A DNA stretch of 33,547 nt, taken from the IMG/VR virus record IMGVR_UViG_3300027784_000525, positions 1 to 33,547 of that record. The stretch is one strand, 5' to 3'. Within the stretch, counting starts at the first letter, position 1. Every line of letters starts with the position of its first letter. The stretch comes from a virus. Shown here piece after piece: positions 1 through 33,547 of the stretch. The notes below the pieces were generated by a model. That model had not been told where the DNA came from. It did no database searches and saw nothing but the letters and a program-made list of their open reading frames with translations. A program made the position numbers and the translations under genes.

Positions 1-93
1 TCGCAAAACTATGATCAGCGGCTGGCTTTTTTGATGGCAGTTTGGGAAGTTAAGCCTTACCTGCAGCCGCTTCCGGCAGGTGTTTGGATATGA
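1..93 (+). CDS. C-terminal end of an upstream phage protein (partial)
   Basis: Reading frame 1 is open from the window edge to the TGA at 91-93 and encodes 30 residues ending in PLPAGVWI. The stop overlaps the ATG of the next gene (ATGA at 90-93), the same translational coupling used throughout the window, which supports it as a real gene end. The fragment is too short to assign a family. By context it is a late gene between the capsid genes, which would lie to the left, and the decoration enzymes. Confidence 0.6.
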   Translation, partial: SQNYDQRLAFLMAVWEVKPYLQPLPAGVWI

Positions 94-629
94 GCATAAT
101 AAAGCAGGCAGTGGAACAGGCAGCAAAAAACGAAAGGCTGCACTTGGGCGCAGGGAACCGGGTCAAAAAGGGCTGGGTGAACCACGATTTAACAGCGCAC
201 AGGCCGGAGATCGAGGTGGTGCATAATTTAAACGTCCTGCCGTGGCCTTTTAAAGACGAAACCTTTAAGATAATAGTGGCGCTGAACCTGTTTGAACACT
301 TGGACATTGACCTTGTAACATCGCTTGACGAGTGCTGGCGGATCCTGCAGCCGGGCGGCGTGCTGGAAGTAAAAGTGCCTAATTCTGACGATATTGTTCG
401 CTGCTGGGATGATCCTACGCACAGACGACCTTATAGCTTTGCAAGCTTTAATCCCGTGGACATTAAACAGGCCGACAACGAACGTTATAACTTTTATACG
501 GATCGCAAGTGGCAGATCGAAGAAAAGGGCTACGCTGGGCAGCAGCGCAGCGATGGCGCGTGGTATGATGGGGTCTGGACATCGATCAAGGTTACACTGA
601 TGAAGCCGAAAGGCGGTGGCAAAAAGTGA
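90..629 (+). CDS. Class I SAM-dependent methyltransferase
   Basis: A protein of about 179 residues. The ATG at 90 is chosen over the TTG at 84 because an AGGTG ribosome site (78-82) lies 7 bases ahead and the ATG overlaps the previous stop. Residues near the N-terminus read LHLGAGNRVKKGWVNHD, the glycine-rich SAM-binding loop with its following acidic residue. LNVLPWPFKDETFKIIV and FEHLD follow, as in small methyltransferases that act on sugars or nucleotides. WRILQPGGVLEVKVPN is the usual strand 5 region. The gene ends in a 3-base overlap with a glycosyltransferase, so the pair probably modifies a glycan, plausibly by O-methylating a sugar attached to the virion. The family call is secure; the substrate is inferred. 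Confidence 0.85.
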   Translation: MSIIKQAVEQAAKNERLHLGAGNRVKKGWVNHDLTAHRPEIEVVHNLNVLPWPFKDETFKIIVALNLFEHLDIDLVTSLDECWRILQPGGVLEVKVPNSDDIVRCWDDPTHRRPYSFASFNPVDIKQADNERYNFYTDRKWQIEEKGYAGQQRSDGAWYDGVWTSIKVTLMKPKGGGKK

Positions 630-2425
630 AGGTGCATATAATACGGAACAGGGCACAGACAACGGACATTTTATCGCGCAAGGCGCAAGTGTTAAGTGAT
701 CGGCTGGGCTGGACAATGGGCGCGCAGCCGGATCCGGCAGCGGATCTGCAATATGCTTTCTGTTATATTGATTACAAGGATCCGAAGCTTCCCTTTGCGG
801 CTTACTTTACGCACAGGGAGGACATGCGACCGGACAAGGTGCAGCTCTGGCAGGACAGAGCAAGCAGCGCGCTGCTACGCGTTACAAGTGCGCAGCAATA
901 CTTTGAAGATCTGCAGCAATACGGCGCAGCGGTTAAGATCCTGCCGCCGCTGGATCGCGAAAAGTTTGCTCTGGTGCCCGGCAAGCAGCAAAACAGCGGC
1001 AGCGTGGCTGTGGGCGTGGCTGGCTATGTTTACACTGGCGGCAGAAAGGGCGAGGAATACCTGCAGGCAGCGATCGATCGCGAACCTGATGGGATCTTTA
1101 AGTGGCGTGCTATGGGCAAGGGCTGGCCTGTGCCGTGCAGGCAGTATGATTACAAGGACATTCAGAAATTTTACCAGTCGCTTGATATTTACTTATGCAC
1201 TTCAACGATCGAAGGCGTGCCTTATCCGCCGCTGGAGGCGCTGGCCTGCGGAACGAAAATTGTTATCCCGTGGGGCGTGGGCCTGATGGACGAATTGCCG
1301 GACATTCCCGGCATTGAACGCTATCAAGCAGGCAACGTGGAAGATATGCTGGCCGCGCTGCACAGGTGCGCTGAAGCAAAGGTGGAACCGGAGCAGCTAC
1401 GGGCAGCGACCGAACCCTTCGATCAAGAAGCATGGGCGCAGCAGCACGCTGACGCCTTTGCAGAAGTGGAACAGGTGCTACGACATACGAGCCGGAGTGA
1501 AAATGCGACAGCGGCGGCGACAGTGGCCTTAAACGGTGAACGGGCTGCGCGGCAAAGCAGCGATCGAGGCGTTTACGTGGCAGCCTTCGGAACGCCTGCG
1601 CGCGCCTGCGCGTCCGAACTGATTTATAGTTTGCGAAAGTTTATGCCGGGCCTGCCCGTGGCAGTGGCAAGCGAGGAACCGCTCCCGGAGGCAGATTATC
1701 ATATAGCAGTTGATGAACCGGGGCCGGGCGCAAGGCTGGCGAAGCTGCGGATATACGATCTGGCGCCTAAAGAGTGGCGTTATGTGCTTTATATGGACGC
1801 TGACACGGAGATAACAGAGCCGATCGATTACTTATTCTGGTGCTTGGAACAGGGCTGGGAAGCCGTGTTCGTTAAAGAAGTTACTCATAATCATCGGCAT
1901 ATAGCGCCGGGCAGAGGGGTCGGTGTAACGACCGAGCTGAACGATTATAATTTAACACTGGACGCGATTTTGCAGCCAGAAGGGAATAAGGCTTGGTTAT
2001 CGCTGGGCGGTGGAATAATAAGCTTCAAGCGCTGCGCGGCGGCGAAAAGGTTATTTGACCGCTGGTTCTGGGAATACTGCTATTCTGCGCAGTGGCCTGT
2101 GGACTACAAAAGGGATCAGCCGTCATTATTAAGGGCTTGGTTCGCGGTTAAAATTAAAGCGCTGGTGCTGGGCAGTGAGTGGAATAGCTTTACGCACTGG
2201 CAGCACGAAAACCGCTGCAATATAATAAGACATCACGGCGGCAGGGCGCGCGGTTCTTATGGGCATGATACGGGCGGTCAGGTTCAGGTTAAAAACATGA
2301 GCGATAATGCGATCGAGCGCGGTGGTTACGAGTTTCTGCCGGGCAGCACGGTTCTTTGTAATGCAAGGCGCAAAGGTTTTAATGAAGTCAGGGCTTGTAA
2401 ATCGCTGCAGATTGTGAGAAAATAA
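626..2425 (+). CDS. Two-domain glycosyltransferase (GT-B half plus GT-A domain)
   Basis: 599 residues from a GTG at 626 that overlaps the preceding stop. Residues about 115-265 resemble the C-terminal half of GT4-type enzymes: STIEGVPYPPLEALACG is the classic nucleotide-sugar-binding E-x7-E motif. Residues about 310-550 form a second, GT-A-like domain with RLAKLRIYDLAP and the DxD motif in YMDADTE (near residue 391), which binds metal and sugar nucleotide. The last ~48 residues form a small separate module that is also found in the next gene. Sitting between head and neck genes and coupled to a methyltransferase, it probably glycosylates a structural protein. Acceptor and sugar cannot be read from the sequence. 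Confidence 0.85.
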   Translation: MKVHIIRNRAQTTDILSRKAQVLSDRLGWTMGAQPDPAADLQYAFCYIDYKDPKLPFAAYFTHREDMRPDKVQLWQDRASSALLRVTSAQQYFEDLQQYGAAVKILPPLDREKFALVPGKQQNSGSVAVGVAGYVYTGGRKGEEYLQAAIDREPDGIFKWRAMGKGWPVPCRQYDYKDIQKFYQSLDIYLCTSTIEGVPYPPLEALACGTKIVIPWGVGLMDELPDIPGIERYQAGNVEDMLAALHRCAEAKVEPEQLRAATEPFDQEAWAQQHADAFAEVEQVLRHTSRSENATAAATVALNGERAARQSSDRGVYVAAFGTPARACASELIYSLRKFMPGLPVAVASEEPLPEADYHIAVDEPGPGARLAKLRIYDLAPKEWRYVLYMDADTEITEPIDYLFWCLEQGWEAVFVKEVTHNHRHIAPGRGVGVTTELNDYNLTLDAILQPEGNKAWLSLGGGIISFKRCAAAKRLFDRWFWEYCYSAQWPVDYKRDQPSLLRAWFAVKIKALVLGSEWNSFTHWQHENRCNIIRHHGGRARGSYGHDTGGQVQVKNMSDNAIERGGYEFLPGSTVLCNARRKGFNEVRACKSLQIVRK

Positions 2426-2443
2426 GGCAAGGAGGATTTTCTT

Positions 2444-2728
2444 ATGGCAGGGCGTAAAATGCACGAAGTAACGGTGATCAATAGCATTGACGAACAGGTT
2501 TATCGCGGCGCGCAGGTTTTTGGGCCGCGGCAAGAACGGACGGTTAAGGTAACGGACGGGGAGCTGGCGGAAATAAAAGCCTGCAGGGCTTTAAGCATTT
2601 TCCACGGCGGCATTCCCTGCGATTATCCCGGCTGCGGCTTTATTGCAAAAAGCGACCGGGCCTTATACGCGCATAAACGGAAGCATAAAAAACAAAAGAA
2701 AGGCGGCGGTGATCTGAATGACGAATGA
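2444..2728 (+). CDS. Small protein with C2H2-type zinc finger
   Basis: 94 residues, with ribosome site GGAGGAT at 2431-2437. Residues about 60-80 carry CDYPGCGFIAKSDRALYAHK followed by RKH, a C-x4-C-x12-H-x4-H arrangement like a classical zinc finger, which is uncommon in phage late genes. The N-terminal ~55 residues (VINSIDEQVYRG ... AEIKACRALSIF) match in pattern the C-terminal module of the upstream glycosyltransferase (VKNMSDNAIERGG ... NEVRACKSLQIV). The tail is lysine-rich. Its role is unknown; the context suggests a head or decoration function. It overlaps the next gene by 11 bases. Confidence 0.75.
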   Translation: MAGRKMHEVTVINSIDEQVYRGAQVFGPRQERTVKVTDGELAEIKACRALSIFHGGIPCDYPGCGFIAKSDRALYAHKRKHKKQKKGGGDLNDE

Positions 2729-3137
2729 TAAGGTTTTTTATAGCAGTGTTGAAGACGTGGTTCGCACGACTGGCGTGCGATACGAAGATCTTGGTTTTGA
2801 AAATGATCTTACTTTAAGGCAGTGGATCGCAGACCGTCTGGAAGAAATAAAGGACTTAGTTGATCAGGATCGGAACCGTGATTATGCTCAAGAGGCTGCA
2901 GCAGGCGATCGTGATAAGGTGCCGCCGGGCATACATGGGATCGCGCTGCGGATCATGAGCAATTTAATCGGGCAGGCCATTGTCCGGCGAACATCGCCAA
3001 TCGTGCGCGTGGACGATCTGGCAATTCGGATCACGGAAGATCAGGTGTTCACAAAGGCGATCAAGGACGATTTAAAACGTTATCCGGCAAAGCCGCGCTT
3101 TAGTTTTATGACTATCAGTAAGAAGGATGATGCCTAA
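2718..3137 (+). CDS. Putative head-tail connector (adaptor) protein
   Basis: 139 residues, highly charged and mainly helical by eye, with a C-terminal segment VRVDDLAIRITEDQVFTKAI. Size and position (just before an HK97 gp10-like neck protein, a tail-completion protein and the tail tube) fit the gp6/gp15-type connector that docks on the portal. The start lies inside the preceding gene, after the GGCGGTG/GATCTGA stretch. The stop overlaps the next start (TAATG). The call rests mostly on gene order, because the sequence is too divergent for a motif-based assignment. Confidence 0.6.
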   Translation: MTNDKVFYSSVEDVVRTTGVRYEDLGFENDLTLRQWIADRLEEIKDLVDQDRNRDYAQEAAAGDRDKVPPGIHGIALRIMSNLIGQAIVRRTSPIVRVDDLAIRITEDQVFTKAIKDDLKRYPAKPRFSFMTISKKDDA

Positions 3138-3583
3138 TGCCAGACACTGGCGGTTATAGCATTCACATTGATCCGGGCGAAATGGATCGGCTTGTCGAGC
3201 AGGTCGTTACCGTTTATAAGAGTGCGGTGCAATATATGGCGACCGATCTTTGGGGCCATATAGGTCGCGAAGCTCCCACGAATCACGGGCGGCTGGCAGG
3301 CAGCTTTGATATACAGATGATGGATCCTTATACGTGGCGGATTTTTACTATGGTTCATTATGCAATGTTTGTCCACGAAGGAACAGGCGTTTACGGGCCT
3401 GTCGGACATCCGATCGTTCCCGTGCAAGCGCAGTTCTTAAGGTTCGAGTGGCATGGCAGGATCTGGTTTATGCGCAGCGTCCGCGGTCAAGAGGCGAACC
3501 CTTATATTGACCGGGCAATAGATACCACGAAAAGGCAAAAAATGCAATACGTGGAAAAAGCTTTAAATGAGGTTGCAGCTTAA
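3137..3583 (+). CDS. HK97 gp10-like neck / head closure protein
   Basis: 148 residues. The diagnostic stretch is VHYAMFVHEGTGVYGP, then HPIVP, then a beta segment with a conserved tryptophan (GRIWF) and RGQEANPYIDRAID near the C-terminus. The FVHEGT...P.G..PNPYI pattern is typical of the HK97 gp10 family, which joins head to tail in siphophages. The start ATG overlaps the previous stop, and the product is of the usual family length. Confidence 0.85.
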   Translation: MPDTGGYSIHIDPGEMDRLVEQVVTVYKSAVQYMATDLWGHIGREAPTNHGRLAGSFDIQMMDPYTWRIFTMVHYAMFVHEGTGVYGPVGHPIVPVQAQFLRFEWHGRIWFMRSVRGQEANPYIDRAIDTTKRQKMQYVEKALNEVAA

Positions 3584-3599
3584 AAGGGAGGGCTGAAAA

Positions 3600-4067
3600 G
3601 TGCCGAGTAAAATTTACTTAAATGAAGCGCTGGAACAATGTTTAACGGCGATCGTGGAGCGGCTGGAAAATGCTGCTGGTGAAGGGCAGCCGCTGGGCAA
3701 GGTGCGAAATGTTATCCGCGGCGATCGCAGCAGGCCGAACCCGGAAGCGCCTGCGCTTTGGGTGCGTGGATTAACGGCGACACCTACGCACGAGCAACGA
3801 AGCATGGCTGAAAAATGGCAGGCAGAATATATAATTATTGCTATTGTCAAAAGTATGAAGCCAGAAGAAGGCTATCAGCAGGCGACTGAACTGGCAGCAA
3901 AGGCCCGAACGGAGGTGCTTAAGGATCGCACACTGGGCAAAAGGGATTTCGTGCAGGACGTGCGATCAGGGCAGTTTGAACAATCAGGGCCGGACATGCA
4001 AAACGATACCTTGTTTGCAGCAACGGCAGTTATACAGGTGCATTTCTTAACACTGGAAGACTATTAA
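3600..4067 (+). CDS. Tail completion (terminator)-like protein
   Basis: 155 residues from a GTG at 3600, with an AAGGGAGG site 7 bases upstream. It has an N-terminal helix (EALEQCLTAIVERL), a beta-rich middle (EYIIIAIVKS) and a C-terminal strand (AATAVIQVHFLTLEDY), as in minor tail proteins that cap the tail tube. The assignment relies on its place directly between the gp10-like protein and the tail tube. Confidence 0.6.
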   Translation: MPSKIYLNEALEQCLTAIVERLENAAGEGQPLGKVRNVIRGDRSRPNPEAPALWVRGLTATPTHEQRSMAEKWQAEYIIIAIVKSMKPEEGYQQATELAAKARTEVLKDRTLGKRDFVQDVRSGQFEQSGPDMQNDTLFAATAVIQVHFLTLEDY

Positions 4068-4086
4068 ATGAAAGGAGGCGATTTAA

Positions 4087-5103
4087 GTGGCTAATAAAAT
4101 CAGGCGTTATTGTGGGATCGCAGAGGAAGCGGTTTACGGCGAAGAAAGCTCGCCTGAAGCCGCGGTTCACTTGGATATTGCAAGCGCTTCGCTTGACGTT
4201 CCAACGGACACGAATATTTTTTATGAGGGTGGTGCACAGCGGTCGGCACGGCTGCACAGGCCGGGATTTTATGCTCCTACCGGCGATATAGTTTATGCGC
4301 TGGACATAAGAACGATCGGCTGGTTTTTAAAGTGGGCGCTTGGGCAGTATGTTTATACTGGTGCAGGCGGCAGCAATGGCACGAACCTTCACGAGTTTTA
4401 TGGCACAAAGCAGACGCGGCTTTCAAGTTTTTGCGCGCGGATCGGGAAGGATATATTTGAGCATATTTTTTCCGGTTGCATTATTAACAGCTTGGAAATA
4501 AACGTGGGCGATGCGCTTTGCATGGCAACGGTGGACGTGGCTGCAAAGCAGGACGCAAAAGGTGCTCTTGAAACGGGCGACCTGCTATTCCCGGAAGAAT
4601 ATCCGCTGGCATTTCACGAAGTTACAGCTTATCTTATCGGATCTCCCGATGACGAGATAAGCACAAAGGTCAAGGAATTAACGCTTACCATTAACAATAA
4701 TGCAAGCGCGGATGATGGGCGCCACGTGGGATCACGGCATCCCGGTCAAGTGCCCGTGGGTGATCGCGAAACTACGTTAAGCCTTGATCTGTTTTATGAA
4801 GATACGGATATGCTGGAAAAGCTCTGGGGCGGCTCGGTCGGGCCTGCCGCTGGCGGATCTACTGAATACGGGATCCGGCTTGAGCTTGACGCTGGTGTTC
4901 ACGGCGTTTTAAAGGTTGACCTGCCGAAAGTGATTAATACTACGGTCGGGCAGCAGCCGTCAGGGCGCGATGAAGTAACGCAAAACGTGGAAGTCCGGGC
5001 CTTGATCGATACGATCGTGCTGGACGATGGATCGACCGAAGTGGATAGTGAAATACTGGCAAGCTTGGAAAATAACGAAGATGAAATGAGCGTTACGAGT
5101 TAA
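4087..5103 (+). CDS. Major tail tube protein
   Basis: 338 residues from a GTG at 4087 behind AAAGGAGG. It is beta-rich with a pattern common in phage tube subunits: an N-terminal YCGIAEEAVYGEE, which matches the xGIxxExxxGT start of many tube proteins, a central immunity-like set of strands, and LTLTINNNA followed by R...GQVPVGDRETTLSLDLFYED. The gene is followed by the chaperone pair and tape measure, the standard siphophage order. It is longer than minimal tube proteins, so it may carry an extra surface domain. Confidence 0.8.
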   Translation: MANKIRRYCGIAEEAVYGEESSPEAAVHLDIASASLDVPTDTNIFYEGGAQRSARLHRPGFYAPTGDIVYALDIRTIGWFLKWALGQYVYTGAGGSNGTNLHEFYGTKQTRLSSFCARIGKDIFEHIFSGCIINSLEINVGDALCMATVDVAAKQDAKGALETGDLLFPEEYPLAFHEVTAYLIGSPDDEISTKVKELTLTINNNASADDGRHVGSRHPGQVPVGDRETTLSLDLFYEDTDMLEKLWGGSVGPAAGGSTEYGIRLELDAGVHGVLKVDLPKVINTTVGQQPSGRDEVTQNVEVRALIDTIVLDDGSTEVDSEILASLENNEDEMSVTS

Positions 5104-5126
5104 AAATACCGAAAGGAGTTTTTAGC

Positions 5127-5648
5127 ATGGGTGAAAAGGAAGCTGTTAACAGGTTAACAAAGGCGCAGATCTTAGAGGGAACCGATCAGGTTTTTTATGA
5201 GCACTTTGCGGCTTTGAACGGGGAGGTCGCGCTGGTGCCGCTTAGTGATGGGCAGTATGCGCAGGTTGAAGCGATCCGATCAGGCGGCGCAGAAATGGTC
5301 GGAACGCCTGTTATGACGCCTGAAGGCGATGTTGATCGTGCAAAAAGCAGTGAAAACCTGCAGTTTAAAATCGACATGCAAAAGGCTACGGAGCACGATC
5401 ATGAAGCTGATGTGCTGGCGGTGGCTTACAGCTTAAGCGGTGGCACGGGCGAACAGTGGACGGATCGCGATGTAAAAAGTATCAGGCCGCCGGGCGTGGT
5501 CAAGGCGATTGCCGCAAAAGTTTATGAAATATCAGGCGTGCAGCAGCAGCAGATCGAGCAGGTGCGTTCCTTTCGCGGCAAGTCCGGAGGGTCAGCAGAT
5601 AATAAGCCTGCAGATGGCAGGCGTGCCGCTGGTAAAAAAACAAAGTGA
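5127..5648 (+). CDS. Tail assembly chaperone, short form (gpG-like)
   Basis: 173 residues starting at ATG 5127 behind GAAAGGAG. It sits between tail tube and tape measure, where phages encode the chaperone that binds the tape measure. The N-terminal part is folded and acidic; the C-terminal end is low-complexity and basic (GRRAAGKKTK). An A7 run at 5634-5640 lies two codons before the TGA. The frame that continues beyond this stop encodes the T-like extension. The short form should be the major product. Confidence 0.8.
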   Translation: MGEKEAVNRLTKAQILEGTDQVFYEHFAALNGEVALVPLSDGQYAQVEAIRSGGAEMVGTPVMTPEGDVDRAKSSENLQFKIDMQKATEHDHEADVLAVAYSLSGGTGEQWTDRDVKSIRPPGVVKAIAAKVYEISGVQQQQIEQVRSFRGKSGGSADNKPADGRRAAGKKTK

Positions 5649-5817
5649 AATGACGCCTGCGCAGCGGTGCTTCCTTGTTGAAGGATTTAACTACGCACAC
5701 TCACAAAAAGGCGGCAGTGCTGCAGGCGGTGGCAGCGTGGGCGGTGGCAATAAAGCCGCACAGCGCGACAAGTTAAAGCAGCAAGCTGCAGCGCGCAAGC
5801 AGGAAGGCCGTCAGTAA
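5127..5817 (+). CDS. Tail assembly chaperone, frameshifted long form (gpGT-like)
   Basis: Downstream of the gpG frame, another frame stays open to the TAA at 5815-5817 and encodes QSEMTPAQRCFLVEGFNY and a Gly/Lys/Gln-rich tail. No start codon in that frame has a properly spaced ribosome site: the ATG at 5614 lies 23 bases after GGAGG. It should therefore be made by slippage on the A7 run at 5634-5640. Moving from the gpG frame to this frame needs +1 or -2, because the -1 frame stops at 5651-5653. Re-pairing of lysyl-tRNA is perfect for either shift. The resulting fusion would be about 229-230 residues. Confidence 0.7.
5634..5640 (+). promoter_or_regulatory. A7 slippery site for +1/-2 recoding
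   Basis: Seven A residues are read as AAA-AAA-A in the gpG frame, two codons before the UGA stop. Lysyl-tRNA can slip by -2 or +1 with full codon-anticodon pairing and then read AAA-CAA-AGT-GAA in the T frame. RNA-polymerase slippage on the A run could yield the same frame. Confidence 0.65.
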
Positions 5818-5848
5818 AATGGCGGCTTACCTGCAGCGCGTAAAATAC

Positions 5849-5924
5849 GGGGCCGAAAGGGATAGATCAGGTTAAAGCTTAAGTGCGGCCTGATACCGCG
5901 GTTCAATTCCGCGCGGCTCCGCCA
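5849..5924 (+). ncRNA. tRNA-like structure with alanine-type acceptor, no D-arm or anticodon
   Basis: This lies in the 128-base gap between the chaperone and the tape measure. A 7-bp acceptor stem pairs GGGGCCG (5849-5855) with CGGCTCC (5914-5920); it contains a G3:U70 wobble, the alanine identity element. G at 5921 is the discriminator and an encoded CCA follows at 5922-5924. A perfect T arm is present: CGCGG, loop TTCAATT, CCGCG (5897-5913). The total is exactly 76 bases with CCA. The middle part does not form a D-arm or a normal anticodon arm. Instead ATCAGG (5866-5871) pairs with CCTGAT (5889-5894), with TTAA-AGC-TTAA inside. This resembles the tRNA-like domain of tmRNA, or a decayed tRNA. 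Confidence 0.7.
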
Positions 5925-5945
5925 GAAAAGGTGGTGAGGCAGCTT

Positions 5946-8066
5946 ATGGCAGTGATGGAAGTTGTATTAAAAGCGGTTGACCGTGTTTCAGATACCGTGC
6001 AAGGGATCGGCAAGCAGACCGGAAAGACAGCCGGCTTTATGGAACAAAACTGGAAGGCGATAGGCGTGGGTGCTGCCGTGGCTGGCGGTGCCTTTGAAAT
6101 GGCTGCGCGCAAGCAGGCGCCGCTTACCGAGCAGACGCAGAAGCTGGGTGATGCGCTTAATATGACCGAAGGCGAAGTTCGCGATCTGGCAAGCGGCATG
6201 TCTGACGTTACTTTCCCGATCGAAGATGTGCTTGACCTAATGGAAAAAGGGCGGTCGCAAGGGATCGAAAGCGCAGAACAGCTGGAAGAATATGCGCAGT
6301 TTTGGGATATGGTCGGCGATGCCACGGGCGAGAGTGCGGTGCAGCTGGCAGACGGTGCCGCCGGGCTGCGCGCTGTGGGCATAGCTGCAGGTGATGAAGC
6401 AGAGGCGGTGGACGCCTTTGGTTATATTACACAGGAAACGAGCGGTGATGTCAGCGATCTGCTGAATTTCCTTGAACGCACGGGGCCGGAAATGCGCGAA
6501 ATGGGCGCTGACGTGGACGATGCTGCGGCCATTATGGGCGCGCTGGAGCATGAACTCGGTATGACCGCGCGCACGGCGCGGCAAGAGTTTCGCAAGGCAG
6601 TTCAGGAAGCTGATGGCGATATGGACGTAATGCTTGAAACGCTGGGGCTTACCGAGGAACAGTTTGAGGAATATAATAAGGCTGTGGGCGAAAGCAGCGA
6701 TGTTATAGAACGAAACGCAGAAACGCACGCGGACAGCTATACTTCAATGGAAAAGCTGCAGCACAAAGCCGAAGATCTCATGTATCAATACGGCGATTTG
6801 ATTGGCATGGTCGGAAACTTTGCTCCGGTTATGATGGCTCTGGGGCCGATCATTAAAGGCGTTTCAATGGCGAAGAAGGCTATGGCCGCCGTTTCAATGA
6901 AGGCGCTGGTGCCTGCTGTTCTGGGTGCTACGAAGGCAGCGTGGGGCTTTACGGCTGCACTGCTGGCGAACCCGATTGTTTGGATCGTGGCCTTGATCGT
7001 GGGCTTAATAGCGGCCATTTATTTATTATGGAAAAACTGGGATGATGTGTCCGAATGGCTGGTTGATAGCTGGGAAAAAATCAGCGAAACGGCGACCCGG
7101 ATCTGGGAAGGTTTGGCAGAATATTTCAGCGGCTTTTGGGAGCGCGTGCAGGAATTTTTCGGCAAAGCGCTTGAGTTTATTAAAAACCTGTTTTTTAAAT
7201 ATCATCCGCTGGGGATCATTGTCGCACACTGGGAAGAAATTTTAGACTTTTTCCGAAATGTATGGAGCCGGATCTTGGGCGTGGCGGACATGTCGCTGGA
7301 TGAAATAGTTGCTTTCTTTGCACAGTTACCGGGCAGGATCTGGGAATGGCTTGTTAACGTTATGGGCAGGATCTATAACTGGGATCAAGAAATGATTAAT
7401 GCTGCAGTGGAAGCCGGGCAGGGCTTTATTAATAATGTTATTGACTTCTTTTCACGCCTGCCGGGCAGGATCTGGGGCTTTTTAACTAATGTTATCGGGC
7501 GCGTGCTTGAGTGGCGCGCACGTATGATCAGCCGGGCGCGCGAAGCTGGCAGCAGGCTCGTTAGTGGCTTTATGGACATGATCCGGGGCTTACCGGGTCA
7601 GCTTTGGGGCGTGCTGCAAAGAGCCGTTCGGAACCTGTTTAACATAGGATCATCGCTTTGGAACGCAGCAAAAAGCGCTGGTTCGCGGATCTGGGGTGGT
7701 ATTAAATCCGGGCTTGGTATCGGTTCGCCTTCCTACGTGGAGCACGCGATTGATGCTATGGCTGAAAGGGCAAAGGATCTGCCCGGCGAAATGCAAGCAG
7801 CTTTCGGGCGAATACCGGGCCTGCAGCCGGAGCTTGAAATGGGTGTTAACGGGGCGGCAGCAACGGAGCCGATCCGCGGTGCTGGCACACGGCGCTCGGA
7901 ACTTACCATTAAGCACGACCTGCAAGATGTGCCGGATCATATTGACGAAGAACGGCTGGCGGAAATACTGGCGCGCAGCTTTGAACGGCCGGAAATACAG
8001 CGCGCGCTTGATCAATCTGAACACGATGCAAAGCACAGATTTAAGGCGCAAGGGAGGGAGTTTTAA
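5946..8066 (+). CDS. Tail tape measure protein
   Basis: About 706 residues. The ATG at 5946 is preferred over the GTG at 5883 because GGTGGTGAGG precedes it, and the GTG lies inside the tRNA-like structure. The N-terminal third is helical and acidic (TEQTQKLGDALNMTEGEVRD), as in TP901-type tape measures. A hydrophobic membrane segment near residue 340 (NPIVWIVALIVGLIAAIYLL) precedes tryptophan-rich helices. Three repeats of about 43 residues share LPGRIW...V.GRI.W or LPGQLWGVL. The C-terminal region has GIGSPSYVEHAIDAM, common in this family. It sets tail length and is the largest protein in the tail core block, as expected. Confidence 0.93.
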   Translation: MAVMEVVLKAVDRVSDTVQGIGKQTGKTAGFMEQNWKAIGVGAAVAGGAFEMAARKQAPLTEQTQKLGDALNMTEGEVRDLASGMSDVTFPIEDVLDLMEKGRSQGIESAEQLEEYAQFWDMVGDATGESAVQLADGAAGLRAVGIAAGDEAEAVDAFGYITQETSGDVSDLLNFLERTGPEMREMGADVDDAAAIMGALEHELGMTARTARQEFRKAVQEADGDMDVMLETLGLTEEQFEEYNKAVGESSDVIERNAETHADSYTSMEKLQHKAEDLMYQYGDLIGMVGNFAPVMMALGPIIKGVSMAKKAMAAVSMKALVPAVLGATKAAWGFTAALLANPIVWIVALIVGLIAAIYLLWKNWDDVSEWLVDSWEKISETATRIWEGLAEYFSGFWERVQEFFGKALEFIKNLFFKYHPLGIIVAHWEEILDFFRNVWSRILGVADMSLDEIVAFFAQLPGRIWEWLVNVMGRIYNWDQEMINAAVEAGQGFINNVIDFFSRLPGRIWGFLTNVIGRVLEWRARMISRAREAGSRLVSGFMDMIRGLPGQLWGVLQRAVRNLFNIGSSLWNAAKSAGSRIWGGIKSGLGIGSPSYVEHAIDAMAERAKDLPGEMQAAFGRIPGLQPELEMGVNGAAATEPIRGAGTRRSELTIKHDLQDVPDHIDEERLAEILARSFERPEIQRALDQSEHDAKHRFKAQGREF

Positions 8067-8809
8067 TGGACAGCGATGTTTTAAAGTTTAACGGCAAGCA
8101 AAGCGATGCCGAAGATCTGGGAATTGAACTGTGGCGGCGCTGGGATCGGCCTATCATTGCAGGAACACGCGATCATATAGGCGAAATTGTCGGGCGTGAT
8201 GGTGCGCTGGACTTTGGTTATGATCTGCAGGCTATAGAGATCCCTTGCGCCTTTATCGTGGCAGCAGATAGCGTGCAGGCGTTACGTTCGCAAGCGCGCG
8301 CGATCGCGCAGTGGCTGCACGTGGCAGAGCCTAAAGAATTGATATTCGGCGATGAACAGGGAAAATATTATATGGCAAGGCCGCTGGGCAGTGTTGATCT
8401 CACGGAGCTAATAACTACGGGCGAAGGTGAAGTTACTTTTTACGTGCCGGAAGGCTGCGCTTTTTCAGATACTACGAAAACGGCAGACGGTTATCCCGTG
8501 GATAACGAGGGAACGCTGGCGTGCCCGGTTATTATAGCTTATACAATGCCGGAAAATAGTTTTTATTTAACCCTTTACTTTTCAGATGAACCTCACACCT
8601 TCCAGTTACTGCACGATCTGCAGGCAGGCGATGAAGTTACGGTGGACACGGCGAAAAAGACGGTTACTGTTAACGGCACTGATGCCACGGCGGACATTAC
8701 TTTCAAGAGTGAATGGATTAAAATGCCTCCGGGCGAACATACCTGCTACGCGAACCACGAAGGCACGGACGGCGTGCCGACAATAACGTTCAGGGAGCGA
8801 TACTTATAA
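8066..8809 (+). CDS. Distal tail protein (Dit)
   Basis: 247 residues; the ATG overlaps the tape-measure stop and GGGAGGG lies ahead. The N-terminal domain shows RPIIAGTRDHIGEIVGRDGALDF-like spacing (I quote only part), with G-R-D-G in a beta hairpin and a region VAEPKELIFGDEQGKYYMAR followed by a strand typical of the Dit belt domain. The C-terminal domain (from about residue 155) is a beta sandwich with TVDTAKKTVTVNG. Dit forms the hub at the tail tip and always follows the tape measure in this phage class. Confidence 0.85.
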   Translation: MDSDVLKFNGKQSDAEDLGIELWRRWDRPIIAGTRDHIGEIVGRDGALDFGYDLQAIEIPCAFIVAADSVQALRSQARAIAQWLHVAEPKELIFGDEQGKYYMARPLGSVDLTELITTGEGEVTFYVPEGCAFSDTTKTADGYPVDNEGTLACPVIIAYTMPENSFYLTLYFSDEPHTFQLLHDLQAGDEVTVDTAKKTVTVNGTDATADITFKSEWIKMPPGEHTCYANHEGTDGVPTITFRERYL

Positions 8810-11322
8810 TGGAACAGTTGATTATTTTAAATAACAAGTTGCAAAGGCTGGCCGCGCTTGATCCTACAAAGGCGGATAATGCTGTGCTGCTCGAAAATTA
8901 TGATGATGGAACGCAGAACTTTAAGTTTGATTATAATAGTCTGGACACAGACGCCTTTAACTTGGGCGATGATAACGAGCAAGATCAAGAGGCGGCAGCG
9001 GTGGTGATACCGGATCCGGAAAAACCGGGCGAGAGCGAGTGGTTATGCTTTGCGCTGCGCGATGTTAAACATATCAAGCAGCCGGACAGGCAGATGATAC
9101 AGGTGCGCGGCGAAGGGCTTTATAACGAGCTGGCCGATGGGCCAGTCCGCACTTATGATCTGACTAATGCTACGCCTGCCACGGCGATCGGCGAAGCGCT
9201 GGAAGGCACGCGCTGGGAGCTGGGCACGGTGGCGGAGAGCCTTAGTTCCGAAACCGTGGATCTCTATGCTGCGGACGAAAACCCTTTAAAGTTTTTAAGG
9301 CGGATCGAACGCAAGTTTAACGCGCGCCTGCGCTTCCACGTGGACGATTATTATACTGCAATCACGGACTTTAAAGTGGATCTGCTTGAGCCGGAAGATG
9401 ACTTTGCAGGGCTACGCTTTGAGTTTGGATCGAACCTTGAGGGCCTTGATATTAAAGTGGATTATGACGGCATTAAGACTGCGCTTTATGGCTTTGCAGC
9501 AGGCACGGCGATGGATCTTGACTTTGAAGATCAGGAAGTTAAGGCGCCGGAAAAAATGGATTTCGCAGGGATTTGGTATGATACTGATGCCGGGGATCCC
9601 TTTGACAAAACTTTGGGTCAACGTTACGTGGGTGATGATGAAGCGAGGGAAGCTTATGGCATTTATGACCCTGCGACAAATGAATGGCGGCACAGGTTCG
9701 GCGTGCATGAAAGCGAAGCGGAAACGGAAGAAGATCTGCTGCTGGCGACTTATCAAGTGCTGCAGCGTAAAAAACAGCCGCGCGTTACAGTGGACGCAGC
9801 TGTTTCCGATTTGGAAAAGGCTGCGCTCGTTGATATTAATACTGGCGATCTGGTGCAGCTGGATCACATGAAGATCAGGCTGGGCAATATATGCCACGTT
9901 ATAGCGCGGCACAAAGGGATCTTCGCTGCGATGGAAATGCGCATTACAGAGGTTCAGCGAAACCTTAAGGAGCCGCAAAAAACTCAAGTTCGGCTGGGTG
10001 ATCCTGTTCCGCTGGGCAGCGATCAATTTTTAGGGCTGGCGGATCACATGGAAACGCAAGCGCGGCAGCGCAGGCGTTTAGACCGGGGCCGCGGCGCGCA
10101 GACAATAACGATCGCGAGCGAAGATACAAGCCGGAACCCGTTTTATGCTGATATAGTTGTGCCTGCCGGGGCGGAGAATTTTCAGGATTACTTTGAAAAG
10201 GCCATGCTGCAGCTGGGTGATGGTAACGGAAAAATAGTAATATTGGAAGGCGATTATGTTTATGATATGGAAATGCTCGTGGGCTACTGGCAGGAAGAAC
10301 CGCCGCCTGCTGCAGCGGTGAACGTTACTGTGGCAGGGCAGGGCAGCGGCACACGCCTGATTGAAAAAGACGGGATAGATGATAACTGCCGGGGAATGGT
10401 TTGCATGGACGCCGACAATGTTAACATTCACGATCTGGCGCTTATAGGCGGCACTCCGATAAGTGGTTATCATAATGGTATTCACTTTATCGGCGGCGTG
10501 GACGCCGAGTTTAGAAACCTGCACGTCAGCGGATACTCGCACAGTGGGATCCTGCTGTGGAACAGCAGTAAAACAAAGGCGATAAACTGTGTCTGTCGCG
10601 ATAACGGCGGCAGTGGTATTAATTGTCATACAAGTATGAACTTCATTGAGGATCATGGTTATATCAGCGAGCTTATTGTTACCGGGAACCAGTGCTACGG
10701 CAACGAGCAGGCTGGGATCCGTTTTGATACAGCGGAGAACTGCGTCTGCAGCAGTAATTCTGCTAATGGCAACGGCAAACAAGGGATCAGCTTAAGCGGC
10801 GCCATTAACTGCACGATCAGCGGAAACACTTGTAACAATTCAGCAGAAGGCGATAGCAGTGGGATCGGGCTGTTTTTCTATAGCGCGCGGAACAACGTTA
10901 CCGGCAATACTTGTCAAAACAACGGCAATCAGGGCATTTATTTTAATTGTGAAGCGCTCGAAAATAACTTTGAAGGCAATATTTGCCGCGAAAACACGCG
11001 ATCCGGGATCTATATGCACGCGATTGAAAAAGCTGGCGAAGATCTGGATCCTGCTTATAAGCCGCTGCGAAATAACATTTTAGGCAACGAGTGCAACGAT
11101 AACGATCAGCAAGGGATCGTTATTTGGGGCGATGAAAACAACGTGCAGAATAACAAGTGTTATGATAACGATCAATATGGGATCTTTGTCTGTGGGCAAG
11201 CAGACCCTGCTGTTTATGCCACGGATAACCTTGTTACTAATAACGACCTAATGGGTAACGCGGTCGGCGGTATCAAAGACGATGGCATAGGAACCGTTAC
11301 CACGGCAGGGAACCGTTCTTAA
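8809..11322 (+). CDS. Tail-associated protein (Tal-like) with right-handed beta-helix C-terminus
   Basis: 837 residues, one-base overlap with Dit. Residues 1 to about 400 match the tail-tip protein layout (LFALRDVKHIKQPDRQ-type strands, FLRRIERKFNARLRF, and a late TGDLVQLDHMKIR). Residues about 440-837 are a parallel beta-helix of NosD/pectate-lyase type: short turns repeat N-x-C-x2-N-x-G patterns such as NGIHFIGG, NCTISGNTC, NNVTGNTCQNNGNQGIYF and NNVQNNKCYDNDQYGIF. Such helices in tail tips often bind or cleave surface polysaccharide. No catalytic residues are obvious, so depolymerase activity is only possible. Confidence 0.85.
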   Translation: MEQLIILNNKLQRLAALDPTKADNAVLLENYDDGTQNFKFDYNSLDTDAFNLGDDNEQDQEAAAVVIPDPEKPGESEWLCFALRDVKHIKQPDRQMIQVRGEGLYNELADGPVRTYDLTNATPATAIGEALEGTRWELGTVAESLSSETVDLYAADENPLKFLRRIERKFNARLRFHVDDYYTAITDFKVDLLEPEDDFAGLRFEFGSNLEGLDIKVDYDGIKTALYGFAAGTAMDLDFEDQEVKAPEKMDFAGIWYDTDAGDPFDKTLGQRYVGDDEAREAYGIYDPATNEWRHRFGVHESEAETEEDLLLATYQVLQRKKQPRVTVDAAVSDLEKAALVDINTGDLVQLDHMKIRLGNICHVIARHKGIFAAMEMRITEVQRNLKEPQKTQVRLGDPVPLGSDQFLGLADHMETQARQRRRLDRGRGAQTITIASEDTSRNPFYADIVVPAGAENFQDYFEKAMLQLGDGNGKIVILEGDYVYDMEMLVGYWQEEPPPAAAVNVTVAGQGSGTRLIEKDGIDDNCRGMVCMDADNVNIHDLALIGGTPISGYHNGIHFIGGVDAEFRNLHVSGYSHSGILLWNSSKTKAINCVCRDNGGSGINCHTSMNFIEDHGYISELIVTGNQCYGNEQAGIRFDTAENCVCSSNSANGNGKQGISLSGAINCTISGNTCNNSAEGDSSGIGLFFYSARNNVTGNTCQNNGNQGIYFNCEALENNFEGNICRENTRSGIYMHAIEKAGEDLDPAYKPLRNNILGNECNDNDQQGIVIWGDENNVQNNKCYDNDQYGIFVCGQADPAVYATDNLVTNNDLMGNAVGGIKDDGIGTVTTAGNRS

Positions 11323-11336
11323 AGGAGGCCGGGCTT

Positions 11337-11750
11337 ATGGAAAATATTACAATGATCAACGGGGAAGCTTATTATGCGCGCTGGCTGGTTAAGGTTGATC
11401 TTACAGGCAGGCCGGACATAAAGGATCAGCTGCACAGCCGCACGCGCGGCGGCGTATTCTGCTATAATGAGCAGGAACTGGACTTTGCAAAAGGGCTGCT
11501 GGATCGGCATGGTTTAAACTACGAAACGCAGGAGCTTGAAAAACCTGATGGATTTGATTATACTATAGGCAAGCGATACCGATCGCGCAGTGAGGTTTTG
11601 AGGCACTTAATAGATCGGGAGCCGCCTGCAAGCGAAGAAATGCCGGAGCTGAAAAGGCGGTTGAGTGAGGCTGAAGGCTGGGCAACGGCAGCAGCAAAAA
11701 AGGTGCAAGAGTTAGAGGAACGTTTAAACAGGCAGCAGAAGCAAGAATAG
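11337..11750 (+). CDS. Hypothetical tail-region protein with C-terminal coiled coil
   Basis: 137 residues behind AAAGGAGG. The first ~90 residues are mixed (YYARWLVKVDLTGRPDIKDQ). The C-terminal ~45 residues are heptad-like and charged (ELKRRLSEAEGWATAAAKKV then ELEERLNRQQKQ), a likely coiled coil. I do not recognise the family. Lying between the tail tip and the lysis-type genes, it may be a small baseplate or assembly component. Confidence 0.65.
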   Translation: MENITMINGEAYYARWLVKVDLTGRPDIKDQLHSRTRGGVFCYNEQELDFAKGLLDRHGLNYETQELEKPDGFDYTIGKRYRSRSEVLRHLIDREPPASEEMPELKRRLSEAEGWATAAAKKVQELEERLNRQQKQE

Positions 11751-11775
11751 CAGCCGAAAGGTGGGTGATCATTTT

Positions 11776-12072
11776 ATGGAACCATTACCTAAAGATGATA
11801 ACAAGGGCAACGAAGGCCGCTATCAAGATGAATATTTGCGGCGCAGCGAGTTTTATCATTACATGGGCAAGTTTAGAACGGGGCTTGAAAATAGGCTTAC
11901 CTTGCTCGAAGCACGCTTAAGCGGTGATGATAATGGCAGCGGCAGCGGCAGCGGCAGCGGTTCGCAGCGGAAAAGTTTTATGATAGAAAGGTTTAAAGAA
12001 GGGCTTATTTACGTGCTGCTCGGCGCAGTGCTTTCGCTGGCTGGTGCCGCGGCAGCCGTTACGTTATTTTAA
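11776..12072 (+). CDS. Small membrane protein, XhlA/holin-like
   Basis: 98 residues from ATG 11776, chosen because AAGGTGG (11758-11764) lies 11 bases upstream; the GTG at 11761 is inside that ribosome site. The N-terminus is charged and helical (RTGLENRLTLLEARLSG), followed by a Gly-Ser linker of about ten residues encoded by GGCAGC repeats (11935-11960). One membrane helix follows at the C-terminus (GLIYVLLGAVLSLAGAAAAV). A coiled coil plus a C-terminal membrane anchor beside an amidase resembles XhlA-type lysis proteins. Confidence 0.6.
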   Translation: MEPLPKDDNKGNEGRYQDEYLRRSEFYHYMGKFRTGLENRLTLLEARLSGDDNGSGSGSGSGSQRKSFMIERFKEGLIYVLLGAVLSLAGAAAAVTLF

Positions 12073-12089
12073 AAAGGGAGGCGGTTACA

Positions 12090-13151
12090 ATTAAGGATTT
12101 AGGAGATGTTAAAATTATACAAAGCTTCATTGATCCGGGCAGGCAGAACAGGCCGTGCACGAACCCGGCGAGTTCGCTTTACGGGCACACGCGCGAGCCT
12201 GAATATATTGTAATTCATAACGCTTGGAGCACTTTTAACGCAAAACGTTTAAACGAATACATGAACAGCGATGCTGCTGCAGCACGTCCGGCAAGCTGGC
12301 ATCATAGCGTCTGCGATCGCTGGATCGTGCAAGGCGTGCCGCTGGATGAAGTTGCTTGGCACGCTGGCGATGGCCTGCACGGTGCAGGAAACCGCAAAGG
12401 GATCGGGATCGAGATATGCGATTATGCTATTGTTTACGGAAATGACGACTGGGATCTTTACATGGAAGCTGAAGATCACGCGGCGCAGCTGTGCGCTTAC
12501 CTTATTTTAACAGTGCCTTCGCTTAAGCCGTTTCCTACGTGCCTGACGCAGCACGCTGATTATTCGTCCAGCAGTGGCTGCCCTTCGCATATACGCGGAC
12601 GGAGCAATGGCTGGGAAGGCTTTACTGGCCGCGTGGAAGAATACATTAAACAGTTTAAACAGCAAAAGGATCCGGCGCCGGAAGCCGACATTGTTTGGCA
12701 AGTGGCGGTCGGCAGCTATATGTCCGAAGAACACAGAGATCGGAGGCGCTGGGAGCTGGTGCAGGCAGGCTTTAAGCCGAGAACTTACAAGATTGAAGTT
12801 GATGATCAGGTGTTTTTCCGCGTGATTGCTGCCGAAGCCGAAACGGAAGACAAGGCGAACAAGGCCGCGCAGCTTGTTGAACAATATGCCGGGCTGCAGA
12901 GCCGCGTTATTAATTATGATCTTAATAAGGGCGCCGCGCTGGACTTACCGGAACCGAAGAAACCTGCTGAACCGGAGCCTGAACCGGAGCCTGAACCGGA
13001 GCCTGAACCGGAGCCTGAACCGGAGCCTGAACCGGAGCCTGAACCGGAGCCTGAACCGGAGCCTGAACCGGAGAAGCCGCACTGGCTGCAGCTGTTGATC
13101 GAAGCAATATATGACTTTTTTGAGTGGCTGCAGAAGCAGCTTGAAAAATAG
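12090..13151 (+). CDS. N-acetylmuramoyl-L-alanine amidase with SPOR-like domain
   Basis: No ATG, GTG or TTG occurs in frame before 12261, which is already inside the catalytic domain. The domain begins upstream (YIVIHNAWSTFNA), so the start is most likely ATT at 12090, 8 bases after AGGGAGG, giving 353 residues. Amidase_2 features follow: VIHNAW (zinc histidine), WHHSV, AWHAGDG, GIGIEICDY, and QHADYSSSSGCPSHI (second zinc ligand region). Residues about 205-280 (WQVAVGSYMSEEHRDRRR, AQLVEQYAG) look like a SPOR peptidoglycan-binding domain. An Glu-Pro repeat linker and an amphipathic C-terminal helix (LIEAIYDFFEWLQKQLE) end the protein. It cuts peptidoglycan as an endolysin. Confidence 0.88.
   Translation: MKDLGDVKIIQSFIDPGRQNRPCTNPASSLYGHTREPEYIVIHNAWSTFNAKRLNEYMNSDAAAARPASWHHSVCDRWIVQGVPLDEVAWHAGDGLHGAGNRKGIGIEICDYAIVYGNDDWDLYMEAEDHAAQLCAYLILTVPSLKPFPTCLTQHADYSSSSGCPSHIRGRSNGWEGFTGRVEEYIKQFKQQKDPAPEADIVWQVAVGSYMSEEHRDRRRWELVQAGFKPRTYKIEVDDQVFFRVIAAEAETEDKANKAAQLVEQYAGLQSRVINYDLNKGAALDLPEPKKPAEPEPEPEPEPEPEPEPEPEPEPEPEPEPEPEPEPEKPHWLQLLIEAIYDFFEWLQKQLEK
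12969..13073 (+). repeat. 12-bp tandem repeat encoding a Glu-Pro linker
   Basis: Eight perfect copies of GAACCGGAGCCT and a ninth partial copy encode alternating Glu-Pro in the amidase. The copies are identical at DNA level, so they arose recently or are kept equal by slippage. The copy number probably varies between relatives. Confidence 0.95.
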
Positions 13152-13153
13152 GC

Positions 13154-13182
13154 TGGTAAGATGTTTCAAAGTGCGATATAAT
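13154..13182 (+). promoter_or_regulatory. Possible promoter before the 13206 gene
   Basis: A perfect TATAAT stands at 13177-13182, in the 54-base gap after the amidase. With a 17-base spacer the -35 is TGGTAA (3 of 6 matches), which is weak. It could supply extra transcription of the tail fibre genes. Confidence 0.3.
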
Positions 13183-13205
13183 ACTATTTAAGGAGGTGTT
13201 TAATA

Positions 13206-13640
13206 ATGCCGCAAGGGAATATTACAGCGTATTTAGAGCAAAAGGTTTTGGATCACGTTCTACGTGGGATCGCTTATACTTCTCCCGGCGATGTTTACGT
13301 GGGGATCGTTACCAGTTTGGCTTCGGACGCTGATTTGGAGCAAAACACTGTAACGAATGAAGTTACTGGTTATGACGGCGATCGCAAGGTTGTTAATTTC
13401 AGCGTGCCGAGTTACGAGGACGAGGACGAAACGAACCCGGCGGAAGTGGAAAATGAAAACCTGTTGGAGTTTGAAAGTATGCCTGCCGATGAAACTATCG
13501 CTTACGCTATAGTCTGCGAGAGCGCTACTCCGGGAACTGCAGATGTGCTTTACTGGTGTCCGCTGGTGAGTAACAAAACTGTCAACGAGGGCGATACTTT
13601 CCAGCTGCCGATCGGCGACCTGATTTGTGATCTGGATTAA
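13206..13640 (+). CDS. Putative minor tail / fibre-associated beta protein
   Basis: 144 residues with AAGGAGGTG ahead. The N-terminus (YLEQKVLDHVLRGIAYTSPG then VYVGIVTS) and the later VTNEVTGYDGDRKVVNFSVP and IAYAIVCESATPGTADVLYW resemble a widespread small phage tail-fibre family with the pattern LLDHVL...YVGL...EV..GYAR..V.F....I.H.GIFDA..GG.LL. Secondary structure is mostly beta. Its place at the head of the adsorption genes fits. The family call is by pattern memory only. Confidence 0.55.
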   Translation: MPQGNITAYLEQKVLDHVLRGIAYTSPGDVYVGIVTSLASDADLEQNTVTNEVTGYDGDRKVVNFSVPSYEDEDETNPAEVENENLLEFESMPADETIAYAIVCESATPGTADVLYWCPLVSNKTVNEGDTFQLPIGDLICDLD

Positions 13641-13665
13641 AACAGGGCTGGCAGGTGCAAAACAG

Positions 13666-13700
13666 GAAGGGCAGGTTGCAGCAAAGCAGCTCTGCCCTTC
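13666..13700 (+). terminator. Rho-independent terminator-like hairpin
   Basis: GAAGGGCAG (13666-13674) pairs with CTGCCCTTC (13692-13700). The stem continues inward with GTTGC/GCAGC around an AGCAAA loop, and TTT follows at 13701-13703. The T tract is short, so termination may be partial, giving attenuation between the 13206 gene and the metallophosphoesterase gene. Confidence 0.6.
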
Positions 13701-13721
13701 TTTACAAAGGAGCTTTTATAA

Positions 13722-16553
13722 GTGCTTACTATTTATCACATAACAGATACGCACATTGATAATAACGATCGGCTTGGTTACGTGCAAACAAGTTATCAGT
13801 GGATCCTTGATAATTGGGAAAACTTGGGATCCTGTATAGTTCTACACAGCGGCGATGTCGTGAACCGGGGCTACAACGAAGAAGAATTTACACTGGCCGA
13901 AGGTGCAATGGATATGCTTTATAATGCTGGCGTGCCGCTGCTTACAGTGCCGGGGAACCACGACTACGATCTTGATAACGATACGGACTGGAGCGCGGCA
14001 ACGCGTGGGCTGGATAACTTTAACGGCAGTTTCGGGCTGGATAACTATAATCAGCAGGCGTGGTTCGGCGGCAGTTACGGCAACGGGGCTGAAAACGTTT
14101 ACTTTTTATTGAGCGAGGGCGGCGAAGATTGGCTGTTTTTAGGCTTGGAATACAGGCCGCGCGATGATACGCTGGCATGGGCTGACGGAATTTTAAAGGA
14201 TTATCCGGATCGCAAAGTGGTTATAATCACCCATGAATACCTTGACGGAGCAGAGGAAGCAATGCGCCGGGCAAGCGGTGAAAAAGTCTGGGAAGATCTG
14301 GTTTATCCGAACGGTAACGTGGATCTGGTGCTCTGTGGGCATTGCTTGGGATCGGTAGAAGGCGGAACGCACACTGACGGCGCGCGGCGCTTTGATTATA
14401 ACAGTGCGAACAGATCGGTCGGGCAGTTTTACCATAACTGGCAGGCGTATTCACATCAAAACAATTTTGAGGATTACATGGGCGATCGCGGCGAGGGCCG
14501 CTTCAGGAAGCATAAATGGGATGAAAATAGCGAAATACAGGTTGAAAGCTTTTGTCCGGAGCACAGCGAAGAAGAAGAAGATTACATGCAGGAATATCTT
14601 ACCAGTGCCCGGCATCAGTTCACATACGATTTTCCTTTGGGGGTGAAACCTTTGCGCGAGTATGATTATGATGTTGACGCAGAAACTTACGATGCACAGG
14701 AGCAGGCTAATGCTGATGACTGGCTTACCGAAGGGCGCGCACGTATTTTGCCGCCGCCGTTCCCTAATCCCGGACAGGCGGGCCTTAAGTTCAGCAGCGT
14801 GAAACGTGCAGCCGCAGAATTTTCAGATGGAACTTACATGGCAGCAAGTGATCCGGTCTTTGGCACAGGTGCCTTTTCGGCAATGCTACTGCTTAAAGTT
14901 CCTACGGAGCCGAGCGTTAATGCTGAAGTTATGGCGACTGCTTTTGGCACGGCAACTCAAGGCGTCCGGCTTTGGGTCAGCACGGCTGGGAATTTAACTT
15001 TCCGCACAGTTTACGGATCAAGCGGAAATTGGAACTTTAGCTGCAGCGTTGAATTTCCTTTTGATGGCCGCTTCCACGTGGTTTATTTAGAATGGACGGG
15101 AAACACTTTTACGAATGGCGCAAAACTTTTTCTCGATGACATGGTTGACCCGGTGAGCGAAGATACCGCGGTGAGCGGCATTACTTCGCACTCGGAGAAT
15201 TTGCACGTGGGCCGGGCGTCCGATCGGGATGACCGTTACTTCCCTGCAGGGTCGCAAGTTGCAGGGCTGGCAGTATTTAATACACGGTTAGGCGAAACCG
15301 AGCGCAGGCGCCATGCGAACTTACTGCTTTCCGGCAAGGAACCTGATTGCCGTGGTTACTGGCGGATGGACGAAGGCAGCGGCTGGAGCGTCTTTAATTA
15401 TGGCGGCGCCGGGGCGGATGGCGATTTTACATTTTACTCCAGTGGCTGGGCGAACGTGGTCGCGCCTGCGACTTGGGTGCAGTTTACGGATCGAGTTTTT
15501 CCGGCACAGGTCGGCGGCCATGCGCTGACAATTATGTTCGAGCTTACTGCTACGCGGCAGCCTGCGGAAGAAAATCAAGAAATTATGGCTACGGTGTTCT
15601 CCACGGCGGATTCTGGGATCCGCTTCTGGATCAGCACGGCTGGGAACCTTTCCTGTTATGCGACTTATGGCACGTCTGGATCGTGGGCGTGGGGCTTGAC
15701 CCACGCGTTAACCTTTAACAACGATCGGAAAATTGTTTGCTTGGTATGGGATGGCTCTACAACGGCGGATCGCGTGCGGCTTTACGTGGACGACATGGAA
15801 ACTCCAGTGGCTGAAGATACTGCAGAAACTTTACACTGGCATAACGAAGATCTGGTTATAGGCCGCGCGGCGGATCGGAACGAAAGATATAGCGATGTTG
15901 AAGTGGCGAATTTAGCAGTTTTTGACCGCGAAATAATGGCAAGTTTACGCGCGCACTATGCTGAAACCTTTGAGGATGGCAATAAATTAAGCGGCACAGA
16001 AACCGGGCTTATACATTATTATCCCATGGATCAGCACGCGGACGGATTTGGCACGGTAAAAGATGATGTTAATAATGCCGATGGCAAGGTTTACGGCGGC
16101 ACGTTCTGGACGCGCAAGTGGCTGTTCTGGCCTGTAATGCCGTTCCGGGAGCCTTATTGGCAGACGGGATATACTAATGGAACCTATAGCTACGTTATAG
16201 GCGATGATGCTGTAACTCCCTATATGGAGCTTGAAGTTAGTGGCAGCGGCAGTCAAATAACTTTACTGACGCACGAACAGATCGATCTTACTGATTATGA
16301 AGCGATCGCGCTGGATCTTGAATATGACGAAGGTGCGGACGCCTCTATATTTGCCGGGCTATGGACGGGCACGAATGAGGAATTTCCGACCCTCGCTTCT
16401 TGGCTAATGTATTATAATCCGCGCAGCTTTGATCGGCGTGTTATTGTTAGCACGGCCGGGATAACGGGAACGCGATACGTGGGAGTTGCACTGCGCGGCA
16501 ATGCTACGGGCACGGGCACGCTTAGAGTGCACGGTTACAGCTTACAAAAATAA
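13722..16553 (+). CDS. Metallophosphoesterase with two LamG-like domains (tail adsorption protein)
   Basis: 943 residues from a GTG 9 bases after AAAGGAG. Residues 1 to about 210 are a calcineurin-type phosphoesterase with the metal ligands in order: DTHID, GDVVN, GNHDYD, THEYLD and GHCLG. Two concanavalin/LamG-like domains follow at about residues 375-520 and 590-745. They are internal duplicates (VRLWVSTAGNLTFRTVYGSS versus IRFWISTAGNLSCYATYGTS; LHVGRASDRDDRY versus LVIGRAADRNERY). A further beta domain ends the protein (IDLTDYEAIALDLEYDEG). In a tail operon this suggests an enzyme that binds cell-wall sugars and hydrolyses a phosphodiester, such as teichoic acid. That substrate is inferred. 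Confidence 0.85.
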   Translation: MLTIYHITDTHIDNNDRLGYVQTSYQWILDNWENLGSCIVLHSGDVVNRGYNEEEFTLAEGAMDMLYNAGVPLLTVPGNHDYDLDNDTDWSAATRGLDNFNGSFGLDNYNQQAWFGGSYGNGAENVYFLLSEGGEDWLFLGLEYRPRDDTLAWADGILKDYPDRKVVIITHEYLDGAEEAMRRASGEKVWEDLVYPNGNVDLVLCGHCLGSVEGGTHTDGARRFDYNSANRSVGQFYHNWQAYSHQNNFEDYMGDRGEGRFRKHKWDENSEIQVESFCPEHSEEEEDYMQEYLTSARHQFTYDFPLGVKPLREYDYDVDAETYDAQEQANADDWLTEGRARILPPPFPNPGQAGLKFSSVKRAAAEFSDGTYMAASDPVFGTGAFSAMLLLKVPTEPSVNAEVMATAFGTATQGVRLWVSTAGNLTFRTVYGSSGNWNFSCSVEFPFDGRFHVVYLEWTGNTFTNGAKLFLDDMVDPVSEDTAVSGITSHSENLHVGRASDRDDRYFPAGSQVAGLAVFNTRLGETERRRHANLLLSGKEPDCRGYWRMDEGSGWSVFNYGGAGADGDFTFYSSGWANVVAPATWVQFTDRVFPAQVGGHALTIMFELTATRQPAEENQEIMATVFSTADSGIRFWISTAGNLSCYATYGTSGSWAWGLTHALTFNNDRKIVCLVWDGSTTADRVRLYVDDMETPVAEDTAETLHWHNEDLVIGRAADRNERYSDVEVANLAVFDREIMASLRAHYAETFEDGNKLSGTETGLIHYYPMDQHADGFGTVKDDVNNADGKVYGGTFWTRKWLFWPVMPFREPYWQTGYTNGTYSYVIGDDAVTPYMELEVSGSGSQITLLTHEQIDLTDYEAIALDLEYDEGADASIFAGLWTGTNEEFPTLASWLMYYNPRSFDRRVIVSTAGITGTRYVGVALRGNATGTGTLRVHGYSLQK

Positions 16554-16569
16554 GGCAGGTGATTAAATA

Positions 16570-18822
16570 ATGCCGGAGATTGCTTTTCATATATGGCTTT
16601 ACTGGCGCAAACAAGGCGCAGAAGATTGGAACAGCGTGGAAGTTGACGATGCTATGGTCGGCGAAAGCTGGCGATACTTTGATCATTTATTGACAAACTT
16701 GGAGTTTGGCGAAACCTACGAATATGAATACGCCTTTCTTGATTTAAATAAATATGAGTGGCATTATGGCGGCATCAAAACCTTTGAGGTGGAGCAAGTA
16801 ATCGTTAAAGGTGCTGCAAGCGGATCCGGGCGCGGCGCGGCGCAGGCGGTTGGACACGCTTTTTCCTATGTAACGGCGCAGGCAGCTGGTTCGGGGATCG
16901 CTGGCGTGCAGGCTGCTGGCGCAGTAATTCATAAAGGCGCGGCAAGTGGATCCGGGCAGGGCAAAACGCAAGCAACGGGCGAAGTTATCGGCTTTCATCA
17001 AGGCGCGGCGGCTGGATCTGGGATCGGTGCAGTGCAGGCGGCTGGAAAAATTATTGTTAAAGCGGCAGCCACGGGCAGCGGCAGGGCTGGTGCAGCGACA
17101 TCGAGTAATGTTCTCGGCCTTGGCGCAGCACGCGGCAGCGGCAGGGCTGGTGCACGGGCTGCCGGGCTGGTGCAGGTAAAAGGCTATTCTTCCGGGGCCG
17201 GGGTCGGTGCAGCGCAAGCGGCTGGCAACGTGATCGGCTTTCATCAAGGCGTGGCGCGTGGCAGCGGCAGCGGTTACGCACGGGCTGCAGGGCTGGTCAT
17301 GGTCAAAGGACAGGCGCGTGGCAGCGGTTTAAGTGGCGGCAAGGGCAAAGGTATTATAACGGTTTATGCAAGCGCACAGGCGGCAGCTGTGGGCACGACA
17401 CAGGCGATCGGGCAAGTGTTCGTTCTGGCGATGCCTTATGGAACAGGAGTGGGCGGTGCCTACGCGGATAGCCACGTGCAGCACAAAGCAGAAGCGCACG
17501 GATCTGCTCTGGGCACAGCACAGGCGTCCGGCAAGTTAATCATAACGGCAAAGGCAAGCGGCGCGGCTTTAGGTTCTGCAAGCGCGGAAGCCTTTGCGTT
17601 TTCGATCATTGCTGGCGCGGCGGCTGGATCGGGAGCAGGATCCGGGCAAGGTGCCGGGCTGGTTGAAATTAAGGCTGGCGCAGTGGCTGGCGGAACGGGA
17701 TCAGGCCGGGCCTCTGGGCAGGTAATTCAAAAAGCTGCTGCACGTGGCGCCGGACAAGGTGCCGGGCAGGCTGAAGGGCGTTGTCGTGTAATCTCGCAGG
17801 CACAGGGCGCCGCTGTGGGTGGCGGCAAGGCCATTGCATTAAACAGGGTCTTTGCGGCTGCGACAGGCGCCGGATCTGGCCTCGGTGCCGCTTCGGCCGT
17901 GCGCGTGCGGCTGGGATCCGCTGCTGGCAGCAGCAAGGGATCCGCACGGGCCGCCGGGCTGGTTAAAGTTAAGGCTGCGGCGAAGGCAAGCGGCGAAGGC
18001 AATGCAAGCGCTGACAGTTTAGTTCTTAAAACTGCTGCAGCAGCCGGGCACGGGATCGCAAGCGCTTCCGCTGCTGGTGAACCGCTGCGCACAGCGATCG
18101 CACGTGGATCGGGCCGGGCCGGGGCGGAAGTTACCGGACACTTCTCTATTATCAAGGCAGCTGCAAAAGGATCCGGGATCGGAGGCACTTTTGCAGACGG
18201 GGATCCGGCTGGAATAGAAAGTGCTCGGGCAAAAGGCTCTGGCCGCGGTGCAGGCCGAGCAGCCGCGCTGGTTATAGCAGTCGGGCAGGCAGCAGGCCAC
18301 GGCATAGGAACCGGGCAGGCTGACGCAGCAGCGCCGATTAAAGTGGGCAAAGCCGCCGGGCGAGGGCGTGCGCGCGCCGGCGCGTCCGCGGACGTGGAGC
18401 ATTTTGCAGCGGCGCGCGGTGCTGGTGCTGGTGCTGGCTGGGCGACATTTAAACTAATTACAGCGGCGCAGGCAGCTGGTTCGGGTGATAGCAAGGGCAG
18501 ATGTATAGGCAAGCAGTTAATCTTTGCGACAGGCGCCGGATCTGGCCTCACGGCTGCTTCTGCAGATAGTTCGCACTGGGCCTTCGCTGCAGCACATGGA
18601 TCCGGGCAGGGCCGGGCGCAGGCCGGGGCTTTTATGTCGCCTGCAGGCCGAGCAAAAGGATCCGGGCACGGCACGGCACGCGTCAATATAATCAAGCGGT
18701 CGGAAGCGAAGCTGCTGGGGCGGCTTAATATCCGGGCCGAGCTGCGCGGCGATCTTGTGCCGGAAATAACTCTGCTGGGGCGGCTTAATCGAAAAGTTAA
18801 CCTATTTGCAAAAATGTTATAA
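16570..18822 (+). CDS. Silk-like repeat fibre protein (Gly/Ala/Ser, about 20-residue repeats)
   Basis: 750 residues. An N-terminal ~75-residue domain (FHIWLYWRKQGAEDWNSVEV ... FGETYEYEYAFLD) resembles a fibronectin-type fold and probably docks to the tail. From about residue 78 to 705 come some 30 imperfect repeats of 19-22 residues with the consensus K-G/A-A-A-x-G-S-G-x-G-x-A-x-A-x-G-hydrophobic-hydrophobic, for example KGAASGSGRGAAQAVGHAF. The last ~45 residues hold two LLGRLN motifs. Low complexity with an alternating small/hydrophobic pattern suggests a long rigid fibre (beta-solenoid or polyglycine-like). I know no named family that fits exactly. Confidence 0.8.
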   Translation: MPEIAFHIWLYWRKQGAEDWNSVEVDDAMVGESWRYFDHLLTNLEFGETYEYEYAFLDLNKYEWHYGGIKTFEVEQVIVKGAASGSGRGAAQAVGHAFSYVTAQAAGSGIAGVQAAGAVIHKGAASGSGQGKTQATGEVIGFHQGAAAGSGIGAVQAAGKIIVKAAATGSGRAGAATSSNVLGLGAARGSGRAGARAAGLVQVKGYSSGAGVGAAQAAGNVIGFHQGVARGSGSGYARAAGLVMVKGQARGSGLSGGKGKGIITVYASAQAAAVGTTQAIGQVFVLAMPYGTGVGGAYADSHVQHKAEAHGSALGTAQASGKLIITAKASGAALGSASAEAFAFSIIAGAAAGSGAGSGQGAGLVEIKAGAVAGGTGSGRASGQVIQKAAARGAGQGAGQAEGRCRVISQAQGAAVGGGKAIALNRVFAAATGAGSGLGAASAVRVRLGSAAGSSKGSARAAGLVKVKAAAKASGEGNASADSLVLKTAAAAGHGIASASAAGEPLRTAIARGSGRAGAEVTGHFSIIKAAAKGSGIGGTFADGDPAGIESARAKGSGRGAGRAAALVIAVGQAAGHGIGTGQADAAAPIKVGKAAGRGRARAGASADVEHFAAARGAGAGAGWATFKLITAAQAAGSGDSKGRCIGKQLIFATGAGSGLTAASADSSHWAFAAAHGSGQGRAQAGAFMSPAGRAKGSGHGTARVNIIKRSEAKLLGRLNIRAELRGDLVPEITLLGRLNRKVNLFAKML

Positions 18823-18854
18823 ATCCGGTAAAATAACAGAAGGGAGGGAGTTTT

Positions 18855-19172
18855 ATGTTAAGGAACCAAAACTTTGAAATGGCTGCAGGCGATAACAAGC
18901 GCCTTGAGTTCACTGTTGAAGATCAGGACAATCTTGAACACGGCTCGGCGATCTGGGCGGCTTCACAGTATTTAAGCGGCGAACCCGTTTTAACAAAGGA
19001 AGGCGCTGGCAGTATAACGATCAGCGAGAACCGCGTGCTTGTTGATTTGGTGCCTGAAGATACGCAGGAACTTGAAAGCGGCACGTATTATCACGAGCTG
19101 CAGATCACGATCGAAGATCAAGTTTACACAGCAGCATCGGGAGAGTTAAAGCTCCATCCTACAATAATTTAA
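18855..19172 (+). CDS. BppU-like / Ig-like baseplate or fibre accessory protein
   Basis: 105 residues behind AGGGAGGG. The sequence has the layout of short phage beta-sandwich proteins: MLRNQNFEMAAGDNKRLEFT at the start, then VLVDLVPEDTQELESGTYYH and a final strand TAASGELKLHPT. The DTQ.L..GTYYHE pattern is typical of N-terminal domains of upper baseplate proteins. It probably links fibres to the tail tip. Confidence 0.65.
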   Translation: MLRNQNFEMAAGDNKRLEFTVEDQDNLEHGSAIWAASQYLSGEPVLTKEGAGSITISENRVLVDLVPEDTQELESGTYYHELQITIEDQVYTAASGELKLHPTII

Positions 19173-19189
19173 AGGGAGGCTTTTTTGTT

Positions 19190-19651
19190 ATGGGAGTGGT
19201 TTATTTGGCAGGCGCGATCAGCGAAGTTGATCCGACTTATGCTACGGAGTGGCGCGCGGTGGCCGAAAGGTATTTAAGCGGTGCAGGCTTTGAGGTATTA
19301 AATCCCTGCGCTGGGAAGGATCTTTACGCGCCGGGCGTGAACGAGGACATGTTTACACCTGCGCAGATCGTGGAGGCGGATTTGGAAATGATCTGGCAGA
19401 GCGACATTATACTGGCAGAAGTGGGCAGGCGCGACATACCTTACCACGGAACGAGCATGGAAATTGCTTATGCTTACCAGTGGAAAAAAACGATCATAGT
19501 TTGGGGCGGATCGCGATCTTACTGGATCCGTTACCATGCCACGGCGCAGTTCAAGGGATTGCCGCAAGCGATAGTTTACATTATAAGGGAGGGATTAAAT
19601 GCAAGCCGATCACAGAAAGGCTGTTTGGGATCTTTATGTCAGAAATGTTAG
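19190..19651 (+). CDS. Nucleoside 2-deoxyribosyltransferase-like protein
   Basis: 153 residues. The N-terminus VYLAGAISEVDPTYATEW, the acidic pair region AEVGRRDIPYHGTSMEIAYA and the alternating alpha/beta pattern match the deoxyribosyltransferase/DRTGG-like fold that exchanges bases on deoxynucleosides. The E in GTSMEIAYA is the expected catalytic position. The last ~18 residues overlap the next gene by 53 bases and read as a frame-driven extension (GCLGSLCQKC). It may salvage or modify nucleotides during infection. Confidence 0.75.
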   Translation: MGVVYLAGAISEVDPTYATEWRAVAERYLSGAGFEVLNPCAGKDLYAPGVNEDMFTPAQIVEADLEMIWQSDIILAEVGRRDIPYHGTSMEIAYAYQWKKTIIVWGGSRSYWIRYHATAQFKGLPQAIVYIIREGLNASRSQKGCLGSLCQKC

Positions 19652-20753
19652 TTACCATGAAATAGCAGAGCGGCTGGGATTAACTTACAGGCAGGTTCGG
19701 CGGTGCATTGAACAGGAACGATCGCGCCGGGGCTTGGTCGGACAGGGCAAGGCGCAAAACAAAACGAAAAACGAAACGCAGCCGCAAGAAACAGGCCTGA
19801 CGGATCTGCCGGAAGCGATCTATGAGTTTATTAATAAGCCGCGCAGCAGGGAGGACATAAGAAATCACTTTAATTTATCCGAGCGCCTTTTGGGTGCAGT
19901 GCTGCAAGATTTACGCGATCAGGGCAAGTTGATCGAAGAAGATGGCGAAACGGTAAAACTGCAGAAGCAGATTATCCCGTGCGAAGTGCCCGTGCATGAG
20001 GCAGATTGGAAGGGCGATCGGATAATAAGGTTTGGCATTGCAAGCGATAAGCACTTTAATTCAAAGTATGCGCAGATTAGCAATATTCACAGGCTTTACG
20101 ATACCTTTCAGGCCGAAGGGATCGAATGGGTCTATGATCCGGGCGATGTTGATGAAGGCGAAAAAATGCGTCCGGGCCACGAATACGAATGTTATAATCA
20201 AGGTGCTGATGATCACGTGGCGGAGATCGTTAAAAATCATCCACGGCGCGAAGTTAACGGCAAGCCGATGAAAACTTATTTTATAAGTGGGAACCATGAT
20301 CACAGTTTTATCAAAAGATCGGGCCTTGATATAGGCAAAACGATTGCGGAACAGCGCGAAGATATGATATACTTAGGGCAGAGCTGGGCGCAGGTTAATT
20401 TAACTCCTACTTGTATAATGGAGCTGCGTCATCCGGCAGACAGCACGGCATACGCGATCAGTTACAAAACGCAAAAAATGATCGATGCGATGTTTGGCGG
20501 CACGAAGCCGAACCTTTTATTGATAGGGCATTATCACAAAGCCGAATATCTGTTCTATAGGAACGTTCACGCTATACAGGCAGGCTGCCTGCAAGGGCAG
20601 ACGCCTTATATGAGGAACAAAGGGATCGCGGCAATGCAAGGCGGCTGGATAGTTGAAGTAAAAGTTGATGACGAGGGCGGCGTGGAGAGCATAGCGCTGC
20701 GCTTTATCCCGTTTTATTATACAACGATCAACGATTATCTTAGCTGGAGTTAA
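19599..20753 (+). CDS. HTH-metallophosphoesterase fusion
   Basis: 384 residues; the ATG at 19599 has a GGGAGGG site inside the end of the previous gene. Residues 1-50 form a sigma-70 region 4-like helix-turn-helix (AVWDLYVRNVSYHEIAERLG then YRQVRRCIEQERSR). Residues about 70-130 look like a winged helix (EAIYEFINKPRSREDIRNHF). From residue ~145 a metallophosphoesterase domain carries ASDKHFNS, YDPGDVDEGE, ISGNHDHSF and LIGHYHKAE, all expected metal ligands. The combination implies a nuclease or phosphatase targeted to DNA. The substrate is unknown. Confidence 0.8.
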   Translation: MQADHRKAVWDLYVRNVSYHEIAERLGLTYRQVRRCIEQERSRRGLVGQGKAQNKTKNETQPQETGLTDLPEAIYEFINKPRSREDIRNHFNLSERLLGAVLQDLRDQGKLIEEDGETVKLQKQIIPCEVPVHEADWKGDRIIRFGIASDKHFNSKYAQISNIHRLYDTFQAEGIEWVYDPGDVDEGEKMRPGHEYECYNQGADDHVAEIVKNHPRREVNGKPMKTYFISGNHDHSFIKRSGLDIGKTIAEQREDMIYLGQSWAQVNLTPTCIMELRHPADSTAYAISYKTQKMIDAMFGGTKPNLLLIGHYHKAEYLFYRNVHAIQAGCLQGQTPYMRNKGIAAMQGGWIVEVKVDDEGGVESIALRFIPFYYTTINDYLSWS

Positions 20754-20768
20754 AGGAGGTGAAATTAG

Positions 20769-21086
20769 ATGTTTGAGTGGCTGGCTGAAATTCAGGCTTG
20801 GTGGGGCTTAATAGGTTTACTTGTAATTTTCAGCATCAAGGCAGTGCTGGACTGGGAGGGCACGGTAAAAAGGATCCGTGAGTTGATCTTTTTAGCTGAA
20901 GAATTGGCAAGGAAGCAAGTTTTAAAAACTGGCAAAGAAAAGTTTGAATGGGTGAAAAATAACGGATATTCTTACCTTCCGAGCTGGTTAAGGTTGTTTA
21001 TAAGCGAAGCACTTTACGCAAAGATCGTGCAAAACATATTTGATAAGATTAAAGAATGGGCGGAAAATGACGATCTTACCAGTTAA
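20769..21086 (+). CDS. Holin-like membrane protein
   Basis: 105 residues behind AAAGGAGGTGA. One N-terminal membrane helix (WWGLIGLLVIFSIKAVLDWE) is followed by a charged helical region with EELARKQVLKTGKEKFEWVK, the layout of LLH-type holins (membrane helix, then AEQ...GKEK...V). It is the last gene before a strong terminator. Because the amidase lies 8 kb upstream, the lysis genes would be split. Confidence 0.55.
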   Translation: MFEWLAEIQAWWGLIGLLVIFSIKAVLDWEGTVKRIRELIFLAEELARKQVLKTGKEKFEWVKNNGYSYLPSWLRLFISEALYAKIVQNIFDKIKEWAENDDLTS

Positions 21087-21098
21087 AACGGCATAAAA

Positions 21099-21116
21099 TA
21101 ACGGACTTGTCCGTTA
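21099..21116. promoter_or_regulatory. 18-bp perfect palindrome
   Basis: TAACGGAC-TT-GTCCGTTA, 13 bases after the holin-like gene. The 8-bp arms around TT fit a dimeric repressor operator better than a terminator, since no T tract follows. No second copy was noticed in the window. Confidence 0.4.
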
Positions 21117-21164
21117 AAATAAAGTTTGGCCTCCCTTCCTGTAACACACTTCCCTTCTCCTGTG

Positions 21165-21195
21165 GCTGTGCAGCAATGCTGCACAGCTTTTTTTT
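21165..21195 (+). terminator. Strong Rho-independent terminator of the late operon
   Basis: GCTGTGCAGC (21165-21174), loop AAT, GCTGCACAGC (21178-21187), then eight T residues. A 10-bp perfect GC-rich stem plus T8 is a textbook terminator. It separates late genes from the hammerhead module. Confidence 0.95.
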
Positions 21196-21220
21196 GTGAA
21201 AAAACATAAAAAACTCAAAA

Positions 21221-21237
21221 GAATTTAAAATAAATTC
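21221..21237. repeat. AT-rich inverted repeat
   Basis: GAATTTA-AAA-TAAATTC, in the AT-rich stretch after the terminator. It could be a regulator site or a melting element. The stretch 21196-21345 holds no gene. Confidence 0.35.
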
Positions 21238-21345
21238 AGACTTTTTGCTGGCAGTAGATGGTAAATGCCTTAACCACGGGCTTTTTCGGCCTCAAAAAGT
21301 TGCAAGTGGATGTCGGGAAAATCGGGTGAAATAAGGGTAAAACGC

Positions 21346-21374
21346 TTTACAAAGGGTCTGATGCATGGTATTAT
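21346..21374 (+). promoter_or_regulatory. Near-consensus extended -10 promoter of the ncRNA/hammerhead module
   Basis: TTTACA at 21346-21351 (5 of 6), a 17-base spacer, and TATTAT at 21369-21374 (5 of 6) preceded by TGG (21366-21368), an extended -10 element. Transcription should start near 21381. Confidence 0.8.
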
Positions 21375-21380
21375 ATAGTT

Positions 21381-21737
21381 GCAAGAGGGAAAGGGAAAAC
21401 AGCAAGACCGAACCTTGAAAACAGAATAGCAGCTGCAAGCCGGGAAACCTTAAGGGCCGGGCACAGCCAAAAGAAAGAGGCTGACGGGAGCAGGAACCGC
21501 GAAACACTGGCAAGGTAAAACGAAGGGCAGCTGCAAGACTGGCGAAAGCCACGGGTGGCGCCGATATAACGCTGGGGAGCCGAGAGGCTTTAAAAGGATA
21601 ACACGGCGCAGGAGCTGCAAGAAGGAGCAGGCGAGGATGGCGGTGGATAGGTAAACAAGACCCCGAAGAAGGCGGCCATTGCAAGGCCGCTTAAGCGAAG
21701 CCGAAATAACCGGGCAGCGGAAACGCTGCCCGTTATA
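21381..21737 (+). ncRNA. Large structured non-coding RNA, ended by hammerhead cleavage
   Basis: No plus-strand ORF with a ribosome site lies between the promoter and 21806. Compact helices with loops typical of folded RNA are visible: CAGCC/GGCTG (21464-21483), TGGC-GAAA-GCCA (21540-21551), AGCC-GAGA-GGCT (21578-21589), and GCGGCC/GGCCGC around ATTGCAA (21672-21690). Stem III of the ribozyme is also capped by GAAA (21720-21723). The motif GCTGCAAG recurs at 21432, 21530 and 21614 (GTTGCAAG at 21378). The 3' end would be set by ribozyme cleavage after 21737. Size and style recall the ornate phage RNAs (GOLLD, ROOL), but I cannot match it to a known class. Confidence 0.7.
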
Positions 21738-21778
21738 CGCTGCAGACTGACCGCTGCGGTGCTGATGAGGCAGGTTAA
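21691..21778 (+). ncRNA. Hammerhead ribozyme A (type II)
   Basis: Core elements in type II order: GCC (21700-21702), GAAA (21703-21706), stem III (TAAC...GGGCAGCG, GAAA loop, CGCTGCCC-GTTA, one bulged C) to 21735, U21736 pairing with A21706, and A21737 as the cleavage nucleotide. Stem I is CGCTGCAG (21738-21745) with CTGCGGTG (21754-21761), eight pairs of which two are wobbles. CTGATGA (21762-21768) and GGC (21769-21771) close stem II with GCC. TTAA at 21691 and 21775 could extend stem II. Every catalytic-core base is present. It sits between the ncRNA and the ribosome site of the amidoligase gene. Confidence 0.93.
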
Positions 21779-21805
21779 AAAAACTTTTAAAGGAGCGTTT
21801 AAAAG

Positions 21806-22636
21806 ATGAAAAAGGAACAGGTTAACGGATTTAACACGGAGCGGACTTTTGGAGTAGAGATTGAGTTTTTAGGACACGCGAACGCAGTGGCCGCAAAGTG
21901 CCGGGCAATGGGCATTGATTGCAGAGTTGAAAACTATAACCACGAAAACCGCGAATGGTGGAAAATAGTTACTGACGCAAGTGTTAACGGAGCCGGAGAA
22001 GGGCTGGAGATTGTGAGCCCGATATTGCACGGCCGCGAAGGGCTGGAAGCAGTTAAAACAGTTTGTGCAGCGTTGGAAGCAGCAGGCGCGACAGTAAATG
22101 TAACATGCGGCCTGCACGTGCATCACGGAGCAGAGGACTTTAACGTTAACAGTTTTAAAAACATTACTTTACTTTATACCCGATACGAAAAAACGATTGA
22201 CAGCCTGATGCCGAAAAGCCGGCGCGGCAGTAATAACACTTACTGCGCAAGTTTGTTTGACTTGCAGCACGCGACCTTTAGCAGCGCGCAGCGCTTTATG
22301 GAATGGATTTACAATGCACGCGATACCGACCAGTTGCTTGACTTTTTTAGCAGGCGCTTTTTAAAGCTGAACCTGCGCGCTTACCGGGCGCACTCGACAG
22401 TAGAGTTTAGGCAGCACAGCGGAACGACAGAAGCCGCGAAAGTTGTTAACTGGATTTTGTTAACGCAAGCAATGGTTAACAAAGCGACAGAGCGCACGGT
22501 GCTGAACCCGGCGAACGTTGACGACAGCTGGAAAAGCTTTAAAAAAGCAGTGGCCTTGACGGGCTACCGCGGAGCGACAGAAGAACTGCAGGCGGTGCAG
22601 CGGTTTTATGGCAAGCGCCGGAAGCAGTTAGCATAA
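21806..22636 (+). CDS. Amidoligase-family enzyme
   Basis: 276 residues behind AAAGGAGC. Motifs follow the glutamine-synthetase-like amidoligase family: FGVEIEF near the N-terminus (metal-binding acidic residues), WKIVTDASVNG, GLEIVSPIL, CGLHVHHG (histidines of the active site), MPKSRRGSNNTYC, and HSTVEFRQHSGTT with N-W-I following. Such enzymes are predicted to form amide or peptide bonds using ATP, for example adding glutamate or other amines to proteins or peptides. The gene lies between hammerheads A and B and contains no GATC, unlike most of the phage. A gamma-glutamylcyclotransferase gene 3 kb downstream is a natural functional partner. Confidence 0.88.
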   Translation: MKKEQVNGFNTERTFGVEIEFLGHANAVAAKCRAMGIDCRVENYNHENREWWKIVTDASVNGAGEGLEIVSPILHGREGLEAVKTVCAALEAAGATVNVTCGLHVHHGAEDFNVNSFKNITLLYTRYEKTIDSLMPKSRRGSNNTYCASLFDLQHATFSSAQRFMEWIYNARDTDQLLDFFSRRFLKLNLRAYRAHSTVEFRQHSGTTEAAKVVNWILLTQAMVNKATERTVLNPANVDDSWKSFKKAVALTGYRGATEELQAVQRFYGKRRKQLA

Positions 22637-22638
22637 CA

Positions 22639-22707
22639 GCCGAAACCGGGCGGAGCAGCAGCGGCCTGCCCGGTATGCAAAGGGTGCCGCCTTTGCACTG
22701 ATGAGGC
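22639..22707 (+). ncRNA. Hammerhead ribozyme B (type II)
   Basis: It starts two bases after the amidoligase stop. GCC (22639-22641) and GAAA (22642-22645) lead into stem III CCGGGC/GCCCGG (22646-22651 with 22668-22673), then U22674 and A22675, with cleavage after A22675. Stem I is TGCAAAGG (22676-22683) with CCTTTGCA (22690-22697), eight Watson-Crick pairs. CTGATGA lies at 22698-22704 and GGC at 22705-22707, closing stem II with GCC. The next ribosome site (CGGGAGG) lies about 25 bases downstream, so a cleaved mRNA keeps its translation signal. Confidence 0.95.
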
Positions 22708-22738
22708 AGGCAGCAAAAAAAAACGGGAGGCGTTAAAT

Positions 22739-23176
22739 ATGGAACTGCAGGGCAAGCTTACCAGCAAGGAAGCGCAGTGGACTTATTTGTTAGCAGGGCG
22801 CGCAGTGGTTACGCTGGAAAATAGCGAAACCGGGAACCGCTTTACTTACAAAGTGAAAGGCTTGGAGAAAGACGATGGAACAATGCTTTATTTTGTGAGT
22901 GTTTTAAGTGGCCACGATAATGACAGCGATTATGCTTATATGGGAACCATATTTGCAGACGGGCGCTTTAAGCTTACAAAGAAAAGCCGGATCAGCGCAG
23001 AAGCTGCGAGCTACAAAGCTTTTTACTGGCTCTACGAAATGCTTAAGCAGGGCAAAGAATTGCCGGAGCAGGTTAACTTTTACCATGCCGGAACCTGCGG
23101 ACGCTGTGGCCGGACTTTAACGGTGCCGGAGAGCATAGAAACTGGGATGGGGCCGCACTGCAGGAACGCGGCCTGA
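22739..23176 (+). CDS. Zinc-finger protein, DUF6011-like
   Basis: 145 residues behind CGGGAGG. The C-terminal ~30 residues hold CGRCGRTLTVPESIETGMGP followed by HC, a C-x2-C ... G.GP.C zinc-binding pattern seen in DUF6011-type phage proteins. The N-terminal ~100 residues have a beta-rich pattern (GNRFTYKVKG, TMLYFVSVLSG, DYAYMGTIFADGRF) and then a helix. Function is unknown; these domains are frequent in phage early operons and may bind nucleic acid. Confidence 0.7.
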   Translation: MELQGKLTSKEAQWTYLLAGRAVVTLENSETGNRFTYKVKGLEKDDGTMLYFVSVLSGHDNDSDYAYMGTIFADGRFKLTKKSRISAEAASYKAFYWLYEMLKQGKELPEQVNFYHAGTCGRCGRTLTVPESIETGMGPHCRNAA

Positions 23177-23205
23177 TAGTTAAAAATAAACGGGAGGTTT
23201 TTACA

Positions 23206-23511
23206 ATGGAAAAAATTTATGACCCTAATAAAAGGCGGATTGAAGTTAACTTTAAGGCTTACCGGGCGGATTACATTGCTGACAACGTGCAGCCCGGCGG
23301 CAATGTTTACGTTTACTTTAACAAAGAAGCTTACATTAAGGAAAAACATGCGCTGATAGCGCGCCTGCAGCATGACCCCGGTGTTGAGGTTAGAGGCTGG
23401 GATCAGGAACTTGAGTGGTATTTAGTGGTTATAAGTGATCACAGGCTGCGACAGCGTGGCGTGAATGAAAGTGCTTGGAGCAGGGCGCAAGAACATAACC
23501 TGTTAGGTTAA
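23206..23511 (+). CDS. Hypothetical early protein
   Basis: 101 residues with CGGGAGG ahead. It is basic, with a mixed alpha/beta pattern (NVYVYFNKEAYIKEKHALIA, YLVVISDHRLRQRGV). I do not recognise a family. It lies in a group of three small genes between hammerheads B and C and would share their processed mRNA. It holds two of the three GATC sites in this module. Confidence 0.7.
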   Translation: MEKIYDPNKRRIEVNFKAYRADYIADNVQPGGNVYVYFNKEAYIKEKHALIARLQHDPGVEVRGWDQELEWYLVVISDHRLRQRGVNESAWSRAQEHNLLG

Positions 23512-23532
23512 AAAAAACAGGAGGTTTTTAAC

Positions 23533-23766
23533 ATGATTAAAATTACATTAGAAACTGGCAAAACATACGAGGCTGAAACTTACGAAAGGCTTATAACAGT
23601 GCTGGCGCGAACCAGTTATTTACAGGAAAGCAAGTTTGACTATATGGCGAACGTGGCGAAGCGCTGCAATATATGGAACGGCGCTGAAATTGAATACCAT
23701 AACGCCGAAAGCTTTATTAAGGAGTTGCAGCGCGTGGGCGTGGTGCAGGAGCTATGGGAAGAATAA
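23533..23766 (+). CDS. Hypothetical early protein
   Basis: 77 residues with CAGGAGG ahead. It begins with a beta hairpin (IKITLETGKTYEAETYE) and ends in a short helical region (YHNAESFIKELQRVGVVQEL). No family is recognised. Its stop codon (23764-23766) touches the first pairing base of hammerhead C, so the 3' end of this mRNA would be the ribozyme product. Confidence 0.75.
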   Translation: MIKITLETGKTYEAETYERLITVLARTSYLQESKFDYMANVAKRCNIWNGAEIEYHNAESFIKELQRVGVVQELWEE

Positions 23767-23827
23767 GCTGAAACCGGGCCGAGTGCCCGGTATGCTGGGA
23801 ACTGGGCGAACCAGCACTGATGAAGCT
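23766..23827 (+). ncRNA. Hammerhead ribozyme C (type II)
   Basis: AGCT (23766-23769) pairs with AGCT (23824-23827) as stem II. GAAA (23770-23773) leads to stem III CCGGGC, loop CGAGT, GCCCGG (23774-23790), then U23791 and A23792; cleavage is after A23792. Stem I is TGCTGG (23793-23798) with CCAGCA (23811-23816) around a 12-base loop. CTGATGA lies at 23817-23823. Stem sequences differ from copies A and B, but the core is identical, so the fold is kept by covariation. It directly follows a stop codon and lies ahead of the AAAGGAGG of the next gene. Confidence 0.95.
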
Positions 23828-23858
23828 GCCCGTTGTATAAAACAAAGGAGGCAATAAT

Positions 23859-24053
23859 ATGAACGGACAAAAAGGATACCACGAAAAGAATTTTAAGGTA
23901 ACATTTACCACGGAGCAGGAAGTTTGGGCGCGTTTACGGGACATGCTTTACCATTATAAGGACGGAACCTTGACAGTTAACGAAAAATTAAAGCCGAAAA
24001 TGCAAGAGCTTGAGGAATTTTTAATTGACAACGATTGCGAATACTTTTGGTAA
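23859..24053 (+). CDS. Hypothetical early protein
   Basis: 64 residues, first gene after hammerhead C, with AAAGGAGG ahead. The sequence is charged with two likely helices (TTEQEVWARLRDMLYHY, EKLKPKMQELEEFLIDNDCE). No family is recognised. It is the last gene of the GATC-poor module; GATC becomes frequent again from 24074. Confidence 0.7.
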   Translation: MNGQKGYHEKNFKVTFTTEQEVWARLRDMLYHYKDGTLTVNEKLKPKMQELEEFLIDNDCEYFW

Positions 24054-24071
24054 AATAAAAGGAGGTGCAGT

Positions 24072-24263
24072 ATGATCAGGACGCGGACGGACAAGTATTT
24101 AGCAGCGCACGGCAAGCCGCCGAAAGGGAGCGGCGCTTGGTTGTTTTGGATCGGCGGCCAATTTTACGGGCCGCCGGGGCCGTGCACTTACTCGCAGGCT
24201 CGCAAGCAGGCGAAGGAAATGGCAAGGTTACGCGGTGCAAAACAGATTTATGTTATGCCATAA
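24072..24263 (+). CDS. Small hypothetical protein
   Basis: 63 residues with AAAGGAGGTG ahead, 18 bases after the previous stop. It is basic with GAWLFWIGGQFYGPPGPCTY and a C-terminal helix (ARKQAKEMARLRGAKQIY). No family is recognised. A frame that overlaps it from 24065 has no support of its own until the ATG at 24287. Confidence 0.7.
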   Translation: MIRTRTDKYLAAHGKPPKGSGAWLFWIGGQFYGPPGPCTYSQARKQAKEMARLRGAKQIYVMP

Positions 24264-24286
24264 AACGCAGAAAAGGAGTTGATCGT

Positions 24287-24655
24287 ATGTTGATCAAGAC
24301 AGACGAAAGGCTGGCACGAAAGCTTGATAAGTTGGGTGCAGTTACAGCTTACAAAGCAGATCTGGAGCACGCTATTAAGGCGGATCCGGACAGAATTACA
24401 GCGGAAAAGGTTTACTATTTAATGGGCTGGCCGCGCCGATCGATGGGTGAAATTACTAATAGCGAAGCGCGCGAACTGGTGCAGCAGGGCAGGGCGGCTG
24501 CAGTGGCGCCGGATCAGATCGTGGAGCTGGTTTGCCCGTTATGCGAAAATACGGGAATGGTTTTTATGGAAAACGGCGATGAATACGGCTGCGGAGTTTG
24601 TGTTTGGGGCCGGGAGCTTTTGGCCGAAAATAAAGAATACTGGGAGGCGAATTAA
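24287..24655 (+). CDS. Zinc-ribbon-containing early protein
   Basis: 122 residues. The ATG at 24287 is chosen because AAAGGAG lies about 10 bases upstream, although the frame is open further back. Residues about 82-105 contain CPLCENTGMVF and YGCGVC, two C-x2-C pairs that can hold one zinc ion. The N-terminal half is helical (LARKLDKLGAVTAYKADLEH). The role is unknown; zinc ribbons in phage early genes are often nucleic-acid-binding. Confidence 0.75.
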   Translation: MLIKTDERLARKLDKLGAVTAYKADLEHAIKADPDRITAEKVYYLMGWPRRSMGEITNSEARELVQQGRAAAVAPDQIVELVCPLCENTGMVFMENGDEYGCGVCVWGRELLAENKEYWEAN

Positions 24656-24656
24656 A

Positions 24657-24989
24657 ATGGCAAAGTTACATTTACAAAGGGAAATTATAAGTGAGGGAGG
24701 CCTTGTTTTAAGCTCGGACACGCTTAGGCCGAGCGATTTGCTGCAGCGTGCAGCAGAGGTTATTAATGCTTTTTATTTAGAACCGGACTTTATGGAAGAT
24801 CTGGAAACGCTGCTGGAACGCAGCGAGGAAGAATTGAACTGTGGGCCATGGCGCGCGGCTGCAGAGGAACTGTTTAATGAAAGCCTGTTTTATTACTTTA
24901 ATGAGATCGCGCCAATGGGCTTTTACTTTGGTGCCTGCGAGGGCGATGGTGCCTTGATAGGCTGGTTTTGGGAGGATCAGGAGCTATGA
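24657..24989 (+). CDS. Hypothetical acidic early protein
   Basis: 110 residues from ATG 24657, preceded by GGGAGG inside the end of the previous gene. It is acidic and helical (LLQRAAEVINAFYLEPDFME, EEELNCGPWRAAAEELF) with aromatic C-terminal strands (GALIGWFWEDQEL). No family is recognised. It ends in an ATGA overlap with a very short gene. Confidence 0.7.
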   Translation: MAKLHLQREIISEGGLVLSSDTLRPSDLLQRAAEVINAFYLEPDFMEDLETLLERSEEELNCGPWRAAAEELFNESLFYYFNEIAPMGFYFGACEGDGALIGWFWEDQEL

Positions 24990-25096
24990 GCGAACAATTT
25001 TTAAGCTTTTTTGTTAACTTTTGGCTCGTGGGCTTTATGCTTTGGGTGCAGGGTGTTTGCATCGTTTACATTTTATACAAGGAGCGTGATGGATAA
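24986..25096 (+). CDS. 36-residue single-span membrane protein
   Basis: The ATG at 24986 overlaps the upstream TGA, has GGAGGATCAGGAG ahead, and its TAA overlaps the next ATG at 25096. The product is one hydrophobic helix (FFVNFWLVGFMLWVQGVCIV) with a charged end (YKERDG). Coupling on both sides makes it a convincing small gene. It might affect the host membrane, but there is no direct evidence of function. Confidence 0.7.
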   Translation: MSEQFLSFFVNFWLVGFMLWVQGVCIVYILYKERDG

Positions 25097-25278
25097 TGTT
25101 AAACTGCGCAGATTGCAGGAAGGAAATGGTTGACGTGGCTGCAGCACTGCTGCACGACATACCGAGAGAACCGATTTTTACCGTTTATAATAGCGCAAGA
25201 ACAGTTTGGCGTTTAGTTTGTGAAGATTGTTATATTGAGATTAATAATAGCAAAAAGGGAGGCTTTAAAAATGAGTAA
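25096..25278 (+). CDS. Small zinc-binding protein
   Basis: 60 residues, coupled to the previous gene by a TAATG overlap. CADCRKEM near the N-terminus and CEDCYIEI near the C-terminus provide two C-x2-C pairs about 40 residues apart. A helical insertion lies between. It is probably a small structural zinc fold of unknown function. It overlaps the next start by eight bases. Confidence 0.7.
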   Translation: MLNCADCRKEMVDVAAALLHDIPREPIFTVYNSARTVWRLVCEDCYIEINNSKKGGFKNE

Positions 25279-25516
25279 ATATTATGGCAGGTTACGAGGC
25301 AGCCGCGGTGAAGCTACGCGGCAAGGTTCGGAGAACACGGGGATCGAGGCCGCGGTGCAAAGTTATGACGGCAGCGTGGCAATGCGCCTGCAAACGGGTG
25401 GAGATGGCGATCCTATAATAGAGATCGTGAAGCACGATGGCAGTAACGGTGGGATGAGTGGCGGCAAGCTGCTTTATTGCGGAAAATTGAGCGACTTGGA
25501 ACTTTTAGCGACATAA
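25271..25516 (+). CDS. Hypothetical early protein
   Basis: 81 residues from the ATG at 25271 (GGGAGG about 10 bases upstream, inside the previous gene). It is glycine-rich with beta potential (VQSYDGSVAMRLQ, GGKLLYCGKLSDLELLAT). An upstream ATG at 25220 in the same frame lacks a good ribosome site. No family is recognised. Confidence 0.7.
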   Translation: MSKYYGRLRGSRGEATRQGSENTGIEAAVQSYDGSVAMRLQTGGDGDPIIEIVKHDGSNGGMSGGKLLYCGKLSDLELLAT

Positions 25517-25532
25517 AGGGAGCGTGCAGAAA

Positions 25533-26030
25533 ATGAAAACTATGTTTTATTTTGGTTATGGCAGCAATATTAATTACAAGCAGATGAAGCAGCGGTGCCC
25601 GAACGCGGAGGCTGTGGGCGTGGCAAAACTGCGCGGACACAGGTTGATCTTCCGTGGCGTGGCGGACGTGGTGCCGCACAGGAACGGCGGCGCTGTTATG
25701 GGCGTGCTTTGGAAAATAACTCCGCGCTGCTTAAAGGCGCTCGACCTCTACGAAGGTTATCCGCGCTTATACGGGCGGCGGCTTTGCAGCGTGGCAGTGG
25801 AGGAAGATGGCACACTGCGCGAGGCGCTTATATATTACATGAAAACGGGCGATCTGGCGGTGCCGCACAGAGAATACTGGCAGGCCATTATGGAAGGTTA
25901 CGAGGATTTTAACATGATACCACGGCGCGACATGCTGGAGCCGAATTATGGGCTGGGCAATGCGCGGATCAATTATGACACGGAAGGTTATTATGCAAGG
26001 CTGAACCAGCGACAGATCGATTATGATTAA
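25533..26030 (+). CDS. Gamma-glutamylcyclotransferase-like (AIG2/GGCT fold)
   Basis: 165 residues; ATG 25533 is preferred to GTG 25524, which is too close to AAGGGAG. FYFGYGSNINYKQMKQRCP is the YGSN substrate-binding loop with the typical following helix. FRGVADVVPHRNGGAVMGVL gives the central barrel strands. LDLYEGYPRLYGRR contains the catalytic glutamate. The family releases 5-oxoproline from gamma-glutamyl amides. Together with the amidoligase it suggests a phage system that makes and removes gamma-glutamyl or similar amide bonds. That link is inferred from known genomic pairings of the two families. Confidence 0.88.
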   Translation: MKTMFYFGYGSNINYKQMKQRCPNAEAVGVAKLRGHRLIFRGVADVVPHRNGGAVMGVLWKITPRCLKALDLYEGYPRLYGRRLCSVAVEEDGTLREALIYYMKTGDLAVPHREYWQAIMEGYEDFNMIPRRDMLEPNYGLGNARINYDTEGYYARLNQRQIDYD

Positions 26031-26055
26031 AGTTGTAACGCGTGGCAGCACTGGG

Positions 26056-26078
26056 ATCAGGTTGCGCGTGGTGCCGTG
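26056..26078. repeat. Direct repeat R1 left of the promoter cassette
   Basis: ATCAGGTTGCGCG continues with TGGTGCCGTG. The same two blocks recur at 26144-26176, split there by 10 bases (CGCCTGCGCG). The promoter and operator lie between the two copies. Confidence 0.8.
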
Positions 26079-26096
26079 TGCAGGTTGTAAATTTGA

Positions 26097-26134
26097 TTGC
26101 CAATCTGTGCTAAATATTTTTATAATATTAGCAC
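26097..26134 (+). promoter_or_regulatory. Strong promoter with overlapping operator for the XRE gene
   Basis: TTGCCA at 26097-26102 (5 of 6), an 18-base spacer, and TATAAT at 26121-26126 (6 of 6). GTGCTAA (26107-26113) and TTAGCAC (26128-26134) form an inverted repeat around the -10. GATTG-C-CAATC (26095-26105) covers the -35, and ATTTGA/TCAAAT (26091, 26140) gives an outer dyad. These are likely binding sites for the HTH protein encoded next, so autoregulation is plausible. An ORF of 65 codons (26023-26220) crosses this site and is probably not a working gene. Confidence 0.8.
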
Positions 26135-26143
26135 TAATGTCAA

Positions 26144-26176
26144 ATCAGGTTGCGCGCGCCTGCGCGTGGTGCCGTG
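26144..26176. repeat. Direct repeat R2 right of the promoter cassette
   Basis: Second copy of R1, with the two blocks separated by a 10-base insertion (26157-26166). R1 and R2 start 88 bases apart and bracket the operator/promoter. Confidence 0.8.
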
Positions 26177-26242
26177 CCCGGTGCTGCTACGAATACAGCT
26201 TTGAGCTTAAAGGGCTGTGAATACGAATAAGGAGGTGTTTAC

Positions 26243-26521
26243 ATGGAGAAAGCTCCCACGGAAAGGTTCCGTCCTTTGGATTGGAGCATGGTGCAGCTTA
26301 GACCTACGCTGCGCTCGTTAAGGCAGCAGCGCGGCTTGAAGCTGGGCGAAGTGGCAGAAAAGTTGGAGGTTAGTTTAACGCTGCTGCACTTTATTGAGCA
26401 CGGCAAGCGCACGTTATCACAGGCGCGCGCTGAAAAAATGGCGGAAATCTACGGCGTTGAACCGGAAATTGTTTGGGCGCTGTATGAAAACGCTATCGGA
26501 TTACTTGAGAGTTTGGACTAA
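26243..26521 (+). CDS. XRE-family transcriptional regulator
   Basis: 92 residues behind AAGGAGGTG. A helix-turn-helix of the Cro/CI type spans about residues 24-80: LRSLRQQRGLKLGEVAEKLE, then TLLHFIEHGKRTLSQ and a helix up to EIVWALYENA. It lies 116 bases downstream of the dyad-bearing promoter, so it is a good candidate to bind that operator and control the early genes to its right. No dimerisation or peptidase domain is present. Confidence 0.85.
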   Translation: MEKAPTERFRPLDWSMVQLRPTLRSLRQQRGLKLGEVAEKLEVSLTLLHFIEHGKRTLSQARAEKMAEIYGVEPEIVWALYENAIGLLESLD

Positions 26522-26543
26522 AAAAAAAGGGAGGCTTTTTATT

Positions 26544-27638
26544 ATGGCAGTTAGTTTGGATCATGTTATTGACAGGATCAACGAAGATCAAGTGGGCAAG
26601 GCGGATTATATAACGCCGATGAGTAATTTGCACGTGGATAGATTAACGGGGGATCTTGCATTTAAGCGCACGCTGGGCGATGTTATGGTTGAAGCAGAAG
26701 TTGACACTCCTACGCTGCGCGACATGCCTTTTGCGGCCTCTGACTGGGCCGAAGGGCAGCTGTTGAGCAAGCTGGGAATGCCGCGTGATTACTTTAGGAA
26801 AATAAAGGAAGCTGGCGCGGTGGACATGTTTGCAGACCATTTTAATTACTGGGCAGGCAAGGATGACCGGATGATCCGGCTGCGCGCAAAGGTGAGCGAC
26901 CCTGCTGGCAGTTACCAGCAAGGCTTGATCCGGGGCGCTGTGAGCGATCGTTATAGCGTGCTTGATAACGATTTTATTATTGAGGCGCTGAAAGGGATCC
27001 TTAAGGGCTATACTGGGGATTATCAGATTGAGGCGTTTCACTTGGATGACAGGCGGATGCACTTAAGGATCACTTATAACGATCTTACTGCACAGCTGGG
27101 TGAAACTGCAGGCGGCGAAGCGGACTTTAGCAAAATCGGAACGGACATTGTTAATAGCGAAGTAGGCGCAAGCTCTTTTAATTTGCAGGCTTTGATCTGG
27201 CGGCTTATTTGCAGCAACGGCCTGCGCGGCTGGGGGAATGATGGCGATGCTTATACGCAGCGGCATATTAATTTAAGGCCGGATGAATTTCAAGAGCGAG
27301 TTGCAAGAGGGCTGGTTAATACCGTGAAATCAGGCGAAGGCTTTTTAAACGAATATAACATGGCACGGGCGCATCAGGTGCAGAACCCGTTTAATGTTAT
27401 TAAAAAGCTGGCCGCTGAAGGCGGTTATAGCAAGCAGTTTGCTGATAGCGCTGTTAACGAGTTTGAGTTTGATGATACTCGTTATGGCGTGGTGAACGCG
27501 TTTACGCGCGCAGCAAGGGAGCTGCCGAATGAACGCAGGCTGGACGCTGAAAAGTTTGCAGGCAAGCTGTTAACTTTACCGAGCAGCCGCTGGGAAAACG
27601 TGGATAACGAAGAAGAACTGGAAGAAGCTACTATTTAG
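26544..27638 (+). CDS. DUF932 phage/plasmid-like protein
   Basis: 364 residues from ATG 26544 with GGGAGG ahead. The sequence follows the DUF932 pattern: an N-terminal region with LLSKLGMPRDYFRKI, then LIRGAVSDRYSVLDNDFIIE (the R.A.VSDRY..LDN signature), MHLRITYND, VNSEVGASSFNLQALIWRLI and CSNGLRGWG. Such proteins are common in phages and plasmids near recombination or replication genes. Their biochemical role is not established; a link to DNA metabolism is likely from context. Confidence 0.85.
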   Translation: MAVSLDHVIDRINEDQVGKADYITPMSNLHVDRLTGDLAFKRTLGDVMVEAEVDTPTLRDMPFAASDWAEGQLLSKLGMPRDYFRKIKEAGAVDMFADHFNYWAGKDDRMIRLRAKVSDPAGSYQQGLIRGAVSDRYSVLDNDFIIEALKGILKGYTGDYQIEAFHLDDRRMHLRITYNDLTAQLGETAGGEADFSKIGTDIVNSEVGASSFNLQALIWRLICSNGLRGWGNDGDAYTQRHINLRPDEFQERVARGLVNTVKSGEGFLNEYNMARAHQVQNPFNVIKKLAAEGGYSKQFADSAVNEFEFDDTRYGVVNAFTRAARELPNERRLDAEKFAGKLLTLPSSRWENVDNEEELEEATI

Positions 27639-27652
27639 GAAGGTGTGATAGC

Positions 27653-28024
27653 ATGGGTGTTTTAACCACGACCGAAAAAGGCAGCCTCTTATACCGGGGC
27701 CGCTTTGATCGGCGAGTTGTAGAGGCGATTAAACAGTTACCGGGCAGGCGTTATGACCCTGAAACTAAAGAATGGACAATGCCGCCGGATCCGGAGGCGA
27801 TCGATCTGCTGCAGCAGTTTGAGCAGGTTAGGATCACGCCTGAAGCATGGAGGGCCGTGCAGGCAAGGGAAGAACGGGCCGCGGCGGTTATGGTTGCAAA
27901 GCAGGAGGAAAAACCTGTGCCGCTGCAGCCGATGCCGCTTAAAGGCGTGGAGCCTTTTGCACATCAGATAACGGGCTACAATGTGGCGCTATCACTGTTT
28001 AGATTGGAGGTGCAAGATGAATAA
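27653..28024 (+). CDS. HARP-like N-terminal part of a split SNF2 helicase
   Basis: 123 residues. Residues 10-50 (LLYRGRFDRRVVEAIKQLPG then RYDPETKEWTMP) match the HARP-like domain that precedes SNF2 ATPases in phages. Residues about 95-118 (PMPLKGVEPFAHQITGYNVA then LSLF) are the Q-motif region that should run straight into the P-loop. Instead the frame ends in RLEVQDE and TAA at 28022-28024. The ATPase resumes 49 bases later in the same frame. The helicase is thus split into two coupled genes, or was interrupted by the small insertion between them. Confidence 0.75.
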   Translation: MGVLTTTEKGSLLYRGRFDRRVVEAIKQLPGRRYDPETKEWTMPPDPEAIDLLQQFEQVRITPEAWRAVQAREERAAAVMVAKQEEKPVPLQPMPLKGVEPFAHQITGYNVALSLFRLEVQDE

Positions 28025-28076
28025 ACGCGCGGATCATATTAAAATACATGTTTTCAAAGGAGGTGATCTAAAATGA
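28017..28076 (+). CDS. Possible 19-residue coupling ORF
   Basis: ATG 28017 has TGGAGGTG ahead. The frame ends in TGA at 28074-28076, overlapping the next ATG (28073) as ATGA. The peptide MNKRADHIKIHVFKGGDLK is basic. It may only couple translation of the HARP-like gene to that of the ATPase, since its last codons contain the ribosome site AAAGGAGGT. Confidence 0.4.
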   Translation: MNKRADHIKIHVFKGGDLK

Positions 28077-29459
28077 CCACGCAAAACGCCGGGGTCGCCC
28101 TGCTCCATGAGCAGGGCTGTTAACTGTGGCAAAACGTTGACCGCGATCGCTGTGGCTGGCAGGCTTTACTTGGACGGACATATTAAGCGCGTTATGATCG
28201 CAGCGCCTTTGAGCGTGGTGCCTGTTTGGGAGCGTGAGTTTAAAGATTATGCCGACTTTAAGGTTGAAGTAAAGGTGCTGACAGGCAGTATTAAAAAACG
28301 GATCGAAGCGCTGCAGCAATGGAAAGACCCGGACGCGCTGCAGGTTATCGTTATTAATTACGAGGGCGCGTGGCGCAAGGGCATGTTTGAAGAACTGGTA
28401 AAATGGCAGCCGGATCTTATGATTGCTGATGAAAGCCAGAGGATCAAGAACCACGGCACAAAGCAGAGCAAGGCTTTGCATAAACTGGGCGACCGGACAA
28501 GGTGCAAGATGATCCTGACCGGAACTCCGGTTACTGCTGGGCCGCTGGACTTTTTCAGCCAATACAGATTTCTTGACCCGAATGTGTTTGGCAAAGCTTA
28601 TTATCCCTTTAGAAACAGATACGCTGTTATGGGCGGCTTTGAAGGGAAGCAGGTTATAGGCTACAAGAACAAGGAAGAACTGGTGCGCAAGGCGCACAGT
28701 ATAGCGCACAGAGTAACAAAGGAGGAAGCGCTGGACTTGCCGGATCAGATCGATCAGGATCTTTATTGCACGCTTGAACCGAAGGCTGAAAAAAGTTACC
28801 GCGAAATGCTTAATATCAACGTGGCGCAGCTTGAAACAGAGCGCAAGGATAAAGGGCAGATCACGGCAAGCAATGCCTTAAGCTGCCTGCTGCGCCTGCA
28901 GCAGATTGTCGGCGGATTTGTGCCTAAAGACGGGGCCGAGCAGGGCGATTACTTGCAAGTCAGCACGGCAAAGCTTACCTTATTAAAGGAAACGCTGAAC
29001 GACTTGATCGGTGCCGGACATAAAGTTGTAGTTTTTGCACGCTTTAGACCGGAGATCGAGGCCATTATGGCCATGCTGGACAGCGAAAGTTTTAACGGAG
29101 TGGGCCGCGTGCGCTATTCGCATATATACGGATCCGTTCCGCAGAACCAGCGCGGTGAAATGGTGCACGAATTTCAAACAGACCCGGAAGTGCGAGTATT
29201 TATTGCGCAGGTGCAGACTGCCGGGCTGGGGATCACGCTGCACGCTGCAGATACCGCTATATTTTACAGCGCTGATTTTAGTTATGCGAATTATGATCAG
29301 TGCCGGGCACGAATACACAGGATCGGACAGCAAAACAAGGTTAACTATTTGCACTTGATCGCGAAAGATACTGTGGACGAAAAAATATACAAGGCCATAA
29401 AAACCAAAAAATCGATCGCGGATGACGTGGTTGATAACTGGCAAAGTTATTTCGATTAG
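28073..29459 (+). CDS. SNF2-family helicase, P-loop interrupted by a 7-nt segment
   Basis: An ideal AAAGGAGGT site stands 8 bases before ATG 28073. That frame reads NAGVALLHEQGC and then meets TAA at 28121-28123. The remaining 445 residues are in the +1 frame from TGT 28125. They show CGKTLTAIAVAG, IADESQRIKNH (motif II), LTGTPV, a long C-terminal lobe, QVQTAGLGITLHAAD and QCRARIHRIGQQNKVNYLHL (motif VI). Skipping 7 bases from TGT (28118-28120) to TGT (28125-28127) gives HEQGC-GKTLTA, an exact SNF2 motif I. The ATG at 28107 in the downstream frame has no ribosome site and would lack the motif I glycine. So the product is made by recoding, or the gene is broken, or the sequence has an error. 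Confidence 0.75.
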
Positions 29460-29465
29460 CAGAAA

Positions 29466-29495
29466 GCAGGGCGATCAATGCTTGATCGACCCTGC
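29466..29495 (+). terminator. Rho-independent terminator-like hairpin after the helicase gene
   Basis: GCAGGG-CGATCAA (29466-29478), loop TGC, TTGATCG-A-CCCTGC (29482-29495): 13 pairs with one bulged A. A T-rich run (TTTATTTTTTA) begins about 13 bases later, a little far for a classic terminator. Confidence 0.65.
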
Positions 29496-29507
29496 CGAAC
29501 TTATACC

Positions 29508-29536
29508 TTTATTTTTTACTGATAGTATAGTATAAT
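29508..29536 (+). promoter_or_regulatory. Possible promoter in the 29.5 kb control region
   Basis: TATAAT at 29531-29536 with TTTATT 17 bases upstream (3 of 6). It is placed just after the terminator, so it could restart transcription for the right-hand genes. Confidence 0.4.
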
Positions 29537-29580
29537 TGAGCTACGGCGATAAATACCGAGTTTTTTAGCAATATGAAACG

Positions 29581-29611
29581 CTATTTAAGCGCGACAGGCG
29601 CTTTTAAATAG
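29581..29611 (+). other. Stem-loop in the leader region
   Basis: CTATTTAA-GCGC, loop GACAG, GCGC-TT-TTAAATAG: 12 pairs with a two-base bulge, ending directly before GAAGGGAGGT. It may act as a leader structure or regulator site. The 321-base gap 29460-29780 otherwise holds a terminator, two possible promoters and one possible small ORF. Confidence 0.5.
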
Positions 29612-29624
29612 AAGGGAGGTGCTG

Positions 29625-29741
29625 GTGCCCTGCTACGGCTGCGCAAGCTTGACAGCGGCGCCTGTGCTGCACGACAGGGCGGATTTAAGAAGGGAGGTTG
29701 GTAAAATTTCGCTTTGCAGTTTGTTAACGAAGACGGTATAA
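29625..29741 (+). CDS. Possible 38-residue small protein
   Basis: A GTG at 29625 lies behind GAAGGGAGGT and opens a frame of 38 codons to TAA 29739-29741. The N-terminus has a C-x2-C pair (PCYGCASL) and the rest is polar. A good ribosome site is the main argument. The reading frame is short and has no recognisable family. Confidence 0.3.
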   Translation: MPCYGCASLTAAPVLHDRADLRREVGKISLCSLLTKTV

Positions 29742-29742
29742 T
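29714..29742 (+). promoter_or_regulatory. Probable promoter before the 29781 operon
   Basis: TATAAT at 29737-29742 with TTGCAG 17 bases upstream (29714-29719, 3 of 6). CGGTAT (29735-29740) and ATACCG (29748-29753) form an inverted repeat over the -10, a possible operator. The next ATG lies 39 bases downstream. Confidence 0.5.
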
Positions 29743-29780
29743 AAGAATACCGCAAAAAAACAGGAAGGGAGGGCAGTAAC

Positions 29781-30194
29781 ATGGCAGAAGGGAAGCTGTT
29801 TGAACTGGCGGATCAGTTGAAAGATCTTACGGAGCAAAAAAATACTTTACAGGCCGATCTTAAGGAGCTGAATAAAAAGCTGGAGGACGTGAACGGCGCG
29901 CTGGCGCGTGAAATGCTTGACGCCGAATTGCAAAACTTCCAGCGAGGCGACCGCACTTTTTACCTGCGAACGGATCTGCAGGTGAGCGACATTGCAGAAA
30001 TGCGCGAGGCTTTATACCAGACACTCCGCGATCAGGGCTTTGGTGATTTGATCAAGGAAACTGTTAATCCGCAGACGCTGAAGGCTTTTGTAAAAGAGCA
30101 AGTTGCAGATACCGAAGATGACGAGTTACCAGAATGGATCGCGCCTTATGTGCGCGCTTACAAGCAGGAAAAGGTCGGGATCCGCAAGGCTTAA
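29781..30194 (+). CDS. Coiled-coil early protein
   Basis: 137 residues behind AAGGGAGGG. Residues 1-50 form a clear coiled coil (LKDLTEQKNTLQADLKELNK, heptads with leucine), followed by a small folded region (RTFYLRTDLQVSDIAE, GFGDLIKETVNPQTLKAFV). This layout is frequent in phage proteins encoded next to recombination or ssDNA-binding genes. I cannot assign a biochemical role. Confidence 0.7.
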   Translation: MAEGKLFELADQLKDLTEQKNTLQADLKELNKKLEDVNGALAREMLDAELQNFQRGDRTFYLRTDLQVSDIAEMREALYQTLRDQGFGDLIKETVNPQTLKAFVKEQVADTEDDELPEWIAPYVRAYKQEKVGIRKA

Positions 30195-30241
30195 TTTGGT
30201 TGAGTAACATAATTTAACAAAACTTTAAGGAGGATTTTAGA

Positions 30242-31039
30242 ATGACTGGAAAAAATGCTTTAGTAGTTATTAGCGATTGGGAAGCTCCTACACTGTTAAA
30301 CAGTGAGGACGTTATGGAGGAAATGGATGGTTTACAGTTTAACTTTACGAACGTGAAAGTGCCTTCGGGCGGCGGCATGGCTTTTGAGCTGCCGGGCGAT
30401 GATGACGATGAGCCGGATATTGTTAAGGAACTTGAAGGTGTAATTGTGCATCATCACCCAATCAATGTTTATTTTGCAGCCGCTTACGATGGTGAAAAGC
30501 AGCCGCCTGATTGCGTGAGCATGGACGGCAAGTTTGGCACGGGCGAACCCGGTGGCGAGTGCGCGAATTGCGAGCTGAACCAGTGGGGAACCGGGCGCGA
30601 TGGTGAAGGCAAGGCGTGCAGCAATCGGCGCCGCGTTTACTTACTGCGCAGGGATGAGATGTTTCCGCTGTTGATCAGCCTGCCGCCCACGAGCCTGAAA
30701 AACTTTAGCGACTTGATTAGCAGGAAAATCCTGCAAAAAAGCCGCCGGAGTAATCAGGTTGTAGTTACTGCAAAGCTGAAAAAAGTTACCAGTGGCAGCG
30801 GCATTGAATACTCGCAGATCGGCTGGGCAGTTACCGGGCAGCTCGATCATGATACTGCGCTGGCGATGAAGCGCTATGGCGAGAGCATTAAGGCGCTGGC
30901 TGGCGGTTTAACGGTGGATCAAGTGGAAGGTGAGGCTATGGAAGGCGCAGGCGCGGGCAGCGTGCAGCACGGCGCTGACTTCCCCGATGAATTAATTGAC
31001 AGCAAGGACGATCAAGGCGAGCAATCGCAGATCAGTTAA
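30242..31039 (+). CDS. Putative ssDNA-binding-like replication protein
   Basis: 265 residues with AAGGAGGA ahead. A central zinc-binding stretch (ECANCELNQWGTGRDGEGKA then CSNRRRVYLL) and a beta-rich core with basic residues (KILQKSRRSNQVVVTAKLKK) resemble a family of phage proteins thought to bind single-stranded DNA. The C-terminus is strongly acidic (DELIDSKDDQGEQ), as is usual in single-strand-binding proteins that recruit partners. It stands directly before the primase gene, which supports a replication role. Confidence 0.6.
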   Translation: MTGKNALVVISDWEAPTLLNSEDVMEEMDGLQFNFTNVKVPSGGGMAFELPGDDDDEPDIVKELEGVIVHHHPINVYFAAAYDGEKQPPDCVSMDGKFGTGEPGGECANCELNQWGTGRDGEGKACSNRRRVYLLRRDEMFPLLISLPPTSLKNFSDLISRKILQKSRRSNQVVVTAKLKKVTSGSGIEYSQIGWAVTGQLDHDTALAMKRYGESIKALAGGLTVDQVEGEAMEGAGAGSVQHGADFPDELIDSKDDQGEQSQIS

Positions 31040-31044
31040 GGGCA

Positions 31045-31077
31045 CGCGGCAGGCTGCTATGATGGCGGCCTGCCGCG
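31045..31077 (+). terminator. Hairpin between the ssDNA-binding-like and primase genes
   Basis: CGCGGCAGGC (31045-31054) pairs perfectly with GCCTGCCGCG (31068-31077) around a 13-base loop; CTTTAAATAAAA follows. The weak T run suggests partial termination or mRNA 3'-end protection. Confidence 0.5.
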
Positions 31078-31101
31078 CTTTAAATAAAAGGAGTTGATCG
31101 A

Positions 31102-33547
31102 GTGCAAGAATATGATCATTTAATAAACTGGGAAAACTTTTATAAGCCGCGCCTGCAAAACGCAAAGATCAACGGAACTGAAATAAAGGGCCTGTGCCCG
31201 TTACACAGCGAAACCGATGGCAGCTTTACTGCAAGCCTGCAGACCGGAAAATGGAAGTGTTTCGGCTGCGATCGTTCTGGCAATGCTTTAACATACCTGC
31301 AAGAAGCCGAAGGTTTGAGCAAGCAGGACGCGCTTAAGGTGCTGGGCGATGAAGCAGGGATCGATCTGCTGGCCGAGCAGAAGGAAAAACGCAGTTATAC
31401 GCTGGCAGATTATGCGCACAGCAAAAAACTTGATCCGGAGTTTTTAGGAAGCTTGGGTGTTAAAAACGTTAAAAACGGCGTGCAGATACCTTATTATGAT
31501 CTTGAGGGCAACGTGGCAAGCAATCGAAAACGTTTTGGCGACACTGGATCCGGGCCGAAGTTTTTATGGACGCGCGGCAGCAAGACGCTTTTATATGGTT
31601 TATGGCAGCTGCAAAAAATCAGCAAAGAAGGCTGGGTGGTGCTTGTTGAAGGTGAAAGCGATAGCCAGACCTTATGGCAGCACGGCATCCCGGCGCTGGG
31701 AATACCGGGCGCGAATACCTTTAAGCCAGAATGGGCGGATCACGTTAAAGATCTGAAGCATATTTATATATTTAACGAACAGGACACGGCAGGCGAAACA
31801 ATGAAGCGCAAGGTTTGCGAAGGGCTGTTAAAAGCTGGTTATAAGGGCAAGGCTTACAGCTTGACTTTAATTGACGCAAAGGATCCGAGCGAGCTGCACT
31901 GCAGCGACCCGGAAAACTTTTTGGATCGCTGGCAGGCGGCGCTTGATAACACTGCAGAAGAACTGGACATTATCGAAACGGCAGAAAGGCCGGAGCAGGT
32001 GCAGATCACGGACGCGCCTGTGCAGCTTAAGCAGCCGCCGGGCTATCAATTCAGCGATCAAGGGCTGGTTAAAGTGGATCCGAAAACTGGCATGGCGACC
32101 CGGTTCTGCCGGACGCCGATGCTTATTTCTCGGCGGATAAAATCAGTGGAAGACAATACGGAAAAAGTGGAGATTTGTTACAAGCAGGACGGATCTTGGA
32201 AGTATGAAATTTATCCGCGATCGCTGGTATTTGCTTCACGATCAATAACACAGCTGGCAGATCAGGGCATGACGATCAGCAGTGAAAACTCACGGCACGT
32301 TATCGCTTACCTGCAGGCGCTGGAGGATGAAAACTACGACTTAATCGAAAGCACGAAGGCCGTTTCGCAGCTGGGCTGGCTTGATCGGAAGCACTTTTTA
32401 CCATGCGAGCCGGGCGATTACAGGATCGATGTTGATCCTGCTACGCGGAACACGCTGGACGCTTACCACGAAGAAGGATCGCTGGAAGAATGGCGGCAGT
32501 TGATGAGCAGGCATCGCAATCAGAACGACATATTTCGCTTTTTACTGGCCTCGAGCTTTGCAGCGCCGCTGCTGCACTGGTTACGGCACAGGATTTTTAT
32601 GGTGCATAACTGGGGAAGCACGCGGATCGGCAAAACGGCGGCGCTTAAAGCCGCCTTGAGTGTTTGGGGCGAGCCGACCGATCTTATGACCACGTTCTTC
32701 ACGACAGCCGTGGGGCTTGAGCGCATAGCTGGGCTTTATAAGGATCTGCCGCTGGGCATTGACGAAAAGCAGGTGTCAAACAAAAAGGATGACATTGCTG
32801 AAATGCTGGTTTACATGATCAGCGGCGGCAAGGGCAAGGGTCGCGGTGCAAAAGACGGCGGCCTGCAAGCAGCGCAGCAGTGGCGATCTGTGGTTATAAC
32901 TACGGGCGAAGAACCGCTTGTAGGCGATAACGCTATGAGTGGATCTTATAGCAGGATCGTGGAAATTGAAGGCGCGCCTTTTGAAACTGAAAAGCAGGCG
33001 GAACCAATGCACTCCCTGAACAGTTATGGCCATGCTGGGCCGATGTTTGTTAAGGATCTGATTGCGCTCGGCCCGGATCAAGTGAATGATGATTTTAAGG
33101 CGCTGCGCGCTGAAACGGAGGCCGTTTTAAGTCAGCAATATGATATTCTGCCCTCTAATATGACCGCGATCTCGGTGGTTATGCTGGCGGATATTTACGC
33201 GGCGCAGTGGATCTTCGGCGAGGAATACCAGCAGGCAAAAGGCCGGGCGCTGGATATGGCCATGAGCATTGCGCAGGATCTTATTAAGTTGGAGGACGTG
33301 GATCTGGGCAGGCGCGCCGAAAAATATATGCAGGGCTGGATCGCTACTAATATGAAGCGCTTTACGGATCCTGAAATGGTGCCGCGTTATGGTTATTATA
33401 GCGATGAAGAACCGGACACGGACGAAGGCGTGTTTTTGATAATCAATACAGTGCTCGATCAGGCGCTGGACGAAGGCGGCTTTAGTAAACGATCGGTGCT
33501 GCAGGCGTGGCGCAAAAGTGAACACTGCGATATTTTGGTGCCGCGTG
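31102..33547 (+). CDS. Primase / DUF927-type helicase, 3' end beyond the window
   Basis: The frame opens at GTG 31102 (AAAGGAG ahead) and stays open to the window edge, 815 codons. Residues 32-56 form a primase zinc finger: C32-P-L-H35 and C53-F-G-C56. Around residue 180 WVVLVEGESDSQTLW is a Toprim motif, followed by IYIFNEQDTAGE with the second acidic pair. From about residue 400 a DUF927-like helicase domain follows with a complete Walker A (GSTRIGKTAALKAAL, near residue 504) and DLPLGIDEKQV as a Walker B-like segment. It would unwind DNA and prime replication. It is the main replication gene seen here. Confidence 0.88.
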   Translation, partial: MQEYDHLINWENFYKPRLQNAKINGTEIKGLCPLHSETDGSFTASLQTGKWKCFGCDRSGNALTYLQEAEGLSKQDALKVLGDEAGIDLLAEQKEKRSYTLADYAHSKKLDPEFLGSLGVKNVKNGVQIPYYDLEGNVASNRKRFGDTGSGPKFLWTRGSKTLLYGLWQLQKISKEGWVVLVEGESDSQTLWQHGIPALGIPGANTFKPEWADHVKDLKHIYIFNEQDTAGETMKRKVCEGLLKAGYKGKAYSLTLIDAKDPSELHCSDPENFLDRWQAALDNTAEELDIIETAERPEQVQITDAPVQLKQPPGYQFSDQGLVKVDPKTGMATRFCRTPMLISRRIKSVEDNTEKVEICYKQDGSWKYEIYPRSLVFASRSITQLADQGMTISSENSRHVIAYLQALEDENYDLIESTKAVSQLGWLDRKHFLPCEPGDYRIDVDPATRNTLDAYHEEGSLEEWRQLMSRHRNQNDIFRFLLASSFAAPLLHWLRHRIFMVHNWGSTRIGKTAALKAALSVWGEPTDLMTTFFTTAVGLERIAGLYKDLPLGIDEKQVSNKKDDIAEMLVYMISGGKGKGRGAKDGGLQAAQQWRSVVITTGEEPLVGDNAMSGSYSRIVEIEGAPFETEKQAEPMHSLNSYGHAGPMFVKDLIALGPDQVNDDFKALRAETEAVLSQQYDILPSNMTAISVVMLADIYAAQWIFGEEYQQAKGRALDMAMSIAQDLIKLEDVDLGRRAEKYMQGWIATNMKRFTDPEMVPRYGYYSDEEPDTDEGVFLIINTVLDQALDEGGFSKRSVLQAWRKSEHCDILVPR

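Follow-up and report, generated by a model that had tools for sequence, protein, structure and literature searches.

What is a 76-nt element that shares its acceptor and T arm with tRNA-Ala, and has neither a D stem nor an anticodon arm, doing between two tail genes of a phage? The element occurs once, on the plus strand of a virus record of 33,547 bases (the whole of this stretch is called the window here) that also encodes Dit, a tape-measure protein and an amidase, and it ends in an encoded CCA.

Anatomy of the element

An earlier note, made from the letters alone, had described a tRNA-like element with G3:U70, a 7-bp acceptor, a perfect T arm and CCA, and had held that it could not readily be chance. 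The sequence reads as described (Table 1), and the element is real: a stringent motif search, which asked for a 7-bp acceptor, a 5-bp T stem with a TTC[AG] loop, CCA, and a spacer of 18 to 89, had a single match in the window, and 200 dinucleotide shuffles scanned on both strands gave 0. At minimum energy the strand folds into the acceptor/P2/T-arm structure (-31.2 kcal/mol, z = -2.54; energy equalled in 4 of 200 shuffles), and none of the 18 pairs in acceptor, P2, and T arm is broken. ARAGORN called no tRNA and no tmRNA in the element (0 genes), an Rfam search gave no gathering-level match at 5849 to 5924, and by tRNA criteria both the D stem and the anticodon arm are absent from the ARAGORN result and from the fold. 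In their place stands the 6-bp ATCAGG/CCTGAT stem that the earlier note had pointed out, separated from the acceptor 5' strand by a 10-nt single-stranded stretch. That note laid no stress on the discriminator, which is G rather than A.

Table 1. Coordinates of the element, its parts, and the adjoining genes in the window
Feature	Position	Strand	Basis
Putative tail assembly chaperone (G-like) ORF	5127..5648	+	Inferred from position between tail protein and tape measure
Putative GT extension, overlapping ORF in other frame	5509..5817	+	ORF list
TLD-only tmRNA-like RNA gene	5849..5924	+	R1 model, 50.4 bits; RF00023, 38.3 bits
Acceptor stem 5' strand GGGGCCG (G3 of G3:U70)	5849..5855	+	Sequence; 7/7 pairs with 5914-5920
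Stemless D-loop motif GGGATAGA, counterpart of tmRNA GGNTTCGA	5859..5866	+	R1 alignment columns 11-18
P2-like stem 5' strand ATCAGG	5866..5871	+	Fold; R1 alignment
P2-like stem 3' strand CCTGAT	5889..5894	+	Fold; R1 alignment
T arm CGCGG-TTCAATT-CCGCG	5897..5913	+	5/5 pairs
Acceptor 3' strand CGGCTCC, discriminator G73, CCA	5914..5924	+	Sequence
GGTGGTGAGG, ribosome-binding-like stretch between CCA end and tape-measure ATG	5930..5939	+	Sequence
Tape-measure protein gene	5946..8066	+	PHROG tape-measure families, best E 8.7e-51

Resemblance to the tRNA-like domain of tmRNA

Judged from its sequence, the element is a divergent tmRNA reduced to the tRNA-like domain (TLD), composed of acceptor, stemless D-loop, short P2 hairpin, and T arm. 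A covariance model (R1) built from 24 gap-free phage family sequences, with the window left out, placed it at 50.4 bits (E = 7.5e-10), the next match in the window reaching 9.8 bits. Structure-passing family members scored 49.6 to 94.8 bits with R1, and the best match in 13 tRNA-rich control loci 34.6 bits. The Rfam tmRNA model RF00023 aligned end to end with the element with its middle deleted (38.3 bits, E = 1.1e-15), a score under the curated cut-off of 47 bits, and in a permissive Rfam search of 251 bases the tmRNA model matched in part (12.2 bits, E = 0.0035).

The acceptor, D-loop, P2, and T arm of a tmRNA TLD are thus all found within one 65- to 90-nt unit. The D-loop motif retains G11, G12, U15, G17, and A18, the loop positions that are invariant in the seed alignment A2, and has AUAG in place of UUCG. 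The P2 strands are 17 nt apart, which leaves out the tag reading frame and the pseudoknots, and neither the sequence nor the RF00023 alignment contains a message-like domain with a tag. The earlier note had likened the element to the tRNA-like half of tmRNA; that likeness is made precise by R1 and RF00023 as a TLD without the rest, and the interpretation as a whole is supported in part.

The ATAGA group (L093, L128, L139, L140, and L142 to L144) reached 41 to 45 bits with R1, and a pattern with the TAC linker of the window found four more loci (L271 to L274) carrying three distinct elements at 38 to 50 bits. A contig from a metagenome-assembled genome (MAG), L266, has the same linker and reached 66.5 bits. 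Taken together, these scores place the window element on a continuum with the family.

A family of TLD-only elements in viral contigs

The starting point for the family was a broad tRNA-Ala-like pattern, which had 124 matches in viral contigs, mostly ordinary tRNAs; 16 of them, the window among these, were left uncalled by ARAGORN. Several of the ARAGORN-negative matches carry the tmRNA signature GGNTTCGAC and, ahead of the T arm, GGAC, the two lying too close together for a message domain to fit between them. A family pattern (B) that combined the signature and GGAC with a gap of 12 to 42 bases returned at least 120 rows from viral contigs. After a structure test that demanded 7/7 acceptor and 5/5 T pairs, the acceptor register being free to shift by one, there remained at least 71 distinct TLD-only elements at at least 118 loci on IMG/VR contigs; 2 of the 73 distinct sequences tested failed and were dropped. 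Two pattern-A matches (L138 and L141) were false. Among the matches listed, 15 of the 71 distinct elements encode CCA. The subset with a CAG T stem has 8 members in a complete scan and 6 among the matches listed, from which we extrapolate to about 160 contigs with TLD-only elements.

RF00023 aligned end to end with four short loci, again with the middle deleted, at 71.3, 61.7, 59.8, and 56.2 bits over 70 to 83 nt. In 21 of 22 virus records the tmRNA model gave one match each above the 47-bit cut-off, all of 78 to 85 nt, the exception being the window; RF00023 misses some permuted tmRNAs, for which RF04321 is needed, and permuted forms in these 22 records may escape it. None of the 22 records encodes SmpB, as would be expected of an RNA acting on the SmpB of the host.

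A similar pattern had 10 matches in 84,980 bacterial and archaeal species genomes, of which 5 are real, all on MAG contigs, and 5 are not TLDs. The same pattern matches 99 of the viral loci. TLD-only elements are hence virus-biased, with at least 118 structure-passing viral loci versus 5 in the 84,980 genomes.

The fold is kept by compensating changes. When 87 distinct sequences were fitted to the model, 97.7% of cells were paired versus 69.5% in shuffles and 41 to 53% in slid versions, and 17 of 22 pairs had changes on both sides. For the 24 gap-free aligned sequences, a set chosen for equal length and register, the figures were 96.6% versus 74.9% in shuffles, with both-side changes in 14 of 22 pairs. 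Where the earlier note had allowed for a lack of conserved acceptor/T-arm pairing, the family shows covariation in all three helices, acceptor, T arm, and P2. G3:U70 is present in 87/87 sequences, window included, although the search patterns fixed G3, U70 was fixed in the tRNA-Ala-like and TAC-linker patterns alone, and the structure test required a standard pair there. The copies in Streptomyces phages, found by similarity, keep G3:U70, even in LuckySocke and BRock, where the pair next to it (pair 4) reads U-A. The discriminator is A73 in 86/87 sequences and G73 in the window alone. The invariance of G3:U70 points to alanylation within the family.

Comparison with known tmRNAs

The window element shares with bacterial tmRNA (RF00023) the acceptor with G3:U70, the stemless D-loop, P2, the T arm, and CCA, but it has no message domain or pseudoknots and counts 76 nt against the 374 positions of the model. 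Full or permuted phage tmRNAs are phage encoded too, but keep the message domain. With tRNA-Ala it shares the acceptor GGGGCCG/CGGCTCC, the T arm, and CCA, without the D stem and anticodon arm. According to passages of PMC11915505, plastid and mitochondrial tmRNAs without a coding sequence (CDS) likewise have no tag frame, some being about 65 bp; unlike the element, these are organellar, and their role is thought to be rescue within the compartment to which they belong. The closest relative in kind is the TLD-only tmRNA of mycobacteriophage DS6A, described in passages of PMC4131195 and PMC11915505 as a phage-encoded tmRNA TLD with little else. Compared with DS6A by its description, the window copy differs in its tail-operon position, divergent D-loop, UAC linker, and G73.

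Of the 97,179 sequences in the 2025 tmRNA database, 79 come from phages and 9 are classed as "standard, no CDS" (passages of PMC11915505). One open-licence literature collection, in the portions of text it offers, yielded no earlier report of a phage TLD-only tmRNA family. Within the open-licence literature searched, TLD-only phage tmRNA is thus a known kind with one named example in print, DS6A. What is new is the size of the family and its covariation, the preferred place before the capsid gene, the occurrence in cultured Streptomyces phages, and the divergent variant in the window.

Genomic context

In the window, the stop of the second putative chaperone ORF lies 31 nt upstream of the element and the tape-measure ATG 22 nt past its 3' end; no promoter-like site was found near it. 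The first putative chaperone ORF had no PHROG match. The putative chaperone pair (5127-5817) suggests a programmed frameshift ahead of the tape-measure gene. A run of seven A occurs near the end of the first ORF, and the second is in the +1/-2 frame. The host of the window phage is likely clostridial: Thermoanaerobacterium phage THSA-485A has a primase 44% identical to the one encoded here, and the best-covered matches of the tape-measure protein are Coprococcus phages (23% identity).

Related tape-measure proteins are encoded on 16 contigs, with 44% identity in the nearest. The five nearest contigs have an upstream ORF that extends as far as the start of the tape-measure gene, with no element between, and a search of the records of all 16 (several being fragments) with R1 found no copy; the element was therefore probably inserted in the lineage of the window phage alone. 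An ordinary tRNA at this place, which the earlier note had named as the sign of simple decay, was found in none of the relatives. An exact search of viral contigs with the T arm and acceptor of the window gave 0 matches, and the region has no DNA similarity to cultured phages. Similarity searches with the element alone gave only partial matches, which were set aside: annotated tRNA-Cys genes and sites with either no annotation or a tmRNA annotation, some of them next to integrase genes.

Elsewhere in the family, and among the matches listed, the major capsid gene is downstream of the element in 36/118 instances (13/71 distinct elements), with a head protease upstream and the capsid gene downstream in 31 instances (12 distinct); an exonuclease gene, mostly ending at the element, is upstream in 12 instances (6 distinct), and a tRNA gene is found at 1 kb or less in 13/129 instances. 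L145, L152, L161, L165, L193, L220, and others have their TLD-only element in the interval that separates the head maturation protease gene from the major capsid gene. In the cultured Streptomyces phages LuckySocke, pSt2308, and BRock, the copies (80.6, 78.9, and 69.2 bits) are inside tRNA clusters, and the three records examined have no annotated feature at the TLD element; GiJojo and Alone3 match by similarity only. On the basis of these three records, short forms escape standard annotation. ParB-like genes adjoin TAC-linker-type elements in two unrelated contigs (L139 and L271), and a DNA methyltransferase gene lies beside the element of L093, which belongs to the element group of L139.

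Possible functions

We favor, with a probability of roughly 0.6, the reading that the TLD-only RNA is a decoy of trans-translation that inhibits the host tmRNA late in infection. The element would be transcribed as part of the tail operon and excised by tRNA-processing enzymes, with RNase P cutting at 5849 and 3' processing at the encoded CCA. The excised RNA would bind host SmpB, and probably also AlaRS and EF-Tu, and would compete with the real tmRNA of the host, inhibiting trans-translation late in infection. For the window phage we infer the expression, processing, SmpB binding, and benefit that this reading entails. The observations behind it are the anatomy, the TLD homology, the covariation, the invariance of G3:U70, the absence of a message domain, and the frequent placement in structural-gene operons. 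Mao et al. in 2009 is reportedly the primary paper on the inhibition of tmRNA by TLD-only molecules.

According to passages of PMC4131195 and PMC11915505, tmRNA is strongly inhibited by a TLD-only molecule of the DS6A kind, with or without the ability to be charged, and titration of SmpB may be the cause. Passages of PMC3968760 add that SmpB binding by tmRNA needs D-loop/T-loop contacts and that charging is specified by G3:U70 and A73, A73 being named as key for AlaRS; hence, weaker alanylation should be expected of the window copy with its G73. Against a decoy stand the single copy, which has no counterpart in the 16 tape-measure relatives against which its conservation could be gauged, G73, the AUAG D-loop, the RF00023 score under the cut-off, and the negative search for a promoter-like site nearby.

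A broader proposal, to which we give somewhat less than an even chance, is that many phage lineages keep a stand-alone TLD to counter ribosome rescue, in many cases coupled to the capsid or tail operon, the window copy being a divergent tail-operon version. If true, blocking host trans-translation during late gene expression would be a common and so far unnoticed strategy of phage takeover. A recurrent, covarying family in culturable phages makes it testable whether phages disarm ribosome rescue, and why some need to, and such RNAs could possibly be used as genetically encoded inhibitors of trans-translation.

The earlier note had left four functions open (alanylation, a processing signal, an RNA end cap, and a decoy), of which the decoy of trans-translation is favored and the processing signal remains as a rival, though an unlikely one. 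The tRNA-like fold would then act in cis as a cleavage signal for RNase P and 3' tRNA processing. Cuts there would divide the polycistronic late transcript into an upstream mRNA with a separate 3' end and a tape-measure (or capsid) mRNA with a separate 5' end, and the released RNA would be a by-product. The location between chaperone and tape-measure genes agrees with this, as do the 21-nt leader with an intact ribosome-binding stretch that a cut after CCA would leave and, among the matches listed, the 36/118 instances upstream of a capsid gene, the 31 between protease and capsid, and the 12 (6 distinct) downstream of an exonuclease gene. However, cleavage requires neither the invariant G3:U70 nor the tmRNA D-loop motif, any tRNA would suffice, and among the matches listed the 13/129 instances near a tRNA gene and others on no clear operon boundary do not fit.

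A role as a tag-less rescue RNA is less probable still. Such an RNA would be alanylated, delivered together with SmpB, and accept the stalled peptide, and with no message it would lead to drop-off without a proteolysis mark, resembling what may happen with mitochondrial tmRNAs that have no tag frame. G3:U70 in 87/87 and A73 in 86/87 sequences suggest that the charged form, for which simple titration would have no need, matters in most of the family; this leaves room for such a role, and passages of PMC11915505 attest to CDS-less mitochondrial and plastid tmRNAs. The effect reported for TLD-only molecules, charged or not, is inhibition (passages of PMC4131195), and G73 weakens the case for the window copy.

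It is very improbable that the element is functionless, whether a decayed tRNA-Ala, which its acceptor and T arm resemble, or what remains after a phage integrated at a tmRNA gene, a site used by some phages (PMC10865867, in excerpt): we reject a decayed tRNA as its identity given the tmRNA-type D-loop and P2, the 18/18 intact pairs, no tRNA by ARAGORN, and tRNAs reaching at most 34.6 bits with R1, and an integration remnant would be expected to keep one gene end, whereas both ends are present here, inside a late operon.

Other structured RNAs encountered

The searches also brought up tmRNA genes of other forms. Enterococcus phage vB_OCPT_Ben has an unannotated full-length tmRNA (L282, 1182-1532; 149.5 bits, Rfam), and Rfam identified permuted tmRNA genes in Pseudomonas phage PA_L9 (L278), Stenotrophomonas phage QDWS359 (L279), and Xanthomonas phage Rb1 (L283). 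Synechococcus phage S-CRM01 (L260) was rejected as a TLD-only candidate, its gene being by eye a permuted tmRNA with the T arm first. The stretches shown for these last four phages have no tmRNA annotation. Vibrio phage D239 (37.7 bits) has a possible TLD, too close to the range of tRNA scores to claim. The L093 contig, besides its TLD element, bears an int-alpA RNA (3532-3597, minus strand; 35.9 against a gathering score of 35.8), and the window has a type II hammerhead ribozyme (22638-22719, plus strand; 41.3 bits, where the gathering score is 37), flanked by an amidoligase gene and a DUF6011 ORF.

Follow-up and report, generated by a model that had tools for sequence, protein, structure and literature searches.

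A phage gene cluster contains three type II hammerhead ribozymes in tandem, and we put at roughly 70% the probability that self-cleavage splits its transcript into four parts: a non-coding RNA (ncRNA) of ~357 nt, one mRNA for the amidoligase, another for three genes, and the remainder. (The cleavage is predicted from the sequence.) The initial annotation of this DNA proposed that the array is an mRNA-processing system. The anatomy, conservation, and placement of the ribozymes support this reading, but the system is not a new one, as such processing was already proposed for other hammerhead arrays (PMC3088659).

The DNA that we analysed ("the window") is a whole IMG/VR virus record of 33,547 bp. 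It includes genes for tail proteins, a primase, and a helicase. The primase has its closest match in a Thermoanaerobacterium phage (43.7%), which suggests that the host belongs to the Firmicutes.

The ribozymes and their gene cluster

We scanned the window with a purpose-built descriptor for type II hammerheads and found three intact copies, all on the + strand. When we shuffled the whole window 300 times (dinucleotide, Markov), the same scan gave 0 matches on either strand. Three tandem type II hammerheads within one operon had been annotated, and the scan recovers exactly three, all inside 21346-24060.

Hammerhead A (21700..21771, + strand) is complete, with stem II (GCC/GGC), GAAA, a 12-pair stem III with one bulge, an 8-pair stem I, CUGAUGA, and a pseudoknot (UGACC/GGUUA). 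Its predicted cut is at 21737/21738, between AUA and C. Hammerhead B (22639..22707, + strand; predicted cut at 22675/22676, between GUA and U) matches the Rfam family RF02276 (Hammerhead_II) with 41.3 bits, above the Rfam cut-off of 37. Hammerhead C (23767..23826, + strand; predicted cut at 23792/23793, between GUA and U) has the full core, three stems, and the pseudoknot. The copies resemble RF02276 in topology, core (CUGAUGA...GAAA), NUH cut site, short stem II, and pseudoknot. They differ from it in that C scores 32.0 bits, below the cut-off, and in that A, with its long bulged stem III, is missed by the model and was not listed by the RF02276 search of the window.

The closest contig, IMGVR_UViG_3300027784_000769, has an amidoligase that is 77% identical to the window's. 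It also has three type II hammerheads (A', B', and C'), and no further hammerhead of any type turned up when we scanned its full 39 kb. The invariant core (CUGANGA and GAAA with an NUH cut site) is present in 6/6 copies from the window and this relative. The cut triplets (AUA, UUA, GUA, and CUC) are all of the NUH type. In each of the six, stems I and III are closed and stem II is open, which is the type II topology, and loop I forms a pseudoknot of 4-6 pairs with the nucleotides after stem II. (We checked the pairs by explicit assignment; a MAFFT alignment of the six is poor.) Judged by core, stems, and pseudoknot, the six hammerheads of the two phage contigs are type II.

The upstream, lysis-side unit would end at an intrinsic terminator (21164..21188, + strand), an 11-pair stem followed by a T run, and the relative (L001) has a terminator-like hairpin with a T run at ~4297. 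Upstream of the promoter is a 22-nt element, AATGCCTTAACCACGGGCTTTT (21264..21285, + strand), which is identical in L001; among the viral contigs searched, the exact string occurs only there. The promoter itself had been placed at 21346-21374, and we do find a sigma-70-type promoter in that position (21346..21374, + strand; TTTACA-17-TATTAT with an extended -10 TG). Its hexamers and 17-nt spacing are the same in L001, and the spacer sequence has diverged.

The gene content is also as annotated: an amidoligase gene followed by three small genes, all on the + strand. The amidoligase (21806..22636, 276 aa) matches Pfam PF12224 (Amidoligase_2; 1.5e-42) and PHROG 2443. Next are a gene with a DUF6011 domain (22739..23176, 145 aa; Pfam PF19474, 2.6e-12; PHROG 20259), an open reading frame of 101 aa with a Shine-Dalgarno sequence (23206..23511) and no family match in Pfam or PHROG, and a gene of 77 aa (23533..23766) with homologues in loci L093, L137, and L139 (43-50% identity). 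The first gene of the downstream piece (23859..24053, + strand, 64 aa) has a Shine-Dalgarno sequence and starts 66 nt after the cut of C.

In the mechanism that we propose, a single transcript from the promoter at 21346-21374 would run through the whole cluster, and each hammerhead would fold and cut itself on leaving the polymerase. (We infer this co-transcriptional timing.) The first piece would be a structured leader ncRNA of ~357 nt, from an expected start at ~21381 to 21737, with its 3' end set by ribozyme A. The second piece (21738-22675, 938 nt) would be a monocistronic amidoligase mRNA, the third (22676-23792, 1,117 nt) the three-gene mRNA, and the fourth the downstream mRNA; these sizes agree with the annotated ones. 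A type II cut falls between two closed hairpins, of which stem III would end the upstream product and stem I would begin the downstream product. Because of this, both new ends can carry a hairpin, and hairpins at the new 3' and 5' ends would determine stability and expression piece by piece. Judging from the topology, both ends would be protected in this way. A caveat is that alternative pairings are favoured when the B region and the 3' product of B are folded as single strands.

Conservation of the ribozyme sites

A' and B' are at the same places as A and B. At these orthologous sites, the helices have been rewritten with compensatory changes, and the pseudoknots covary. In stem I of A, the window has CGCUGCAG/CUGCGGUG where the relative has CAUUGCCG/CGGCAGUG, with the pairing kept. 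The pseudoknot of A changes from UGACC/GGUUA in the window to UUAGCC/GGCUAA in the relative, and that of B changes from UGCC/GGCA to UGGC/GCCA. The gene boundary of ribozyme C is not strictly conserved between the two phages: C directly follows the 23533 gene, and C' precedes the homologue of window gene 24287 rather than immediately following the 23533 homologue.

A wider search of IMG/VR with an amidoligase alignment yielded the 80 closest loci. The next three by score (L137-L139; 44-46% identity in the amidoligase) have two type II hammerheads each, one located 2 nt after the amidoligase stop and the other before a gamma-glutamylcyclotransferase-like gene. The number in tandem is three in the window, three in L093, and two in each of L137-L139. 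The annotation had named absence from all relatives as grounds for abandoning its proposal, and the closest contig also has three hammerheads. In the search that it suggested for hammerheads together with amidoligases, we found the combination in five contigs from two phage lineages; 76 of the 80 closest loci have no hammerhead within the DNA examined, so the association seems to be confined to two related lineages.

In these five contigs (the window, L001, L137, L138, and L139), a hammerhead always lies 2-3 nt past the amidoligase stop. The gene that follows varies: it is the DUF6011 gene, a homologue of the 23533 gene, or a further small gene. Retention of the site in five contigs despite the changed next gene is the strongest sign that it is under selection.

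Exact ncRNA patterns and the DUF6011 protein, searched in IMG/VR for further close relatives, led to only one contig. Searches of phage records with the amidoligase and DUF6011 proteins gave distant matches only, and a DNA search with the ncRNA gave one chance match. A first scan of the genome collection with the amidoligase gave no match, and hammerheads are absent from six distant amidoligase loci of phages.

Could the hammerheads be neutral or selfish elements that have spread among phage genes, tolerated because they land in intercistronic gaps? Their patchy distribution would fit, as would the different gene boundaries of C in the two phages. But we doubt this explanation. Perfect cores in 6/6 copies and compensatory changes at orthologous sites suggest selection, as does retention of the amidoligase-stop site at ~45% protein identity, and we noticed no mobility features.

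The annotation also raised the idea that the units form RNA circles. Each piece between ribozymes would be ligated by a hybrid hammerhead made from two neighbours with a shared stem II, and each unit does carry two half-ribozymes that are complete in themselves. All neighbours in the window have stem II strands able to pair with each other. In the relative, however, the central one of the three stem II pairs is a mismatch for both A'/B' and B'/C', so this matching is not kept while the cleavage cores are. Furthermore, Perreault et al. searched for circles and spliced RNAs from their arrays and found none (PMC3088659). Given the mismatches and this earlier result, we do not favour circles, which seem highly improbable. 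Partition of the transcript into linear pieces remains our preferred reading.

Placement of the cuts and the leader RNA

In 6/6 hammerheads of the window and the relative, the distance from the cut to the next start codon is 63-68 nt, and each of these downstream starts has its own Shine-Dalgarno sequence. This reverses one part of the annotation, which had the ribozymes separating each gene from its ribosome site: since every cut is 63-68 nt upstream of a start codon, every gene keeps its own Shine-Dalgarno. On the other side, the intergenic ribozymes of both phages begin -1 to +3 nt relative to the upstream stop. (B begins 2 nt past the amidoligase stop, and C begins directly after the stop of the 23533..23766 gene.) The intergenic ribozymes fill the space from one gene's stop codon to the ribosome site of the gene that follows. 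While it completes the upstream gene, a ribosome would sit over the 5' strand of stem II, and translation may therefore compete with cleavage at these ribozymes.

Since each downstream gene has a ribozyme in its 5' leader, the hammerheads might instead be regulated switches that gate expression of that gene. We consider this very unlikely: the ribosome site is outside the ribozyme, the loops vary freely, and we noticed no aptamer-like domain in them.

The same placement is seen elsewhere. Among 22 type II hammerheads outside these phages (a set that includes copies of the same arrays, so that not all are independent), 11 lie against a stop codon (-2 to +5 nt), versus 1.5% of positions drawn at random on the same strand, and in 15 the cut precedes a start codon led by a Shine-Dalgarno by 40-75 nt, versus 13.5% of random positions. 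Other tandem arrays are those of L125 (three copies, one gene apart), L122 (three), and L123 (two). Type II hammerheads were found in 7/291 genomes sampled from the class of genome G003 and in 6/398 sampled from its phylum (both counts include G003), and in 4/395 sampled from the phylum of genome G002 (G002 included).

The ~320 nt between the promoter and ribozyme A (21381..21699, + strand) appear to be a structured non-coding leader RNA, and no other stretch of the locus is as conserved. The block at 21399-21660 has 86.5% DNA identity to L001, as compared to 68-73% for the neighbouring genes and ~60% for the promoter region. The leader has no conserved reading frame, and the alignment with L001 has indels of 1, 4, and 2 nt, which makes coding unlikely. 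A search of Rfam gave no family and no match up to E = 1, including to GOLLD, ROOL, OLE, and other catalogued large RNAs. The fold of 21375-21790, hammerhead A included, has z = -3.0. RNAalifold on the two ncRNA sequences shows few compensatory changes, so we do not claim a specific structure.

Near the 5' end of the ncRNA is an 18-mer, ACCTTGAAAACAGAATAG (21412..21429, + strand), that resembles the boxA of Firmicutes rRNA operons. In 6 genome loci, the exact 18-mer precedes the 16S start by 122-195 nt. It is also present at many contig ends of the kind caused by rRNA operons. (Many other matches are in open reading frames or are chance-like, and we used only those upstream of 16S.) Because ACCTTGAAAACAGAATAG is shared with rRNA leaders and resembles the Firmicutes boxA, a role of the leader in antitermination is plausible. 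As a general partner of hammerhead arrays we rejected the boxA-like element, as the other hammerhead loci examined lack it nearby. One Bacteroidaceae contig is an exception, with a boxA-like element near a hammerhead; that contig was itself found through this pattern.

The leader leads to another reading, in which ribozyme A is the key one: it would mature the 3' end of an RNA that acts in trans or in antitermination, with B and C playing secondary parts. This is partly compatible with partition of the transcript. It is a possibility to take seriously, if on the unlikely side. The ncRNA's high conservation, its rRNA-leader-like 18-mer, and the fact that in both phages A immediately adjoins its 3' end all speak for it. 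Yet in L137-L139 we found neither the boxA-like 18-mer nor a hammerhead upstream of the amidoligase, and these contigs still keep the hammerhead after it, so sites of the B type are kept without the ncRNA.

A more speculative idea, and a somewhat less likely one, is that the locus imitates an rRNA operon. It would have the promoter, the boxA-like antitermination element shared with rRNA leaders, and a structured RNA that is conserved. Hammerheads would take over the part of RNase III, releasing this RNA and splitting the antiterminated transcript into separate messages.

Relation to known hammerhead arrays

Perreault et al. (2011) described clustered hammerheads that flank genes or gene blocks in prophages of Clostridium scindens, Azorhizobium caulinodans, and Agrobacterium tumefaciens (PMC3088659). 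They found the type II form with its pseudoknot, demonstrated cleavage of three arrays in vitro and of one in E. coli, and proposed processing into operon- or gene-length mRNAs. A 2017 review noted that hammerheads flank small phage-linked ORFs and considered their role in bacteria and phages to be an open question (PMC6155905).

The window has three hammerheads on the same strand that flank genes in a phage genome, and as two or more define a tandem phage hammerhead array, it contains one. As in the prophage arrays (where types I, II, or III occur), several hammerheads flank single genes or short blocks on one phage transcript, and as in the type II hammerheads described there, the pseudoknot is between loop I and the 3' tail (PMC3088659). 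Two features distinguish the window from those arrays: a conserved leader ncRNA, with an element like that of rRNA leaders, precedes its first ribozyme, and two phage lineages have one of the sites linked to an amidoligase gene. In the literature that we searched, "hammerhead" and "amidoligase" do not occur together in any paper.

Two other kinds of system also have repeated hammerheads. In VIPR arrays, hammerheads are interspersed between RNA units (preprint PMC13142463), whereas the units in the window are protein genes. Moreover, neither strand of the window has a run of four or more GGY/NN repeats, by which VIPR vrRNAs are recognized. Retrozymes and viroid-like circular RNAs also have hammerheads repeated several hundred nucleotides apart (PMC7761336, PMC4918200), but the units in the window are genes of a DNA phage and are not repeats of each other. 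Nor do all of the neighbouring half-ribozymes match in the relative, as the repeated units of retrozymes would.

The kind of array is already known, and the window is a well-conserved further example, to which it adds the association with an amidoligase and an uncatalogued leader RNA. The locus points to a conserved leader RNA whose 5' part has a sequence used in rRNA leaders. The geometry of stop codon, cut, and ribosome site recurs in unrelated loci. Here the array is conserved, its promoter is defined, its geometry is fixed, and one site persists at the amidoligase stop in two lineages; with such a locus, the idea that phages use hammerheads to process their mRNAs becomes testable.

Hammerhead arrays and a gene beside the amidoligase

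In the closest phage relative, gene order would place ribozyme C at 6700-6800 of locus L001. This region holds a long double hairpin, from which the hammerhead core is absent. A short contig from outside these phages (L125) carries three type II hammerheads in a stretch of 590 nt (1725-2311), and each small gene there has one. The L125 hammerheads are more closely packed than those in the window.

In several phages, the amidoligase is accompanied by a gamma-glutamylcyclotransferase-like gene (8785-9282 in L001; 5461-5910 in the second-lineage phage contig L137; also at L098 and L100). In L137, this gene has its own hammerhead.

Candidate operator and attachment sites

A 22-nt element lies 60-80 nt 5' of the promoter (window 21264-21285). 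The relative has an identical copy, and the sequence around the element is only ~58% alike between the two. This element is possibly an operator.

In the relative, a short segment (L094, 15147-15226) matches the two ends of the tmRNA model, with 50.1 bits over 80 nt. This segment could be the attachment site of an integration into ssrA.

The boxA-like 18-mer outside rRNA leaders

The 18-mer ACCTTGAAAACAGAATAG (window 21412-21429) occurs in rRNA leaders, and it also starts apparently non-coding stretches at other loci. (These are L010, L013, L063, L081, L055, L011, and L024.) It precedes a pemK RNA in Ruminococcus (L010, L013, and L063), a cyanobacterial tRNA array (L011) and, at L055, a repeated stretch that resembles an ncRNA. 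The 18-mer may be a mark of untranslated, antiterminated RNAs of mobile elements.

Follow-up and report, generated by a model that had tools for sequence, protein, structure and literature searches.

A hammerhead ribozyme probably separates a structured noncoding RNA from an amidoligase message in a phage operon

A type II hammerhead ribozyme, A, stands between a conserved, structured noncoding RNA and an amidoligase gene in the 33.5-kb virus record IMGVR_UViG_3300027784_000525 (IMG/VR; the window, analyzed over its full 33,547 nt), where it probably cuts the upstream RNA and the first protein gene of the operon apart. The reading favored here, and judged likely on the sequence evidence, is that a phage noncoding RNA has its 3′ end trimmed by A, which thereby releases the amidoligase mRNA, and that A together with a second ribozyme, B, excises a 938-nt message. 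A further proposal is that the upstream RNA represents a new class of structured phage RNA of ~355 nt that has a promoter and an antitermination leader to itself and whose hammerhead-made 3′ end is also the border at which the adjoining mRNA begins; the chances for and against this proposal appear evenly balanced. The new part is the ncRNA-ribozyme-mRNA arrangement, and its unusual aspects are an unclassified conserved RNA and the strict placement of ribozymes between transcript units.

Layout of the operon

The operon runs on the + strand downstream of 21805, and the region between the promoter-like site and 21805 holds no convincing gene. Much of the evidence comes from comparison with a related phage contig (L004), whose amidoligase is 77% identical and which carries ribozyme A at the same place. 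The features are as follows.

21164-21195, + strand: intrinsic-terminator-like hairpin (21164-21188; 11 pairs, 7 of them G-C) followed by a T run, closing the upstream gene block
21346-21374, + strand: sigma-70-like promoter TTTACA-17-TATTAT with TG before the second hexamer (10 of 12 matches); start expected near 21381
21381-21737 (start approximate), + strand: structured noncoding RNA of ~355 nt, the predicted 5′ product of ribozyme A, based on L004 conservation, fold z-score, and consensus helices
21402-21429, + strand: boxA-like leader element AGCAAGACCGAACCTTGAAAACAGAATAG, invariant in L004
21672-21690, + strand: hairpin GCGGCC-AUUGCAA-GGCCGC (the tenth helix), ending 9 nt before stem II of ribozyme A and kept in L004
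21699-21779, + strand: type II hammerhead ribozyme A, predicted cleavage between A21737 and C21738, based on core, stems, pseudoknot, and conservation
21738-22675, + strand: predicted amidoligase message of 938 nt with a hairpin at each end, bounded by the predicted cuts of ribozymes A and B
21806-22636, + strand: amidoligase gene (PF12224, E = 1.5e-42), with AAAGGAG 5′ of the ATG
22638-22719, + strand: type II hammerhead ribozyme B, predicted cleavage after 22675 (RF02276, 41.3 bits), directly after the amidoligase stop codon
22739-23176, + strand: DUF6011 protein gene (E = 2.6e-12)
23766-23834, + strand: type II hammerhead ribozyme C, predicted cleavage after 23792 (RF02276, 32.0 bits), overlapping the stop codon of a 77-aa ORF by one base

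Architecture and conservation of ribozyme A

The type II core is complete, and every position given for it in the original prediction is right: GAAA at 21703-21706, U21736 (U16.1), A21737 (the H17 cleavage-site base), and CUGAUGA at 21762-21768. The 8-bp stem I claimed earlier is formed by 21738-21745 with 21754-21761, two of its eight pairs being G-U, and the GAAA tetraloop said to cap stem III is found at 21720-21723. The lower part of stem III pairs AUAAC (21706-21710) with GUUAU (21732-21736) over five pairs and ends at the bulged C21711, beyond which GGGCAGCG and CGCUGCCC form eight further pairs, while stem II consists of three pairs between GCC (21700-21702) and GGC (21769-21771). Loops close stems I and III and stem II is open, which is the type II layout. 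A 5-bp pseudoknot between UGACC in loop I (21748-21752) and GGUUA in the 3′ tail (21773-21777) is also possible and is absent from the original prediction. Such a contact is usual, though not universal, in type II hammerheads, and the construct that Perreault et al. tested needed it to cleave fast (PMC3088659). In the predicted fold from the leader to 21800, stems I and III attain mean pairing probabilities of 0.80-0.999, and stem II attains 0.14, a weak value because the pseudoknot cannot be modelled in the fold; inclusion of 100 nt more of the mRNA lowers the lower part of stem III to 0.43.

Neither phage has lost a core base. When the ribozyme helices of the window and L004 were matched by hand, stem I differed by one compensatory and three one-sided changes, lower stem III by four compensatory changes, and the pseudoknot by one compensatory and one one-sided change, and no pair in these three elements is broken between the two. 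In L004, CUGAUGA is separated from stem II by one additional U, which counts against the favored reading; the same extra U is present in ribozymes of three further contigs of the amidoligase clade (L010-L012) that score 52-54 bits in Rfam. As CUGAUGA-U-GGC, the extra base recurs at L004 3954-3964, L010 3888-3898, and L012 1097-1107.

The upstream noncoding RNA

The ~355 nt from the promoter to the cleavage site are without a conserved ORF, and coding on either strand was rejected on account of gaps of 1, 2, 4, and 6 nt that break the frame in the alignment of the window with L004. Nucleotide identity between the two phages is 81.6% over 21384-21700 versus 73.6% for the amidoligase gene. The native sequence folds more stably than its shuffles, with a z-score of -3.95 when stem III of the ribozyme is included and a modest -2.41 for the noncoding core without the ribozyme, the latter counting against the favored reading. 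A nine-helix consensus keeps 98.8% of its cells paired, compared with 27-40% when the partners are slid, and includes three compensatory pairs; the covariation, drawn from two sequences only, is equalled by 61 of 500 shuffles and does not clearly beat shuffling, which also weighs against the favored reading. The tenth helix was misaligned in that count; a manual alignment gives it four compensatory changes. The structured RNA that had been claimed upstream of the ribozyme is thus conserved in L004, folded, noncoding, and equipped with its own promoter-like site, and the amidoligase mRNA claimed downstream of the junction likewise holds, with a PF12224 gene that has its own ribosome-binding site.

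A search of 4227 Rfam families, extended to E ≤ 10 over 21087-21810, returned no relevant match for the upstream RNA, which leaves a group I intron, RNase P, GOLLD, ROOL, and other known noncoding RNA classes unsupported. Further copies of the leader RNA were sought (i) by blastn against phages and plasmids, (ii) with four DNA patterns in viral contigs, and (iii) with a covariance model applied to 70 sources and 39 records, and each search returned L004 only; an amidoligase scan of genome contigs found no relative. Four genome-contig stretches that fit the noncoding RNA pattern miss the covariance model and were taken as chance matches. On these sequence comparisons, the RNA that ribozyme A is predicted to trim appears to be new and is known from two contigs.

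The promoter-like site recurs in L004 at 3531 with the same spacing. In the leader, AGCAAGACCGAACCTTGAAAACAGAATAG is similar to boxA, the antitermination signal found in Bacillus rRNA leaders, and elements like AGCAAGACCGAACCTTGAAAACAGAATAG immediately follow promoters in two other phages, Bacillus phage Slash and Mycobacterium phage Blinn1. Close behind the promoter, CCUUGAAAACAGAAUA is the boxA-like sequence and the putative point in common with the boxA antitermination leaders of rRNA operons and phages; unlike in rRNA operons, a unique folded RNA follows here instead of rRNA. A putative boxA-type signal would suit a long untranslated RNA.

The same boxA-like element and promoter, right before an operon, also fit an antitermination leader, and the upstream RNA may simply be a long structured 5′ untranslated leader, antiterminating or regulatory, that A trims off and that has no role of its own once released. 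Trimming would then give the amidoligase mRNA a protected 5′-OH end or a chosen expression level. L010-L013, which keep the same amidoligase gene without the leader RNA and without ribozyme A, agree with this account, as does the coincidence of a halovirus hammerhead near a start codon with an mRNA 5′ end (PMC3088659). It is a possible, if somewhat doubtful, explanation: the leader is better conserved than the gene that follows it and runs more than 250 nt beyond what the boxA-like element needs, and a plain leader could do without a fixed 3′ end.

A natural allosteric ribozyme is a different proposition, in which the upstream RNA would sense a signal or protein and alter the rate at which A cuts, and hence amidoligase expression. 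Immediately before the ribozyme comes the long, conserved, folded RNA, its last hairpin stopping just short of stem II, and regulated phage hammerheads have been proposed (PMC3088659). Such a switch is nevertheless unlikely, given that stems I and III of A are predicted to form with or without the leader, that no competing fold is seen, and that no known riboswitch in Rfam matches upstream of A.

Strength of the hammerhead assignment

The gathering cut-off of the Rfam type II model RF02276 is 37 bits, a curation threshold and not a biological feature, and among the three ribozymes only B exceeds it. The covariance check suggested along with the original prediction came out mixed: RF02276 matches A at 21.2 bits in restricted scans, which is under 37 and weighs against the favored reading, and misses it in the scan of the whole window. 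The model accommodates the long stem III of A poorly, and likewise the G-U pairs in its stem I. As RF02276 at E ≤ 10 also matches in 10 of 14 control genomes, 21.2 bits alone is unconvincing for A.

A generic type II descriptor, run on one strand of 234 Mb of Markov-resampled window sequence, gave 34 matches, equivalent to about 0.01 per window for both strands. By the same descriptor, the window itself holds three type II hammerheads (A, B, and C), all on the + strand and in one operon. The hammerhead call therefore stands above chance and is upheld by the full core, the pseudoknot, two stronger neighbors, and conservation in L004; judged by its sequence, A is a new member of a known ribozyme kind and would probably cleave. 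Clustered hammerheads in other bacteria and phages self-cleave in vitro, and, to be counted against the favored reading, 4 of 18 consensus-fitting hammerheads tested did not cleave (PMC3088659). A decayed or nonfunctional hammerhead-like fold, conserved as leader structure with no cutting, would fit the low score of A and the extra U next to stem II in L004, and is very improbable in view of core bases intact in both phages, stems and a pseudoknot that change in step, the chance expectation, and the same extra U in the high-scoring L010-L012 ribozymes.

Placement of the hammerheads

Hammerheads were counted in the window and in the amidoligase clade L004 and L010-L014 (the first hammerhead of L014 was found by eye and has a weak stem II). 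The 13 other than A all follow a stop codon, with 2-6 nt from the stop to GAAA in 12 and 15 nt in one; examples are the intergenic hammerheads at L004 4846-4917 and 6541-6621. For most of the 13, the next ribosome-binding site and start codon are close downstream. Only ribozyme A and its L004 counterpart have no ORF ending upstream, and noncoding RNA takes its place. Hammerheads therefore appear to mark borders between RNA units here, and A marks the predicted border between a noncoding RNA and a gene. Their closeness to stop codons suggests ribosome-delayed cutting: speculatively, the GAAA strand would be covered while a ribosome terminates, and cleavage could have to wait until the ribosome departs.

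Among 50 virus records with an amidoligase gene, only five, those closest to this one, carry a hammerhead over the Rfam cut-off. A general link between amidoligases and hammerheads is therefore rejected in favor of one that belongs to the phage lineage. A literature search, with subscription journals mostly outside its scope, found no paper linking hammerhead ribozymes with amidoligase.

Proposed mechanism

The observed sequence, pairing, conservation, and gene order are the grounds from which we infer promoter use, cleavage, and the action of the released leader as an RNA of its own. One operon-length transcript would start about 7 nt past the promoter, and its first ~355 nt would be the folded noncoding RNA with its boxA-like leader. 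Ribozyme A would then fold through stems I, II, and III and the loop I-tail pseudoknot and cut between A21737 and C21738. Hammerhead cleavage leaves a 2′,3′-cyclic phosphate and a 5′-OH, and the same ends would be expected after A21737. The cut would fix the 3′ end of the noncoding RNA as the stem III hairpin bearing the cyclic phosphate, and would free an amidoligase message with a 5′-OH end and the stem I hairpin first. Ribozyme B would cut second to yield the single-gene 938-nt RNA, and ribozyme C would cut once more downstream.

If the proposal of a new RNA class is true, the ribozymes of the operon would mature a functional RNA besides separating genes. Two related phages keep one ribozyme at the border of noncoding RNA and gene and the others between a stop and the next start, a placement that makes ribozyme-cut phage transcripts directly testable by mapping 5′-OH and 2′,3′-cyclic phosphate ends. 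The leader RNA, if stable, would add one more class to the few large phage RNAs known.

Relation to known systems

Like the type II hammerheads of RF02276 (Perreault et al. 2011, PMC3088659), ribozyme A has every core base, a stem II that is open where stems I and III are closed, and the pseudoknot, and in both cases several copies occur between phage genes. Unlike these, it has a gene on one side only, with a long conserved noncoding RNA on the other, has a long GAAA-capped stem III, and scores under the cut-off. The cutting of phage transcripts into operon- or single-gene mRNAs by hammerheads has been proposed, and a hammerhead ahead of a halovirus helicase gene is consistent with an mRNA 5′ end that has been mapped (PMC3088659). 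HHphage of haloviruses HF1/HF2 is a viral hammerhead that, like ribozyme A, heads an operon and precedes a start codon by a few bases; an mRNA 5′ end maps near its cleavage site (PMC3088659). It has a variant core and belongs to an archaeal virus, whereas the ribozyme described here has a canonical core and an extra noncoding RNA upstream.

The large RNAs GOLLD and ROOL (PMC12286853) are also phage-encoded, structured, and noncoding. They measure ~660 to over 800 nt and are often near tRNA islands; in contrast, the leader RNA is ~355 nt, has no Rfam match, and carries a ribozyme at its 3′ end, and no tRNA was found in the window. The main text of PMC12286853 does not mention hammerheads.

Genome setting and further observations

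The gene order in the operon is amidoligase, DUF6011 protein, small genes, a gamma-glutamyl cyclotransferase (PF06094), and DNA-replication-type genes. The amidoligase and the gamma-glutamyl cyclotransferase (25524-26030) occur in one cluster, as they do in Bacillus and Geobacillus phages (L109; L112). Within the phage collection, the primase has its top full-length match in a Thermoanaerobacterium phage (43.7%), and a clostridial-type host is therefore likely. Upstream of the promoter, AAATGCCTTAACCACGGGCTTTT is identical in the window (21262-21285) and L004 (3447-3470), and its 16-nt core TTAACCACGGGCTTTT has one occurrence in each stretch searched; the site is possibly an operator or another control site.

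The boxA-like stretch GACCGAACCTTGAAAAC (21401-21429 in the window) is common to otherwise unrelated phages, in which it follows promoter-like sites (L006 1501-1525; L007 883-913), and is about 90% identical to Bacillus and Mycobacterium phages over 25-31 nt. A faecal phage (L008) has 20 nt in common with this stretch, but inside an apparent coding frame, and was left uncounted. Positions 1500-1900 of L008, for which Rfam gave no relevant match, form a structured-looking stretch that follows a broken-off transposase-like frame and ends in a terminator-like hairpin; it is possibly an intron or another RNA.

Follow-up and report, generated by a model that had tools for sequence, protein, structure and literature searches.

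Leaders of rRNA transcripts are released by RNase III together with trimming enzymes. Nut-type leaders of phages comprise a boxB hairpin and depend on the phage N protein; lambda nut uses host Nus factors, and HK022 put works by RNA alone. In descriptions of E. coli rRNA antitermination, boxA is presented as the key element and is thought to aid RNA folding as well (PMC10250234). The boxA system is also reported to shield CRISPR arrays, which are long untranslated RNAs, from Rho (cited in PMC12691694). Among the large structured RNAs of phages, GOLLD members are described as often exceeding 800 nt, and ROOL and GOLLD RNAs as often lying near tRNA islands (PMC12286853). For tandem hammerheads of bacterial and prophage operons cleavage was demonstrated, according to PMC3088659, which also gives pseudoknots between loop I and the 3′ tail as typical of natural type II hammerheads. 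The RNA analysed here brings together hammerheads of phage operons, antitermination of the rRNA type and the large structured phage RNAs whose function is unknown, three topics that are usually studied separately.

The window, i.e., the whole stretch of DNA that was analysed, is a virus record of 33,547 bases from a tailed phage. Late structural and lysis genes (tail, tape-measure, Dit, amidase) lie upstream of the RNA, and a helicase gene and other replication-type genes lie downstream. The two gene blocks are separated by an intrinsic terminator, a sigma70-type promoter and the structured RNA. An operon headed by this RNA begins at the late-gene terminator and reaches into the replication genes (all features of the window are on the + strand unless stated otherwise). 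The terminator (21164..21194; 11-bp stem followed by a T-run) ends the upstream late/structural block. The first gene of the operon encodes an Amidoligase_2 protein (21806..22636; Pfam PF12224, E 1.5e-42) and is followed by a DUF6011 gene (22739..23176; PF19474, phrog_20259). A tRNA scan of the window gave 0 tRNAs. Positions 21381 to 21737 apparently constitute a structured, non-coding RNA with a ribozyme at its 3′ end, about 357 nt in length if counted between the inferred transcription start and the position where the hammerhead is expected to cleave, and roughly 400 nt stay untranslated ahead of the first start codon of the operon. This confirms the original prediction of a structured RNA at 21381–21737, which had missed both its boxA and the fact that it heads an operon.

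A search with the amidoligase revealed one relative, the IMG/VR contig 3300027784_000769 (L002, also listed as L017 and L305). L002 has the same gene arrangement, with the RNA upstream of an amidoligase gene that is 77% identical, and promoter, boxA, body and first hammerhead are kept together. The full stretch of 551 bases is 75% identical between window and L002, the RNA body 82% (48 substitutions in 266 ungapped columns), and the proteins along the common stretch 33–77%. At the site matching the terminator, L002 also has a G+C-rich hairpin followed by T's. A block of 23 bases 5′ of the promoter, AAATGCCTTAACCACGGGCTTTT (21263..21285), is kept in L002 amid diverged flanks. It has a single site within the window, and its inner 18-mer is absent from all IMG/VR contigs apart from those of the window and L002; being common to window and L002 only, it is perhaps an operator. 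The promoter itself (21346..21374) has the hexamers TTTACA and TATTAT at a distance of 17 nt and a TG before the −10 box, i.e., an extended −10. In this region 3 promoter-like sites were found versus 1.4 expected; since hexamers and the 17-nt spacing are identical in L002, the site is more than a mere consensus match. Two statements of the original prediction, that the RNA has its own promoter and contains no supported ORF, are thereby borne out: no + strand ORF of at least 60 aa is present inside the RNA, and a coding function of a minus-strand ORF with TTG start (130 aa, 21292–21684) was rejected because indels of 1 nt and 4 nt relative to L002 break the shared frame.

Predicted folding energies of the RNA are only moderately unusual. 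The z value was −3.04 for positions 21381–21780 (0/100 shuffles equally stable), −2.27 for the window body at 21428–21699 (4/200 shuffles), and −1.26 for the L002 body, which is not significantly stable (22/200 shuffles). When folded separately, the bodies of window and L002 adopted nearly the same helices, P1–P8 and P10. The predicted fold, compared with L002, has a 5′ domain (21429..21534) that consists of P1 (21429–21436/21527–21534), P2a (21447–21451/21512–21516), P2b (21456–21460/21507–21511), P3 (21464–21468/21479–21483) and P4 (21485–21487/21497–21499). It is followed by the hairpin P5 (21540..21551; TGGC-GAAA-GCCA), the loop of which has 8 nt in L002 and is not of the GNRA type. The predicted central domain (21552..21665) is closed by P8 (21552–21555/21662–21665) and includes P6 (21558–21563/21604–21609), P7 with a conserved GAGA loop (21576–21581/21586–21591) and P9 (21614–21618/21627–21632). 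The hairpin P10 (21672..21690; GCGGCC/GGCCGC) reads GCAGCC/GGTTGT in L002, with three changed pairs that, paired by hand, are all kept. Helices capped by GAAA or GAGA had been a prominent part of the original prediction, and the window indeed has three GNRA-capped stems (GAAA at 21544, GAGA at 21582, GAAA at 21720) versus 0.46 expected (P = 0.012). Conservation in L002 extends to the GAGA loop alone, and the GAAA at 21720 belongs to the hammerhead. GNRA loops were consequently rejected as a defining feature (1/3 conserved).

The comparison with L002 also allowed us to look for covariation. The null model redistributes substitutions only between columns that share a base and takes no account of neighbour effects, so that the following P values are rough: 9 of the 18 pairs of the window-only fold that are substituted in L002 still pair, against about 21.5% under the null (P = 0.0002), and 4 double changes compare with 0.86 (P = 0.008), while in the reverse test, placing the L002-only fold on the window, 9/17 pairs are kept (P = 0.003) with 3 double changes (P = 0.047). 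In the consensus structure of P1–P9 (51 pairs) 9 pairs change; 7 of these keep pairing, 3 by double changes, and 2 break. Both the three double compensatory changes, which are held by P1 and P2a, and the two broken pairs are in the 5′ domain. P3–P6 and P8 are invariant and therefore uninformative, the central domain receives little test because most of its pairs do not change, and with only two sequences and 3 double changes in the 51 pairs of P1–P9 the covariation is thin. P10 and the first hammerhead were compared after realignment by hand, as both are misaligned by MAFFT. Alignment with a homologue thus supports a structured RNA, by covariation relative to the single relative L002.

Three type II hammerheads were detected in the window. 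The first (HH1, 21699..21779) scores 21.2 bits, with cleavage expected after A21737. HH2 (22638..22719; 41.3 bits, cleavage expected after A22675) lies directly 3′ of the amidoligase stop codon, and HH3 (23766..23834; 32.0 bits, cleavage expected after A23792) overlaps the end of a 77-aa ORF; these two downstream copies had been overlooked originally. Relative to the gathering score of 37 for Hammerhead_II in Rfam, HH2 is above and HH1 and HH3 are below. L002 also carries three hammerheads (42.4, 30.1 and 20.7 bits). The first two are at matching places in both phages, and the third, located at 8541–8621 in L002, follows a different gene in each. The counterpart of HH2 reaches 42.4 bits in L002, and HH1 stays below the Rfam cut-off in both phages (21.2 bits in the window, 20.7 in L002). 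HH1 has the core elements GAAA, cleavage residue and CUGAUGA, with stems I–III in type II order. Stem I has 8 bp in both phages, with four changed pairs that are all kept, and the hand-paired pseudoknot between loop I and the 3′ tail covaries (UGACC/GGUUA in the window, UAGCC/GGCUA in L002). One extra U after CUGAUGA is a real doubt for the L002 copy of HH1. Judged from its sequence, HH1 is expected to cut after A21737, exactly the end point originally proposed, and the conserved core, stem I and pseudoknot bear out a 3′ end defined by a ribozyme at the sequence level. According to Rfam, the viral contig L022, which carries a boxA, has a further type II hammerhead (6901–6965), and a hammerhead-like stretch was seen by eye in each of L364 and L369.

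Close to the 5′ end of the RNA is the sequence GAACCTTGAAAACAGAATAG (21410..21429), a 20-mer that is identical to an rRNA leader box and invariant in L002. The exact 20-mer was found in 31 GTDB stretches. By script, 4 of the 31 (L285, L292, L293, L298) have it 124–144 nt before the start of 16S rRNA, and in L287 a downstream 16S rRNA start is visible by eye. In several others the contig ends within the same leader sequence; among the rest are tRNA clusters of Microcoleus-type cyanobacteria (L271, L289, L295) and places without assignment. Since the same 20-mer stands before 16S rRNA genes, we regard it as a natural rRNA-leader box; from its position and the known boxA literature it follows that GAACCTTGAAAACAGAATAG is a boxA, a putative antitermination signal for NusB/S10. 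With one base left free, the box occurs in 27 IMG/VR stretches, including the L002 contig. Other phages have similar boxes in untranslated leaders: the box of Mycobacterium phage Blue7 is 354 nt ahead of the next CDS, and the leader of Bacillus phage Slash is intergenic. In L009 a ROOL RNA (7503–8093; 346 bits) with eight tRNAs downstream begins with this boxA, which overlaps the model start. A boxA as a general feature of ROOL was rejected, as it was seen in 1/5 copies examined by script scan or flank. No published report of boxA-led structured phage leaders was found in the literature searched, which omitted most subscription journals.

The boxA scans revealed further untranslated RNAs. Three of about 260–350 nt that start with boxA have a T-arm-like hairpin near the 3′ end (L005, 1696–2010; L028, reverse strand, 3042–3320; L267, the Blue7 leader, 879–1225). 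In L005 and Blue7 this hairpin adjoins a strand able to pair with the stretch after boxA, in L028 it closes a degenerate tRNA-like fold, and in all three ARAGORN found no tRNA and Rfam no family. A 3′ T-arm was rejected as a general trait of boxA-led phage RNAs, the count of 4/29 loci versus 34/1160 background windows being suggestive only, and L002 has no T-arm near the 3′ end. Eleven loci of seemingly related phages (L003, L004, L008, L010, L012, L013, L019, L021, L023, L024, L027) carry, as seen by eye, a short boxA-led G+C-rich leader with segments like GGCGGGATCCC or GGCGGGTTCTACC. In Ruminococcus (L270, 750–996) a boxA is followed at a distance of about 150 nt by a pemK RNA motif (RF02913), which was called in L270, and L272, also from Ruminococcus, has the same boxA stretch. 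In Oscillatoriales and Microcoleus (L271, L273, L289, L295) a conserved stretch without translation (GGCGGTGTAGACTCCGG...) starts with boxA and is soon followed by tRNA genes, of which three of the four loci have 17–29.

A third member of the RNA was not among the matches listed in IMG/VR scans with the RNA, the upstream block or the amidoligase. In GTDB the amidoligase scan gave no relative, and the boxA scan gave boxes and not the RNA body. The covariance model R1, applied to sets of 99 (including the two founders), 68, 31 and 9 sources, placed only the founders above noise; some IMG/VR loci were judged by reading or by ranking of the boxA context instead of R1, and only the L002 contig stood out. 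A search of one phylum (398 genomes), run without positive control, gave 0 matches to the RNA. Among the best 80 IMG/VR matches to the amidoligase, the 79 other loci (identity at most 47%) lack the RNA body. Cmscan with all families of Rfam 15, at gathering scores and at E ≤ 10, assigned no family to the RNA body, BLAST against phages gave only a 30-base chance match, and BLAST against plasmids gave nothing, so that a known RNA class was rejected, in agreement with the original prediction. The covariance models of ROOL (RF03087) and GOLLD (RF02032) do not match in the window (GOLLD was sought in ten records, without positive control). Because of the missing model match, the absence of tRNAs and its smaller size, the RNA is neither ROOL nor GOLLD. 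Homology, covariation and Rfam thus uphold a structured, ribozyme-ended RNA of no known class, and the proposed likeness to GOLLD and ROOL turns out to be one of style. The whole RNA is a new family with two known members, which combines elements of known kinds, an rrn-type boxA and a type II hammerhead.

On balance, and with modest confidence, we favour the view that the RNA is a boxA-antiterminated operon leader that is folded and released by HH1. The promoter would start a long rightward operon reaching into the replication genes. As one of the first elements to be transcribed, boxA would bind NusB and S10 and thereby bring RNA polymerase into an rRNA-type antitermination complex, which would shield the ~400 untranslated nt, and then the operon, from Rho. 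For the complex at boxA a role as RNA chaperone has been proposed (PMC10250234, PMC12691694), and the body of about 300 nt would fold into the conserved P1–P10 structure. Cleavage by HH1 after A21737 would set free an RNA of ~357 nt that ends in the stem III hairpin, and would leave an amidoligase mRNA with a 5′ hairpin, so that both new ends would carry hairpins; HH2 and HH3 would cut the remaining message likewise. Protection from Rho is preferred because intrinsic terminators are not in excess downstream: from 21380 to 33547 there are 15 terminator-like sites on both strands versus 15.1 expected, and intrinsic terminators were rejected as a downstream obstacle to antitermination. Together with the ~400 nt before the start codon, this makes Rho protection and help in folding the simplest roles for boxA, which would be a simple and testable reason for full-length transcription of such RNAs in the absence of translation. 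Observed are the homology, the conserved promoter, the identity of boxA, the common fold, the covariation, the hammerhead core with its pseudoknot, and the position in the operon. We infer transcription, Nus binding, antitermination, cleavage and stability of the RNA. Several points speak against this leader function: 9/18 changed pairs of the window-only fold are lost in L002, the L002 body is not significantly stable (z −1.26), HH1 scores below the cut-off in both phages and has an extra U in L002, covariation from just two sequences is thin and includes 2 broken pairs, and a structured body of 300 nt would be superfluous for boxA by itself.

The body may be conserved because it belongs to the antitermination device, as a nut or put element of unusual size, or because the free RNA acts in trans, as proposed for GOLLD and ROOL; the two may hold at once. 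With an action in trans, the phage would make the released body for its own sake, as a stable RNA with a structural or RNP-forming role like GOLLD, ROOL or OLE, and boxA would merely ensure its full length. We take this to be a substantial possibility, although short of probable: the body is 82% identical in nucleotides versus 33–77% of residues in the neighbouring proteins, its own ribozyme is expected to free it, and a real ROOL in L009 has the same boxA at its 5′ end, but only two members exist, similarity to the ROOL copies is not seen by model, and boxA is present in a single one of the five ROOL copies. Strong conservation and release by a ribozyme thus lean towards a role in trans, and position and boxA towards an antitermination device. 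The location of the body immediately ahead of HH1 and the amidoligase gene would also suit a regulated hammerhead (aptazyme or riboswitch), with the body sensing a ligand or protein and controlling HH1 cleavage and hence amidoligase expression, and the mostly unpaired segment CUGACGGGAGCAGGAACCGCGAAA is invariant between window and L002. Against this stand the lack of any Rfam riboswitch match, the existence of HH2 and HH3 without such a body, and its presence in 0/79 of the other amidoligase loci (best 80 IMG/VR matches), which make regulation of this kind quite improbable. Even less credible to us is a decoy function, in which the RNA would be abundant and its boxA would sequester NusB-S10, so that the host makes less rRNA during infection. 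A free RNA that is potentially stable and has an exact boxA of the rRNA type would fit such a decoy, but there is one box per RNA, and the position at the head of the operon is more simply explained by antitermination in cis.

Beyond the leader function favoured here, it is conceivable, if rather doubtful, that phages borrow the machine that makes rRNA: boxA at the head of an operon would recruit the Nus complex to build and fold large free RNAs, which would then be released at the RNA level, and the RNA of the window would be a new family within a wider, unnamed class of pre-rRNA-like RNAs. The means of release would be a hammerhead in the window and perhaps tRNA-like ends in Blue7 and L005, with the ROOL of L009 as a further case. 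Because this ROOL has the same box, full-length transcription of untranslated RNAs with the help of boxA may extend past the phages of the window and L002.

The RNA can be compared with several known systems. Like ROOL and GOLLD RNAs it is phage-borne, structured and non-coding, and one ROOL (L009) is also boxA-led, but the RNA of the window has no match to their models, is shorter (about 357 nt versus 574 positions of the ROOL model) and has no adjoining tRNAs. It shares with lambda nut and HK022 put that a cis RNA heads a phage operon, but its body is far larger and has a predicted self-cleaving end. As in CRISPR arrays with boxA, described in work cited in PMC12691694, boxA would protect a long untranslated RNA from Rho; the RNA and its carrier are different. 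With rrn leaders it shares the 20-base box, identical in sequence and placed ahead of a long structured RNA that is not translated; here the RNA is the leader of a phage operon, without rRNA, and its release by a hammerhead is predicted. With the tandem type II hammerheads of prophage and phage operons, as far as they are described in PMC3088659, the window has in common that several ribozymes lie between the genes of one operon and that loop I pairs with the 3′ tail; its distinguishing feature is a first ribozyme that forms the end of a structured RNA led by boxA.

Follow-up and report, generated by a model that had tools for sequence, protein, structure and literature searches.

The window analysed here, a 33,547-nucleotide stretch of viral DNA (IMG/VR record IMGVR_UViG_3300027784_000525), contains at positions 22639–22707 a complete type II hammerhead ribozyme (ribozyme B): its core is intact, all three stems are present and loop I forms a pseudoknot with the 3′ tail. 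Taken as a whole, our explanation, which we consider likely to be correct, is that this RNA cuts itself after A22675 and is selected mainly for the 3′ end of the upstream, amidoligase message; this end is probably the main selected effect. Sequence, topology, pseudoknot, conservation and compensation were observed directly, as was the placement of such ribozymes across many phages.

Identity and structure of ribozyme B

A search with Rfam 15 matched Hammerhead_II (RF02276) at 22638–22719 on the plus strand with 41.3 bits (E = 2.7e-5 for the window), the gathering score of this family being 37; matches to other families under their own gathering scores, e.g. RsaF and P10, were set aside as chance. 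A motif scanner demanding the core, H17, the A15.1–U16.1 pair and three stems returned 22639–22707, with 8 bp in stem I, 3 bp in stem II (GCC/GGC) and A22675 as H17. The same scanner counted three type II motifs in the window, where dinucleotide shuffles averaged 0.03 each, and a relaxed scan gave 17 matches in 1.0 Mb of loci against 0 in 3.0 Mb of shuffles. When compared with the type II core consensus used (CUGANGA ... GAA A ... U-H17), ribozyme B fits the invariant core throughout (CUGAUGA, GAA, the A22645–U22674 pair and A22675 as H17), and its permutation is that of type II, with loops closing stems I and III and stem II open. Stem III has seven strong pairs (the A-U pair plus CCGGGC/GCCCGG) and is extendable to nine. 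The fold energy was not significantly better than that of shuffles (z = −1.6) and is not significant evidence by itself, so the identity was drawn from core, topology, pseudoknot and conservation. By each sequence and structure test applied, ribozyme B is a hammerhead.

Most of this agrees with the original prediction, made from the letters alone, of a hammerhead behind the amidoligase gene: both the Rfam score and the motif scan recover it, its start two bases after the TAA is exact, and the core is intact as described. The eight-pair stem I and the GCC/GGC stem II stood, but stem III, given as six pairs, has seven strong ones, and the loop I/tail pseudoknot, a UGCC/GGCA pairing, had been absent. 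Predicted cuts were placed by the hammerhead rule, with cleavage 3′ of H17 (Table 1). The best reading of the sequence remains that cleavage here would fix both where the amidoligase message ends and where the next one begins.

Table 1. Coordinates of ribozyme B and of the elements around it in the window
Feature	Position	Strand	Basis
Intrinsic-terminator-like hairpin and T run, after previous operon	21164..21195	+	
Promoter-like TTTACA-N17-TATTAT, common to L004	21346..21374	+	
Conserved non-coding leader, promoter to ribozyme A	21381..21699	+	81% identical to L004
Hammerhead ribozyme A, type II, 5′ of amidoligase gene	21700..21771	+	Motif scan
Amidoligase gene (Amidoligase_2), stop TAA 22634-22636	21806..22636	+	Pfam PF12224, E 1.5e-42; phrog_2443
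Hammerhead ribozyme B, type II	22639..22707	+	RF02276, 41.3 bits; motif scan
Ribozyme B stem II	22639-22641/22705-22707	+	Motif scan
Ribozyme B GAA	22642-22644	+	Motif scan
Ribozyme B stem III	22645-22653/22666-22674	+	Motif scan
Ribozyme B predicted cleavage site	22675..22676 (A22675 (H17)/U22676)	+	Hammerhead rule on motif scan
Ribozyme B stem I	22676-22683/22690-22697	+	Motif scan
Ribozyme B loop I/3′ tail pseudoknot	22685..22712	+	UGCC 22685-22688 with GGCA 22709-22712
Ribozyme B core CUGAUGA	22698-22704	+	Motif scan
Downstream gene, C-terminal DUF6011	22739..23176	+	PF19474, phrog_20259
Small gene with no family match, between ribozymes B and C	23206..23511	+	Open reading frame, family searches
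Small gene, stop codon touching ribozyme C	23533..23766	+	Open reading frame
Hammerhead ribozyme C, type II	23766..23827	+	Motif scan; RF02276, 32 bits, below gathering
Small gene 3′ of ribozyme C	23859..24053	+	Open reading frame

Related phages and genomic setting

An amidoligase search returned one close relative (L004, 77% identical), and about 80 more distant viral loci were reached using a two-sequence amidoligase alignment as the query. A hammerhead lies 2–3 nt after the amidoligase stop codon in L004, L006, L007, L008, L009 and L010, the amidoligases of which are about 44–77% identical to that of the window; the distance was tabulated for five of the six, the L007 ribozyme being the same as that of L006. 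RF02276 scored above the cut-off in L004 and L006–L009, and the L010 ribozyme, with a weak stem II, was found by motif only. Of 13 tabulated stem pairs, 10 vary across four diverged orthologues and all 13 remain paired; it is in stems I and III that the sequence differs between related phages with pairing kept. For the pseudoknot, a swap test was carried out over 11 distinct ribozymes, in which loop I scored 7.5 against its own tail and 5.48 ± 0.43 against swapped tails, a value as high as that observed being reached in 0 of 3000 permutations. The related-phage comparison proposed with the original prediction thus turned out in its favour, with a hammerhead at the same position in six contigs and stems I and III compensated. 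Among the closest relatives, none was seen to keep the genes and lose the core without compensation. That ribozyme B is a hammerhead-like relic without function in the window's phage is scarcely credible, given that core, topology, pseudoknot and position are kept at 44% protein identity, with compensated stems.

Three hammerheads were found in the window, three in L004 and two in each of L006–L010. Several ribozymes have one extra base between the CUGAUGA core and stem II (e.g. CUGAUGA-U-GGC), among them those at 8246–8315 and 10893–10964 of L130 (the record of L004) and others in L006, L007 and L008. A match to RF02276 was present in 5 of 50 contigs with related amidoligases, these being the five closest relatives only, and a tie between the ribozyme and amidoligases generally was rejected on this count. 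As the family is missing from the other amidoligase records, the trait follows the phage clade and not the enzyme, and the amidoligase does not require the ribozyme. A DNA similarity search with the ribozyme region in annotated phages gave no match.

The elements of the window are ordered as terminator-like hairpin, promoter, leader, ribozyme A and amidoligase gene; ribozyme B follows, then three small genes, then ribozyme C with further genes behind it. Within the region, the promoter-like sequence scores highest as a promoter. Ribozyme A (predicted cut after A21737, pseudoknot UGACC/GGUUA) scores 21.2 bits with RF02276, under the gathering cut-off of 37, and has a homologue at the corresponding place in L004. 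Ribozyme C begins on the final A of a TAA, with a predicted cut after A23792 and a UGGGC/GCCCG pseudoknot. A Shine-Dalgarno sequence, GGGAGG, is found near 22725 for the gene downstream of ribozyme B. No plus-strand terminator-like site was found at any of the three ribozyme junctions; since there is a promoter-like sequence at 21346–21374 with a terminator-like hairpin before it, these sequence signals suggest that ribozymes A, B and C are probably part of one transcript.

For the leader, no Rfam match was obtained, nor any homologue besides L004 among the loci compared. It is more conserved (window 21381–21699; L004 4570–4893) than most coding windows there and folds better than shuffles (z = −3.3). 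The leader contains CCTTGAAAACAGAATAG, which we take to be boxA-like, resembling the rRNA boxA antitermination elements of Bacillota; the predicted cut of ribozyme A would fall just behind this element.

In the proposed mechanism, nucleotides 22639–22712 of the early phage transcript would fold and self-cut after A22675, 39 nt past the stop codon of the amidoligase gene. This would leave the amidoligase message with the stem III hairpin and a 2′,3′-cyclic phosphate at its 3′ end, and the next message would start 63 nt upstream of its AUG, with a 5′-OH and the hairpin of stem I. Ribozymes A, B and C would in this way split the transcript of one promoter into gene-sized pieces, and a stable hairpin about 7 nt past the stop codon would provide a defined, probably exonuclease-resistant end where there is no terminator-like site.

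Phage hammerheads in IMG/VR and the RNA end proposed to be under selection

Hammerheads were collected from IMG/VR with three DNA patterns fixed on particular stems, classed by permutation and clustered, which gave, among the matches listed, at least 85 of type I, at least 120 of type II and at least 62 of type III. Genes were taken as mechanical open reading frames of 60 amino acids or more. Among the matches listed, a stop codon fell at −3 to +8 relative to the 5′ edge of the ribozyme for 45% of type I, 63% of type II and 6.5% of type III, and another 38% of type I overlapped a stop codon; for random noncoding positions, the value for −3 to +8 was 4.9%. Chance contact was rejected, random, noncoding-random and shifted positions giving 0–7.6%. 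Type III ribozymes, among the matches listed, were mostly 9–50 nt after the stop (74%).

Close contact with stop codons could also reflect ribosome-gated cutting. Given the extent of the ribosome footprint, a ribosome terminating on the TAA would cover stem II and GAAA, so that cleavage would take place only between rounds of translation and the fate of the message would follow translation. The ribozyme B core begins 5 nt past the stop codon, which would suit such gating, as would the type II proportion among the matches listed and the type I ribozymes whose core UGA doubles as the stop codon (distance −10); the distance of type III from the stop codon, among the matches listed, argues against it, and we regard gating as quite improbable.

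In several type I hammerheads (e.g. L261, L265, L266 and L301), the stop of the upstream open reading frame either is the UGA of the core CUGAUGA or lies within stem I or the loop of stem II. In one record, L150 (IMGVR_UViG_3300038412_000035), a single strand carries nine type II hammerheads within 8.5 kb, several of them directly after stop codons.

The permutations were then compared for hairpins. A GC hairpin ending at most 4 nt from the 5′ edge was found, among the matches listed, in 0% of type I, 3% of type II and 71% of type III, with shuffled controls at 4%, 7% and 17%, respectively; with a slightly wider limit, an upstream hairpin was counted in 44/62 of type III versus 4/205 of the others listed (Fisher p = 5e-31). 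After a type I or II cut the upstream RNA ends in the stem III hairpin, whereas after a type III cut it does not, so the extra type III hairpin makes up the difference. For the matches listed, the 3′-terminal 45 nt of the predicted upstream product have folding energies of −16.9 (type I), −16.0 (type II) and −16.4 kcal/mol (type III); for the 45 nt at the start of the predicted downstream product the corresponding values are −3.3, −13.8 and −15.6 kcal/mol, with random 45-mers at −8.4 kcal/mol. The median stop-to-hairpin distance was 7 nt in both types II and III among the matches listed. Because types I and II hold the hairpin by construction, type III is the informative case, and this cross-permutation evidence favours the 3′ end as the selected product. 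Selection for a 3′ end capped by a hairpin shortly past the stop codon would account for this most simply; the notion that compact genomes alone press ribozymes against stop codons is weakened, as compaction alone would not add the upstream hairpin of type III.

If the downstream message were instead the selected product, its 5′-OH and 5′ hairpin would shield it from 5′-end-dependent decay and expose the ribosome site. The next starts are indeed close to the ribozymes (median 21–26 nt among the matches listed), and for the hammerhead of halovirus HF2 the 5′ end of an in vivo transcript has been located no more than 3 nt from the cut site (PMC3088659). However, type I leaves no 5′ hairpin, as the downstream energies of the listed matches indicate, and a downstream hairpin is rarely added (5% in type I versus 2% in shuffles, among the matches listed), while type III adds an upstream one; we consider selection for the downstream message unlikely.

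Returning to the upstream 3′ end, we lean somewhat towards a general form, in which phage hammerheads of all three permutations would be makers of mRNA 3′ ends, positioned so that the cut leaves a stable hairpin shortly past a stop codon, with type III supplying it as an added upstream hairpin, and in which ribozyme B would be a terminator substitute that trims the transcript but does not stop RNA polymerase. PMC6155905 describes the role of phage hammerheads as an open question. Stop-codon placement, together with a hairpin special to the permutation with a bare 3′ end, leads to a direct prediction of which RNA end is selected; no report of the placement rule was found in the open-licence literature searched.

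Comparison with known systems

Hammerheads flanking phage genes were described by Perreault et al. in 2011 (PMC3088659), and ribozyme B belongs to this class. The RF02276 type II hammerheads reported there share with it the core, an open and short stem II, a phage genome and the loop I/3′-tail pseudoknot, which is typical of type II, and no difference in fold was seen. A term search of the main text of PMC3088659 found neither the stop-codon rule nor the type III upstream hairpin ("stop codon" occurring 0 times), and an amidoligase is not mentioned as a hammerhead neighbour in the literature searched. The phage PaP3, named by Perreault et al. as having an active variant (PMC3088659), gave no hammerhead motif with the motif scanner. 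Theta ribozymes of gut phages are likewise a self-cleaving RNA class in phage transcripts but have an HDV-like fold and are linked to tRNAs (PMC10879173), whereas ribozyme B is a hammerhead.

The clustered hammerheads of Clostridium scindens, Azorhizobium caulinodans and Agrobacterium tumefaciens ardA, like those of the window, separate genes of one transcript (PMC3088659), the window having three same-strand hammerheads that flank genes of one predicted transcript. Processing into operon- or gene-length mRNAs was proposed by Perreault et al. (PMC3088659).

The HF2 genome (AF222060) encodes at 37516–38880 an RtcB RNA ligase, an enzyme that might in principle ligate the products of hammerhead cleavage. 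In a reading built on such joining, neighbouring ribozymes would excise gene-length RNAs with 2′,3′-cyclic phosphate and 5′-OH ends, and RtcB would join these into circles. The predicted ends would be RtcB substrates and HF2 has the enzyme, but no RtcB was found in the window or in the six related records, which may be fragments, and circular and spliced products were sought by Perreault et al. and none detected (PMC3088659); we hold circle formation to be very improbable.

A parallel in position is the HHphage of haloviruses HF1 and HF2, which, like ribozyme B, is of type II and sits between two genes, immediately behind the stop codon of the first. In the deposited HF2 annotation, a coding sequence ends at 10290, the type II hammerhead spans 10292–10359 and the next coding sequence follows at 10371, making HF2 an independent case of a type II hammerhead just after a stop codon. 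HHphage has a variant core with an insertion and was studied for its activity in high salt, whereas the core of ribozyme B is that of the consensus.

Follow-up and report, generated by a model that had tools for sequence, protein, structure and literature searches.

The role of prokaryotic hammerhead ribozymes has been called an open question (PMC6155905), and that of the phage representatives has been under discussion since 2011, when Perreault et al. proposed that arrays of these ribozymes divide phage transcripts into mRNAs of gene length (PMC3088659). The locus described here raises the question in a specific form: what would a hammerhead do between two small phage genes when its first base is also the last base of the upstream stop codon? 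The window, i.e. the whole stretch of 33,547 nucleotides analysed (IMG/VR record IMGVR_UViG_3300027784_000525), is a linear virus record of 33.5 kb; siphovirus tail genes lie on its left, and a run of small genes starts at 21.8 kb. Three type II hammerheads (copies A, B, and C) were located in it, the last of which occupies the junction in question. The reading preferred here, with a probability of about 0.72, is that C is a cis-acting hammerhead with a predicted mRNA cut at 23792/23793, between the genes for proteins of 77 and 64 aa.

Anatomy and identity of ribozyme C

The junction comprises the following features.

23533-23766, + strand: upstream gene, 77 aa, TAA stop at 23764-23766
23766-23827, + strand: ribozyme C, complete type II hammerhead (sequence, Rfam, descriptor, fold)
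23766-23769, + strand: stem II 5' strand AGCU, first base being the final A of TAA; innermost pair U11.1-A10.1
23770-23772, + strand: core GAA (G12 A13 A14; sequence, Rfam alignment)
23773-23791, + strand: stem III hairpin ACCGGGC-CGAGU-GCCCGGU, arms 23773-23779 and 23785-23791 (sequence, descriptor, fold)
23792/23793, + strand: predicted cleavage site, 3' of A17 (23792), GUA^U, from its position within the hammerhead core
23793-23816, + strand: stem I hairpin UGCUGG - 12-nt loop - CCAGCA, arms 23793-23798 and 23811-23816
23803-23808, + strand: loop I side of the pseudoknot, UGGGCG, pairing with 23827-23832 through four Watson-Crick and two G-U pairs
23817-23823, + strand: core CUGAUGA (C3-A9; sequence)
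23824-23827, + strand: stem II 3' strand AGCU (sequence, descriptor)
23827-23832, + strand: 3' tail side of the pseudoknot, UGCCCG (descriptor, permutation test)
23845-23851, + strand: Shine-Dalgarno sequence AAGGAGG of the downstream gene (sequence)
23859-24053, + strand: downstream gene, 64 aa (ORF list)

By sequence and predicted structure, C is a hammerhead of a kind already known. Stems I and III are closed by loops and both RNA ends lie in stem II, as found by descriptor and fold alike, which is the type II arrangement; the NUH cleavage-site triplet is GUA (23790-23792), and the A15.1-U16.1 pair is formed by 23773 and 23791. The original prediction of a hammerhead at 23766-23827, with an AGCT/AGCT stem II beginning on the final base of a TAA codon, is borne out on both counts. 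Neither neighbouring gene has a Pfam or PHROG match. Homologues of the 77-aa gene at 43-52% identity occur in six related records (L003 and L004-L008) and in the contig L099, so that the reading frame and its stop codon can be taken as real.

The covariance-model search suggested alongside the original prediction was carried out with Rfam RF02276 (Hammerhead_II). C scored 32.0 bits, with E 1.7e-6 in the single-family search of the record and E 0.0074 across all 4,227 families; the single-family E value supports the assignment, but the score falls below the gathering score of 37 bits set as the curators' threshold. A type II descriptor gave three matches in the window (A, B, and C), all on the coding strand and all intergenic, and none in 10 Mb of simulated first-order Markov sequence of the same dinucleotide composition. 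Every descriptor match, in the window as in the related records, is oriented as its flanking genes, and descriptors for type I and type III hammerheads found none in the records of this family. The minimum-energy, pseudoknot-free fold of 23760-23836 is exactly the three-way junction of C; since its z is only -1.2, the folding energy by itself is no evidence for C. A separate Rfam match to Pseudomonas P10 at 27779-27831 (E 0.35) was at chance level and was discarded.

The strong GC-rich stem III directly 3' of the stop raises the thought that the hairpins alone might matter, as a 3' stabiliser or a roadblock with no ribozyme activity. Such a reading is scarcely credible, because it is the unpaired CUGAUGA and GAA together with A15.1-U16.1 that are kept and not the hairpins, and because C lacks a U-tract and a search for terminator-like sites found none there.

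With the type II family of RF02276 described by Perreault et al. (PMC3088659), C shares the core, the open stem II, the closed stems I and III, the pseudoknot between loop I and the 3' tail, and the setting in intergenic clusters of phage genomes; it differs in its A10.1-U11.1 pair and in drawing a stop-codon base into stem II. In the pseudoknotted hammerhead crystal of 2024 (PDB 8YDC, PMC11300833) the pseudoknot likewise takes the structural role of helix II, and the same G8/G12 chemistry would be expected of C, although that construct is a designed one with a G10.1-C11.1 pair. The theta ribozymes of gut phages (PMC10879173) are also small self-cleaving phage RNAs tied to gene ends, but they have an HDV-like fold and trim the 3' ends of tRNAs rather than mRNA junctions.

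Selection on the fold and copying within genomes

Two features of C lie outside the original prediction, namely the loop I/tail pseudoknot and the A10.1-U11.1 pair in place of G-C. The letters of the pseudoknot vary from copy to copy (UGACC/GGUUA in A, UGCC/GGCA in B, UGGGCG/UGCCCG in C), and the pairing is specific to each ribozyme. Among 106 non-redundant phage ribozymes, a set for which the pseudoknot was not required for inclusion, the mean number of Watson-Crick pairs is 4.0 between true loop I and tail partners and 2.9 between mismatched ones (p<=2e-4); among 13 family members the figures are 4.8 and 3.1 pairs (p=5e-5, permuted partners). In C, U23827 may pair either with A23766 in stem II or with loop I in the pseudoknot, so that the pair made by the stop codon is the outermost and weakest of stem II. 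Shortening the pseudoknot has been reported to reduce the cleavage rate by about 20- to >100-fold, with activity restored by a compensatory mutation (PMC3088659).

The original prediction had further claimed that the core is identical in the three copies while stem I and the loops differ, and that this reflects selection on the fold rather than recent copying. The three copies do agree in CUGAUGA, GAA, and A15.1-U16.1, and C does depart from the other two in stem I and in its loops; stem III of C (CCGGGC/GCCCGG), in contrast, is the same as that of B. Selection is upheld on broader grounds: stems and pseudoknots vary between the genomes of related phages with pairing kept, which makes a well-supported case, from sequence comparison, that the fold of phage type II hammerheads is under selection. 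The exclusion of copying does not survive, given the stem III common to B and C and the frequency of such sharing within genomes. Among 150 ribozymes, the 5' six-mer of stem III is identical in 20% of same-contig pairs as against 0.7% of different-contig pairs, and mean stem III identity within contigs exceeds permutation (p 0.0005) while that of stem I shows no such excess. Within-genome copying or conversion therefore belongs to the history of these elements, although a common base composition may add to the resemblance.

These data bear on whether C might be a weak or decaying duplicate of B, which would retain the fold but cleave slowly or not at all. The shared stem III and the significance of within-genome sharing speak for this, as do the Rfam score below the gathering threshold and the innermost stem II pair: it is G-C in A and B, and C11.1-G10.1 is present in 143 of 148 sampled phage ribozymes, a consensus of the most conserved stem II pair from which C departs. 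Relatives that carry no ribozyme at the orthologous junction (see below) add to the case. C differs from B, however, in stem I, in stem II, and in the pseudoknot, and yet every pair is intact, unlike what decay would leave; A10.1-U11.1 is itself a Watson-Crick pair and recurs in one other phage ribozyme (L110, 10088), and even U-U at 10.1-11.1 is known in active ribozymes (PMC3088659). Decay is accordingly regarded as unlikely.

A variation next to this pair was also seen: about one in seven of the sampled phage type II ribozymes has a single U or A inserted between A9 and 10.1, as at L003 5895-5964 and 8542-8613, L086 15054-15112, and L099 2225-2283. One of the otherwise near-identical ribozymes of L004 and L007 has the extra nucleotide and the other is without it.

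Placement at stop codons

The position of C was compared with that of 152 non-redundant pseudoknotted type II ribozymes, collected by two pattern scans of IMG/VR that left stem II unconstrained and from the family records. An upstream stop lies within 300 nt of 139 of them. Of these ribozymes, 100 begin at -3 to +4 nt relative to the end of the stop (1.8% for random positions), and the median distance from ribozyme to next start codon is 26-28 nt. Placement at the stop codon is thus general among phage type II hammerheads. A second class, to which A belongs, lies far from any stop, at up to about 280 nt, yet its spacing to the start codon is unchanged.

The identity of the stop codon is biased as well. 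Where the last base of the stop lies inside the inner stem II pairs or one base outside them, UAG accounts for 33 of 55 stops, 32 of them with the G facing a C, whereas it accounts for only 10 of 62 when the ribozyme begins further 3' and for 280 of 1,211 (23%) long open frames in the same contigs; the excess is significant against the two comparison sets (p=8e-7 and 1e-8). When each contig contributes a single ribozyme and stops are taken from the longest open frame, the counts are 12/20 and 3/29 (p=3e-4). These phages thus often make the stop codon part of stem II; C, with A23766-U23827, is a rarer UAA version. Neither the anchoring at stop codons nor the UAG bias was found in the open literature searched; the two most relevant papers, among them Perreault et al. 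(PMC3088659), are silent on stop codons.

The simplest account of the anchoring is one of economy, in which C is a constitutive processor of some 65 nt squeezed between a stop codon and a ribosome-binding site; it opposes any gating by the ribosome and not cleavage itself. The gap is nearly filled, ribozymes lying 0-4 nt from the stop with the start codon mostly 12-40 nt downstream, and the ribozymes of the leader type (A) stand far from stops with their 3' spacing unchanged. Uniform draws within the same gaps already give 44 of 79 flush placements, and tight gaps account for most of the stop-codon adjacency; the observed figure is nevertheless higher, at 53 of 79 (maximum 54 in 5,000 draws). 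Economy alone does not predict the UAG excess at stem II, although economy combined with stem II pairing does. The chances of this account are judged to be about even.

The bolder alternative is that phage type II hammerheads are sensors of translation termination, held open by the ribosome at the stop codon because this codon, often a UAG with its G paired, supplies part of stem II. A terminating ribosome extends about 10 nt beyond the stop. At C, both the 5' strand of stem II and the GAA would fall within this reach, such that folding would be delayed until release. If this were true, the cut would occur only without a terminating ribosome or just after its release, and segmentation of the message would be coupled to translation; as a general property of these ribozymes it is considered doubtful.

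Use of the AUG within CUGAUGA as a start codon was considered and set aside, since an open frame follows in 43 of 148 cases (offsets -5 to -8), about the one in three given by chance, and the genes checked carry their own downstream Shine-Dalgarno sequences.

Copies A and B and the amidoligase gene

Copy B lies upstream of C within one gene run, and A and B flank a gene for an amidoligase.

21700-21771, + strand: copy A, type II hammerhead closing a noncoding leader and preceding the amidoligase gene (descriptor)
21806-22636, + strand: amidoligase gene (Pfam Amidoligase_2 1.5e-42; PHROG 2443)
22639-22707, + strand: copy B, type II hammerhead following the amidoligase stop at 22634-22636 (Rfam 41.3 bits, descriptor)

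Copy A has no Rfam match at E<=1 and a fold z of -4.0. On the minus strand (21711-21732), its stem III also scores as terminator-like, a T-rich tail following the hairpin, which is probably a coincidence. The region before it (21346-21700; about 5540-5890 in L003) contains a promoter-like TTTACA-17-TATTAT with TG and then a noncoding leader of ~270 nt, whose 3' end is ribozyme A. This leader is strongly conserved with L003 in long identical blocks (for example GACCGAACCTTGAAAACAGAATAGC, boxA-like), folds well (z -2.6), and belongs to no Rfam family; it is possibly a structured RNA of a new type or an antitermination leader, and cleavage by A would free it from the downstream mRNA. A comparable case is HHphage of the haloarchaeal viruses HF1/HF2, which precedes the start codon of an early gene by 13 nt and has a 5' end mapped no more than three nucleotides from its cleavage site; it differs in having a variant core and an archaeal virus as its bearer (PMC3088659).

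In the related 39-kb record L003 (amidoligase 77% identical), ribozymes stand on both sides of the amidoligase gene and, further on, at a TAG stop. In L004-L007 (amidoligase 44-46%), one ribozyme follows the amidoligase gene and another precedes an AIG2-like gene, and L008 has a U-U-type ribozyme with a 7-bp pseudoknot after the amidoligase gene and one more elsewhere. L099 (PWGE01000224.1), a 4,970-bp contig of a MAG labelled Sumerlaeota, has four hammerheads, two of which bracket the amidoligase gene; its region 1900-4970 holds phage-like amidoligase and 77-aa genes, and two hammerheads there follow near-identical promoter-plus-leader units. A ribozyme 3' of the amidoligase gene, with different stems, is hence found in five divergent lineages (window, L003, L004-L007, L008, L099). 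The orthologous junction after the 77-aa gene contains no ribozyme in L003, L004, or L008, so copy C is not conserved in place.

Further searches with baits were largely empty: the glycosyltransferase-like protein of the left end retrieved no relative, a DUF6011 protein retrieved only the L003 contig already known, and the amidoligase found no relative among genome contigs. The exact B/C-like pattern had 0 matches in viral contigs, and neither the leader nor the C junction had a blastn match among INPHARED phages. L121 (IMGVR 3300017605_000570) carries ~ten type II ribozymes in ~3 kb on the reverse strand (about 210-3030), spaced at roughly one per small gene.

The bracket around the amidoligase gene, common to the window, L003, and L099, suggests that this gene may need a message of its own. 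It could also be read in the manner of retrozymes, with pairs of ribozymes excising gene-length RNAs that are ligated into circles and C forming one end. The ends left by hammerhead cleavage are substrates of RtcB, which counts for such circles; no RtcB, however, was found in seven family records, all of them fragments, and a unit from B to C would enclose three genes. Perreault et al. searched for products of splicing or circularisation without detecting any (PMC3088659), and circle formation is held to be very improbable.

Proposed role

In the preferred reading of C as a cis-acting hammerhead, a polycistronic phage message would be cut at 23792/23793. The upstream RNA would then end 26 nt past the stop in the stem III hairpin and a 2',3'-cyclic phosphate, and the downstream RNA would carry a 5'-OH and be headed by the stem I hairpin and pseudoknot, just before AAGGAGG; together, A, B, and C would split the message of the amidoligase region into gene-sized units with structured ends. 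Cleavage in the cell, protection of the ends, and ribosome-delayed folding are what we infer from the arrangement. The proposed cut extends the array proposal of Perreault et al., who saw native polycistronic RNAs of ~2 kb cleaved in vitro by clustered prophage hammerheads and, in E. coli, cleavage by a trio from Agrobacterium (PMC3088659).

The proposal draws on the anatomy of C, on covariation, on a position that recurs in the gap from stop codon to ribosome-binding site, and on the stop-codon base in stem II. Against it stand the rarity of A10.1-U11.1, the score below the Rfam threshold, the lack of conservation in place, and the adjacency expected from tight gaps.

The placement described here suggests that phage ribozymes cut long messages gene by gene, perhaps sensing the end of translation. 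Anchoring at the stop codon, the UAG bias, and the steady presence of a ribozyme after the amidoligase gene provide testable handles on the role of phage hammerheads, concerning both cleavage at gene junctions and its dependence on translation of the upstream gene.
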